Shown here: positions 1 to 64,000 of the stretch, piece after piece | Layout: each line of letters opens with the position of its first letter | Position numbering within the stretch: position 1 is the first letter of the stretch | DNA from: Owenia fusiformis | Lineage: Eukaryota; Annelida; Polychaeta; Sabellida; Oweniidae | Direction: 5' to 3' | Assembly: GCA_903813345.2 (NCBI GenBank) | Contig: CAIIXF020000005.1 | Coordinates: 24,309,375 to 24,373,374, forward strand | Length of the DNA stretch: 64,000 nucleotides | The notes under the pieces: generated by a model | Databases searched by the model: none | Told to the model about the DNA's origin: nothing | Seen by the model: only the letters and a program-made list of their open reading frames with translations | Made by a program: the position numbers and the translations under genes

Positions 1-2665
1 GTTCATTTGTGTGTAAGAGTGATAACTCAAATACAAGTTGACAGATTTGCTTCAAATTCTGTAGAGGTAAGTCTGCTCATGCGAGACTTTTCAATATTGC
101 TGCTCAGTTTTTGATAACACAAATACCTGGTGCCAGATTTGGATCAATATGGTGATGCCATAGAAATCTACTCAAAAAAAGGAATTTCCATCATGACCGC
201 TGAATTCAAAATGGCCACTTCATTTCAATGCCTTGATGCAGGGCTCTGGTCAAGAAGGAATGTTGAATTCAAAAGGCCTATACTTCAGAAAATATGAGTT
301 TTTCTGATAACACTTCTTATGGTACCAGTTTTGGTCCAGATTTTATAGTCATAAGACCTATTCACAAGAAAGAATTTTTAATACATGACGTCAGATCACA
401 TAATTTAGATTTTTCCAAAAGAGGACAACGCTATACCGCTTCCTGGTTATTTCTATTAGGTAATGTCCAAAATGACCAGGTATTTGATGAAATATGTTTG
501 TTTAGTGGGATTTCCTCCGGGGAACTGCTGTTTTCATATATTTTTTCTGAGAGAAATTCTTATATCCTGAAGAAAATGTGCATCTCTTCTACTCTTACCC
601 ATATATAAGCCAACCCCCCTAACAAACACCGTAAAATCAATTTTCTCATTTCTATTCCATGAAATCCCGAGGGTGTAGTAAAAGTCGAGTATTCGCAGGA
701 TGAATTCTAGTTGTTTATCATTCTTACAGGATATAGCTTGATTTCAGAAAACGATTGGATTTCTATCTATTGAGGAAGTGCTTCATCCGGTGCTCTTTCC
801 GCTTTTATTTCACCATGACAAAACCATTGTAATAAATCAAATCCCAGAATTCAGCCATTTAGAATATTGAACCAGATTTACAAATAAAAAGTAATCAGAT
901 TTATTATGAATCATCGATTCGTATGACAGTTGTTAATTTTAATACTGATGAAATGCAGTGCAATACAATATAAAAATACAGTTAAAAGATTGATGACCAA
1001 TATTTTATCCATGGGGAAGTGAACGCATGTTTGACCCAAGTAACAATTCATATCCACATGACTAGACTTTGAGCTGTCTCTCCTACGTAAATATTGATCG
1101 ATTGCACTTCATGATAAAAGTGAAGCATATCAAAATATATTCAATTCGAAGATGCCAATAGATATATAATCACAGAAAATGCATTAGTATTAATTCTATC
1201 AAAACAATAGAAATTCTAGATGTTTCGTTAGCTGCATTTAATGATTACAGTGATTGGCTTGTGAAAGGCAATCTCATACTTCTGCCAGAATTTTATTGCA
1301 AATTATCATGTGATATAAACAGGAAATTGAACCAATAAACAACAAACTGTAGAACAGATTGCTTCCCTTACAATTTATGCTTTATGGTATATATTCTCAA
1401 ACAATCATATACCATTAGAAAGTAATAATCAAAATACAGCAAACATACTAAAAAGTGCTCTCAGATTTTCTATTATGTTTGTGGCGTGAATAACACATGA
1501 AAAACTAAAGAAATGTTTGTGAGTTACCAGGGTAAAAAGCTTTTCTCCATAATTTAAAGAACTGCAGAGGCAATTTCATGCAACACGCCATCCTAAGAAC
1601 TCCAGTATTGATCCCTAAGATACAATAAATGACCGGAAACTGGTAATGTTCTCAGATTGATAGTTTGGAAGTACAAGCTCGTTATCCATCTTTAGCATCA
1701 ATTTTATTTGTGAATTAATTCCTTTACTGACAAGTATGACAAATCACCATTGTTACACTTGCTATGGTTCACCATGACTTGCTGAAGGAATCTCTTGTGT
1801 TTGTTATGGTGACATATACTTATTCGTTGTAATTGTAACATGGTTTTACTTATGTTATGGTGTGGCCTGTGTTCATGAGGTATCATGACTCGACATTATG
1901 ACTGAATTAATAACAATTTGTCATTTGTTCAGTATGTCATCACAATGGCTTAGGATGCTATTATGATGTCAGCCCATAATCAGAATGACCTAAAATCACT
2001 ATGACCTAAAATCACTATGACCTATAACCACAATAATCAGATGGTGACATGATTTATTTGCAAAATGACATGGTAACTTAATGAGTGAGGTGATGGAATG
2101 TGTCAATATAGAGAAAATTGTCATATTTTCTATTACATTAGTTATCTTCATGATATCCATGTCTATATGAATTAATTGGCAATTGCATTAGGTATTATAT
2201 CGTGATATGGAAACAGTATTAATATACACCATTTACTGGATTTGTACTTTTGCTCTGCAATTTCTCCAAATACATGTGTTTAGGACACAAACTATGTATG
2301 AAGTCCAAAAGGGTTAATAAGTCTTAATAATAAGAAATGTTTATGTTTTGTCATTCAAGTTATTCATGATTGGAAAAGGGAGAAAGCAGATATTGCAAGC
2401 ATATTATGTTCATCTCTTTTTTTGTTGGAAGGTAAAGAAAGAACCAATCACTAGCTGTTTCAAAAATGAAATGTGTCTGGAAAAATATGTTTCCATGGCT
2501 AGTAAAGGCTATGATTATGTAACACTAGGATCACGACTGGCGAAACGAACATGGCTTTAAACAGCTTGTCTCAAATTCTTCGCTGGAGATCATTAGCATA
2601 TAATGTTATTTGTTTTTGTACCAACAAATGTTTGTTGATTAACACATTTTCTCATGTAATTTCAG
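1..2665. other. Non-coding stretch, probably intron of the phosphatase gene
   Basis: No exon could be supported. The sequence is AT-rich. A weak direct repeat is visible: the block around 108-152 (TTTTTGATAACAC then a TGGTGCCAG-like stretch) recurs at about 295-340. Between about 1725 and 2060 there are degenerate short repeats built on TATGAC, such as CACTATGACCTAAAAT in tandem near 1990-2025. The exon at 2666 starts in the middle of a codon and of a catalytic domain, so at least one upstream exon must exist; none was recognised here. Confidence 0.45.
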
Positions 2666-3186
2666 AAGAGGTTCGGAGTAATGCTGGTAGAGTACTGGTC
2701 CATTGTCAGGCAGGAATAAGCCGCTCTGCAACAGTCTGTATAGCTTACATAATGCAAACAAAGCAGCACGTATTGGAGGAGGCTTTTGATTATGTGCGAT
2801 CCTGTCGAAATGTTATAAATCCAAATCTAAACTTTATGCGACAATTAATGGAATTTGAGCAGGAGTTATTTAAAGCTGATCTACAAGACATTCCCATGTT
2901 GGCGGTACATTCCCCGACTCTCAAGCTTGATGCAACAATTACCCATACAGAAATCGTACAAACTAATGGACACTGCTCATCTCCATTCTTGCTTCCGGGT
3001 TCCCCTGATTCTGCGTTGAAGACACTCTCTGCACCAATGTCGTGTCCACTTCCAAAATCAACTTCACATTTTAGTTTTGACTTTGGATCTTTAATATCTG
3101 ATCAGCGAGGGTCTGGGCCATTTTGTGGTGTATTTTCATCCCCCATCCAAAGCTTTATGTCCAGTCCGCTTATATCTCCAAGTTGA
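2666..3186 (+). CDS. Dual-specificity (MAP kinase) phosphatase, terminal exon
   Basis: This is the 3' exon (172 codons plus stop) of a cysteine-dependent dual-specificity phosphatase of the MKP type, which dephosphorylates Thr and Tyr of MAP kinases. The signature HCQAGISRS is encoded from 2701, giving the catalytic Cys (2704-2706) and phosphate-binding Arg (2722-2724) of HCX5R. The following AYIMQTKQHVLEEAFDYV and SPN-like INPNLNFMRQLMEFE match the end of the DUSP catalytic fold. The exon is preceded by TGTAATTTCAG and starts with two bases of a split codon. After the domain comes a Ser/Pro-rich tail ending in SSPLISPS, reminiscent of the SPITTSPSC end of vertebrate DUSP1/DUSP4, so the C-terminus looks complete. 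The general Asp and the kinase-binding rhodanese domain would lie on exons outside the window. Which DUSP it is cannot be settled. Confidence 0.9.
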
Positions 3187-5489
3187 AGATAAAGTTGAGA
3201 CCAGGAGGTAACTTACACATTCTCTCACAAGAGCTGGAACCTCACTCCCTGGTGTCCTACAGTTTTGACAAGGCTATGTCTGTGACTATATCAAGTAAGA
3301 AATAGTCACCATAATGTAAAATGGGGAGTGACATGCAGTTAAAGTTGCAATAAAATGTGAGGACTGTTTCTGTAGATACAGATAGGTCTGCATTGAAAAT
3401 GATCTGCTAGGGAGAGCTGTATTGAACATTATATTTATTAATCCTGACATGGGTACATTGAACCTTATCAATGGAGACTACCTCAGCACTAAGCTATAGT
3501 TCCATGTAAAATAATGTCAAATGTATTTAATATATTGAATGTAAGATATTACACTACATATTTTTGGAATTATAAAAATTCTCGGTTTTGTCATGATATA
3601 GATATTAGAGATAAATTGTTTATACAGTGCTAAATATGTACATATTTTATCAAATTATAAAAAATGCATTTGTAAAATTAGGTTAGCTCTAATCAAAGAG
3701 ATGCCATAAGTAGGCCCAGAGGCTCTGGATCATGTGGGCGAGAAATGTGAAGCAATTTTCTAAGAATCAATTCTAGATCTGGTATGTTATGTTCACTTTT
3801 TATACCATGTTGGAATTCTCATTACCCTTTCTAATTGTTGATTTTTTTCTTTAAAAGAGAGCTTTATTCACCTTCCTAATGAAAATTGGAGGAATAGAGT
3901 TTTATGCTTTCTCAAGTTCCTGGCATTCATTTTATTGTAATAGTCCCATTAAATGCCATCACAGCTACTTTTGGAGTGATTTGTATCTTATCAGCATCAC
4001 AATTGGTCATTTATTTCTCTTATTCAGAGTCTAATATCTATGCTTTGGCCCCAGGGTAAATTCTTGGTAGCTAGTAATATTTTCTGTCATTATTCTCCTG
4101 ATTTATCATGATTATTAGCATTACATGTAATTATTGTGAAAATTCAGACACTTGGCATTTAAAACATTCTTCTTAGATTTTTACAATCCTGAGATGTTTT
4201 TATTAGACAATAATGCACACATATCTTTCAACGCATAAAAATTGAAAAAACTCCCTATTTTATGAAAAATCTTCTATTTGATTGATCAGAAGTTAAATCA
4301 AGTACTAAAGTAGGAGTTTTTTGTTCAGTTATGACATATTGTTTTTCATGCTGGTATATTTCTTTCATGGGGCTATTTCTACCTTGGCCAATATAATTTA
4401 AGTTCCAGCAAAATAACCCATTGCGTGAGAGACCCAGGGTAATCAGGTAATCATTACCATCAAAACAAAATTTTCATATTTTATACAAAATTTCTGTAAA
4501 GAATACCATGCTGAGAGCCAGGCATTGTCTCTGAAATTGGATGTTATTTACCTGCAATGTACTTACAGAAATATGTGGGCGACTGGTTTTAATAAGTATT
4601 TGCAAGTAATGAATTTCTTGGTATTTACAATATACAAGTCATTGAAGTCAATGACCTTACTTTGTTTCATAGAAGTAGGCTGGTTTGTGAGCATGTAGTT
4701 ACAGTGGATGAAAATTCATTAGATGTCATTCTATAAGTAATATGTACAGTACCAATTTACCTGGTATTTTGGCTTCTACTTCAGTCCTTGTAAATTGCCA
4801 AATTTGTGTAGCAAAATTATTTGTAAGAGTCTGATTTAAAATTCAATAATTAGATACCATGTGTATATTTATTATAAAAAATGATATGTTGTACAATTAA
4901 CCTCTTGTATCCCAGGCTCTAAAATCAGTTTGAAACAAGCGAATTTTTCACTTTTGACATTTTACTAAATACATTTACAATAGGTGATGCTCAATTTAGT
5001 GAAATTAGTCGACAGAGATCATTTCTACACTTTTTAAAACTTTTTTGTATAAATTGGATGAAAATTGTTCAAAAAGATTTTAGTGAAACATTTAGTGACA
5101 GATTATTCCGTCACTGTAGGTTTCAAGGTCATTTCTTAGGCGATAAGAAATCTTGTCACTCTGGGTAGTCAAGAGGTTAATTCTGAAATATGCTGTACTG
5201 GTAATTGTATTGTATAATGAGAGTTGATATTAAATATTTATAGTGTAATTACTAATTTTCTCTTGACTCAATGGTTAAAATTATAGGAATTATATTTTTA
5301 CACGTTGAATTATTACTATAAAAGTTGTTGAAATTGATATAGGCAATATTGTAGTTATTTAACACCTTGAAGTAGTTCCTGTTGCCGAAGTAGTGTATAT
5401 AAATAGTTAATTTATTTTATTATTGACACACATTTAATTTGACACACATATGAAGAAATATTCAATTTTATGTATGTACAGCAAATAAA
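3187..5489 (+). other. Probable 3' untranslated region of the phosphatase
   Basis: This is a long AT-rich stretch with no coding signal after the stop codon. It holds several ATTTA pentamers (for example near 3523 and 5229) and a candidate AATAAA poly(A) signal at 5484-5489; others occur at 6603 and near 6626. AU-rich 3'UTRs are known for immediate-early DUSP mRNAs, so the pentamers fit, but in DNA this AT-rich they could be chance. A TTAA-flanked element lies inside (4901-5176). A hairpin with 12-13 nt arms (AAAAAACTCCCTA / TAGGAGTTTTTT) spans 4245-4322. The true 3' end is unknown. Confidence 0.4.
4901..5176. mobile_element. TTAA-flanked MITE, 276 bp
   Basis: The element is flanked on both sides by TTAA (4897-4900 and 5177-5180). 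Its ends are imperfect inverted repeats: the left reads CCTCTTGTATCCCAG and the complement of the right reads CCTCTTGACTACCCAGAG. TTAA duplication is typical of piggyBac and Kolobok superfamilies. There is no ORF, so it is non-autonomous. It may now be transcribed as part of the phosphatase 3'UTR. Confidence 0.6.
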
Positions 5490-7104
5490 ATTTAGATGCA
5501 ATTTATTGAACATAAATATGCAAGATACTCTGATAAGAGGATGTGTGTTTACTTTTATGAACATCAGTTTAACAGTTGAACATCTTTACATGGGAATTCT
5601 TTCATTGATAAACATTTCAAATAACATTCCCAGTTCACTAAGAACATAGTTTTACATGACAACATAAAAAGTGTAAACAACAATTGGAAATTAATTGTGT
5701 GTTGCAATTTAACATTATTAAATATTGTATAACATATTAGCATCCGGGAAAAAATTGTTTTGCACAAAAACCTAAATGATGAACATTCACAAATTAATAT
5801 CTTTTCTATTGCAAAACAACATCGATTATGGGGTTCGTTTACTTAAGCCACATCCTCATGTTTAAGCCATGCGATTTAATGTTAATTACCCCCTTCGCAT
5901 GTGTCTAGAACACATCCCTGACAGAGTTGGGAAGTCACATATGTGCTATGGGTCTACCATTAAATCAGTACTGGTACCATCCCCTTATCCATTATGGGAC
6001 ATCATGGTTGTTACCATGATAACAATTTCAAATTCCCATTTTGTGGCACTGGGCACCCTAATGCCTTTTACATATAATGTAGGCCTGAGTACCATGCCAT
6101 ATTTGGAAAAAGGATGAGATCAATTTATCAATGACCAAAACATGATTAATATGCTTTAGGGAAGGAGTCAAAAATCATATTATTATGTTATTGGGATAAA
6201 ATGCTTCAATTTGAGATAAAATCTTCAAGTTTTCTATCTCATTAATGGGTACTTTTGGGAATTCAATCTGAAAATCTGAAATTATATTTGGGACATTGCA
6301 ATATTGACCTGGGTCCTCACATACTCAACTGTCAACATATTAGTGATTAAATATCACTTTTATTTTTGCTTACTGCACTGTAAACATGTCATTTTCATTT
6401 ATGTGATGTGTAATAAAAATGTGGCAATATATTAGTTCTAAATGAACTTTAAATGTTGTAAATGTATTTAGATATATTACATTGAGTTACTAACTTCAAA
6501 TATTTATTATTTGTACAGAGTTGTATTTAATTATCTTGCCATTTCAATTGATATAAAGTTTATAGTTGAACAGTAATGTTGTCAATGTAGACTATTTCAG
6601 CAAATAAACTTGTCTGTTTGAACAATAAAATAAGATCATTTGTTTGTTAAATAAAGAATAAGTGTAGATCATATTTGATGATAAAAGTATCAGTATTACA
6701 TGAAACGTAAACAAAAGGTCTTTGCAATTACAAGTACATCATCATGTACAGACTTTCTTTATTTTGGAAATACACAGTCCCATTCAATCCAATTTTTTTC
6801 AATCACTAATATCTACCATTTATCTTCTTATTTTTTTATTTTCCAAGACCAACCCTCAGATAGTTGAATGAGATAATTACAGAAAGGTTGGACATATTCT
6901 CAACTTTTTTTTACTGATCCATCAAATATCCTATTCTGCTTACGAATATTTACCCTACATACACTTTTCTACCATAACCTTCAAATTTAACTCCCCAGGG
7001 ACCATGTCGTGAAGTCTGTTTGAAAATTCATAATTTATCCAATTTGTCAATTTCCAACTTTAATTAATTCAAGAAACATAAACTCAGAAATTAACAGGCT
7101 TTAA
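5490..7104. other. AT-rich intergenic DNA, nothing recognised
   Basis: No exon, RNA gene or clear repeat was supported. Short open frames (for example 5869-6117) have no recognisable protein features. Confidence 0.4.
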
Positions 7105-7681
7105 GGTAGTTGTTTACTGCCAATAGATGGCCCCGTGCTTTAGCATAGGAGGAATGATTTGACAAGTGTTCAGATTTAGGACATATAAATTTCATGATAT
7201 CACACATTTTACTTTATATTTGATACATAATTCTGATGGATTTATGAATTACATGTCAGACAAAAACATACAATGAATTGAAAAATTGTATTTTTTCAAA
7301 GAGCGATGATAAAAAAAAGTTGGTGACCTAGGATTTCTATTTTCTTAAAATCAACAAATAATCATTACACTGCCAGAGTCAAAAAATGAAATAATCATGT
7401 TTTTCAGTTTTGGAGATACAAGTGTCTCTTAACCCCCTTCTCCCTATTCGCGAACATGGCGGATCAAAGTGTTTACTAGCTTCAAGTAAACAATGCAGAA
7501 TGTAACTGCCGTTATTAGTTACAGTCACCTAACACCAACTTCTTGTGATGGTGACTTATAATCGAGATCAGTGACACAAACTTTTTATTTGATTATGAAG
7601 CATTATTTATGGTGTCATTTTAATATAAAAATACAGACACTTTATCATACTGTCATTTTTAGGCCTCTGGGTAAAACCACC
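7105..7681. mobile_element. TTAA-flanked MITE, 577 bp
   Basis: TTAA occurs at both borders (7101-7104 and 7682-7685). The left end reads GGTAGTTGTTTACTGCC and the complement of the right end reads GGTGGTTTTACCCAG, an imperfect TIR of about 12 bp. There is no coding capacity. It has the same TSD type as the elements at 4901, 42683 and 54250 but different terminal sequence, so it is a separate family of piggyBac- or Kolobok-like non-autonomous elements. Confidence 0.55.
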
Positions 7682-9684
7682 TTAACAAGCTATCAAATGG
7701 GGTTGTAAAGTGTACACATCCTTGGTCCAAGAGTATTTCACTTCTTTCCAATTGAGTAATAATTTCAAATTGAGTTTCTGAATTGAGTAATGAAGTCCTT
7801 TGAATGAAGGATGGTTGTACATTATATTCCCCATTTCTATGTCACTAACACTTCTTTGTGGATGTTGTTAAGCGGCTGGTGTTGAGCATTCAGAGCTTGG
7901 TGTTCGGTAACAAATGGCAGGTAGTGATATTTTTCACGTTAATGCCTTGTATTATATTGCAGGGTAACATTTAAAGAAAAAATGAGTTTAAAGTCAATAC
8001 TTTCAAAATGTAAGAAATGGCCATATTCTAAAAAAACAGTTAAACATGTGATTTTCAATGTTTTTTTTAATTTTACAATTGCAATACTCTACTATGATCA
8101 GTTCACGGCCTTATGTGCTGCTTTAAGAGAATTTGTTGAATATGTGCTTTATACTTGGAGATAATCAACATGTATAAAGTACAGGGGTTACACTAGAATT
8201 TCTCACAATAGGCTAAATAAATGAAAACAGGCAGAATTAATGGAAATCATAAATTTAACATGGAAAAGTTCCCTAAAAACAACAGGCGATTTTGTGAAAA
8301 CAACCAGTGAAAATCGCCTGTTGCCTCATGGTAATGAAACTCCTGCAGTATAAGCGATGCTAAGTGTTCCAAAGACAAGCAGAAGCATTCTATTATCATG
8401 TTTAACAAAGGAGTATTGGAAATAAAGGCTAATGTTTGACAAGGGAGTATTGGAAACAAAGACTAATTGCCAACTTATTTACTCAACACAGGAAGTCAGC
8501 AATGATATATATTCTATTGGCATTTGGATCAATATGGACTTATTATTTATAGACCCCCACCAAGAGGGGACAATTTTAAATTGCAAAGTGTTTTTCTAGT
8601 CTTATTTCATGTATTTCAAGACTGGAAGACACAAGGACTTGAAGCGAGACTAACAGTGTAGGTCTTTGATGAATTGCTTTTGTGTTTTTATAGCTTCATA
8701 AAATCTCAACAGTTTTGAGTCTTTCCCATATAAAAGTACTTTTGCAATAAAAATGACACATTAATATTTGCGACCATATCATATCAAGTACACTATAATT
8801 AATCATAGGAGCTTAGGGACATCTTTTAATTGTCATAGAAATGATAAGTATAAGATCTTTAATTCTGAATACACCTTCTTTAAATCCCAATCTTTATGCA
8901 ATGGTAGTGTTCTGTTCATACAGTTTTATCACCAAAAATATTTGAACATTCACTTATTCATTGAATTAAACATTACAGGTCATTTCTAAGGCAATTTAAA
9001 TGTTGATTGGTTCCTTTGTTTGATTATTGAAAATATTCACCTTGTATAATGGCAATGGCTTCATGACAAGCACTGGTAGGGGGATAATAATTAATATCAT
9101 AAATGTATCTTACAAAGGAAGCAATGTTCTAATATATTAATCATTACTTGTGGCATTCACCAAGAAATGAACAAAATACAAAATATTGAGATTCAAATAA
9201 ACATTTTAATATATTCTTTCAATGGTTAACATACCAGTATATTGGCCCCACATGTCATGTGACATTTTTGTTACTCTGTGCATGTGCGTGTGCACAAAAA
9301 CTTCATATATTAGTATAAAATAAATAATGACAAAATACTAATACATAAAATAATATAATATAAGAATTGTGCATTTCATAATGTATTGTGTTTAAGGGTA
9401 TAGATAATTGTCCAAAATATCATATATCTGTTATTTATACACTAGACACAATGGGTAGAACATTTTAATAAACCAAAGAAATTGTTATAACCTGCTCTCA
9501 AAACCTTTTTTGAAAAAAACATTGAAATTGTAGAAGTTAGAAGTTATTTCAACAACCACTCACAATTTTCAAATGATCAGTTTTGTAGCAGTCATTGAAA
9601 CATATGTAAGTACATATACTGTGTAAAACCTGTCTATTAAATGACTAGAACCAACCAAGTGTTAAGAAAAGAGAGGTTTTCATA
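7682..9684. other. Intergenic DNA with minor repeats
   Basis: No gene was recognised. Visible structure: the 3' half of the dispersed 130-bp family at about 7865-7950; a small hairpin at about 8280-8321 (AACAGGCGATTTT / AAAATCGCCTGTT); and a tandem duplication of about 34 bp at 8403-8466 (GGAGTATTGGAAA twice). The 60-aa frame at 7982-8164 has no support. Confidence 0.4.
7865..7950 (+). repeat. Dispersed 130-bp family, 3' half
   Basis: It carries the shared 3' module: TTCGGTAACAAATGGCAGG, then GTAGTGATATTTTTCACGTTAATGCCTTGT. The same order of words is seen at 35943, 39027 (reverse), 58886 and 59425. Confidence 0.55.
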
Positions 9685-9686
9685 TA

Positions 9687-9895
9687 CAGTAAAACCTCTC
9701 TTAGTGAACACCTCTCTTAGTGAACACCTCTCTTAGTGAACACCTCTCTCTAGCGAATACCTGTTTGTTGTGGACACCCTTCTTCCCCACATACTCAACT
9801 GACTTCTTCATAAATTACCCTCTCTAAAGTGAACACCTAGAAACACTGGACATTTTTTCTTGGCAAAAAATGTTAAATATACACAGGTTTTACTG
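9687..9895. mobile_element. Tigger/pogo-like MITE with internal 16-bp tandem repeat, 209 bp
   Basis: The ends are inverted repeats (CAGTAAAACCT at the left, AGGTTTTACTG at the right) flanked by TA on both sides, the TSD of Tc1/mariner/pogo elements. CAGT-AAACCTC ends are typical of the Tigger/pogo group. Inside, AACACCTCTCTTAGTG is repeated in tandem three to four times from about 9697. No transposase is present. Just outside the left end, GAGAGGTTTT (9671-9680) is the complement of AAAACCTCTC inside, so a small hairpin spans the border. Confidence 0.7.
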
Positions 9896-10423
9896 TATAC
9901 TGTTCTTATTGTATCTACATATATCATATGAGAGGTATTTAATTTGGAGAAACATGGATAAAACCACAGACTGTTTCACTTCAACTGAATTTGTGTTTGA
10001 TTAGAACTTCTTATCAGATGTGAGTTTTCATTATGTACCCTGAGATAGACCGGCTTAAGGTCAAATAAGTCATATACATGTACAGTGTTACAAAATACTA
10101 TAAAAAATAATATACTATAATCTCTTATCTATGTCACTATACATTAATGAATAAAACAAATGAATTTAATACAACAAAGAAAAGAACTTTTTCACCCTAT
10201 TTTGACTTAGCATTCACACAACTATTAATCAAGCAAGTAAATGAAGAAATTCGAGAAATCAAATGCATAATTCCTCGTGAATTTTCAAAAATGTTGGTTT
10301 TGTTGCAATTAATCAAAACATGGCAAGGATCAATCTAAAAATAATCTTAATGATGTATGAATGCGTGGCAAAATCAAATTGCTGATACACATTGCAACAA
10401 CACACGATTGAATACATTAAAAC

Positions 10424-10936
10424 TAGGGATGGGACGGTTCGTTTCGGTTCGGTTCGGTTTTTCGGATCATCAGCCGTCGGTTCGGTTTTTTCGGTTCGGT
10501 TCATTCATTTTAAGGATTTGTATTGATTGACATGATTTGTATCAATTATGCCACGTTATAACAATATTTTATAGATGGAATTTTATGTTATAGTATTTCA
10601 TGAACAATACATATTATTTAGAATGCACGACTAAAGAATATAGTACCTGCAGGGACCACATGATTGATTACCGAGGGATACGAATATGCGGATACGAAAC
10701 GAATCTAGTAAACGAGTGAGCTAGCAACAGACAAGACAGACAAGGTAGGGACTAGGAATATCAAAAATGTTGCTGTAAAACAGTGTTTTTAACTGTTTTA
10801 TTGATACTTGACCAATGAAATATTAATCCGAAAACGATCCGAAAAGCTGATCCGAAAGTAGGGCCGTGATCCGAAAACCGATCTGAAGGCTATGAACCGC
10901 GGTTTTTCGGTATTTCGGTTATCCGTCCCACCCCTA
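10424..10936. mobile_element. Non-autonomous hAT-type element, copy 1 (513 bp)
   Basis: An exact 8-bp TSD, ATTAAAAC, flanks it (10416-10423 and 10937-10944). The TIR is TAGGGATGGGACGG at the left and TAGGGGTGGGACGG as the complement of the right end. The subterminal region is rich in TTCGGTTCGG repeats. It is the same length as the copy at 11129, and I count about six differences. An 8-bp TSD and a short TIR fit the hAT superfamily. It has no transposase ORF. Confidence 0.85.
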
Positions 10937-11039
10937 ATTAAAACCTGTTTAATCTGAACACCTTTCACCTTTGGAACTGGCCAGAGGTGTTCTGATGAGC
11001 AGGTGTTTACATTTCAACGTATTATAAAAATTCAAGTCA

Positions 11040-12175
11040 ATGGGAAATAACAAAAGACCATGTGCAGTATGGCAAGTGATTTTAGACGGTCATATCTTTC
11101 ACCATGGGTACTTTCTGGCCATGAATACTAGGGATGGGACGGTTCGTTTCGGTTCGGTTCAGTTTTTCGGATCATCAGCCGTCGGTTCGGTTTTTTCGGT
11201 TCGGTTCATTCATTTTAAGGATTTGTATTGATTGACATGATTTGTATCAATTATGCCACGTTATAACAATATTTTATAGATGGAATTTTATGTTATAGTA
11301 TTTCATGAACAATACATATTATTTAGAATGCACGACTAAAGAATATAGTACCTACAGGGACCACATGATTGATTACCAAGGGATACGAATACGCGGATAC
11401 GAAACGAATCTAGTAAACGAGTGAGCTAGCAACAGACAAGACAGACAAGGTAGGGACTAGGAATATCAAAAATGTTGCTGTAAAACAGTGTTTTTAACTG
11501 TTTTATTGATACTTGACCAATGAAATATTAATCCGAAAACGATCCGAAAAGCTGATCCGAAAGTAGGGCCGTGATCCGAAAACCGATCCGAAGGCTATGA
11601 ACCACGGTTTTTCGGTATTTCGGTTATCCGTCCCACCCCTAATGAATACAGTGGTTTTTATTGAAACAATATGTTTTCTTTCAAGTGAAGTCCCCATGAT
11701 AGTAAAATATCATTCTAACTATCTGAAAAATTATGGATTAGGACCCCACCTTTGCACTTTTTTAAAAATGTTAGGCTCATTTTCTAATAAAAAGAGGATC
11801 TTGTTTTTCTCAATTTAAACATATCAAACTTTTCTTCTACACTATATTAACGATTTCTGAAAAGGGGATGCGTATTGAAATCCGTTAAAGTTAAAAACCA
11901 CATACCCCATGTTGAATCTTTTCATGCAATAAAAACCAGAAAAAGAAAACATTTTGAAAAAAATTTTGACATGGGGTCCCTATTCATAAATTTTCAAATT
12001 GTTCGATTGATATTTTAATCATCATGGGTACTGTTCTTGAAAGGAAACATATTGTTTTAATAAAAAACACTGTATTTATGTCCAGAAAGTATTCATGGTT
12101 CAATATATGAATGTCTAAAATCACTTGCCATACTGCACATGGACCTTTGGGACCAAGAAAAAGTGTTAACATTGA
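11040..12175. repeat. Inverted-repeat (foldback) element interrupted by a hAT copy
   Basis: A left arm (about 11040-11128, continuing at 11650-11745 after the hAT insertion) matches the complement of about 11975-12150. Shared words include CATGTGCAGTATGGCAAGTG, ACTTTCTGG, ATTGAAACAATATG-like and TTTCAAG. About 220 bp of unique sequence separates the arms. Arms differ by point changes and small gaps. No TSD was established. Confidence 0.65.
11129..11641. mobile_element. Non-autonomous hAT-type element, copy 2 (513 bp)
   Basis: This is the twin of the element at 10424. An exact 8-bp TSD, ATGAATAC, flanks it (11121-11128 and 11642-11649). The TIR TAGGGRTGGGACGG is the same. It sits inside the left arm of a foldback repeat whose right arm (near 12080) preserves the uninterrupted site TATTCATGG/TAAATACAGTG, confirming insertion. 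Confidence 0.87.
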
Positions 12176-12598
12176 GATGTGATCCGTTTAGAGTCACTGT
12201 ATACAATTTATAACAATTAAACATCATTTTGCATGTGATTCTGAGTGTCCATCTGAGACATACATGTATATGATATGCAGTATTTTTGATTGTCTCTTTT
12301 ACAAGTAGAGGTATTTTATTAATATGTAGACATGTGATAGTCTTTATGCAGATCTGGTAGGGTCTTGTTAATTCTTTGAAGTGGCAAGAACTTGGTGAGT
12401 ATAAGTTTGTGAAAAGGCTGTGCTGGAAGGTAAAAACATCAAATATAGGAATGATTAATTACAAGAGGAGACAAATTCATATTGATTGGTTAATGCTTAG
12501 ATTGAGGTAAAAATGTTGGCTTGAGTGCTATTTCCTCATTTGAACATTTCTGCAGGAACAATCTTCAACATTGACCTCTGATCTATGACATTCAGTAT

Positions 12599-13104
12599 CA
12601 CACCGGAATAGCCTGACAACAGTAAAGTCAGATACCGTTGTCACAAATGGCGGACATAACAGTCGCTTCAACTCTTTAATCACTTGGTCCTCATTTCATG
12701 GGATTTTATCGTCGCTTATTCTGTGCATGTATTAAGCTCTTGTGATGATGTATCATATGAAATCCTTATTTTGATCAAATTGGGCTGTGAATCGCCACAA
12801 TATAGCATCTTCAATATCATCAATGACAACGGAATTTGAAATAATTTACAAAGACAATGGCATATGGTAATACAGTGTCTGTTGTCCCGTATCTCATTTT
12901 GAAAGGTTAAATTAAAGACTTTATTTCGATGGTAGAACATTGTTAACTGTACAATGAGTATAAAGACACTTTGATTGATTGTTGTTCCAAAGGAATTTAG
13001 TCTATTAAACATACAGTTCATGAACATCCAATTGAAGCGACGGTTATGTCTGCCATTTGTGACAACGGTATCTGACTTTACCATTGTCAGGCAATTCCGG
13101 TGTG
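12599..13104. mobile_element. Long-TIR DNA element, copy A (506 bp)
   Basis: Arms of about 80 bp are inverted repeats: left CACACCGGAATAGCCTGAC then GTCAGATACCGTTGTCACAAATGGC; the right arm is its complement. Possible 5-bp TSD AGTAT (12594-12598, 13105-13109). A related but decayed copy lies at 59880-60245. The 151-aa open frame on the minus strand (12716-13171) crosses the right end and resembles no known transposase. Confidence 0.7.
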
Positions 13105-13109
13105 AGTAT

Positions 13110-13733
13110 GCATTCTTGTATTTTTCAGAAATGTGTTGTTTAACAACTACTTTTAACACAAGAAGAGACAAAGTTAAGAGCCAGAAGCAATTGAATGGTG
13201 TGAATTACCAATATAGAATAGACGAATTCGTTGGTGGATTGATGGAAGCTTAGATGGATAGATAGTTCGCTGGATGATTGGGTAACTCCTTGTGCCATAA
13301 AAACCAATCAGCAATAAGCGATAACATACCATTATAATACATCTTTTTGGTCTACTATGTGGTATTTCTACTTTCTCGGACAGACACACCTCTCTTCTTG
13401 AGGAACCTTTGCCATCACTTGTTCTACATGCTTGCCACACCCTGAAGATACATGAAAAATGTCAATTTTATTAGTGAGTTTGACTTCTGGAATTGGAACA
13501 ATCCAAGAAACTAGAATTGCAATCAAAACACCACAGTGCAATATTATGAGGAAAAAAACATTCATACTTCAGACATAAAACTTTTGTATATCTGGAATAG
13601 TTTGTGCTTTGGCTAACAAAAGAAATCTATAAAGATTTGGAGAAACTTTGTCAATTCCTGTCACAACTGCCATTTTTATCAGTTGGGAGAAAATATTCAA
13701 ATATGTGTAATGAAGGAACATTTGATCAGCACA
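13110..13733. other. Intergenic DNA, nothing recognised
   Basis: No gene was supported. There is a short run of degenerate GATGGAT/GATAGAT words near 13235-13280. Confidence 0.35.
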
Positions 13734-13739
13734 GAGAAA

Positions 13740-15771
13740 CAGAGCTGTCAAGTGTCCCGCGAATGGCGGGATTATCCCGCGAATTTGATCAAAATTAGGC
13801 TAATTCGCGTGTCCCGCATTGTCCCGCGAAGTCCCGCAAAATGTGGCTTTGACCTCCGCGAATTTCCGAAATTGTTGCAATCCCCTATATTTTGATTATC
13901 TTATCTTATATAAGAAGCTAAGTTTTTGCACTTTTGAGGAGTAAAGTTTACCTAATTTTAAGTACCTAGCATGCTGTTGTTTGGTATCAAAATAAAGGGG
14001 AAGGGTTCAACTTTCATTTTAATTACGAAAATAGGGATGTAGGTCACAAATAGTTCCAACGTTGGCCTTTTTACTACCCGTGTGGCCTTCATCTCAGAAC
14101 TGAGCAAATGTTAGCAAACGCGAGTTACAATAAATGGACGCTGATATCTAGAAAGGGTTTGTATAAAAAACCGGGTACCGGGTAGTAAATCCTCCATGCT
14201 GGGTTCAAACTTGGTACCCGGTACCCGGTCAAAAAAAATGGGTACCCAAAAAACGAAAAATACGAATATATAACATAATTAGATTATGAGAAAACGTGTA
14301 AGATTTGTTTTGAATTTGCAAAAATGTATGTAACATGATTCAAAATTGAGCTAGAAGCTTCAAATAAAAAGCATATTTTAAGGCACTTTTCTTCCTCTAT
14401 CGTTACGGCCATATTTTCATTGGTTATGGGGGGGTGCGATCGCACCATCGCACCCTCTCCTGGCTATGCCTATGACATTGTAAGACATAACAATTTACAA
14501 TTCAGTGGACATTTTGTCATAAATTGGGATAACTTAAATTATGATTAATAATCAAAATCTTACACGTTGCATCATGCAAATTAACACACGTCACCTCTCT
14601 GCTAAAGCAACGATAGTTATTCACAGATTTAAATCATAATCAAAACAATTCACGTACCAACCATACGAACTATTGAAAATAGAGTAAGATTGATTTGTCT
14701 TGTTTTTCAAATCGTCTTACAATGTCATTGGCGTAGCCAGGAGGGGGTGCGATCGCACCCCCCCCCTTCATTACCAATGGAAATATGACCAAGATCATAG
14801 AGGAAGAAAAGAGCCTTAAAATGCTTTTTATTTGAAGCTTCTAGCTCAATTTTGAAGGAAGTTACATACATTTTTGTAAATTCAAAACAAATCTTACACG
14901 TTTTCTAATGATCTAATTATGTTGTGTATTCGTATATTTCGTTTTTTGGTTTTTTTCGACCGGGTACCAAGTTTGAACCCAGCATGGAGGATTTACTACC
15001 CGGTACCCGGTTTTTTATACAAGCCCTATCTAGAAAATTAACCTCATTCCCTATAATTTGATGTAGATTAATCGAACCCCTATATCATGGGCTTTCAATT
15101 GAAAGCCCATGCCTACAGTATATGAATAGGTACATTTTAATATATAACATTATGGGGGTAAGCGTTTCATAGTTGGTCACGACGCCAGAAGTGCAAAGTA
15201 TTGTTCCGAATTTTTGAATTTCGTGTTAGATTACGGTAATCACACCTGAAGCATGGTTTTTGTTTTTGATAAATTACAATAACGTTTAATAATATTCCTA
15301 TGCGTATTTTGTGAAATTGTGTTGACGTTTATTTAAGTTACAATGTAACGGTGCATTATATTTGATTAATCAGTATCTGAAAGTTTGATTTAAGTACTTT
15401 TACACGCTTTTACATTAGTCCCAATCACGCAAATCCCTTGAATGTCCCGGGACATCCTGCAAATTTAGGTGGATGTCCCGCGAAATCCCGCAAATTTAGG
15501 GCACTTTGTCTAAAAAATCTGTCCCTCTTTGAAGTTTTTGGTGGTACACCTGTTAACTGTCCCGCAATTAGGGTGTTTGTCCCTCGAATGGTCCCGCGAA
15601 ATCCCGCGAATTTGATAAAAAAAATCTCCTATTAGCGTAATCACGCAAATCCCTCAAATGTCGCGCAAAATCCCGCGAATTTGGTAGATGTCCCGCAAAA
15701 TCCCGCGAATTTTGGGCACTGGGTCTAAAAAATCTGTCCCGCGAGAAAATCTTTAGGGGTTGACAGTACTG
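13740..15771 (+). mobile_element. About 2-kb TIR element with 6-bp TSD, copy A
   Basis: The outer borders are CAGAGCTGTCAAG at the left and TTGACAGTACTG at the right (complement CAGTACTGTCAA), flanked by GAGAAA on both sides (13734-13739, 15772-15777). A second, inverted copy lies at 21248-23184 with its own 6-bp TSD. Both ends carry clusters of TCCCGCGAA/TCCCGCAAA words (13750-13860; 15440-15745), probably subterminal binding repeats. The interior contains a nested hAT-like element (14154-15027). No transposase gene is visible, so it is non-autonomous. The superfamily is uncertain; 6-bp TSDs are reported for IS3EU and Dada, among others. Confidence 0.75.
14154..15027. mobile_element. Nested hAT-like palindromic element (874 bp)
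   Basis: An exact 8-bp TSD ATCTAGAA lies at 14146-14153 and 15028-15035. The long TIR begins AGGGTTTGTATAAAAAACCG (right end complement AGGGCTTGTATAAAAAACCG) and continues through repeats of GGGTACCCGG and a shared CTCCATGCTGGGTTCAAACT. The whole element is nearly palindromic. The inner part has a second mirrored pair, GGTGCGATCGCACC next to TGGCTATGCC at 14430-14475 and GGCGTAGCCAGG next to GGTGCGATCGCACC at 14730-14760. Confidence 0.8.
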
Positions 15772-15851
15772 GAGAAAGTTGTTACTTTCGATCATGATAA
15801 AGGTCCTTGAGAGCATGAATCAAATGTCAAATAAACACAACCTACCTCTTA

Positions 15852-17680
15852 AATGTAGTAGCACCGGAAGTTTATGACGTTATACCCAGTATTTTCCGCA
15901 GGAGATTTGTAAGTACATGTACTCATTTATTTCAACGTTTTGACAGAATATGGTCCTATCCCTTTCGTAGAAACATTGATAATACCATGCCGATATACCT
16001 CTAATATCACTTCGTCTGGACATTTTGTCTGAACATGGTCTAAATCTTCTTAAACCTTCTAGAAAGCACGACAATTTCTTGAAGAACAATGATAATTTTT
16101 CACGAAAATCATCATAGTTTCAACAATTTTAGCCCTATCATCTTTAAATATTGATAAGATTAACAATACAATTCTTACATATCATCCAGACACTTCAGTT
16201 TCCCAAATCAATGAAAGAATTCCGGGGAAATTAATTTTTCTTTGAAAGTCTATGATGTAATATAAAAGGAGTACGACGTTCAGGGAATTAAAAATCTACA
16301 CTGAAATGTCATATACCTCCTTTACAGCTGGGCAGCAAGGCCCCTAGTTTCAATTGTCTACATTGTTTGGCATTAAAATGAGGTATTCTTCCGCGGAGAG
16401 AAAATAGATCATTGATTGGATTTCTGTAAAAATGACAGCCTGTTTCAAACTAAGTTTAAGGGTATAAGGAATTTTTTTAAATGTATATTTATTCAATATT
16501 ATGTGAGAGTATAGTCTCATGCGTCGATCTGATGTACTTTTGAACGAATATCTTATTCATGGACGTTTCTGTGACGTATTTCCATATGGACCAAATACGA
16601 TATATTTTTTAACCAAAATAACGCTTGAATCGCAAATTTTGCTGGGCCGTTTGATGATAACGTTTGTTATATTTTATCATATTCAGATATGTGATAGCCC
16701 TAATGACGCCGGTTCTTTTCCACCTTGTGGCCTATTCAAAATCACAATATGAGTTGGCAAGATCTGACTTTGAAATTGGGCTTCGCAATTCATACAATTT
16801 CATTTTTTATTTTGACATGAGTAGAAATAAAGGTTTTAAACTCTACCAGAAACTTACAGAAAGTCTAGGAAAGCAATTTATTTTAAAAACATACATTCAA
16901 ATGCATCTTTGCTGAAATTTCTAATGTTAGGTATTAAAGCTACTCACTTTTATCCATGTTTTACTGCAGACGATGATTATTTGCGCTGTAGAAAAACTGA
17001 ATAATTTTTGAGCCAAAAATAAGTCTGGGCCGTTTTATGATAACGATAATTTCATTTTTTCAAATAAGTGTTTTTTTATAGTGCTGATTCCAAATGTTAT
17101 TGCTGTCTCAATAATCAATTGAAAGACGCAGAAAAATTGGGGAATTTCAATCATGAAGATAGGTGTAAAATGACAGGTCCCCAATCAATTATATACGGCG
17201 CCATCTTTATTTGCATAGTTCAAGGTCACTGAAATATTGCTGAAACGTTCAGTCTTTTCAGTGATATTATGCGATAATATGGCTCAATTAGGTATACTTT
17301 CAAAGAAAAGTTAATTTCTCATAATTCTTTCATTGATTTGGGAAACTGAAGTGTCTGGATGATGGATAAAAAATGTACAGTTAATCTAATCAATATTTCA
17401 AGATGATATAGAGTCAAAATTATAGAAACCACAATGATTTTTGTGAACAATGATCATTTTGTTCAAAAAATTGTCGTGCTTTCTAGAAGGTTTGAGAGGT
17501 TTTATACCGTGTTCAGACGAAATGATGAGACGTAGTGATACTAGAAGTATATCTGCATGGTATGGTCAATGTTTCTATGAAAAGGAAAGAACCATATTCT
17601 GTCAAAATGTCGAAACAAATGAGTACATACAAATCTCCCGCTATACTTATATGACGTCAAAACTTCTGGTGCTACGATGT
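15852..17680. mobile_element. Long inverted-repeat element (arms about 390 bp)
   Basis: The arm 15857-16255 (GTAGCACCGGAAGTTTATGAC to CTTTGAAAG) matches the complement of 17290-17679 (GTAGCACCAGAAGTTTTGACG outward) with substitutions and small gaps. The centre (16256-17289) is unique apart from two direct repeats of GGGCCGTTTKATGATAACG (about 16648 and 17031). Similar small open frames lie in the two arms (minus 15880-16089 and plus 17450-17707), as expected from mirrored sequence. The TSD could not be fixed. Confidence 0.65.
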
Positions 17681-17707
17681 ATAGGAAAATGGGGTGTGAT
17701 AAAGTAA

Positions 17708-19593
17708 TTTAAAAATATCTATGAATTTTAATCGCTACTTGGAAAATAAATTCTCTTTATCGTCTTAAAAATTCAACTTTTTTATGAAGAAAAAACATTT
17801 ATTCTCAATTAAAGGGGCAATAAGGACTGTAGAGAAAATAGGAATGTTTTTTCTTTTTTTCTGAGCTATCAAGGCAACATTTGGTTTAACATCTTCTTTG
17901 ACATACTTATTTCCTTAAAATGTATGGATAAATTATCAATTTCAGCATTAAGAAGTGTAAATTCAGTTCAAAGCTTCAAAAAAGGGGACTTCCACTTTTA
18001 TATTTTTAAAATCCACCATGTTTCAAGAGGAATATCAGCTAAAATAATGTTTATCTAGGGGGTTTCTTTGTAGATAATAAAAATAGATGTTAGTATTGAT
18101 GAAATATCCAAACTTAAATATATTTTGACACTGGTCCATGATCTTTGATCGTTGAATCGTCTGCACTAATTATTGCACCTTTAATTAGGGTATAATTTTT
18201 TGGTGACACCTAATAGACTAATAGATGGTTTATGTGCAATAAAGCTGTAGTAGCCTCTTGTAATTTAAAAAGTTTCGTTCATATTTTAACAAATCAAACA
18301 TTTTCAAAAAACACAATGCAGAGAAACACCAAAATAAAAGAGGTCTAACATTTGTTAGCCAATAAAACTACACACAGTCCAAAATCTATAAAAGTTTTGT
18401 ATCTAAAATATTATGAATGCATTTTACCATGCCATCTTTATTTTAAAATTATTTCTATTGGCCTTTGCCTATGTATTTTCCATATAATATTGCACTATGG
18501 TCCTTTGATTTCTTACTTTTTAAAGGATTGATTGACTCCACAAAGTGATTTTGACTGATCTAATCTACCTATTCTATTTAATCTGATCTATCTGATCTGA
18601 TTGATCTATCTGATCTTATCTAATCTATCTGAGCTATCCATCTGGAATCTGAGTCTGAATTGAACTTGTTAAATTTCCAATATGGTGTTATACATGTACT
18701 TATACTTGCTATTACAACTTTACCTGTATGAGTATTGACAAGGGTGACTATGAAAGTAGGTAAACACTACTTGATAAAACTATAAAAAGCAAGGTCACAG
18801 ATGAAAGAAGTATTCATGTGTAAACATTCCTATGCTATTTCAAAACATATATTGATTTTCATTTGTATTAGTCTGCAAGGTACTCCATATTAGCTTCACT
18901 CATATAGTGGACAATATCATATATCCTTAGGTATTATGATCAAAGGCAGTCAAGAATAACAATGATGAATATATATACGAATACGAATATAACAATATTG
19001 GTCTAAATTTGAAAGGGTTTATGTACATGTACAACAAAATATTCCAAAATACAACAAACAGGCAACAAACGCACTTCTTATCAAGACAGCAGATAACTAC
19101 ATAAAGGATGTGATAGTAGGATATATGTAATGTTCCAGAGTTTCATTCGGTGTTTCTTGACACTACAATGTGACACTACAATCTGACACTACAACGAATA
19201 TGACTGGACTCGTGACACCTGTGCATATATTAGGATTGTATATTCTGTTATTATCAGGTACCTGTACTAAGTGTACTTAGTCATATGAAGCTAATATATT
19301 GGCTGACAAGATATGTAGCTCAATCATGAGTTTGTATTATTTCTAGTGATTAGGGTGGGTTATATGGTGAATATACATTTTCATGTATGACCCAGTGTAA
19401 TATGATCGCAGCTCAAAACCATCATAGAAAATATACATTCATTTAAAGAATCATCTTTTCTAATTCATGGGAATGGTAGAGTCAATCTAACTGATCATCA
19501 GAGATTTCCAATCTTGAAGGAGTATCGGGGTTATTCATTATATTAACATGAATTGAAACCAAGACTTATATAACATATTACTCTATATTCCAG
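17708..19593. other. Non-coding stretch upstream of the membrane-protein exon
   Basis: The upstream exon or exons encoding the signal peptide of the membrane protein at 19594 were not recognised. At 18555-18660 there is a degenerate pyrimidine-rich microsatellite of TGATCTATC/TAATCTATC words. Confidence 0.4.
18555..18660. repeat. Degenerate CTGATCTAT microsatellite
   Basis: Imperfect tandem copies of the 8-10 nt words CTGATCTAT, CTAATCTAT and CTGAGCTAT are seen. Confidence 0.6.
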
Positions 19594-22500
19594 TTGGCAG
19601 CACTGAGGCACGTGGAAAGTGCCACTTTACATGCCCACGACCAGGGGAGCCTGAACATTATACGGTATGCTGCAGTAATACCAAGAATGGCTATACGGAG
19701 GCATATTGCTGTAGTGCATACATGTAAGTACTTAATGCTGAGAGAAATAATATAAAGAAAACAAAATGGGCTTTGAGTAAAAAGAGTAAAGTTATAGGCT
19801 TAAAAACATTATGAATCGATAGAAATACAATGTCATAATAACAGGCCTGTCAACTTGGAAACACCTAACATGAGTGACTCCCGGGGAGTAACTTATAAAT
19901 GGGGGGTAGGTAGTATGTATCCAACAGACCGAATATGATATTCGGTCTGTTATGATTGATACCCCTGGCATGGAAATCTCGGCGATATTTTGTGCACATA
20001 AATATCTCGTTTATTACAAGAATGTTCACCTTGAAAATTGGTGAATATGTTGAAAAGATGTTCATCTTAAACTAGAAGCAAAAATATTTGTATAAGGCGG
20101 GTACAAGTTGATATAAAATAATGAAATGTTCAGACTCACCAAAAGTTCAGGATGTGTTCATAAGTACATCGCGAAATCAATGTCAAGGACGTTTTGAGTT
20201 CACGAGATCCAAACGAGATATGCAAATTTTTGAACTTTGACAACACATGACCACTTGATTACCTCGGCCTTCTTCATGAATATTTCCGCTCTATTTACTA
20301 TAAATGACGAGATTAATCGGGATAATGATAATAAATGACTAGATCTAATAAATTCCCGCACAAATGGAATTTATCAATACGCTTCCGTAATGTTGCTCCG
20401 TCAGTTCCACGTGTTATTTGTTTACAAATAGACTGACGTCACTGGCTAAATCTCGTTTATCGTGAGAATTGGCATTGCCAAAATGGCTTGACCTAATCAA
20501 TGGCTTCGCTACAAGAAGCGTCTGTACATTTTATGAATATCTTCAGTAAGAGGACAATATACGAAAAAATAATATTGTAAGTTCTTTATAAGGTAATCAT
20601 TTTATCATTAAACAAACTTATTTGAAACATTTATACAACACCACATTTTACAATAGGTGACTTACAGTCTGAATTTATTCAGACGAAGGATACAGTCTAG
20701 GGGGGTAGGTACAAAACATTTTGAAGCAATTGCGTGACATATACATAAATTTCGAACCAAATGCGTGACATACGGAATTCCAGTGAAATATCCAAATTCT
20801 TTTTTTATGTATTGGCATTCATGTTTTTCAAGTTCTTCTTTAGAAATATTTTTGCTTGACAATTTTCAGGTATAATGCGTATTTGCCACATATTCTGTCA
20901 CGCACAAAAAGCTGGTGTGACTTCAATTTCTTCAGCAAATGTGTAACAAATACGCAAATTGCGGGACAGTTAGACGGCCTGCACTAATCATGGCATGATT
21001 GTGGTATTAAAATGTTTTCACATTTTCAATCCACCTTACTGCTCTGGTCCCAGAATTGTTAAAACTGGGAGTCAATGTGAGACACAAAAGGATGATGCTC
21101 TCCCGCATCACATGTTCTTATTTCTTATCCAATGCAATGCTTGTATTTAGGGTTGAGTTAGCATTAAAATCATGCGGGCCGTAGGGAGAGGGGGTTATGA
21201 GGGTTCATGCGAAATCTTGACTCTGACTAAAAAAGATGAACCCACCTCAGTACTGTCAACCCCTAAAGATTTTCTCGCGGGACAGATTTTTTAGACCCAG
21301 TGCCCAAAATTTGCGGGATTTTGCGGGACATCTACTAAGTTCGCGGGATTTCGCGGGACATTTAAGGGATTTGCGTGATTGCGCTAATAGGCCAACTTTT
21401 TTTCTCAAATTCGCGGGATTTCGCGGGACCATTCGAGGGACAAACACCCTAATTGCGGGATAGTTAACAGGTTTAACGCCAAAAACTTGATAGAGGGACA
21501 GATTTTTTAGACAAAGTGCCCTAAATTTGCGGGATTTCGCGAGACATTCACCTAAATTTGCAGGATGTCCCGGGACATTCAACGATTTGCGTGATTGGGA
21601 CTAATGTAAAAGCGTGTAAAAGTACTTAAATCAAACTTCCAAATACTGATTAATCAAATACAATGCGCCGTTGTATTGTAACTTAAATAAACGTCAACAC
21701 AATTTCACAAAATACGTATAGGAATACTTTTCTAGATAGGGTTTGTAGAAAAAAACGGGTACCGGGTAGTAAATCCTCCATGCTGGGTTCAAACTTGGTA
21801 CCCGGTCGAAAAAACCGGGTACCCAAAAAACGAAATATACGAATATACAACATAATTAGATCATTAGAAAACGTGTAAGATTTGTTTTGAATTTACAAAA
21901 ATGTATGTAACTTCCTTCAAAATTGAGCTAGAAGCTTGAAATAAAAAGCATTTTAAGGCTCTTTTCGTCCTCTATCATCATGGTCATATTTCCATTCTGA
22001 GGCCCAGGAATACGTTAAAAATGTTTAAAAAGTCCCCTAGTGTACTGAGTTGGTAATGCGTGGTGTAAACATGTATATAAATAGACTATATTACTTACAT
22101 TGAATAAGAATACTACTGATTTCTTATTAATGATTGTATACCTGAGCCTCAGTTTCCATTGGTAATGAAGGGGGGGGGGGTGCGATCGCACCCCCTCCTG
22201 GCTACGCCAATGACATTGTAAGACGATTTGAAAAACAAGACAAATCAATCTTACTCTATTTTCAATAGTTCGTTTGTTGGTACGTGAATTGTTTTGATTA
22301 TGATTTAAATCTGTAAATAGCTATCGTTGCTTTAGCAGGGAGGTGACGTGTGTTAATTTACATGATTTTGATTATTAATCATAATTTAAGTTATCCCAAT
22401 TTTCGACAAAATGTCCACTGAATTGTAAATTGTTATGCCTTACAATGTCATAGGCGTAGCCAGGAGATGGTGCGATGGTGAGATAGCACACCCCCCCCCC

Positions 22501-25468
22501 CCCCATAACCAATGAAAATATGGCCATGACGATAGAGGAAGAAAAGAGCCTGAAATATGCTTTTTATTTGAAGCTTCTAGCTCAATTTTGAAGGGTACAT
22601 ACATTTTTGTGAATTCAAAACAAATCTTACACGTTTTCTCATAATCTACATGTAATTATGTTATATATTCGTATTTTTCGTTTTTTTGGGTACCCGTTTT
22701 TTGACCGGGTACCAAGTTTGAACCCAGCATGGAGGATTTACTACCCGGTACCCGGTTTTTCTACAAACCCTTTCTAGATATCAGCGTCCATTTATTGTAA
22801 CTCGCGTTTGCTAACATTTGCTCAGTTCTGAGATGAAGGCCACACGGATAGTAAAAAGGCCAACGTTAGAACTATTTTTGACCTACATCCCTATTTTCGT
22901 AATTAAAATGAAAGTCGAACCCTTCCTCTTTATTTTGATACCAAACAACAGCATGCTAGGTACTTAAAATCAGGTAAACTTTACTCCTCAAAAGTGCAAA
23001 AACTTGGCTTCTTATATAAGATAAGATAATCACAATATAGGGGATTGCAACAATTTTGGAAATTCGCGGAGGTCAAAACCACATTTGCGGGACTTCGCGG
23101 GACATTGCGCGACACGCGAATTAGCCTAATTTTGATCAAATTCGCGGGATAATCCCGCCATTCGCGGGACACTTGACAGCTCTGCCACCTTTTCCAGCAA
23201 TTATGCAAATCCTCCAAATTTTGAATTATTTTTTTGCAGTATTTTAGTAATTTGTCATTTTTGATTACCTTATATGTTCAAGGTATATGCAAAGATGGAA
23301 ATAAGTGAGATAATAGTTTTGCAAGGCCTGAAATACTGTTCTAATACCATTGAAAGGAATTCAATTGTCCAAATAAAGCATACTTACTGAGTAGAAACTG
23401 TCTGATTGTGACATAACATCAAAATTTTCCCTAATTTATGATATAAATCAAAGAATTTTGAACATGTGAAAATTCAGTGATGCAATACATGTGATGCACC
23501 AAAGTTCTGAACGCTATAAAACTCATTTTTGGTCAGGAGTCACTTTAAAAATTGTTTTCTTTCATTGGAGCTCACATTTTTGCTAATTTTTTATCTCCTA
23601 TTTGTTTGAAGAGCACATTGTGGAAGTAATATAAAATACAAGATAATTGAATTACAACCTACATATATGCTTGAATTAAATTGGGGGAGTCTTAATGTCT
23701 GATAATGTCCTTGAGCTATTTCTTTTGGATTTATTTTTCTGACCTATCAAGAAAGTAGTAAAATCATAAAATTTAAAGGAATTTTAACAGGCCTTTGTTG
23801 AAAAAAGTTCTAGATTTTTGCCCCTAAATGTTCCAAATGAACGAAATTGTCAAAAATTGAGATATTTCAATGGTCTTATGATTTTGTTCTTGCAAATGTT
23901 TGGCAAAGGCAAATCTTCAAATTCCAGCACACTGGCAAAAATGAATAAAATGGACCAAAATTAAGCTTTGGCAAAATTTAAGCAAATTTGGCAAAGTTTA
24001 AGCAAATCTGGCAAATTTTATTCAAATTAGTCATAGATTAAACATATTTGAAAAAGTTATAACCAAATTCACTGAAAAGTGGCTCTAAAAAAGATTTTTG
24101 CCGAAAATATTCGAACCCCCTCCTGTCAAATTCTGGCTACGCCACTGAAAATCCTTTGGAATCTATTAGAATCCTTTACGGTTAAAAGGGAATGTAAAAA
24201 ACCCAAAATGTTTGGTTCGATAAAACTTTAAATACAAAGAATAGAGAGATTTTCGCACATAAGTGAAAGTACAACTTATATGTATACTTTAAAGGGTCAT
24301 GTCGAACTATTATATTTACTAAAATCAATTTTAAATTGTACTTAATGGAACATAACAATTCCTGGTATAGAAAAGCTCCATCAACTAGAGACTGTGAATG
24401 CACTGTCATCTGCATGTGTAGATTATGCACATTATAATTAAATGCTTGTTTCCGTGTCCTAGTAGTTGTAGTGTATTATAAACATGATCCTTTAAAGTGA
24501 GTCATGATCCTTTAAAGTGAGTCATTACATAAACAAGTTGATTATTTCAAAGTTTTCATGATCAGTATAAGTTCAATGAACTTATAAAACGGTATATATA
24601 AGTAGATGATAAACGTATACAGTTGGACCTCCATATAAAGCTTTAACTACATGTACGTGTATGGAGAAATTGACTGCAAGCATTTTTTTTAATTAATTGG
24701 CTGAGTAGGAACAGTATCCAATCAAATACTTTAACCATCAATTTGAACCAGTAGGTTCTAGCAATTCCTCGAAAAGACATACAGGTTGTTTCGTAACGAG
24801 TATCTCCAAAAAGTCGACTTGAGAAGAGAGATCTATAAGGTCTATAACACATGTACTATATTTGAGCCTATTTCATTCTAGACAAACACATTTAGATCAA
24901 CTAAATGAAGAGGTTATGTATGATAAATATACATAATGGAGTCATAATAGTCAAGCAATTACGAAATTGCCTCTGGCCATTATATGTCAATCGGCTCGTG
25001 ATTGATCATTCTGAACAGCACGCTAGTGCGCCAGTGCATTCAAAATTGGCACTCAAATTTATTACTACCCTCTTCTACTAAATTTTTAGGTTAGCTGGAA
25101 TCCTTGGAGGGGTATTCGGAGTTCTGCTTCTGACTGGTGTAATTATTGCAATTGTTTGCTGTTGGCTGGTCAAATCGGGACGATACAAGTGTGTCAAATA
25201 TCAAACAATGCACAGAAGGGGATATCGACTACAGAAATGCACACCAGCTGAGAGAAACCAAATCCAAACTGGTGACCAAAATCCTCAAAGTAACAACCCA
25301 GTGCCTTTACATAGCATACATAATTCTCCTTTTCAATATCAAACTCAATATGGACTTGATTCCCATGGTTTTACTCCAAACCAGGACCCTCCACCAAGTT
25401 ATGACACAGCTACTATGCAGCCTAAACCTCAACAAGAAAAACAAGATGACAAGCTTCAGAGATTTTAA
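19594..25468 (+). CDS. Cys-rich single-pass membrane protein (Shisa/CYYR1-like), two 3' exons
   Basis: Exon 19594-19723 (after CTATATTCCAG; donor GTAAGT) encodes a Cys-rich ectodomain segment, with KCHFTCPRPGEPEHYTVCC followed by a YCCSAY motif. Exon 25090-25468 (after TTTTTAG) joins in phase 2 and encodes a transmembrane helix of about 24 residues (LAGILGGVFGVLLLTG onward). A short basic stretch and a polar Pro/Gln-rich cytoplasmic tail follow, with DPPPSYDTA, a PPxY motif for WW-domain partners, then the stop at 25466-25468. Paired cysteines (CC...CC), one TM helix and a proline-rich PPxY tail are the plan of Shisa, CYYR1 and VOPP1-type proteins, which act in receptor trafficking. Exact family assignment is inference. 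The signal-peptide exon was not found. The 5.4-kb intron contains copy B of the 2-kb element. A candidate poly(A) signal is at 25566-25571. Confidence 0.72.
19923..19951. repeat. Perfect 14-bp palindrome with 1-nt centre
   Basis: Arms AACAGACCGAATAT and ATATTCGGTCTGTT lie either side of a single G. It could form a hairpin or bind a dimeric factor, and has no known match from memory. It lies in the intron of the membrane-protein gene. Confidence 0.6.
19952..21247. other. Intronic DNA, nothing recognised
   Basis: No coding signal. There is a minor direct repeat of GCGTGACATA (about 20731 and 20762). Confidence 0.35.
21738..22771. mobile_element. Nested hAT-like palindromic element, copy B
   Basis: This is the same element as 14154-15027. 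TSD TTCTAGAT lies at 21730-21737 and 22772-22779, the complement of ATCTAGAA in copy A, so both copies descend from a single insertion event. It is lengthened by a further nested 156-bp element plus its 8-bp TSD; without these it is 870 bp. Confidence 0.8.
21997..22152. mobile_element. 156-bp MITE nested inside the nested element
   Basis: An exact 8-bp TSD TTTCCATT lies at 21989-21996 and 22153-22160. The TIR is CTGAGGCCCAGG at the left and CTGAGGCTCAGG as the complement of the right end. It is absent from the matching place in copy A. The first 80 bp of a second copy occur at 55298-55375. The 8-bp TSD suggests hAT. Confidence 0.8.
23191..25089. other. Intronic DNA with repeat remnants
   Basis: No exon seen. 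At about 24108-24148 there is a GAACCCCCTCCTG stretch next to CTGGCTACGCCACTG, a decayed terminus of the TAGCCAG class of elements. Near 24487-24525 a 19-bp unit (GATCCTTTAAAGTGAGTCA) is duplicated in tandem. Confidence 0.4.
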
Positions 25469-27102
25469 GTTGTTCACAGACTGACTCTGTGGACAAATGA
25501 GGACTGGTAAAAATGGAGTTCAAATTTTTTTATTATGGAGGTTTCTAGTTACTAGCTATAGGATAAATAAATGATGACAGATGACATTCAAAATTCAGAT
25601 ATTTTGTAATATGTCAGTATAAGCATTTTGAGCTGATGATTGGTAATCTTGCTTTTGGATTCCAAGGAGACCGTGATAAGACAATTAATTAGATAAGGGT
25701 GCTAGGAATATTAGACTTCTAGTTAATACATTGAATAATCAAAGAAACACAGGAATATAAATGACCAATTAAACCAGGAAAATATGGTCATGTGACATAT
25801 ATGTTTATTGTACAGTATATTCAGAAACTTAGAGAATATATACAAATATTCAAAACATATTCAGAAATTCAGCTAACTTACTGACAGGATATTATATTCT
25901 CTTATAAATGCTTGACATGACAGTTCTTTTTTCTAGGCATAGAGCCCCCCCCCCCCCCCATAGAGGTTTTGAACTGCACATCTACACTATCATAACACAT
26001 TGCCTATTACTGAATTTGTGAAAAATATGTTTCTGTTATTTCGAAGAAAAAAGTAGATGATATTGACCAAAAAATTTGATGAACAGTATGTAAAAAAAAC
26101 ATTTTGACCTAATTCCAAGGCATTATTATTACTATTCAAGAAACAAGCATAGCTGTTTATATGCTTCTTTTCTACGCTAATATTTATATATATGTACATA
26201 TAGTCTGACCTTATGAAAGTGATAATTTTGAAAAGACCCACTCTGCTTGCAGTATCTTTCATTAGAACTTTTGATGGAGTTTGTTTTATACTTGTATTTT
26301 ACCTATCATTATATCTGTATTTTCTAACAATAAAACCATATTTTGTTGGATTTCAACATAAAAATGGGTTGTGTGTGTCTGTCAATCAAACCTAAAAAAA
26401 ATAAGTAAACAAAAGACCTCATTATTTAATCCTTGAGATTTAAGTCCAGTCTTTTTATTTCCTTCAAATGTGGATTTTTGGGAATTTTTGCCATTACAGG
26501 GTTGCATAATTTACATTTTTCCCCACTATCATTTTTTGCTGCATAAATCCAATTTCTTGCCTGCATAATTCTATGACCTGTGGATAATTTCTGGGGAAAG
26601 AGATATTTCTCACAGGTGACCTTTGGTAGAATATTCATCATTTCAAACCATGACCTAATTAATCATTTATTTATATCTCTGCCTAAACTGACATCCCATT
26701 CGTATTCTGCAATGATGCATGCATGATGTCACATTAAAATCGCAATATGAAAAGACCATTACACCCAAACTCTAGCTACCAATTCTCGTATCTGAATTAG
26801 AAATTGAATTTTATTGATTCAGACCATTGAGAGTCTAATCCAAACTCCCTGCCAAACTCCCAAATTATGTTCTTTGTAATGAACTAGGTAGCGTGGATGG
26901 TGCAATTTCATTGGTTTGCAAAAAGTAGAACTCCACTTTGGACATCCTGGCCACAGGCCTGATTCCCTGTTCCCTAGTATTTTTTGATGCTTTGAGGCTG
27001 ATATTTGTTGGCTAAAACCCCAAATTTAAGACACCCCTAGAGCCACTAGTTTACTGCATATAAAACAAGGCCTTAACTTATTTATCTGAAATATACAAAC
27101 CT
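25469..27102. other. 3' flank and intergenic DNA
   Basis: It contains AATAAA signals (25566, 26329) and a run of 15 C at 25945-25959. Open frames such as 26426-26641 (-) show no protein features. Confidence 0.4.
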
Positions 27103-27439
27103 GAGGCCTTATTCACAAAGCATCACAATTTCGCTATGGCACTATTGTAATCGCAAAGCAAAATTTAGTGATTTTTCCTATTCAAAATGACGTTTTAAAT
27201 TTAGCAATTGCTATATCGCTATTTTACTGTGGCTTATCCCGTTCCAAGACTATAGTCCTGTACTGAGCGCATACATTTGCCTGTACGATTACAACTTGGG
27301 AGAATTATCTACGTCCCTTCCACTTAAGAAACCTACCTCAAAGCATTCTAGAACTCAAAATGTAACTTCTAATATATTGGAACCGCCGATTGTCTGGGTT
27401 AGTTGGCAGAACGAGGTCTTTTTGTTTCTTATGGCTCCT

Positions 27440-27780
27440 TTGGTCGAAGTTCGATTAAGATGGCGGTTATAACGGAATTTCCCGAACTTTTCTGTAATAG
27501 CACGAACTTGGTATTTCGTTACGTCACTTCCGTGTTTAAATGGATTCGTTTCCAGTAAGAAACATTGTTTAACCATTTGGTATACAGTTAAGAGCATAGG
27601 ATGTCGACATAGCAGTAAATATTGAAAATATTGTCCGAAATTTTCGAAATTCCCTCTTACCTGAAACAAATCCATTTTACACGGAAGTGACGTAACGAAA
27701 TACCAAGTTCGTGCTATTACGGAAAAGTTCAGGGAATTCCGTTATAACCACCATCTTAATCGAACTTCGACCAAGGGCGT
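27440..27780. repeat. Nested inverted repeat, arms about 105 bp
   Basis: The arm TTGGTCGAAGTTCGATTAAG through ACGTCACTTCCGTG (27447-27545) is mirrored at 27665-27774. The arms are over 90 percent alike by eye. The central spacer is about 115 bp. Confidence 0.7.
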
Positions 27781-29191
27781 TACAATACCCGGGAATTTAT
27801 CGGTTCGTGCAGTACTTGTTTGTGATAGCGCCCTCTGTAGGTCACTGTGCTTAATAGCCTACAGTAATACGGGGTAGGATATCGGGAATTCGGTCAGTTT
27901 CTATCCGTCGATTACGCTATGAATTGAAGCAAGTGTGACCACTTTATCCACTTAAACAATTTGATAATTGATTAAATCTTTAAACAAAATCGATAAACGC
28001 GTTATACACTTCCTATCTCCTTAGAAATTAGCATGTATTTATGGATTGTGTTTTCGAACAAGGCTCGACCCAGACCAATAGGGAAATCCTTATGCTAATT
28101 AGTATGACGTCATATTTTCCTGGGGAATCCTAGATTTCAAAGCCTCAGTCTGTTATTGTGTCAAATGTAAACGCTCTTTTGCAGACAGAAAATTGACAGA
28201 TTAGCTTTTAACTTTCAGCTTTTGATGTTAAATATTCTGTATTTCTACCGGACTTCTTGCTGAATATCATATAATGTTATAACTTGATTTGGACCATTGC
28301 CTGATTGATCATTCTAAAATTTTGATTGTGATTCATGATTGATTGGCGAGAAAAATAATTCCTCAGTATTGTTTTCCAGCGAAGTCAAAATGTTACAGCA
28401 TGAGTTATAATGTCGAGTTTGCATCATGTTAAATTCTGCTAGTGATTAGAAGTCCATACACAAGCATACACATAAGAGACAAACACAGGCCGTGGATGGA
28501 AATATAAAACTATTTAAGGCACAAACTGGTATTTAATAGACCGATAAGTAGTGTCTGCCATGTATTGAAGGTAAACAATCTGCATTATTAATGTTACTTC
28601 TATCAATACATGGATTGTGCAATGGAAAAGCAATGGCACAATCAAAAATGTGCATATCAATCATGAATATCTCTCGGTTCAAAGCTTATTTCCAACAGAA
28701 TCGTGTCAAAATATGTGTCTGAGTAACAGTTATACATTATAAGATCGCAAACTCTTACCAATTATCAGCCGAATGGCTCATTTTCAACGAAATGTCCTTA
28801 AGACAACAGCCCTGGGTCGCGCCTGAGACCAAAAACTATTTCAAATAGCCCTCCCCTAAATATATTGGATAATCACATTCATGCGTGCGCGCGCAGCTCA
28901 TCCACTGAACGAACGAAATGCCACTTCCCGCTGAAATCACCGGGTATTGATCTTTCCCTTGCTTCGACCAAAAGAGCCATAAGAAACAAAAAGACCTCGT
29001 TATGCCAACTAACCCAGACAATCGGCGGTTCCAATATATTAGAAGTTACATTTTGAGTTCTAGAATGCATTAAGGTAGGTTTCTTAAGTGGAAGGGGTGT
29101 AGATAATTCTCCCAAGTTGTAATCGTACAGGCAAATGTATGCGCTCAGTACAGGACTATAGTCTGGAACGGGATAAACTGTGGCAATATCC

Positions 29192-29617
29192 CAGATGCGA
29201 GTAGACAGAATCTTGATTTACGTCTTTAAAAATTCACAATTCAGTCAAACTGATATCATATTTGGAATCTACATGTAAAATTACATTCAGAAATGTGGTT
29301 TTGAAAAGAGTTAATCAACTTTGAAAATTTAATTTTCTTTGAAAATATGACTTCGAGGTCGGGGAGATTCCCCATAGACCCCATGTTGGAAAACCACAAA
29401 AAGTGAAATATCTTTTCATGTGTTGGGCAGATAATATTTTCTTTTACTGGAAATATTTTAATTTGTATAACTATCAGATACATAAGGGTAATATGAAAAG
29501 TGAACCACTAAATCTGATGCATATTCAATTTTAAGGTAATTTTGTAATACCCTGCCATGTTAATTCCCCCGAATCAGCCACCTGGTGGCGTAACTGGTAA
29601 CTACCTACTCGCATCTG
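29192..29617. mobile_element. 426-bp MITE nested in the right side of the composite element
   Basis: A 13-bp perfect TIR CAGATGCGAGTAG (29192-29204) and its complement (29605-29617) bound it. It interrupts sequence that is continuous in the opposite arm (near 27200-27235). The TSD is unclear. Confidence 0.65.
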
Positions 29618-30119
29618 AGTAATTGCTATAAAATCGCAAATATTTAGCGACAGGGTACTTACCTGCATATTGCAATCGCTAAAAATTGTGATGCTTTGTG
29701 AATAAGGCCTCAATTCTGCAAAATAAACTTGAATTAGCCGTGGATTACTTCCTGCGAAAGTTATGTGGATTTTGATCACGGACATCTAATACGCAGTTCT
29801 TCGAACTGCCCTGGAACTATATCTATACCAGCAAAGTGTTTGAAATCCAGAATTTCCGCCAGAAACATTCTCTCTGACTGTGATTTTGATATAAGTTTCA
29901 AAATCTAACATGGCTCTGGAAGTTCAGGAGTCAATGTTTTTTCTAGACCACTTACCTTGCCAAGTGGTTTTACCACATTTGTCACATTTAGCTGGAAAGC
30001 ACATCTTCGCTCTATTCTAAAGTGGTCCTTTGTGAATAATAACAGTCTCCAACCTTGTCTAGATCCTAAGAATATCGACAAAACGTGACAAAAAATATCT
30101 AAACGTGATTCAAGAGAAT

Positions 30120-30210
30120 TTGGTTTGGGTGACGTCACTTGAGAAAATACCAGGGAATTCCCCTAGCGACGTGATTAGTAACCAAGATGGCGGATTGACT
30201 TCGAAATTTG
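30120..30210 (+). promoter_or_regulatory. Candidate promoter and 5'UTR exon of EFCAB12
   Basis: A perfect cAMP-response element TGACGTCA lies at 30130-30137. A YY1-type AAGATGGCGG lies at 30184-30193, and AGTAAC next to it resembles an RFX half site, of interest because EFCAB12 is a cilium-associated gene. A donor-like TTG|GTGAGA at 30210/30211 could splice to the acceptor TTTTTCAG at 30476. Motif matches only; the transcription start is unknown. Confidence 0.4.
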
Positions 30211-30536
30211 GTGAGAATATTTCAGGTTTATTTTTATATATTTCCATGTTTGATGTACGATTTAGCACAATTTGCTTTTTATGTATAGTGGAAAGTAATG
30301 ATTTGTTTTAGATCAAAATGAAAACTCGCCAAAGTATGGTCAGATTCAGCTCAAATAATAATTAAAAAATCGATTCCATCGATTTTCATGATTTTTTAAA
30401 AAAATTTTAAATTAATTTTGGATTTGCTTAGGCCTAAGACCTTCCTCTACTCTACATACATGTATATCTTTTTCAGATCAGAAGTGCTGAATGAATATTA
30501 TATGAAACTGCAGTGAAAGCAATTAAACCAACAACA

Positions 30537-33500
30537 ATGATCAAGTTTAGCGTGCCAAGTAAAAGTAGGGTGTCTTCAAGACACAGAACAGTTACCATCC
30601 AACAACCTGTGGTGAAGAAGAGGAAGCCACCTCCTACTAACCCACCATGGTATACATGGCCAGATTCAGAGATGGGACTAGAACGATTGTATGATGTAGA
30701 CAATATGGACCATATTCCTGAAGATAAACGCCTTGATCAGTTTCAGCAGCGAGATCTTCATAAAACTCATTTTTATAAAACTGCTGCTAAAATTTTTGGT
30801 CCTCCTAAGTCTCGAAAACGTGTCATCATTGCTCCTCCTATGGAGAAACCTGTTAGGTTTGCCAGATTGCAGGTAGATGATGATGAATCATTTAAACCAC
30901 TCATTGACAATGATCCTGACTTGGATGTACGTCAACCTAGATTTCCAACTTCCATGACATCTGCTAATACCTCAAGCACAGACAATACTAAAGTTAGTCA
31001 AGATGAGATTAATGACTACAAGGACTGGATTACCAAAAGAAAGAAGTTCAGGAAAGATATTGATCAAATGGGACTTCGTGAAGAATGGCTAGTCAACAAA
31101 CCCAATAAAACTGCATTAGAAAAAAGAGTACTTAGAAGAATGATTGCCGAAAGATTGCCAAAACCAGAGACTCCAAAGGAGGAAGAAGATACAGGAAAAG
31201 AACCTGAGATTACTGAGGAACTTCCAATTGTTCATATGCCATCACCATTAGCTCTTCAAATAATTGAAGAGTTCTTGCATCAGAAAAAGATGAGACTATA
31301 TGATTTGTTCCGACGTATGGACAAGGATGGTGGGGGAAAACTCACTCGAGAAGAATTTAGGAATGGGATCAGGAATGTAAGTTGACTACATGTTTTCTTC
31401 CACCCTAGAATCATAACCGTGCCATGCAAAACCAAAGGTCATTTTTGAATTTGAATTCATTATAATTTATGGATTATATTCATATACATTACCTTTAGAA
31501 TAAAAAGGAATATTAAATAGTTGTTTACTTCATTTTTAGTGACACAGTAGGCATTTAACCTTCACCACCACTTTTTTCATATATGAAAATAGTAAAACAT
31601 GTCCAAGGATTTTAGATTTATTTGTTGACACATTTTGCTGTGACACAAAACATTATTGATATCATCAAATGAAGACATTTAACCGCAATGAGTATTTAGG
31701 GGTAGCCCATAAACTTTATGATGAAAAGATGAACAAATAATTTATATCACTAGGATATCATGAACACCAATACTGTACGAAGAGTGTAAATGGTTCAAAA
31801 TCGATAAATGTACATTTATTCTTTCTTTTTGCTCATCAACAAATGATCTTTTTATTTAGGTTGGAATACCAATATCTGATCTGCTTCTGGAGGATCTCAT
31901 CATTGCTCTGGATTATAATTTTGATGATGAAATTGAATTTAAAGAGTTGAATATGGGAATGGAGCAATGGAAGAAAGAAAAGAAGGAAACAAAGAAGAAA
32001 AATATGGTTGCTAATGCCAGTGGTGAGCTTTATTGCATATTTGCATTTTGTTTACATGTAAAATAGTTTATGGCAAGCTTGTGTTACATTTGATTTATTT
32101 TTTTATGTGAAACATATGTTTGATCGGAATTACTAGGCATTTTAATGTTTACTTTAAAAGTTTAGATATTAGCTTTAAAATTCACTAGTGCAACATGTAT
32201 AGTGCATTAGAAATCATCTGCAAATGAAAATTGTCTTGAGTCATTAAGAATTGTAAATCAATAGACCTGTCAATATGCAGTGTATTAATTACTAAAGGCT
32301 ACATACCAACTGAGTTGTGTCTATATTTTCCATATCACCATCTATATCATTCGACCATTCACAAAATAACATGTATTTCAGGTGGACATAATGGTTCAAA
32401 GCCTCCTACCATAGTCAACATATCAAAGAGTGTTGATAAGGTGCGTCCAAAATCTGGGCTCAGCACCATCAGTGATAAGTCTGGTTTGGATCGATCCCTA
32501 CTGTCCACTCCCCCTCCTGATACAAGAGCTGAACAAATGGTCTTATCATCAGAAGAGGCAATGTTAGATCTAAGAAAGAGAGACAAGGCTGCCTTAGCTA
32601 GGTTGATGGGCAAGAAAGTGGTAAGAATTGTTAGATTGAAACAATATTTTCATGTGAAACTGCATTCTATAATATTTTGCACTATGCTATAAATATGTTC
32701 AATGTTAATCTTGTTCCAAGTTTCTTTCTTCTTTTTGCATGAATTTGTAAAAATCAGCATGTATTATCTAATTATAATATATATTTGTGCTAATAATTAA
32801 TTGTTGTTCAAGAGTGATCATAATCATAGAATGATTCTAAAAATGATTTGTTTTAAATAATTGCTGATCCTCACCTAGTTACAGAAATGGGTGACAATAT
32901 GTGTCTAACATCAACTGCATGTAATCACCTTCCTTTTGATTGAAATCAATGTGTTCTGTCTCAACCTAAAATTACCAAATCTACAGGATGTCCCAAATGC
33001 TATTTAAGTGAAGAAGAAGGGAGAGAAGAGTTGAAAATAAGTTTTAAAAAACTGTCACAATTTAACTCTTTTTTTTTGCTTTCATCATTTGATGTCTCGC
33101 CTATTTTCTAAAAAGTGCTAAACTTCTGATTTAATTTCAGAATGATCTTTTGATTTTTAAGGTAACCTTATTTGGCAATAGTTTTAAAAATGTATGACCA
33201 TTGGTATGCTTTTTGAAAAGATTGCTTCCAACATTTTGCATTCTCCATCTAAAACTACTTCTTACAGTAATAAATAGCCACTTTTGGGACACCCTGTATT
33301 TTAACAACACAAAGAATCTTGTATTTTATTATGGCTACTTATTTTGTAGCATGTATTCAACACATAACAGAACTACATTAGAAAGTTGTGTTTATTTTAA
33401 GTCATGATTTTGAATATTTCTAACCAGGATTCAAGACCTAATAGTTCTTCAACATTTGAGGTATATATCAAAATTTGTGTGTCAGAGTGATGCTTTATTA

Positions 33501-36500
33501 AGTGTATACATATAAGACAGAGTGACTTTTTGCTACTGTCCATGTCTTCCATCCAACAACATAGCAACAGTTTGTGACAGAGTAACACTTTGTAACGGAG
33601 TATTAGACTTTGTGACTAGTAGTGCTTTGTAAATGAGTGACACTTTTTGGAGAATTTTTTGTGTGACAACTTTCTGTTGGCAATAAGGGCTATCTCAAAT
33701 GTTTCCAAACACTAAATTCTACATGTAATCATTCTGATAGTTACAAGACTCCCCTCCCCCATTTAGTGTCAACTTTACAGGGTTTTTAAAGAATAAGTTT
33801 TTAAATAAAAACAATTATACTGTTTATATTGTAGAATTCAGAGTTAAACTTATGAGATAACCCCTTACAATATACATACTTGATTGTGTTTTTATTTGTG
33901 TGTAATTACTAACAAAGTGTGTTAATGTGTAATGTTATTAACTTGGTAGAATGTGTAACATACAGGGTGTGAAGTAATGCTTATCATACTGTATAAAGCT
34001 TATATAAGGCAAAACCCAAGTAAGCTGAACAGCATGAAAACCAAATGAGAGTTGTTAATATAAAACTGTCCATTTTACAGTTTGGTGGGGCCAGCTTAAA
34101 ATCCCCTCAAGCCTCATGTAACAAGGTAAAGGTAATCAGATGGGTAACTCAAAGTCTCAAATGATTTGCAACAAAAAGTAAATTATAAAAGTGTAGTGTA
34201 CAGATGTATATATATTTATATATTATGTGTGTTTATTTATTATTAATTATATTTAAGGAATAATAAAGGAAAATCCTATAGTTTTGAAAAAAATATCATT
34301 TATATCCATGAGTGGATATTAATATCTTCATGAGTGAATGCAGTGAAGGAGTGAACATATTGATATCCATGAGTGAATATGATTGATATTTTTTCAAAAC
34401 TTATAGGATTTTCTGTTTATCCCATGTGAAATTATTACCCAGTGAACATTGAAAAGTCGATGGTCGATGGTATGGGGATTTTTTGTTTTTGCTAAAAGAC
34501 GATACCTTAATCCACACATCAAATATATGATCACATGATATTGAAATATATTCTTGCAACCATGGGATAAAAACTGATATAAAATTTATCATACAATGCA
34601 GGATAAAATCTGAGGTTATATATTAGCCATTACATGATACTTTTATATTAGAAAATCAAGGAATTTATCATATTGGAATATAAATATAAAGTGTTGTTGT
34701 ATACAAAAAAACTGTGAAAATAACTTTGCTTCAGTCAGGAACTTTGTAATATATTCATAATCTTATTTTGAGGCTGAATGACGATCTTAATTTGAAATTT
34801 ATTCCATACTAATTCTATTTATTCCATATTAATTCTAATTATTCCATATTAATTCTAATCCTTAATATAGTACGCATTACTTTTCATTTAATACATATTT
34901 TTGCAGCCAAAAGCTCAGCGAATTGTGAAGAAAAAGGAGGTTTCAAAGGTTATCAAAACTGGTATCAAGGGGATTGATGACCATTCCATGCCAAGTACAT
35001 TAGAGGGGGACACCGCATCACTCATTGATGAATTCAGACAGCTGAAACTTAAGGAATATCACGCTATCACAAAACTCTGCCAGGACAGCCATATTGAGCT
35101 GAGTGAACAACTATTACAAAAAGGTGAGAAATCCATCATACTTTACAATAGTATGGTATGTTTGGAAAGAACAAACTAGATATCAGGGTTTGTGAAATAG
35201 ATATATAAAAAGCAACAAACAAAGAATCAGATATGAAACTCAAAACAGAGTATCAAATACAGTGCTCCATATTTACACTACCATGTGTTAAAAAAGATGT
35301 TTTTTATCATTACCTTTTAATACCTGCTCCTCTTGTAATAAATATTTTTCAGAGAACTTTAGAACTTAATTTTCTCCATGGTCATATTCTTCTCCATAAA
35401 TCATCTGTATTTTTTACCTCTATAGTTCTACTATACCCCCCTGAGTTGACCCATAAAGAACTGAAGAAGAGGATCAAGCAGCCAGGGGATGAGCTGTTAT
35501 CATCAAAGTTTGCAGACCCGCCTAAAAAGCCAAAAACGCCAATAGAAATCCGTCATAAAGACAAAGTCAAGCGATCCAAAACGGGTAAACTATTAATGGA
35601 CACGAGATACGCATATCCTCAGCAACACTCTATAGCAAACCATGGTACAAAGGTGACATTGCCCCATGGGAAGGTTGTCATAAGACGTAAGACAGATTGC
35701 TGGATGACCTTTGAGGAATATGATAGACTCACAAAGTAAGAATTCAAACTGATTTTGTAAAATTTTTGTCAACTGAGCAAGTTTTGGGAATTTTGATGTG
35801 TGCACATCCTGACATCTTGTGTTTTCAATCAAAAATCATTTCCCAACTCATGCATCACAAATCAAAAATAATTTGAGAGGACTTCAAACTCAGAAATAAC
35901 ATGATACATAGACTATAATATAACTTGTAACCAGCTTTTAATTATGTCACCACCAGAAGTGGTGACATATTGTTATAATCTCCAATTTTTTGTGGATGAT
36001 GCATTTAGCAGTCAGTATTCAGTGTCTGTAACAAATGACAGGTGGTGACATTTTGCATGTTCATGCCTTGTAAAATCTTTGTTTACCGTCTCTTTGACTG
36101 GCTAACTTAGAATTTTAATTCAGTGATATTTCTGTCCCTCCTCCCAATAACAAAATTTGAAAATATTGATTTGCTGCTTGCATGATTTTTTCATAATTAT
36201 TGAATATGTGATAACGTTTATGAATACTAAACATGACATTTTAGATGCAGAATTATCCCAAAGATATCAAACTGGTGTTTATTGCAGTTGTAATTTCCTC
36301 TAACCACTGAATGAAAAGCTTAATACTCAGTTGACATTATAATGACCAAAAAATCATATACCCCCTACTCAAAATAAATTAATAACTATGTTCTGCTACA
36401 CTTGGAATGAAGTATTTGTATGTGTAGGTTCTAATTACATGTACATGAAACAATAGTTGTAATATAAAATCAAAATGTTTGATACAGCCCATCATAATGT

Positions 36501-36780
36501 CTTTTTTCATTTGTTTCTTTCCAGGCATCTTGCCATTCGCTACCAGCAGCTTCATGGGAGAGTCCAAGAAAATGTCTTCTGGCCAGGCCATCTATTGGAC
36601 AAATTGAGACTGCACATGCCGGGGGCAGAGAGTACTGTTGGAACCAACTCATTATTCAGGACAATCACAGAGAAGGCGCCATCTAACAGTGGCTATAACA
36701 ACAATCTCTTAACTTGGCCAGTTAATGATGAAGGATTTGTACAGTATGGTACAGTGGATCCATACCAGAGGAAATATTAG
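30537..36780 (+). CDS. EFCAB12: EF-hand calcium-binding domain protein 12 orthologue
   Basis: Six coding exons join in phase: 30537-31376, 31860-32022, 32382-32620, 34907-35123, 35426-35735 and 36525-36780, giving 674 residues. The start chosen is ATG 30537; an in-frame stop at 30492 closes the frame upstream. Features resembling vertebrate EFCAB12, in order: a basic N-terminus; the conserved WLVNKPNKTALEKRVL region; an EF-hand pair, with DKDGGGKLTREEF on exon 1 and DYNFDDEIEFKEL on exon 2; the STLEGD...LID segment; and VLLYPPE. The hallmark C-terminus FWPGHLLDKLRLHMP comes last. The first loop has the Asp/Asp/Gly/Lys/Glu pattern able to bind calcium; the second is degenerate in spacing. Two in-phase micro-exons may lie in the 2.3-kb gap before 34907. 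The function of EFCAB12 is poorly known, with ciliary/testis expression in vertebrates. It converges on NAA10. Confidence 0.88.
33428..33460 (+). other. Candidate EFCAB12 micro-exon (33 nt)
   Basis: It is bounded by TTTCTAACCAG and GTATAT. It has phase 0 at both ends, is open, and encodes DSRPNSSSTFE. It would extend the Ser-rich linker between MGKKV and PKAQRIV. The donor is weak, so it may be alternative or false. Confidence 0.3.
34081..34125 (+). other. Candidate EFCAB12 micro-exon (45 nt)
   Basis: It is bounded by CCATTTTACAG and AAG|GTAAAG, both good splice signals. It has phase 0 at both ends and encodes FGGASLKSPQASCNK. It fits the linker between exons 3 and 4 without breaking the frame. 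Confidence 0.42.
35943..36072 (+). repeat. Dispersed 130-bp family, full-length copy
   Basis: It starts TATGTCACCACCAGAAGTGG, where CCACCAGAAGTGG can fold, then ACATATTGTTATAATCTCC, AGTGTCTGTAACAAATGACA and GGTGGTGACATTTTGCATG, and ends near TTCATGCCTTGT. It lies in the last EFCAB12 intron and has no coding capacity. Confidence 0.65.
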
Positions 36781-37218
36781 CAGCAGCCATTTGTTTGTAG
36801 ACCCAAGTTGAAACAAGAACCAGACATTTGTGGGAGACCAGTGTGGAAACCTCCCTGTAAACATTATAAGAGACAGACAATGGATACTTGGCTCTACAAA
36901 TTGTAAGGGTTCTTGCTATGTATTTTCTCAACCACATTCTGTATACACATACAGTTGTTTGTTAGGAACAAATGAATGTAAAACAAGGATCAAAATTCTG
37001 TTTGATCCCGATTTGCGTAACATAAAAATGGAACGTAAATACACTATTAGAAAATTATTTTGCAAAATTCCATCATATATTGCTTCAATGCCATCGTATT
37101 TGCCTATTGTTGTATCTGAAGCGATACTTCACAATTTGTGTGTATAATTGTGCAATATATTTCACCAAGAAAACTCCAAAATATGCATTCATATAAACCC
37201 CTTTTTCGCATAAGCTTA

Positions 37219-37411
37219 CAGGCCCTAAGCCAGGGGGGGTTCGGGGGGTTCGGGTGAACCCCCCCTGGCCAAAATTTCTTTCAAAATCATGCAGTTTTTC
37301 ACCATTCTGACTAATTTTTGAGTGATTTTTGGCCAATTTTGCCAAAGTGAACCCCCCCTAGAATTTTTAGAAAAACGAACCCCCCCTTGGAAAATTCTGG
37401 CTACGGGCCTG
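37219..37411. mobile_element. 193-bp MITE with 6-bp TSD
   Basis: TSD AGCTTA lies at 37213-37218 and 37412-37417. The TIR is CAGGCCCTAAGCCAG and, as the complement of the right end, CAGGCCCGTAGCCAG. The interior has runs of G and C (GGGGGGTTCGGGGGGTTCGG near the left, CCCCCC near the right). A terminus of the same type is at 57394-57440 (GGGCCTGTAGCCAG). It lies between the two convergent genes. Confidence 0.75.
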
Positions 37412-38206
37412 AGCTTAACTTACAAACAGTTGTTATTAATGTAACACATGAAACCATATATCAATAACAGATATATGAGAACTATCAGTTTAGTATTAGC
37501 TATCTAAAGTGTTAAGAATATGTTAATATTTTTGATAACGTAAACATATTCAGTGCTTTTTTAAACCAATATATACATGTAACAAAACCGACAGAATTAG
37601 CATTTTTGAATCAAAGTTGTCAAATTTTAGTGTATTCAGCTTACAGATTTTCTATTTACATCTTACACGAGTCATCCATTTAAGAAAAAATTTTCCAAAT
37701 ATAATTGCTGTTTTAAGTGTTTTTAAGGAATCTAATTGAAACCTTTTTTAAACCGGATTTAAACCTTTTTGTACCAATGTTTCTGACATGTAAAAATTGG
37801 AATTTTTTACTCAATATTATGTTTAATTCTGGCGGGTAAGCTAGTATTGTATGCAGTAATTTTGCCAAATTATGAATTTGGTAAAATAGGTGATGAGACA
37901 CCAGTCTGATCCATCAAACATCATTTTCTGTAATTGTTATCATTTTGAAGCAGATATTAAAGCCAATATGTTTGTTTTATGCTTCAGATTCCAGCGTATA
38001 TATTAAGCATTGTCTTTTTGTCCAATGCAGTCAGTACATTCATTTGTGTACTTGTTTCCTTTCACATTAAATGTACATGTTTATTAATTTTACATGTTCA
38101 TTAAATAACTGCTTCTGGTATTAAAGGGACATTTTTTTACATGAATGGAACATCAATAAAATTGCTAATCATAATGCAAATTATACTGCTGCTTTTACAG
38201 GTTATA

Positions 38207-38459
38207 TGAAATAAATCATAATGCCTTAATATAAAGGGGGGGGGGCACAAGGGCTTCATCTAAGACTGGGCCTTTTCTTTAATTTATTTATATACTGTAT
38301 ATTGCTGAGTTTTAGGTTGAATAAGCGTAATCGATGCCTTAACTGTATGTAGTAACTAATAACATTACAGTACATATTTCTATTGTGTTAACTGCTGGTC
38401 AGATAAATAAATAAAATAAAACTAATGCCATTATTTTATATACTGTGCTGTTATTTATT
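38207..38459. terminator. Convergent poly(A) signals of EFCAB12 (+) and NAA10 (-)
   Basis: AATAAA motifs occur on the plus strand near 38211 and 38404-38420. A minus-strand AATAAA (TTTATT, 38454-38459) lies about 430 bp beyond the inferred NAA10 stop. If used, the two transcripts would end close together or overlap. Confidence 0.35.
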
Positions 38460-38886
38460 GACAAATACACATTAAGTTATTATACAGGTACATAGTATTT
38501 GGAATACACTTAGTAATGGATATAGAAATGTTAGATCCCAAGGAATCTTAGATTTAAATACACAGGCATGAATCTGGCCAGAAACCATGAGATGGACATG
38601 TAACAATTCAGTCAGTTTCTACATGTATCTTCTAGAGAAAGCCAATTGTTTCCATGACAATGTATTAAGAACGAAATGGAACACAGGGGATTAGCTGATT
38701 GAACTACTCAAAAGTACTAAAGCATGACATGATTATGAAAAACATTTTTTCTTTGACTTTACATAAGCCAGAAACAATTGAGATTGAAGATGTAATGTCC
38801 ATTTCTCCATTTTCATCAATCGTTGCCCTAACATTATTGTTCTATATATTGAGTTCCTGTATGCTCCAATTTTAGAAGTATGGGTA

Positions 38887-41800
38887 TCATGACTTGACAA
38901 CTGATTCTGTTAATTGAGTAATAGCCTTTTCCTGGAAATAAATAAACACAAAAAGTAATATCATTGGCTTTCTCATAATGTCACTTCTTGACTTCCTTGA
39001 GTATATATAAATCATCACTTAATCAAACAAGGCATTAACATGCAAAAATGTCACCACCTGCCATTTGTTGCAGATCCCAACCACAAACTAGATGGAGTTT
39101 TGTGTTTGGTTGAAAACATTTTTGGAAGAAAAATCTCAGCCCATAACAATTAAGAATCCTTTACATATACATAAACATGATAATGCTAATTTATTTTACT
39201 CAAAATGTAAACAGAATAAAAGAACATGAAGTCACCTACATGTACCTCGGAGAAGGTGCATATGAAGTGAAATTGACAGATAATCACCAGTATTTGAATT
39301 ATATTGTGTACATTATCCTTGCTGATAAACTGGAAGTGAAAATCGGAAATGAAATTTCATTAGAATCTTCATAACTAGGTGTCTTTGAGCCAGTAAACTA
39401 TGGCTAGTATTAAATTTTTATGGTCGTAGATATGATTATAAGCAGAGTTTGAGCTTCCCTGGGAACCCACAAGTGTCTAGGTTTACGAAATCAATCAGAA
39501 TAAAAAATAGAATGAAAGTAGGTCAAAGATCATAGGGAATTCCACTTGCATGGCTTGACACGCTGATTGTCGATTTTATAAAACAATGATCCGAAATTTA
39601 CCTCTTGTCGCATTCAGAAAACAAAATATATTTGCAAAGTTTAAAGCATTTATTTACTTTTTTTTGCATTAACTAAAGTTGCCGTCAGCTTATACTACAG
39701 AAAAGTCAGCTTCCAATTGTCAGACCTGACTTGGAAGGTATGTCTAGTGTTCATTCAAGCCATGGGACACTCACTCCGGTAATTTAAAATTTTTACAGGA
39801 CCGTACGATAATTGGTCGGTCTTGTCCAACGGTCCGGTGCTTAGGAAATACCCTGGTTTTCATTTGTTAAATCATCTCACAAATAATGTTTCAATGGTGC
39901 CACGAGATACTTTTTCTGAGATGGTTTAAACATAAAGTATGACTGAAATATTTGAATGGAGAATTTTGTATTTCAATCTATTACACTGAAGTCAAACAAC
40001 AGTGCCATAGACCAGTTTGTATGATCAAAAACCCAGATGGTCATACTTACATCTGACTTTGGGAACTCCTTGGATAGATCTCGTCTCATAGCATAAGCAT
40101 CCTCACCATCTGCATAGTATTTAGGCTCTATTTCACTAATTCTATAATCAAAGGAATAACTAGACATGTAAATTGAACAAGTTCAATTTAAGACTCCAGA
40201 TTTCAGACTTTTTTTAAGCTGAGTCATCAATAAAGCAATAAATATTTCTTAATAATAAAAAAAAAAAAAAAGAAAAAGCTGAGTCATCCAAATACTTGTA
40301 AGCTGAGCCATTCAGAATAAGCTGAGTCAGCTAGAATATAGACATTTAGACAACTCTTAAGAATGTTATCTTTGACTCCATTGGCTTAACATGGGGATAT
40401 CATCATATCGACTTTTCGAGACTTCAAACCGCTTTAACTATCTAATCAGAAGTTGGATCGAAATTTGGTTTAAAGATTCTGATTCCTGAGAAAATTCTAC
40501 CCTTAATTCATAACTCATACGTAAGATTTGGAGAACTTTTTATTTTGACCTACTTTTCAGACACCATATCTCAAAAGTGGGTCAAAATATTTTCTGACGG
40601 CAGAAGGCTAACACTATAAGCACACTCTTTGCTACCTGTATACAAAATTTCGAAGCAAATCATTAAAGTGTAATGTCAGAATCGCAAAAATAAGAAAAAA
40701 CTATGAATTTGACCTAGATTTTGACCTAGGCATTTTAGTGTCCAAATTTTAAAGCTAGATAGCCTTCGAGGTCCCCTTCTTTTATAGGCTTTCAGAATGT
40801 TAAGCTGTACTCAGTTTATATCTGGTATTTTACACTTAAAAAAAATCTTTTTTCTAATTGACATAACATGGAGCACCAAATTTAGCGATTTTTGAGCTTT
40901 CAAAACGCCATAACTTCCGAACCGAAAGTCGGATTGAAATTTGGTTTGCAGACTCGGATTCCTGGGAAAATTCTACCATTAATTCATAGCTCATATGTTA
41001 AATTTGGAGAACTTTTTATTTTGACCTACTTTTCGGACACCATATCTCAAAAGTGGGTCAAAATACTCTCTGACGGCAAAAGGCTAACACTATTAGCACA
41101 CTCTTTGCTACCTGTATACAAAATTTTGAAGTAAATTATTGAAGTGTAGTGTCAGAATCGTAAAAATAAGGAAAAACTATGAGTTTGACCTAGATTTTGA
41201 CCTAGGCATTTTGGTGTCCAAATTTTGAAGCTATGTAGCTTTTGAGGTCCCCTTCTTTTATCAGCATTCATTATGTTAAGCTGTACTCAGTCTATGTCTT
41301 GTATTTTACACTTCAAAAAAGTCTTTTTTTTCCCATTGACTTAACATAGGCACCAAATTTAGCGATTTTTGAGCTTTCAAAACGCCATAACTTCCGAACC
41401 GGAAGTCCGATCTGCAGATTTGCAGATTCGGATTCCTGAGATCATTCTACACTTATTTCATAACTCACATGTTGAATTTGGAGAACTTTTTGTTCTGACC
41501 TACTTTCCGGACGCCATATCTCAAAATCGGTAAGAGTAATCAAAAATCTGATAGCACACTTATGAAAGATCTTTTTCTAAGATATATGATGAAAGTAAGA
41601 TGATGGAGTTAGATGAAAGATGTAGGAAGATAAATGTCAGAATGTTTAGAATGTAGGACGTGACCTAGTTCTTGACCTTTGACCTAGATAAAAATTTGAC
41701 CTAATTTCCGAGAAACTAGGTTACTGAGCATTGTTAGCCATGTAGGCAGATTAAAGTAAGCTCTTCTAGTTAGCGAGAAATAGTGGGTAGAGGAAGAATA

Positions 41801-44800
41801 ATAATAACTAGACTTTGGAAATTGAACGAAGTTCAATTTCAGACTCCAGATCTAGACTTTTTTAAGCCCAGTCATCTAAAATAAGCCGAGTCATCCAGAA
41901 TAAGCTGAGCCATCCAGAATAAGATGGATGGATAAAATAGGAAGGTAGGATAGGATAGAATGGGAAGGAACGATAGGATAGAATAAGAAAGAAGGATAGG
42001 ATAGAACAGAATAGGAAGAAAGGATATGATAGGAGAGGATAGGAAGGATAGGAAGGAAAGGATACGAAGGAAGGATAGATAGGAAGGATAGGATCAGATA
42101 GGAAGGATGGATGGATGAATTTTTCAATATTTTCTTCTCTACTCTTGACTTTCTATCAGGATACCATCAGATCAATTTTCTGAAATTTCAAAACGCCATA
42201 ACTTCCGAACCGGAAGTCGGATCGAAATTTGATTTAAAGATTCGGATTCCTGACAAAATTCTACCCCTAATTCATAACTCATACGCTAAATTTGGCGAAT
42301 TTTTATTTTGACCTACTTTTTGGAGACGCCATAACTTTGGAACCGGAAGTCGGATCGAAATTTGGTTTGCAGATTCGGATTTCTGAGAAAATTCTTCCCT
42401 TAATTCATAACTCAAATGTTAAATTTGGAGAACTTTTTATTTTGACCTACTTTTCGGACACCATATCTCAAAAGTGGGTCAAAATACTTTCTGACGGCAA
42501 AAGGCTAACACTATTAGCATATTCTTGGCTACATGTATACACAATTTCGAAGAATATAATTAAAGTGTAGTGTCAGAATCGAAAAAATAAGGAAAACCTA
42601 TGAATTTAACCTAGATTTTGACCTAGGCATTTTGGTGTCCAAATTTTGAAGCTAGATGGCTTTTGAGATCCCCTTCTCTTAAAGGGAATGCGAAGTTTCA
42701 TGTTCTAATTTACACGCTGGCTACTTATAACCATCATCTATCACTTCAGCTCACTCATGGGACATATCGTGTTTGAACTAACATATAATTCAAGTTCAAA
42801 GTACCCATATCTGGATCGCGGCGGATGCCGCCATTGTTATGTATCAATGACGTCATTGATGCCTTAAAATTGATGCCTCGGAAATGTCGCTATATAATCA
42901 CGTCATACTCGGATCGCAGAAATAGAACACATTTCACTGATATTTTATAACTATTTCTGTCCGCTTAACATTGTTGCCGCATGTTCATGTCCATATCATA
43001 TCATATATTTGAAAAAGTTGTTTCAGTATATTCTTCATAGAAATTGAATTGTTGCAATGTCTTTTTTCAAATGTTTGTATTTATTTTCTCCAATGTGATA
43101 TAGTAAGTTTATAGGCTAGGTAGAAAAATCACTAAACTTATGAGATATCGGCTGCGCGATTCGGAAGTCATCGCATTATATTCCACTAGAATTATTTTAT
43201 ATAATGATAACACTGGGTCAAAAAGGATAAATCTGTTCGAATCCTTAAATGCTTTCTTGTATATTTAACCAATAAATGAGGTAAATGCATTAAAATATAC
43301 AAAATGGCATTTACACATAAATGCATTACTGTGCATCAATGGGGATTTATTTAACTAAGATTAATGTGGCTAATGTGTTGGCGTATTTATGGTGAAAATA
43401 AGTAAGTTATATCATCAGCTGAACGCATCCAACAAATAGTTGCATTTACCATATTTATGTAAATACACTACATACCATTTAAAATATAAAAATCTATGCT
43501 AATGTTCATTAATGCATTTACGGCACATCATTATCAACCTTAAGGTTTACGTCGGCAAATAGGCATACTGCCGCAATTGCTTTCTTACCTAATCATAAAT
43601 GGTAGATTTCTTCAATCTGTAGTATTCTATTCAAATATGAATAGATGCATATTGGAGAATGAAAGAAATAAAACAAAAAGTAGTAATCCAATGAAACAGT
43701 AACTCCCTAAAGTGTTTAGCCATTTAAATGCTGATGAAAAACGCAAACAGAAAAACGAAAAATCGATGTCGTCTAAATGATACGTATGTTAATGTCAATC
43801 TCCTAAATATTAAGATTGGCAATTGCTTTACAAGGACATGCCACTGTCATATTTTCAAAGAATAATACGTAATGTTTAATTTTTCTCAGTTGTTAAACGA
43901 ACAATTTCAATCATCATATCACCGTAGCGACATTCAATATGACAAAAAAAGCTTTTCAAAATTCAATGGTATTTCACCTTGGATCATGACAAGAGAAGGC
44001 TCATAACATTCAGTGATGTGGGGAGACGACGGGGTCGATTGTAGTATGATATTTCAATTCAACGACGATAAGGGAATTGCCGTATTGATAGTACGCCAAT
44101 AGTTTAATATTTATTTTATTATATATTTATTTTTAAAAACAATTCCTGATTTCGAGCTCGAATTTAATTATATAACATCCGTGGTAAGTACAGTTCTATA
44201 GTATTTTCGGAATAATGATTTTCAATTTAGTGGCATACAACCTTTTGTTTTTCTATATCGGAAAATAAGTGGAACTTTAAAAGCTTCAGTCACATTTGTT
44301 CAATGCGACCACACGTCGATCGTATTTCCCTAAAATCAGTAAAAAAAACATAGGAAAACTACAGTCGACTTAGGTCACCTTGCTGTCTACGTACACGACA
44401 TATCCAATTTTTACAAGGCGTAGAGTCGGAGTTATAACTTTTTCTTTCCTTTGGTCACCATAGATATCAACAAGCAGCAGCCAAACCGTAGGTCTCACGA
44501 CGGCCGTACGTCGGGTTCACGGTCGACTTGCGGCTGCGCTTGGATTTTATAGGTTACAATTGAAGAAAAACTATGCACGTCGTAGGGCCACCCTACACTG
44601 ATCGGGCGTCATCATTTATCAGCCGTACGGGAATCGTAGTTTTTCCTCATAATCAAGATACGCTGTACGGCTATCTTAGCAAATGTGACTGCTAATTTAT
44701 CTGACTGCCAGAAATACTTAGGCAACCGTAGAAATCCAAAAATGTTACGTGAGGCTAAGAATCCATGATAGTAAATGAATACGGTTTTAAAATTTAATTT

Positions 44801-47800
44801 TAAAATTTTAATTTCTTTGAATATCTGTGTTAAAGATAAACATAAATGCAATGAATATTAAAGTACGAACACGTATTTTTGTAATGAGACTAGCAAATTG
44901 AACCATTGCATTCTTGGAAATTCAAGATGGGTTGGTTGAATTAATTTTATCATGTTTTATTCAAATAGTTTGCATTCGCCTCATAGAATTAGCATTCTCT
45001 GTTCGCATTTAGCGCTAGACCTAATAAAAGTTAAAAAGTCACGAATCCCAGATTGTTTCAAGTGTAAATAAAGAATAAATCTAACCTGCATTCCATGTCT
45101 AGATAGGTAAAAAGCAATTCCGAAAATGCCGGCGTTAATATTCTATTGAAATCGTTCTTTATTATGGGTGGTATATACGTATTCTTTTAGTTCCTTTGAA
45201 ATGATTTCTTTGGTTTTGGAATGGCAACAACTCGGCATTCATTTTTGGATTCAAAAATGGCGCCACAAAACTTTTTGAATGCCAAGGCATCAATCTGGCA
45301 TCAATGACGTCATAACAATGTCGTAAAGAACCACTTTACGGTTGAAATGGCAGCTCCGTGGTCCAGTTCATATGCAAAACCCGGGGCTCAATAACAATTA
45401 TAAGGATAATGATAGAACAATAAAACTAAGCTGAATTGAAAGATATATCTTTATTCTAACTTATTATCAAGTTTAAGGGACAAAACTTCGCATTCCCTTT
45501 AAAGGCTTTGATTATGTGAAGCTGAACTCAGTCTATATTCCGTACTTTTCACTTCAAAAAAATCTTTTTTCCCATTGACTTAACATGGGCACCAAATTTA
45601 GCGATTTTTGAGTTTTCAAAACGCCATAACTTCCACACCAGAAGTCGGATCGATATTTGGTTTGCAGATTCGGATTCCTGACAAAATTCTACACCTAATT
45701 CATAACTCAAACATTGAATTTGGAGCACGTTTTGTAGTGACCTACTTTCTGGACGCCATATCTCAAAATCGGTAAGAGCAATCAAAAAACGGATGGCACA
45801 CTTATGAAAGGGCTGTTTCTTAGCTACATGATGAAAAAAAGACAAAGATGTTTCGATAAATAATGAAGAAGATAATTGATAGAATATGGAAAATGTAAGA
45901 TTTGACCTAGTTCTTGACCTTTGACCTAGATAAAAAATTGACCCAATTTCCGAGAAACTAGATACTGGACCTAAATTGACCATATACAGATCTTGACTCA
46001 ATGTCTTCTAGTTACTGAGAAAACGTAGGTAGAAGAATAACTAGATTTTGGAAATTGAACGAAGTTCAATTTCAGACTCCAGATCTAGACTTTTTTTAGC
46101 CGAGTCATCCAGAATAAGCCGAGTCATCCAGAATAAGCTGAGTCATCTAGAAAGAGATGGATAAATAAAATAGGAAGGTAGGATAGAATAGGAAAGAACG
46201 ATAGGATAGAATAAGAAAGAAGGATAGGATAGAATAGAATAGGAAGAAAGGATAGGATAGGATAGGATAGGAAGGATAGGAAGGAAAAGATATGAAGGAA
46301 GGATAGATAGGAAGGATAGGGTAGGATGAGATAGGAGGATGGATGAATTTTTCAATATTTTCTTCTCTACTCTTGACTTTCTATCAGGATACCATCAGAT
46401 CGATTTTTCTCGAAATTTCAAAACGCTATCACTTCCGAACCGGAAGTCGGATCGAAATTTGGTTTGCAGATTCGGATTCCTGACAAAATTCTACCCCTAG
46501 TTCATAACTCATACGTTAAATTTGGCGAATTTTTATTTTGACCCACTTTTCGGACACGCTATAACTTCCGAACCGGATATCGGATCGATATTTGGTTTGC
46601 AGATTCGGATTCCTGACAAAATTCTACCCTTAATTCATAACTCATATATTCAATTTGGAGAACTTTTTATTTTGACCTACTTTTCGGACACCATATCTCA
46701 AAAGTGGGTCAAAATACTTTCTGACGGCAAAAGGCTAACACTATTAGCATATTCTTGGCTACATGTATACACAATTTCGAAGAATATAATTAAAGTGTAG
46801 TGTCAGAATCGAAAAAATAAGGAAAACCTATGAATTTGACCTAGATTTTGACCTAGGCATTTCGGTGTCCAAATTGTGAAGCTAGATGGCTTTTGAGGTC
46901 CCCTTCTTTTAAAGGCTTTGATTATATGAAGCTGAACTCAGTCTATATTCCGTATTTTTCACTTCAAAAAAATATTTTTTCCCATTGACTTAACATGGGC
47001 ACCAAATTTAGCGATTTTTGAGTTTTCAAAACGCCATAACTTCCGAACTGGAAGTCAGATCCAAATTTCGTTTTCAGATTCGGAATCCTGAGAAAATTTC
47101 CTATAAGACTAATATCCTGGACATTTGATTCGAAGAACTTTTTTTTGGACCTCGTTTTCGGACACTGATATCTCGAAATCGGTTTGAGATATCAAAAAAC
47201 TAAATCGACCCTAGGTTTTCTACTTTTTTATAAGGAGCACAATGAAAAAAACCCGGATCGAAAATATTGAAGGACGACCGAGAAAATCGAAAAAAGTGAC
47301 AAAGTACTGAATTTGACCTAGTTCTTGACCTTTGACCTAGATAAAAATTTGACCCAATTTCCGAGGAACTAGATACTGGACATAAATTGACTGAATAATG
47401 ATCTTTATTGGAAGCCTTATGGTTATCGAGAAAACTGGGAAAGAATAATAAAGAATAATAATAATAAAGAATAATAAAGAATACTGACGAAAACAATAGA
47501 CTCCAGATTGACATCTGGAGTCTAATAAGAATAAGAATAAAGAAGAAGAATACTGGCAAAAACAATAGACTCCAGATTGACATCTGGAGTCTAATAAGAA
47601 TAAGAAGAAAACAGGCAAAAGCAATAGACTCCAGATTTTCAATCTGGAGTCTAATAATTTTACAGATGTATACAAGCTCATCTACATACTAAAGCAACCA
47701 TTAGAATTCTAATCTTTGACAAAGTTTCCATTAATCAATCCCAGGTCCCAAACTCACCAAGAGAATCAAAAGGTCATGGCTACTTAATTTACATAATATT

Positions 47801-50800
47801 GATAATCAATATAATATAATATTGACTATAATATTGACTATAATACAAATATACTTTGCTGAAACCCAGCTTAAAAATATTAACCAGAGCTAGTTAGAAG
47901 CTCTGAGGGAGCATGAAAACCTCTAAATCCTTTAAAAACAATTTAGTATACATCATGGTGATATTCATAATAAAAGAGACAACCTACTGGAATTTTAATG
48001 ACTGTGTGTATAGATGAAGGGCAGCTCTATTGCTCTTCCTCACATGGAGAGAGACATATTTAGCCTGGAAGCTCTCTACCATGGCACGACTAGCCTGATC
48101 CATCAACTTCTGGGCCAGACCCAACCTCCTGTGTGATCTCTTCACAGCCTACAACAAATGTTAGGAAGGCATTAATATGACAAAATGACATCACCTGGAA
48201 CAGTGTAACAAATGCTGACCAAACACTGACAATCAACACCAGTCAAAAATAGTAGCTGAATTCAAACATCTCAGTTTTAAAAAGTGAAGTGATTTCTCAA
48301 TCTCAGTTGATGGAAGTGTGTGGAAATTTAAAAAATGAGTATGTATTCATTTGAAAAATAATTCCTTTAAACCAATTGAAGACAATCATTTCCCCATAGA
48401 CCCAGACAATTTTAGCCAATCATACAATTACAAGCTTGTTTGTGCTATAATAACATATGGTCCACATGATGTGACATGATTTGTGAGCAATAGGTTTTTA
48501 TCCTTGGATGGATAATTGTCTCTAGCAGAAAAGCTAGAGTACCACCTCCCAATTGTTACAGACGGCAAATACCAAACACTGTCCTTCGAACACCAACTGC
48601 CACCACAAAAATTTGGAGATTATAACAATATGTCAAAATTTGTTGTGGTGACATAAAAATGACACCATTCATTCATAGTGATTCTTCATACCAATTCTGT
48701 TATTCCAATTTACCAATAATTTGGTATACCTTTAGAAAACTTCTTTTGACTTTCGTCATTTTATAACATGGGCACATGGGCATATGAATGCTTTTTTGTC
48801 TGAATATTGTAGATGGATGGAAGGATGGACAGACAGAAGGACACACAAATGGGTGATACAATAGGCCAACCATATAAGCCAAATGTCATATGGTATAATG
48901 TCCATTCTTATCACATATATTTTGAAGTGAACTTACCAATGATGTAATATGACCATGCTGCACAGAATCCTCTGGGTCTTCTTCCCTGTGTACAGCAATC
49001 AACAAAAAATCAACATAACATAATCAAATGTATGAGTCTACTTCTATTTTTAAAATGAGCTGCAGTTACAGTTTTTAGCAGTAGACAACAGGCAAATTTC
49101 TCTGGCTATTTTACAAAAATTGTCTGATGTTTTGAGGGATTTTACAATTCTTTCCATCATTTTGCATGGTGTAAGAATTCAAATGAAACACTGAGTTAAT
49201 ACTAACTCATTTTCAGAATAAGAAAATCATGAATTATGAAATGATGGATTTTTGCTGTCATTGACAGTTCAATCCTTAAGTGTTGTTAATGCTCATGTGT
49301 TGTGTTCCTTACTGACATTAAAATTTCATTTTACAACAACATTTGACATACAACAAACCTTTACAATGCTATGGGCAGTTATGGGCAGTTATGCATAATT
49401 TTTTAGTGTTCAAGCACAATATAACTTACATTTTAGCAAGTACATAGCCGACTATCTTTCCATTCTCATCCTCAGCTACATATGACAACTGGAATCAAAA
49501 TAAGAAACAAACTTGACAAATAAAGTTAAACCTGTGGAGCACCTTTGACACCTCTAAAGAGTGTTCCACTTTGGAGGTGTTATATACATGTAGTAGGTTC
49601 CATGTAAAATAAGAACTCAAGACAACTTGTTATGCATATAGTCAAAAAAGTGTCATCATAAATGTGGAGTTTTTTTTAAAATGCGGCTTATATTAGTTAC
49701 CTGTGGCCAAGAGAGTCCATGGTAGAAATAGTATTTCATCTGATAGTTCTCAGGTAGACACAGTAGGTTGCAATGCTGCATGTTCATCAGGTCCTCAGGC
49801 TGAAATTGTACAAATAAACATTAAACAATGAATATTCGAGTAGGAAATTAATGGATGTTTAAACATTAGAGCGTTACAAGTATTGACTACAATTGACATG
49901 TGTACTTGTAGGTACCAAGGTTTCTAATATCCAGGGGGGTCATCCATCAAACTATCTCAATTTTAGTTGTCCTTCACTGCGACATCGCACAGATTCCTAC
50001 CAATGACGGTCGCACAAGAATGATGAGTAGGATGTAATCGCTAAAAGGGCCCTTGCTACATTGCAGGCTTGTGACATGCTTGGGATAACTTGATGAATGA
50101 CCCCTCTGTTGTCTAAAACAGCCCATACATGTGTCTCATCTCCAAATTTGAAAAATTGTCAGAAACAAAAATGGTGGTCATAAAAAGGAAACTATACTCG
50201 GAGGAAGTGTAAGTTGTCACACATTATTTTTGTGACTGAAATTCCTTATAAAATTTCTCTGCTCTTCACCCTAATTTGAGTTTGTAGAAAAAAACGGGTG
50301 CCGGGTAGTAAATCCACCAAGCTGGGTTCAAACTTGGTACCCGGTCTAAAAAACGGGTACCCAAAAAACGAAAAATACGAATATAACATAATAATTAGAT
50401 CATTAGAAAACGTGTAAGATTTGTTTTGAATTTACAAAAATGTATGTAACTTCCTTCAAAATTGAAAACGACCACTGAAGTGTAAATTGTTATGTCTTAC
50501 AATGTCATAGGCATAGCCAGGAGGGTGTTCGCTGGTGTGATCGCACCCCCACCCCCATAACCAATGAAAATATGACCATGATGATAGAGGAAGAAAAGAG
50601 CCTTAAAATGCTTTTATTTGAAGCTTGTAACATTTTGAGGAACAATAAAAAGTCAGTGAGCTAAATTAGAAGGTCATGTCAAATTACTCTAGAGAAGTTG
50701 ATTTTGACCGTGGAGTGCAGACATGACTTCAAAATCATCAAAACGTCGAGTTATATTTGACATTTCCTCCAAGCTAAGATCACTTTTCAAATCAGTATTC

Positions 50801-53800
50801 TTTGATTTTTCTATTTCTGGCAATGATTCCAAATGTTCACATTTTCAAAGCTTGTATTATTTGGAGCCATATGTTGGGTACATTTTCTGAAAAATTCAAA
50901 ATTTTCTGTTTGCTAACCTATCCGAAAGCACAGTTTTTAACTATTTTTCAGTCACATTTTCAGAAGGCTATAAAAGCTATTTCATCATGCTTACACAGGC
51001 TGGTATCGAAAAATTTGTCCGCTGTGACGGAGCGTGTTATTTTGCATAGAAACACAAGGAAATCCAGGCAATTTATTTTTTTACTCATATGTTTCGCTAT
51101 ATCAAAGAAAATTACCTTCTCCATGCAATGGATATATCATTTGCGGTTAACCTTAACTTCTGTTTGAAGTCCAACAACGGTAAGAGTTAAAGCTATTGAA
51201 ATCGGCGCCGGAGTATCATACTCCAAAATGTACCTTTTGTTTTATTTCTTTTAAATGGTACAATATAGTGACACGATAATATTTACATATGTTTTCAGCA
51301 TAACTCTGAAGGTATTAATGAGATATTGATGTATTGGGTATTTTTGATTTGTTTTATAAAAAATAATGTTTAAATTTTTTGTCCGCTGTGACGGAGCAGT
51401 TTCCAAATACGTTAAGAATTCAAGATTTATAATATCTTATACTACACTGTGGAGGAGCGAACGTGTCAAATCTCTTTCGTAAAATATTCTGAAAATGAAA
51501 CGTAATAATAGTACACAATTCAAATTTTGAGATGTATAATGTGTCTATGGTATTAGGTTTGGTATGTTAACGAAGACGCATTTCACATATTTAGTCCCTC
51601 GCTTTTGTTACACTGACGATCGGCATTAATATTGCCAATATTACACTGATATTGGTCGTTCCTCAGTGTAACAAAAGCGAGGGACTAAATACGTGAATTG
51701 TGTCTTCGTTAACATATAAAACCTAAAACCATCGACACATTCTCAAACTAGACTATCTTCCTTAACTTCGGGCCAAATTATTATCCACAATGTGACTTAG
51801 AAGTAGGTGTAAATCGGGAAATAAAAAAATCTTACCGAAACCTAGTCCCGGAAGTAGTTCCGCCATGATACACTGACGATACGTCTGTGTAACTAGGTGG
51901 GTAGCAGTGAATAGATAGCATGTGCTATGATTTGCTTATTTTTTAGATTCAAAATACTCAATAGAATTTTGAAGCGGTCTATATTCTTAGTTAAAAAAAA
52001 TTAAAGGAGGATTGGCTCTCAGGATTGAAACTCTATATTTTTCAACAATAAAAACGTCAAAATGTCATTATTTTAAGAAATTATAACCGATTATAATTCA
52101 AAATAAACAGTTCAAAAGATTAGAACCAATGTCTTGATCTTGTGAGTTTTGGAACTTTTCGTGAGAAAATAAGACCAAATATCACCGACCTTTGCCAGAA
52201 AAAGACATGCGATCTTCGGAAAATTTATTTTTCCTTGATTTTGGAGACAGTTTTTCAATAAATATCACATGTCATACCTCAAATGATGCGTACTGTTGTT
52301 AGCTTCAACTCCAATCACTAAAGCCACATATCGAAGTAAGCGTCTGTTGATAAAAGTATAAAATAAGCGAGCATATATTTAATGGAGCGCTTCAGCTAAC
52401 TCCGTTGTTCAAATGATTATTCCCAAAGTCAAATGCCTTTTCTGAGAATGTGACGCCACTCAGGATGATGTCACATCAGAGATTACCGAGAAGTCCAATG
52501 ACGTTTCTTTAAACTCCTGTAGAAACAATAACATTGGTTTGTTAGGCTACGCAATTCTTTACTTTCATTGGCTGTTTGTTGCGATGTGACATAATTTGAG
52601 AGACGAACAAAATCGGACACTGCCGGAAATTACCAAAGCGCTCCATTATCTTTACGCTCTGAAAATTTGAAATAAATGTGATGAAAAAAGTTGAATTACT
52701 GCTTCAATAATGGATATCATGCAACCATTCAAACTAATACATAAAGAAGAGATAACAGGGTAAATATTGGTCAATCAATGTCTGACAGATGGAAAAATTA
52801 AAGGTCAGTACGAGGGTCATATTTTTGGGTGGTCATTTTTTTGATGTAGCATTTTTGGCTCGAGTCTCTTCCCATAATCCTTTGAGCCTACTACCAATAG
52901 GGGCTGGATCTGGCTCCGGATCTGTGCCAAAAATCATGATTCAAATGTTGAAGTGAACTCATTTTTTCTGACTTTCTGTTTTGTCACTTTTGAGACAAGA
53001 GGCCAGAGGTTTCTGCACATGGAATCGGGCTAATTAATCCTAAATATACGAATGTTATTCGTGTATTATTTGAATGTATTTTTCCATATATCACGGCACC
53101 ATGGTCTTTGATGTTTTTTAGGTTGACGAAACAAACTCCTATGCAGTGTCTCGGTATAGACACTGCGGCGGGCAGATTATGGAATCCCCAAAATTTGGGG
53201 AAGATAGTCCCCTTTTTTCTCACAGATGTACTTGTTTTTCACACAACTTATAAAATATATGTTCTTTTATGTTCACCAATAATTATTTTGTCAAAATATT
53301 CCAAAATCAATGAAATATAAGAGGAAATCCCCGCGGAAGGAATTCTGAGTAAAAGTTGTATTGATAAAAGTTTACCGCACGTGTTGTTTATTAGTTAATA
53401 CGCGCAATTCAACCAATGAAATTGTCTAAATTTTACAATCACGCGACCTGAGCATGGGACTAGAACCAATCACGTCAGTTGTTTATTACAATGTTACCAT
53501 GCTTACGGTGAGATACCTGCCCGCCGCAGTGATATATCACTGCACGGGAGTTCGTAGTTCAACGTCGTTAAACTCAATAACGGCGTTATTTATTATTAAG
53601 AATTTTCTTGGGGCCGTTATTGAGTTTAACCTCTTTACTATTCTTTCCATTGATGCAAGTTTTGGATCCACCGAAACCATTTTTCCGCGATAACATGCAA
53701 CTGATACTTGACAACAATATAAAAACACATAACATCAAGCGATTCAACACAATATTATTGTATTAAATGGTCATTTATACGAGTAAAATGAGGTTAAACT

Positions 53801-54937
53801 TACCAATCTCTAAAATGACATTTCCGTCGTTGTGTCTGTTCGTCCCGGGTTAAAATTTAAACTATTGAAACGAAATTGTTGTCAAAAAGATTGATAATTA
53901 TCACGCGATTACTCGGGATAAAATAACCATTTTTGAGGATAGCATGCAGGTATCTTTGATTGATTTATATAGCACTTGTATACACACAAAATAGTTATTA
54001 ATTGCAAACCTACTGTTCGTTGATGCAGTGTCGCAATGACGGTTAATTCCTGATACGATTTGCAATTTCGATGTTACCGGAGCTGACCGATATATTTTCG
54101 TAAAATTCCAAACCTGTCTCCAATATTTTCGTAATTATGCATCAATATGGTCTAAGGGGGATACGGGATGGTGTGTATGTATTTATAAGGTATGTATGCA
54201 TGCTTGAATCACATTCTTTATGTAATATTGCAATGTTTTCGGAGTTTAAGGTTCAGCTGGAAAGTGACATTTTGGTAAAAAATTGCTATACCTGCACATG
54301 TTATTTTCTGGTACAGAATTAAGTATGAAGTCATGTGTGTATTTCCTTGCTTTTTTCAGCAAAGTATCATTACACTGTTTACTTTTATAATATCTGGAAA
54401 CAGGTCAATGGTAGCTCCTGTGTTGTCTGGAAATTTGGAAAGAAAATTTGGAAAAATAGAAAGTGTGAAATATCAGAATTTCCTGGAGTTTCCATTGAAC
54501 CCCTACTAGATATTCTAAAAGAAGACAATGTAATGATACTTTCCTGAAAAAAGCAAGGAAATTGACACATGCCTTCATACTTTATTTTGTACCAGAAAAT
54601 AACATGTGCAGGTATAGCAATTTTTTACCAAAATGTTACTTTCCAGCTGTACCTTAATTAGTTCCGCTTATTGGAACCTGCAGAACGATTAAATTAACGC
54701 ATCAAGGGCAAAATGGTCATGGAGGTTAGACCTAGCCGGGGCCATAAGACATGTCAGATAAGAAACGAGGCCCAGGCTAGGTCTAATGTTGTTGGACTAG
54801 GGAGTTCGTTGACGAAAATAAAACATTGAAACGGATAATGAAATCAGGTCGGAATCTATAACAAGAAATAATATTTTATATCTCCCTTCATATAAAACAT
54901 GTCAGTAATTACTTACCCTTGCATTTCGAACATTCAT
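38887..54937 (-). CDS. NAA10: N-alpha-acetyltransferase 10, catalytic subunit of NatA
   Basis: Seven minus-strand exons join in phase: 54917-54937 (MNVRNAR), 49701-49799 ([20 protein letters not shown]...), 49430-49488 ([19 protein letters not shown]), 48937-48985 ([17 protein letters not shown]), 47988-48148 ([15 protein letters not shown]...), 40051-40141 ([20 protein letters not shown]...) and a tentative last exon 38887-38931 ending in TGA. This gives 174 residues. The product acetylates nascent N-termini after Met removal, with NAA15, at the ribosome. The GNAT acetyl-CoA loop RRLGLA and the [11 protein letters not shown] signature are intact, and similarity to human NAA10 is very high through the GNAT domain. 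The C-terminus is oddly short: human has a disordered tail to 235 residues. Either the tail is reduced or an exon between 38932 and 40050 was missed. The intron 40142-47987 is almost all repeats. Confidence 0.93.
39027..39112 (-). repeat. Dispersed 130-bp family, partial copy (reverse)
   Basis: On the minus strand it reads CAACAAATGGCAGGTGGTGA, CATTTTTGCATGTTAATGCC and TTGT, the 3' module of the family. It lies in the last NAA10 intron. Confidence 0.6.
40170..42678. repeat. Repeat block 1 in NAA10 intron (CGCCATAACTTCCGAAC units)
   Basis: A unit of about 480 bp recurs at about 40381-40800, 40870-41290, 41345-41560, 42180-42310 and 42315-42678. Each contains AAAACGCCATAACTTCCGAA, CGGATCGAAATTTGG, GATTCGGATTCCTGA, TTTTGACCTACTTTTCGGAC and GGCTAACACTATTAGC, and most end with TTTGACCTAGATTTTGACC. 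Units are truncated to different lengths. Hairpin words AATTGAACGAAGTTCAATTT and GACTCCAGATCTAGAC occur near 40190 and 41825. The internal order is repeated in block 2 (45503-47340). Confidence 0.75.
41930..42115. repeat. Purine-rich GGATAGGAAGG microsatellite
   Basis: Nearly pure purine-plus-T strand of GGATA, GGAAG and GAATAG words, some 185 bp long. Its duplicate is at 46155-46345. On the minus strand it reads as an open Ser/Pro/Leu-rich frame, an artefact. Confidence 0.8.
42683..45498. mobile_element. 2.8-kb TTAA-inserting DNA transposon (non-autonomous)
   Basis: TTAA flanks both sides (42679-42682, 45499-45502). The TIR is AGGGAATGCGAAGTTT at the left and its exact complement AAACTTCGCATTCCCT at the right. 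The uninterrupted target is preserved in the duplicate repeat block near 46905 (CCTTCTTTTAAAGGCTTTG), proving insertion. Subterminal inverted repeats follow: ATCAATGACGTCATTGATGCC at about 42844-42864 faces GGCATCAATGACGTCAT near 45293. No frame longer than about 80 codons was found in the interior, so the transposase is lacking. TTAA plus AGGG ends suggest Kolobok; piggyBac is the alternative. Confidence 0.8.
45503..47340. repeat. Repeat block 2 in NAA10 intron
   Basis: These are further copies of the block 1 units, at about 45590-45790, 46410-46545, 46550-46920 and 46998-47180. They include TTGACCTAGTTCTTGACCTTTGACC words (45902, 47315), the GAACGAAGTTCAATTTCAGA hairpin (about 46058) and a second purine microsatellite (46155-46345). 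The parallel order with block 1 points to segmental duplication rather than independent insertions. Confidence 0.75.
46155..46345. repeat. Purine-rich GGATAGGAAGG microsatellite, second copy
   Basis: Same composition and flanks as 41930-42115: preceded by GAGTCATCTAGAA and followed by ATGAATTTTTCAATATTTTC. Confidence 0.8.
47497..47654. repeat. Three tandem palindromes (TAGACTCCAGAT)
   Basis: Three near-identical palindromes of 28-30 bp lie at 47497-47524, 47566-47594 and 47625-47654. Each is TAGACTCCAGAT, a short centre, then ATCTGGAGTCTA, separated by AATAAGAATAAG-rich spacers. The same GACTCCAGAT word occurs in the hairpins near 40190, 41845 and 46075. Confidence 0.75.
48535..48656 (-). 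repeat. Dispersed 130-bp family, reverse copy in NAA10 intron
   Basis: On the minus strand it starts TATGTCACCACAACAAATTT, then GACATATTGTTATAATCTCC, GTTGGTGTTCGAAGG and TAACAATTGGGAGGTGGT. A more decayed fragment may lie at 48165-48232. Confidence 0.55.
50277..50637. mobile_element. Fragment of the nested hAT-like palindromic element
   Basis: It matches the left half of 21738-22771 (GTTTGTAGAAAAAAACGGGT, GCTGGGTTCAAACTTGGTAC). It then jumps to the second half (GGCATAGCCAGGAGG, ATGATAGAGGAAGAAAAGAG), so it has an internal deletion and lacks the right terminus. It lies in NAA10 intron 1. Confidence 0.7.
50640..51524. other. Intron 1 of NAA10, low-information stretch
   Basis: The only visible structure is a repeated word TTTGTCCGCTGTGACGGAGC at about 51016 and 51379. 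The 121-aa open frame at 50802-51167 shows no recognisable domain. Confidence 0.35.
51525..51760. repeat. Long near-perfect hairpin (arms about 95 bp)
   Basis: The left arm (about 51525-51620) contains GTTAACGAAGACGCATTTCA and TTTAGTCCCTCGCTTTTGTT. The right arm (about 51662-51760) is its complement, with only scattered mismatches. The loop of about 40 bp holds a further TGCCAATATTACACTGATATTGG mirrored word, written here as two halves: TGCCAATATT and AATATTG-like sequence. This is a foldback MITE or a potential hairpin RNA. Confidence 0.7.
51761..54249. other. Intron 1 of NAA10 with inverted-repeat remnants
   Basis: Two features are visible. ACACTGCGGCGGGCAG (about 53160) pairs with CTGCCCGCCGCAGTG (about 53518), suggesting a decayed TIR element between them. 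A strong hairpin TTAAACTCAATAACGGC / GCCGTTATTGAGTTTAA spans about 53568-53632. No coding exon was supported here. Confidence 0.45.
54250..54653. mobile_element. 404-bp TTAA-flanked element with 130-bp TIRs
   Basis: TTAA lies at 54246-54249 and 54654-54657. Arms of about 130 bp are nearly identical: left GGTTCAGCTGGAAAGTGACA, complement of right GGTACAGCTGGAAAGTAACA, both continuing TGCTATACCTGCACATG. It lies in NAA10 intron 1 only about 260 bp from the first coding exon. The 70-aa open frame inside is not a transposase. Confidence 0.8.
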
Positions 54938-55297
54938 TATGAACACAGACCCTTTCTTTTCTGCGAATACGTCAACTAAAACTCTTGAAATTTTTGAAAG
55001 TATTTCTTAGTGGGCGATAATAGATTTCGGCATGTATCGAAAATGAATACTTTGATCTACTAAAGTATTTTACGACAATTAATTTTGAATGCCAATCAAT
55101 CATCGACACTGCCTCTCCTCTAACAATTACAAATCTAAGAATATTAAATACTATTTATGCTTAGGTGAAAAAGGGGAAGGGACAAAACTTATTACAGAAA
55201 GGAGTACACCAGTCACATGGAAAACAAATCCCAACTATCCCCGAATCATAACTCCAACTGAAATTAAGCCATCACATTGGCGTCAGAAGGGGGAGGG

Positions 55298-55375
55298 CTG
55301 AGGCCCAGGAATACGTTAAAATGTTTTAAAAGTCCCCTAGTGTACTGAGTTGGTTGAATGCGTGGTGTATACATG
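55298..55375. mobile_element. 5' fragment of the 156-bp MITE family
   Basis: It starts CTGAGGCCCAGGAATACGTT and stays alignable with 21997-22075 up to the GCGTGGTGTATACATG region, then diverges. No right terminus or TSD was found. Confidence 0.65.
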
Positions 55376-55811
55376 TTACCTTCTTCTAAGGCCACTGTAT
55401 CGTATTGGCTAGAGACTCGAGTAATATACATGTACACTCCCCTCCATAAGTTTGGCAACCTTTTTTCCCCATTGAACTACGTGTTAAAGCCTCTTTACGT
55501 TTGGATTTTTATTTACTTAACCGGCCATGAAATAACTTATAATGTTAATGATTCTTCTTCTTCTTTATCCAATTTACGTGTTAGTGTACTTAACACGATG
55601 GCACTTTAATGCTGCCTTTGGTCACTAGATACATTGGTTTCACTTTGTACTATGTTATCACTTGTGCTTTTCACTAATACTTGTTTTGATTTACTTTTTG
55701 AGAGTGCGCATTTTACATTCGTTTTCTTCATCTAAAAGAGTCAATTTCTCAGTTATATTAAAAAACTTTTGTTTAAGAGTCACTATCTCAGTGTTGTTTT
55801 ACGTACTGTAG

Positions 55812-57286
55812 TTAAATTCTAATAGAAGATAGTATGAACTGTTGTAGTCGTTCTACTATTTTTATGTTGATTTGCTGGTCTAAGTTCTTGTTAAGACCTG
55901 TGATGGTTTGTAAGTCTATGGTTGGGTTGTGGTTGGCTCCTAGTAGTACAGTGTCTATAGCTGCTAGCATAACCTCCCTTTGTGTACTGTATTTGCTGCA
56001 CTGAAACAAGAAATGATGCAAAGTTTCTGGTGAATTACAGTGTTCACAGTTAGGAGAGGGGAGATCAGGGTTGATTTTGTAGTAGTGGCCATTGAGACGG
56101 GTGTGCCCAGATATAATTTGACTGACTTTTGTCTGACTGTATCTTTTACCCAACTTTACTGATTGTGATTGTACTTTTACTTGTGGGATAAGGTTTTGAA
56201 TCAAGTTGACTTTATCAGAGTAGCTATACCTAGTTTGCCATATATCAATAGACTTATTTTTAATTGATTTGTAAGCCATTGTTTTTGTTGTTTTTGGGGG
56301 TGGGAGGGTTGTGGCTGTTTTAGCAGCTTTTTTGGCTATCTTATCAGCTACCTCATTGCCCTCAATTCCTAGATGCCCAGGTACCCAGAAGATTTCTAAG
56401 TTTTTCTTTAGCATGGAAAGTGATTTGCAAGCTTTTCTTATGCTAAAAATTTCGGGCATCATATTTTTGAGTTTAGTGTTCAGAAAGGCAGTTGTTATAG
56501 CTGGTTGGCAGTCAGATTGTATGATAACTTTATCTGACGTCCTTGTTTTGATAATGAATTCCACAGCCAGCTTGAGTGCAGTGACCTCTCCAGTATAGTT
56601 GTTGCCCTGACTGGCTACTGGTTCCTCCAGGCATACCGGATTGCTCTTTAAGCCACTGATGTAAATAATGGCTGAAGCACCATTTGGTCCTGGGTTGCCC
56701 TCAGCGGATCCGTCTGTGAAGATAACAGTCTCCGAGCCATCAAGATCATTCAGCAAGTTGTTGATGCGATGAGATTGCTCGGATTTAGATCTGCTGAAAT
56801 CCTCGGTATGCACGATGGCATCAGCTGGTAAAAAGGTCTCTGCATCTGCTTGGTAGTAGCTGTGTTTGACGTAGTTGGTTGGTTTGGTTGGACAGTTATG
56901 CAATCTGAGTCTAGCTGCTAAGATGTTAAAACAGGTAGGCTTTCTTTCTTGTTTTCCAGATTCTGCCCAATGATGGTATTCTTCAGTAATAGGGTCAGTT
57001 ATATTATGAGATAATATTCTGACAGCCTCTTGAGCTTGTCTGGCTCTCAGGTGTATGTCTATGGGAAGTACTCCAGCCATCACCTCCAGTGATTCTGTGC
57101 TCACTGTTGATAAACATCCTGTTGTTTTTAGGAGAGCAGCACGTTGGACTGAAGAGTAAGCTTTTGCTGCTTTGTCTGTGGCTGTAGCAATAGCACTTAT
57201 ACCAGTTTCAAAGTGAGGGATCACCAGTGTCTTATAAAGTGTGGTGAAAACTTCCTCACTGCACCCTCTGGTGTTCTATGTGGCCC
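55812..57286 (-). mobile_element. 5'-truncated non-LTR retrotransposon (LINE) with RNase H
   Basis: A continuous minus-strand frame runs over 1.4 kb. It begins in the end of a reverse-transcriptase domain (LYKTLVIPHFETG) preceded by TRGCSEEVFT. An RNase H domain follows: FTDGSAEGNPGPNG (first Asp), TGEVTALKLA (Glu), IQSDCQ (Asp), and WVPGHLGIEGNEVADKIAKK (His and last Asp). It then has NCEHCNSPETLHHFLFQC, the C-terminal zinc-knuckle-like motif common in RNase H-bearing LINEs of the I/Jockey/Tad type, and a stop at 55812. The 5' end is cut (in-frame stop just upstream), as usual for LINE copies, so it cannot move itself. The intact frame suggests a fairly recent insertion or strong similarity to an active copy. 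Confidence 0.85.
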
Positions 57287-57776
57287 GTCTGTCCCAGGTG
57301 GCGCCATCGAGCTTTAACTATTTAAGTGTTTTTTATTTTGCTTAAAATGTTAAATGTACCTGAACTTCAATATGTAAAACACGCATACATTATAATACGG
57401 GCCTGTAGCCAGGGGGCGGGGGATCGGGGGGCGAACCCCCATCACCCCTAATATCTCCTAAAAATGCTACGTTTTCGAGCATGTAATATCTAAAATCTTT
57501 AATTTTACAGCATTCTGCATTTTGAGTGTCCGTTTTTTAAAAGCAAAACCATTATATGTAGATTGAGCATAAGAGATCTGGATGAAGAAATGAATACAAT
57601 GCATTGAATGATTGCACTGTTTTCATATGTAAGTAGGGTAAACAGGGTTCTCTGGTCGATCTGCATTCGTAACGTTGGTAACATACATGTAAACGCATCC
57701 AGCCTGTCGCATTCACTTTGTTGTTCAGGTCGTAAGCTACAAATTGGAGTCTATTTGTGTAAATCATAAAAGGGTG
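57287..57776. other. 5' flank of the beta-lactamase-like gene
   Basis: It contains a GGGCCTGTAGCCAGGGGG terminus (about 57394-57420) plus a GGGGGGCGAACCCCC hairpin, remnants of the CAGGCCCGTAGCCAG MITE family at 37219. No promoter element was supported. Confidence 0.4.
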
Positions 57777-60700
57777 ATGCCGATTTTACTCATAGTTATG
57801 CTACTGGGAATCGCCCAGGCGCAGATTGACCCACAAAAGAAAGAAGATATAGACACATTCGTGGAAGAGATCATTCAATGCAGAGGAAAAGTTGGGATGA
57901 ATCTTGCGATTGTGCAGGATGGTACACCTTTGTACACAACTGGATATGGCTACGCGGACCTGGAGAACGAAGTGCCTGACGATGGGGCCACAATACATGG
58001 AATATCTTCCATCTCAAAGTCATTCGTTGTGACATTGTTTGCAACTGTGATAGAAGAAACGGAGTAAGATTTTGTTAAAAAAGCAAAATGTTTCTGTCAC
58101 GAATTGTGTTTTTTATGTATTGGCTCATATCAAAACGTTTTTTCTATGCCTCCCCACCACCAAGAAGTGGTGATATATTGTTATGGTCACATTTTCTGAT
58201 CGGTTTGGTGTCGTTGTCCGTCACAACTGTAGCAACATTTTAATATGTTATGTAGGTGCATTTAGGTAAAAAACAATCGTTTAACCGATTAATTAACAGA
58301 AAAAATCTGTTTAAAATTGAACCTTTAATATTCGTATATATTTCAGAATAACATGGGATTCGTTGATCACAGATCTGTTGCCGAACTTCCGATTTCGAGA
58401 TGAAGAAAGGAACAAAGGGTTAAAGTTGAAAGACCTACTGGGTCACGTAACTGGAATTCCCGAGGGCTTGGATGCTCCTTACGATTCAAAAGCACAATTC
58501 TTAGAGTAAGTCAAAACACAATATCAGAAAAGCAGCCGAAAACCCATCGGCCCATCCTTCAAGATCGGGTTTTACTGTTGTTCAGCAGCTATAGTAGTAT
58601 TAGGATGCCCAAACCACCGTCCAACCTCACCTTCAGAGAGGTACTGTTTATGCTAGGGACGCCAGGCATTTAAATACAATGTGAACTTGACATATTTTAA
58701 GGCGAACTTAAAGTAGTAACTATGTCTTATGAATATAAATTAAGATTAATGATTATTTTCACAAACGTACAATGTTTCAGAGCGACAGTATCTGAAAAGG
58801 AATTGTTGTCTCATGGAATTCTGTGCTTTCTCTTTTCCAGCTCCAACATTACATACACAGTCTCAAAGACTTGAAGTTTATTACTTATGTCACCACCAGA
58901 AAAGATGACATATTGTCATAGTCTTAAACTTTTTTATTGACGGTGTTCGGGGTTCGGCGTCTTCTTACAACTTCCAATAACTGGTGATGACATTTTGCCA
59001 TGTTAATGCCTTGTTGTATACAAATGTAGATGTTAAAGTCATTTTGATTTAGCGTGGTACAGTGTCAAGATCCAGTGATGAGTATGCGAGAGAGTTTTTG
59101 TTATGTCGACAAAAATTATTACATTGCTGGTGCGATACTTGAACATCTGACGAACCAAACGTTTTCCGAGTTGATGCAAGATCGAATATTAACCCCATTG
59201 CAGATGAACTCGACACTGCCCTCCATCGCGCAAAGGTTCAATGAGTCCATAGGCAAATGGGCTTATGGTTATAGTTTAACAAACGGGGAGCTTGTGAGTT
59301 TCAGAATACCTGGAAAGAAAGGTGAAATCACGTAAGCATGTTTGAGTATATTTGTATTTGATATTGTTGTTTCGATACTTTGGTAATCAAAATATTAAAC
59401 ATACGTTTTCAAAATAACAATTTTTATGTCACCATCACTAGCAAAAATTGTAACATATCGCAATCGCCTTCATTTTTGTGACCAGCGTCGGCGTTCGGCG
59501 TATGTCGCAAATTGTGAATACTTATGTTACCGTTTCAGCGTGTATTTTAATGCCTTGTAATAATGTCATGTTTTTAGAGAAACGTTAAGAGCGGCAGCAA
59601 GTGGGGTATTGACTACTGCAGAAGACATGGCGAAGTATATGGCGTTCCACCTTGGGGCATATAGGAATGACGGATCCTTAAATCCAGTTGTGGATGGTGG
59701 GATAATAAGAGAAATGTACCACCCAAACCAAGCCTTAAATTTTTTCACATCGTTCCTTGAGATTGATGGCCTAGATAATATTGATGAAACGTGGAGAGTC
59801 TATGACTATGGGATGGGATTTTGGAGTGGGAATTTCAGAGGTGAGTGCATGGAGCAAACTTAGTATGACTATTTTTGATCGTAAAGTCAGATACCGTTGT
59901 CACAAATGGTGGCCAAAGGTTTGCATTCGATTCGATTTTCATTAACTGCATGTTTAATAGAGCACCTAGATTAAATTCCTTTGGTACGACAATCAAAGTG
60001 GCAAAATGTCTTTCTACTCATCGTATAGTTAAATGTGTTATTCCATCAAAATAAAGCCTTTGATTGTTCCAATCAGACACAAAACAACGGATACCGTATA
60101 AATGACAATGGTAAATGTGGGTCAAATTTGCTGTAAAATCAGGATGACAACGGAATTTCAAAAGACAACAGTTAATGTGTCTAGTACACGTTGTCATTTT
60201 TCTACGTTCCATTGCAATACATCCACCATAGTCCGTTGTCACATATAATCATGTGTCGTTTGTCTCTTTTCATTATTTGAAATTCAGATTCCGTTGCTTA
60301 ATGTCTGGGTGTTTGGATGTAATTAACTCATCAGTTCTTGGGCATTTGTATCTGCATCCTTTTTACCATCGGTAGTCGTTGTTTCGTCGATGACAAAAAT
60401 GAAATTTCCTTGAACTTTAAAGGATGATTGTATATATACTGTTCCTTCCATAAAATTACAAATACCCAGGATGCGAATATTTTTGTAATGATGCATTTCA
60501 GAGAATGACTTCATACAGCATGGCGGCTATAGTTATCATGATAGTTTGTTAACAATGTTCAAGCAATGGAATCTAGGCATCTACACTTCGATGAATGGAC
60601 CTCGTGGAATCGATTCACACGCAACAATTACATTGATCCAGTTTTACATCGCTGACGTCCTCCGTGGGAACACCCCCGTCTATGATATCAGTTACGCTTG

Positions 60701-61178
60701 CGATTTCACACTTCCCGAAAAACATGGCGCATATTGTGGACCTTTTAACGTACATCCAGATCATCGTATCAATAAGACCAGAAATCCGACCTTCTCCATT
60801 GAGTCCTACACTGGGTTATATGAAGACCGAAGTGCCAAGTTTAAAATAAAAGTTGATCCGAATACAGCTACTTTGGTGATGACACAGGGTTGCGAAGAAT
60901 ACCATCTCTACCCCAGTGGTGCGCCTCATGCGTTTGTGGCCCAATCCACAGGGGAGTGTTTTGGATGTACAAGGCGAATTGTTTTCAACGTTGCTCATGA
61001 AGCTGGATTAATCGATGATTTTTCAAGTGTAAACATAGATGGAGAAGATTTCCGCAATGCCAAAACGAGGCCAACTGCCGGCCCTCCACCAGACTGTGAA
61101 GTCTCTTTGGCGAATGAAGTCCATCACTCTTGGATGTGTGTTTTTTCATTAATTGCTCTGCTTATTCTACAAGCTTAG
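57777..61178 (+). CDS. Secreted serine beta-lactamase-like protein (LACTB/LACTBL1 type)
   Basis: Five exons join in phase: 57777-58063, 58347-58505, 59053-59331, 59578-59840 and 60502-61178, giving 554 residues. The start is ATG 57777, beginning a signal peptide (MPILLIVMLLGIAQAQ). The penicillin-binding fold signature SISK (S78, K81) supplies the nucleophile and base. The second motif is a YVDKN variant of the Y-x-N motif in FCYVDKNYYIAG. The third motif is HGG (QHGGYSYHD) in place of KTG. GVLTTAEDMAKYM is typical of this family. A Cys-rich C-terminal domain follows, and the chain ends in a hydrophobic stretch (WMCVFSLIALLILQA), suggesting a GPI anchor or membrane tail. Metazoan members are probably peptidases or esterases rather than antibiotic hydrolases; the substrate is unknown. 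Introns hold three copies of the 130-bp family and one TIR element. Confidence 0.87.
58150..58255 (+). repeat. Dispersed 130-bp family, diverged copy
   Basis: It reads CCACCACCAAGAAGTGGTGA, TATATTGTTATGGTCAC, then GGTTTGGTGTCGTTGTCCG. It lies in intron 1 of the beta-lactamase-like gene. Confidence 0.5.
58886..59017 (+). repeat. Dispersed 130-bp family, copy in intron 2
   Basis: It reads TATGTCACCACCAGAAAAGA, TGACATATTGTCATAGTC, GTGTTCGGGGTTCGGCG and ATGACATTTTGCCATGTTAA and ends TGCCTTGTTGTA, within 40 bp of the exon 3 acceptor. Confidence 0.65.
59425..59559 (+). repeat. Dispersed 130-bp family, copy in intron 3
   Basis: It reads TATGTCACCATCACTAGC, TAACATATCGCAATCGCC, GTCGGCGTTCGGCGTATG and TTTTAATGCCTTGTAATA. 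It again sits just upstream of a splice acceptor (59577). Confidence 0.6.
59880..60245. mobile_element. Long-TIR DNA element, copy B (decayed)
   Basis: It shares GTAAAGTCAGATACCGTTGT and CACAAATGG with the arms of 12599-13104. It also shares the interior TAAATTCCTTTGG, GACAATCAAAGTG, ACTCAT and ATCAAAATAAAG, in minus orientation relative to copy A. The right end mirrors GACAACGGACTATGGTGG. It lies in intron 4 of the beta-lactamase-like gene. Confidence 0.6.
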
Positions 61179-61925
61179 TAATCATTATTATGATATCAGC
61201 CCCTGTGTAAAAGTGATGAATAATTGTCTTAGTGTTTAATGCCCCCTTACATCTGCATACTGTTCTAATAAGAGGAGTTTCCATATAGCTTTGAAATCTC
61301 GATAAGTCTCGTTTTTTCATGAGATTTTACTTTTTACTTCTAACGACTATTTTTAAAAGCATATTCGAATTCTGTGTAAAGTTTTCTACAATATAACTTT
61401 AATTTACATATGTCATTTAAATCATTTTCCATGACTTTTTAAAAAGAATTTGGGCCAAATCCTCATTGATGCAAGGCTAAGATTCCTTAAAACCTTGAAA
61501 CAGAAATAGAAACTATACTATTCGGCGTATTAGTCACACCCAGTTGCGGTATGGTCGGGCGTCAGGTAGATACTCTACTTTGAACTTAATACAGACTAGG
61601 ACAATATTCATTTTACTCTTTTACACCAGTGTATATATACCCGGGATATTTACAAAATCTGTCTTACGTAGAAAAAGACAGGTAGAAGTGATCATAGGGC
61701 CGCCATCATGTGTGATTCGCATCAAAGTCGAAAATTTAGACCCGGGCCTTCTAATGAAATTATCCAAAATAGAAAAGTTAACTACTAGTATTCGATTATT
61801 ACATTAAAAAAGACATTCAGATTGAAAAGAAGGAAGAATACTTATCAATAATTATATGGACGGAATGTCATTCAAAGTTGGCGCAGAGCCTCGATGATCT
61901 TCCCAATGCATAATTGTTGAGTTTG

Positions 61926-61942
61926 AATAAATATGTTTTATT
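61926..61942. terminator. Face-to-face poly(A) signals of the beta-lactamase-like and collagen genes
   Basis: AATAAA on the plus strand lies at 61926-61931 and its complement TTTATT at 61937-61942. The latter is only about 70 bp past the collagen stop at 62013, so the collagen 3'UTR would be very short and the two transcripts nearly abut. Confidence 0.5.
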
Positions 61943-62012
61943 TTATATTTGGATTTATGAGACAGTTCAATAAATATACAGTATTTCAAAATGAAACTGG
62001 TTTATCCACGTG

Positions 62013-63963
62013 TCATGTTACAGAGAATGTCCGTAACTCCAGTTTACGCTCAACGTCGTCTTGTTTGGCTTTGTTGATCAAAAACTGTCGCCTGACGAAA
62101 CGGCAGTGTACAGTCAGCACGAGCAGCAGGCAAAATACGAAAAGGACCCCAATGGCACCCAACATATGATAGAAAGATGCTTGGACACCAGCCGCTTGTT
62201 CCTCTTCCAAATCTGAAATTAAACAATTGATGTTCTTTTATCAGGTCTTCAACTGAAATATATCATGATATGATTGCCTAGACTAAAGTCTATGTTGCAT
62301 CGAGAAGGACAGCGATTTGGAAAAGTTGCGACTTACCACAATATTCATTATTGTGTGACTAACGTAAGAGATCATTAAGATGGGAATTCGGCCATATTTC
62401 AAAGCATGAGAAGAAGAACAAGAGCTTTAATTTTGAATTCTAAAAAGCTTTTTCGGAGGGGAGATTTGTATTTTTTGTAAGTAAAGCCATTTTGAACTTT
62501 CTGAATTATTAGACAGTCACAAGTAAAGCCTGTGAACCAATATGATTCTAGACAAGTATTTTATAAATATTAAATAAACATATTTGCTTGAGTACCTTCT
62601 TGGTGTAAGAACATAACTACCGCCTTAGCTACTGCCCCCATCTGGCCCGGTGGCCCTATTGGCCCATTAGGACCCCTTAACCCAGAGACACCTGGTGGAC
62701 CATTTAATCCACTGAATCCAGTATTTCCAGGTGGACCAACGATGCCTCGACCACCCGGTGGGCCTGGAATACGGGAAAACATAAAATAGGACACAGATAG
62801 AAAAAGCAAAGTAGTTTCTGTATACAACTTTCCTTCCACAGTTGGAATTTAATACTCGGTCTTTTTATCCTTGAACTCAACCAAAAATATGTATTACAAA
62901 AAGTTCAATTCTTTTTAATGATACAGAGTAACCTACCAGAAATGCCTCCTGGTCCCATTGCTCCTTGTCCACCGGCAGCTCCAGGTGGACCAATTGCTCC
63001 AGGTGGGCCATTTACGCCAGTGTCGCCAGAATCTCCGGGAGGTCCACCAAACCCTGTCCGGCCCTTGGCACCATTAGATCCTAAAATTTATGGGCATGAA
63101 TTTAATGCGTTGACGTGTTGTTCTATTTCTACTTTTCTGGTGTTTTGATTTACTATTTTCTACCGCAAGACAACTTATGTCATATGGAATTGATTTTTCT
63201 AGAGCTTAACATTTTTTGTTATTACGAACCTGCGATGCCCTGATTCCCGGGCGGTCCAGGAACACCGGAGCTACCTGCTGGTCCTAGTTGTCCCGGGGAA
63301 CCAATGTTTCCTGTCATTCCCCGTACGCCCGGGAGACCAGGGCCTCCTTTTGTGCCATCATCTCCAGGAGGACCTTGATTTCCACGCTCTCCTTTAGGCC
63401 CTACTGATCCTGGGGGACCGGCTGTACCAGGACCTGGGGTTCCACGTGGACCTACCTGCCCCTTCGTTCCCGTAACTCCAGATGGACCAGGGGTGCCAAT
63501 TGGCCCGAACAAGCCTTGGGGACCAAGGCTTCCTAGAGAACATTTTATTTATGATTAGGATACAAGAGCCAACATGGCAAATGAACTTTTAGAATTCCCC
63601 TTTTTGTATAGGTAGCTTACATGTAATTATCAACCTTACCAGTTTCCCCTCTTTTCCCTGGTGGTCCTCGTACGCCTGGTGTTCCAGGTGGCCCTTCCGT
63701 CCCAGGTGGTGCCGTTGTGCCAGGGGGGCCCGCTGACCCCAATTCTCCAAGGATTCCTGGTGGTCCTGTAGTTCCAAACATTCCCGGAGGACCCCCTGTC
63801 CCCGGAGGACCGGGTATTCCTAGCGTCCCTTCAAGTCCCGGAGGACCAATTGTTCCTGGAGGGCCTTTTGTTCCTGGCGGTCCAACTGATCCTGGTGGTC
63901 CTCCAGAACCTGGGGGTCCTCCTGTTGCCGGAGGCCCTCCTGTTCCAGGCGGACCATGCGTTC
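62013..63963 (-). CDS. Collagen-like protein with C-terminal transmembrane segment (3' part)
   Basis: Five minus-strand exons: 63640-63963, 63230-63532, 62937-63080, 62596-62763 and 62013-62212. Each collagen exon is bounded inside a glycine codon (G|GN), so all introns are phase 1 and all exons join. The first four encode Gly-X-Y repeats ([19 protein letters not shown] and similar), with rare interruptions such as GPPATG and GTTAPPG, where Ala replaces Gly. The fourth leaves the repeat at [17 protein letters not shown]. The last encodes a charged linker, a hydrophobic helix ([19 protein letters not shown]), then a basic cytoplasmic-like tail ([18 protein letters not shown]) to the stop. This places the triple helix N-terminal to the membrane. 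The 5' exons lie beyond the window. The collagen class cannot be named. Confidence 0.85.
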
Positions 63964-64000
63964 CTGAATCAATAAAAGCAATAAAAGTATCATACCTACA

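Follow-up and report, generated by a model that had tools for sequence, protein, structure and literature searches.

Two 2-kb elements, inverted with respect to each other and 5.5 kb apart in the genome of Owenia fusiformis, hold the same second element at the same internal site. The question is whether the inner element was inserted once and the resulting composite then moved as a unit, or whether local duplication, repeated insertion into one target or loss of an original segment account for the arrangement. The window analyzed is a stretch of 64,000 nucleotides (C5:24309375-24373374), and genome-wide searches were made in the 498-Mb genome.

Two composite elements in the window

The composites are called A and B, the inner element is called the passenger, and target site duplications are abbreviated TSDs. 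Features are listed in window positions.

13734..13739, + strand: left 6-bp TSD of copy A, GAGAAA
13740..15771, + strand: composite copy A, outer element CAGAGCTGTCAA...TTGACAGTACTG, ends and TSD read
14145..14154, + strand: left 10-bp TSD of the passenger in A, TATCTAGAAA
14155..15026, + strand: passenger in A, 872 bp, GGGTTTG...CAAGCCC
15027..15036, + strand: right 10-bp TSD of the passenger in A, TATCTAGAAA
15772..15777, + strand: right 6-bp TSD of copy A, GAGAAA
21242..21247, + strand: 6-bp TSD of copy B, CCACCT (window strand)
21248..23184, - strand: composite copy B, 1937 bp, second composite lineage
21729..21738, - strand: 10-bp TSD of the passenger in B, 3' side in the orientation of the element
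21739..22770, - strand: passenger in B, 1032 bp with the third-level element counted in
21989..21996, + strand: TSD of the third-level element, TTTCCATT
21997..22152, - strand: third-level 156-bp element CTGAGGCTCAGG...CCTGGGCCTCAG in B, 8-bp TSD AATGGAAA (TTTCCATT on the + strand)
22153..22160, + strand: TSD of the third-level element, TTTCCATT
22771..22780, - strand: 10-bp TSD of the passenger in B, 5' side in the orientation of the element
23185..23190, + strand: 6-bp TSD of copy B, CCACCT (window strand)

Both copies begin CAGAGCTGTCAAGTGTCCCG and finish TTGACAGTACTG. Their borders, strands and outer TSDs are as described in an earlier analysis of the window (the sequence-only reading), and reading of the two copies bears out that one passenger is common to both and occupies an identical internal site. 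The duplication flanking the passenger is likewise the same in A and B, but measures 10 bp (TATCTAGAAA); the 8 bp reported earlier, ATCTAGAA, are its middle.

A and B had been viewed as a related pair. They belong to different composite lineages, differ by 4.4% in the outer part, and represent independent landings; since they fall in different lineages, the inverted pair reflects chance proximity. Copying of one composite as an inverted segmental duplication would fit the orientation and the short distance, and would be expected to leave identity past the TSDs, as the sequence-only reading had pointed out. Similarity ends at the element borders, the 500-base flanks of A and B having one 12-base word in common and nothing else, the two 6-bp TSDs differ, and B is nearer in the outer part to L022 and L063, which reside on other contigs (1.0 and 1.5%, respectively), than to A. 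The probability of a local duplication may be considered negligible.

Ends, copy number and target sites of the outer element

The outer element is bounded by CAG...CTG (end sequences CAGAGCTGTCAA...TTGACAGNNCTG). The 24-base left end has 497 matches in the genome and the 22-base right end 484, both at up to 2 mismatches (reversed controls 0 and 1, respectively). The 27-base left junction between outer element and passenger has 303 matches at up to 3 mismatches and none in the reversed control, so that chance is excluded; a family of this scale was beyond what could be seen in the window. At least 32 genome places, A included, match A over 2027–2032 of its 2032 bases, as counted among the 40 candidates scored out of 2750.

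TSDs were analyzed in 49 copies: 40 two-ended copies (20 with paired exact ends, 20 among the best matches to A), A and B, L063, and six passenger-free copies. The TSD measures exactly 6 bp in 43 of the 49, a share valid for intact copies only, as the sample was chosen by intact ends or similarity to A. All 43 sequences are different. Presence of the 6-bp TSD in copies elsewhere had been singled out beforehand as a check on the borders, and the result does not contradict them. In the remaining six copies the duplication measures 5 bp (two copies) or 7 bp (one), or 6 bp with a mismatch (one), or features three mismatches (two). Target sites show a weak palindromic preference, with A at position 2 in 23 of 43 and T at position 5 in 20 of 43. 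The outer parts of A contain 11 copies of the motif TCCCGCRAA, all in a single orientation (4 to the left of the passenger, 7 to the right; mean 0.01, maximum 1 in 1000 shuffles), which might conceivably serve as putative transposase-binding sites.

Among 20 left ends sampled which had no exact composite junction or exact right end among the matches listed, 3 belong to composites, 12 to a sister subfamily whose left part is longer by about 110 bases, as seen in 300-base pieces ending short of the passenger site, and 3 to copies which have a different interior in common; L112 starts like the sister subfamily, and L119 fits none of these groups. Two copies with the different interior were read further, and measure 1946 and 2526 bp, with TSDs TATAAA and TGATTA. 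An open stretch of 105-108 aa common to both was considered as a transposase and discarded, since it matches no Pfam family significantly (best E 0.16) and its changes are not biased by codon position (8, 6, 7).

Three left and three right ends at C1:9687830, 9692519 and 9697208 are spaced exactly 4689 bases, probably because a larger segment was duplicated in tandem; of these copies, the first was read (L011). An element with related ends, CAGGCCTGTCAACTTGG...ACAGTTAGACGGCCTG, lies between A and B at 19842-20981; its flanks, TAATAA and CACTAA, match poorly. A 494-bp relative is found inside L018, with a 6-bp TSD, ATGCTG, assigned by eye. Further insertions of 0.4-1.7 kb are present in composites L003-L010, L018, L021 and L022; those at A530/531 in L005 and L006 hit the same site and are different elements. 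A 434-bp element at 29187-29620 of the window is 86% identical to an insertion within L022.

Passenger-free copies

Empty sites establish that the passenger is an insertion into the outer element. A strict 31-base pattern of the empty site occurs at 2 genome places. A looser 24-base pattern, with no more than 2 mismatches allowed, occurs at 22, of which 16 were fetched. With 3 mismatches, 533 more matches are obtained; the 78 of these listed correspond to one variant, and the six read all belong to a different 465-bp family. In 13 of the 14 sites read (L043-L056) position A415 is joined directly to A1288/1289, and the target is present once. Both outer ends are retained in seven of the 14. Five of these measure 921-1117 bp, one measures 2193 bp because of another insert, and one, L055, measures 564 bp; the latter, flanked by TATGTA and CATGTA, is below the length filter of the TSD test. 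Exact 6-bp TSDs flank four passenger-free copies (L043, L045, L048, L049).

A tree was built from 5 passenger-free copies, L049 being left out, and from 26 of the 43 composites, chosen for their lack of large inserts other than the 156 bp in B, L022 and L063, and 434 bp in L022. The passenger-free copies form one group with support 1.00. Their mean distance from composites is 7.9% in this set, and 7.1% when 43 composites and 6 passenger-free copies are compared.

The excess of composite junctions (303) over close passenger-free sites (22, with 2 mismatches at most) would be accounted for if the passenger had belonged to the outer element from the start, and short copies were deletion derivatives. 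This is highly improbable, as short copies feature the target once and no remnant of the passenger, and the passenger is found alone elsewhere with 9-10-bp TSDs of its own. A search allowing 3 mismatches detected no restored site next to the right flank proper to the composite, both matches to the strict pattern having another flank, and no excision footprint was detected in a search limited to exact flanks of the main lineage. There is thus no sign that the inserted passenger has left again.

The 465-bp family (L057-L062; ends GGTATGAG) is 82-88% similar to segments A223-410, A1288-1346 and A1380-1523 of the outer core. Its 4-bp duplications, assigned by eye, are TTAA in L061 and ATAA in L062. 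The outer core might thus represent an earlier insertion of a 465-bp element of the TTAA type; its right border coincides with that of the 465-bp family, and the left border does not.

Movement of the composite as a unit

Outer parts and passengers have diverged in parallel. Mean pairwise distances among 43 composites are 2.7% for the outer part and 3.1% for the passenger, and the two sets of distances are correlated (r 0.77, 0 of 5000 permutations). The correlation persists without the B lineage (r 0.84, 0/5000), in 23 copies not chosen for similarity to A (r 0.55, 0/5000), and in the 26 copies without large inserts (r 0.91, 0/5000); it is just 0.32 (265/5000) in the 22 near-identical copies of the main burst taken alone. 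The value of 0.77 supersedes that obtained from a poorer alignment of all 43 composites, in which rows with large inserts were misaligned (r 0.12, 163/2000 permutations).

Many outer copies might have received the passenger independently at a single hot spot, and its target includes TCTAGA, which resembles a target motif of some transposons. Descent is indicated, however, both by the parallel distances and by an internal deletion, A689/A1054, common to L013, L014 and L016, whose outer TSDs differ; moreover, seven passenger copies residing elsewhere have unrelated targets. Recurrent insertion is therefore very unlikely. Insertion of the passenger before the composite transposed as a unit, generating 6-bp TSDs, had been proposed from the window, and is strongly supported by junction counts, passenger-free sites, outer TSDs and parallel distances.

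A third nested element

The 156-bp element and its TSD, TTTCCATT, are found in B at the positions reported earlier. The element had been attributed to B alone; its junction is found without mismatch at four genome places, that is in B, at C1:48389164 (L022), at C8:12510593 (L063) and at C8:15718079 (L064). Three of the carriers have both outer ends and different TSDs: CCACCT (window strand) in B, CACTAT in L022, ATAATC in L063. In L064 the right outer end is present, and the left end is not recognisable in the 3.1 kb fetched. Since one junction is common to carriers with different TSDs, the third layer too moved with its carrier. Approximately 250 bp of outer sequence to the right of the passenger, present in A, L063 and L064, are missing in B, the only one of the four carriers with this gap.

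Classification of the layers

The passenger in A has inverted arms of 332 and 313 nt, 85% identical, and lacks any open stretch as long as 120 aa. Its ends resemble GGGTTTGTAGAAAAAACCGGGTACC. Seventeen candidates have been identified outside known composites (L065-L069, L086-L097), and for seven of them the piece read includes both ends. Counted from the constant GGG...CCC ends, three of these seven have an exact 10-bp TSD, two an exact 9-bp TSD, and two a 9-bp TSD with a single mismatch.

The passenger had been labelled a hAT element with an 8-bp TSD, an assignment which the 9-10-bp TSDs and the GGGTTTG ends do not sustain. Extending the ends by A and T gives 8-bp matches in the composite and 3 of the 7 copies elsewhere, and L069 and L091 also match at 8 bp when only the left end is extended by a base. 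With fixed AGGG...CCCT ends, however, 5-7 mismatches are found in 4 of the 7 copies, whereas 9 bp at GGG...CCC give 0 or 1, and in the other 3 copies 10 bp match exactly. L066 and L093 have T, not A, before GGG, and the same T after the right 8 bp; present on both sides, this base belongs to the target. The hAT assignment, which needs different ends in different copies, is unlikely.

We infer the superfamilies of the layers from ends, TSDs and repeat structure. Because of the 9-10-bp TSD and inverted arms longer than 300 nt, the passenger fits Mutator/Foldback elements such as Tm1 better than canonical hAT elements. Tm1 elements reside in root-knot nematodes; according to PMC3169594, they feature foldback-like inverted repeats of variable length, as do the long arms of the passenger, and TSDs of 8-10 bp, mostly 9, a range which includes that of the passenger. 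Elements nested in Tm1 are also noted there. The likeness to Tm1 is one of repeat structure and TSD. None of the 4 MULE-domain loci read, out of 8, has the ends of the passenger.

A separate stretch between A and B, at 15857-17675, features inverted arms of 170 nt (86% identity) and 103 nt (84%), and ends near AGTAGCACCGGAAGTTT / AACTTCTGGTGCTAC.

Any hAT-like character would lie in the outer layer, the CAG...CTG ends of which are presumably compatible with hAT ends. Both hAT6, a hAT group (Repbase Reports 2007, as cited in PMC12730594), and IS3EU (PMC12730594) generate 6-bp TSDs, as the outer element does. The fungal IS3EU families reported there end TAYGG..CCRTA, unlike the CAG..CTG of the outer element. 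Because of TSD length and ends, the outer element fits hAT6 better than IS3EU, and may be regarded as a candidate hAT6 member, in a genome where our searches yielded no coding one. Eleven of 138 matches to the hAT dimerisation domain were fetched, and none has CAGNNCTGTCAA pairs. Four of the hAT-domain loci, L071, L073, L076 and L079, feature other end pairs with 8-bp duplications; that in L073 may also be read as 6 bp, with one more base at each end.

Amplification of the composite

We consider it highly probable that the outer element is non-autonomous and was mobilised in trans, that the passenger hitchhiked with it, and that the composite founded a large family. The outer element would be a cut-and-paste DNA transposon (CAG...CTG, 6-bp TSD), and a transposase acting in trans would need only its ends. 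One member of a passenger-free line of about 1.1 kb gained a fold-back, putatively Mutator-like passenger, duplicating the 10 bp TATCTAGAAA. As both outer ends stayed intact after the insertion, the 2-kb composite may still have been recognised by the transposase, and become the founder of the family. One sub-lineage later gained the 156-bp third-level element and carried it to new sites. The passenger would be cargo, and no case of its leaving again was found; we infer that this cargo is neutral. Alternatively, the long palindromic insert may have made its carrier multiply better, for example if it promoted replicative gap repair once the element was excised, or hairpin formation by the excised element. 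This would explain why composite junctions far outnumber the close passenger-free sites found, and is quite unlikely.

Insertion of one element into another, as in nested MITEs and transposons within transposons, is a general phenomenon, and events of this kind are in principle known. In contrast to ordinary nested elements, the nested form has multiplied here, and a sub-lineage carries a further layer. A literature search for co-amplified nested elements retrieved no direct precedent, which is not proof of absence; PMC3049150 only mentions bacterial repeats inserted in one another. The composites provide a clean, countable case of transposon hitchhiking over two nested layers. A single genome contains the passenger-free relatives, the independent TSDs and a readable order of events. 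The family is a natural test of how much cargo, a long palindrome included, is tolerated by a transposase generating 6-bp TSDs. Repeat libraries could merge two or three unrelated elements of this sort into one 2-kb family.

Other features of the window include an open frame of 487 aa at 55812-57275, which has an RNase H domain and is probably a retroelement. Open frames with a beta-lactamase-family domain (57693-58067), a dual-specificity phosphatase domain (2515-3186) and an EF-hand (30495-31385) are probable host exons.
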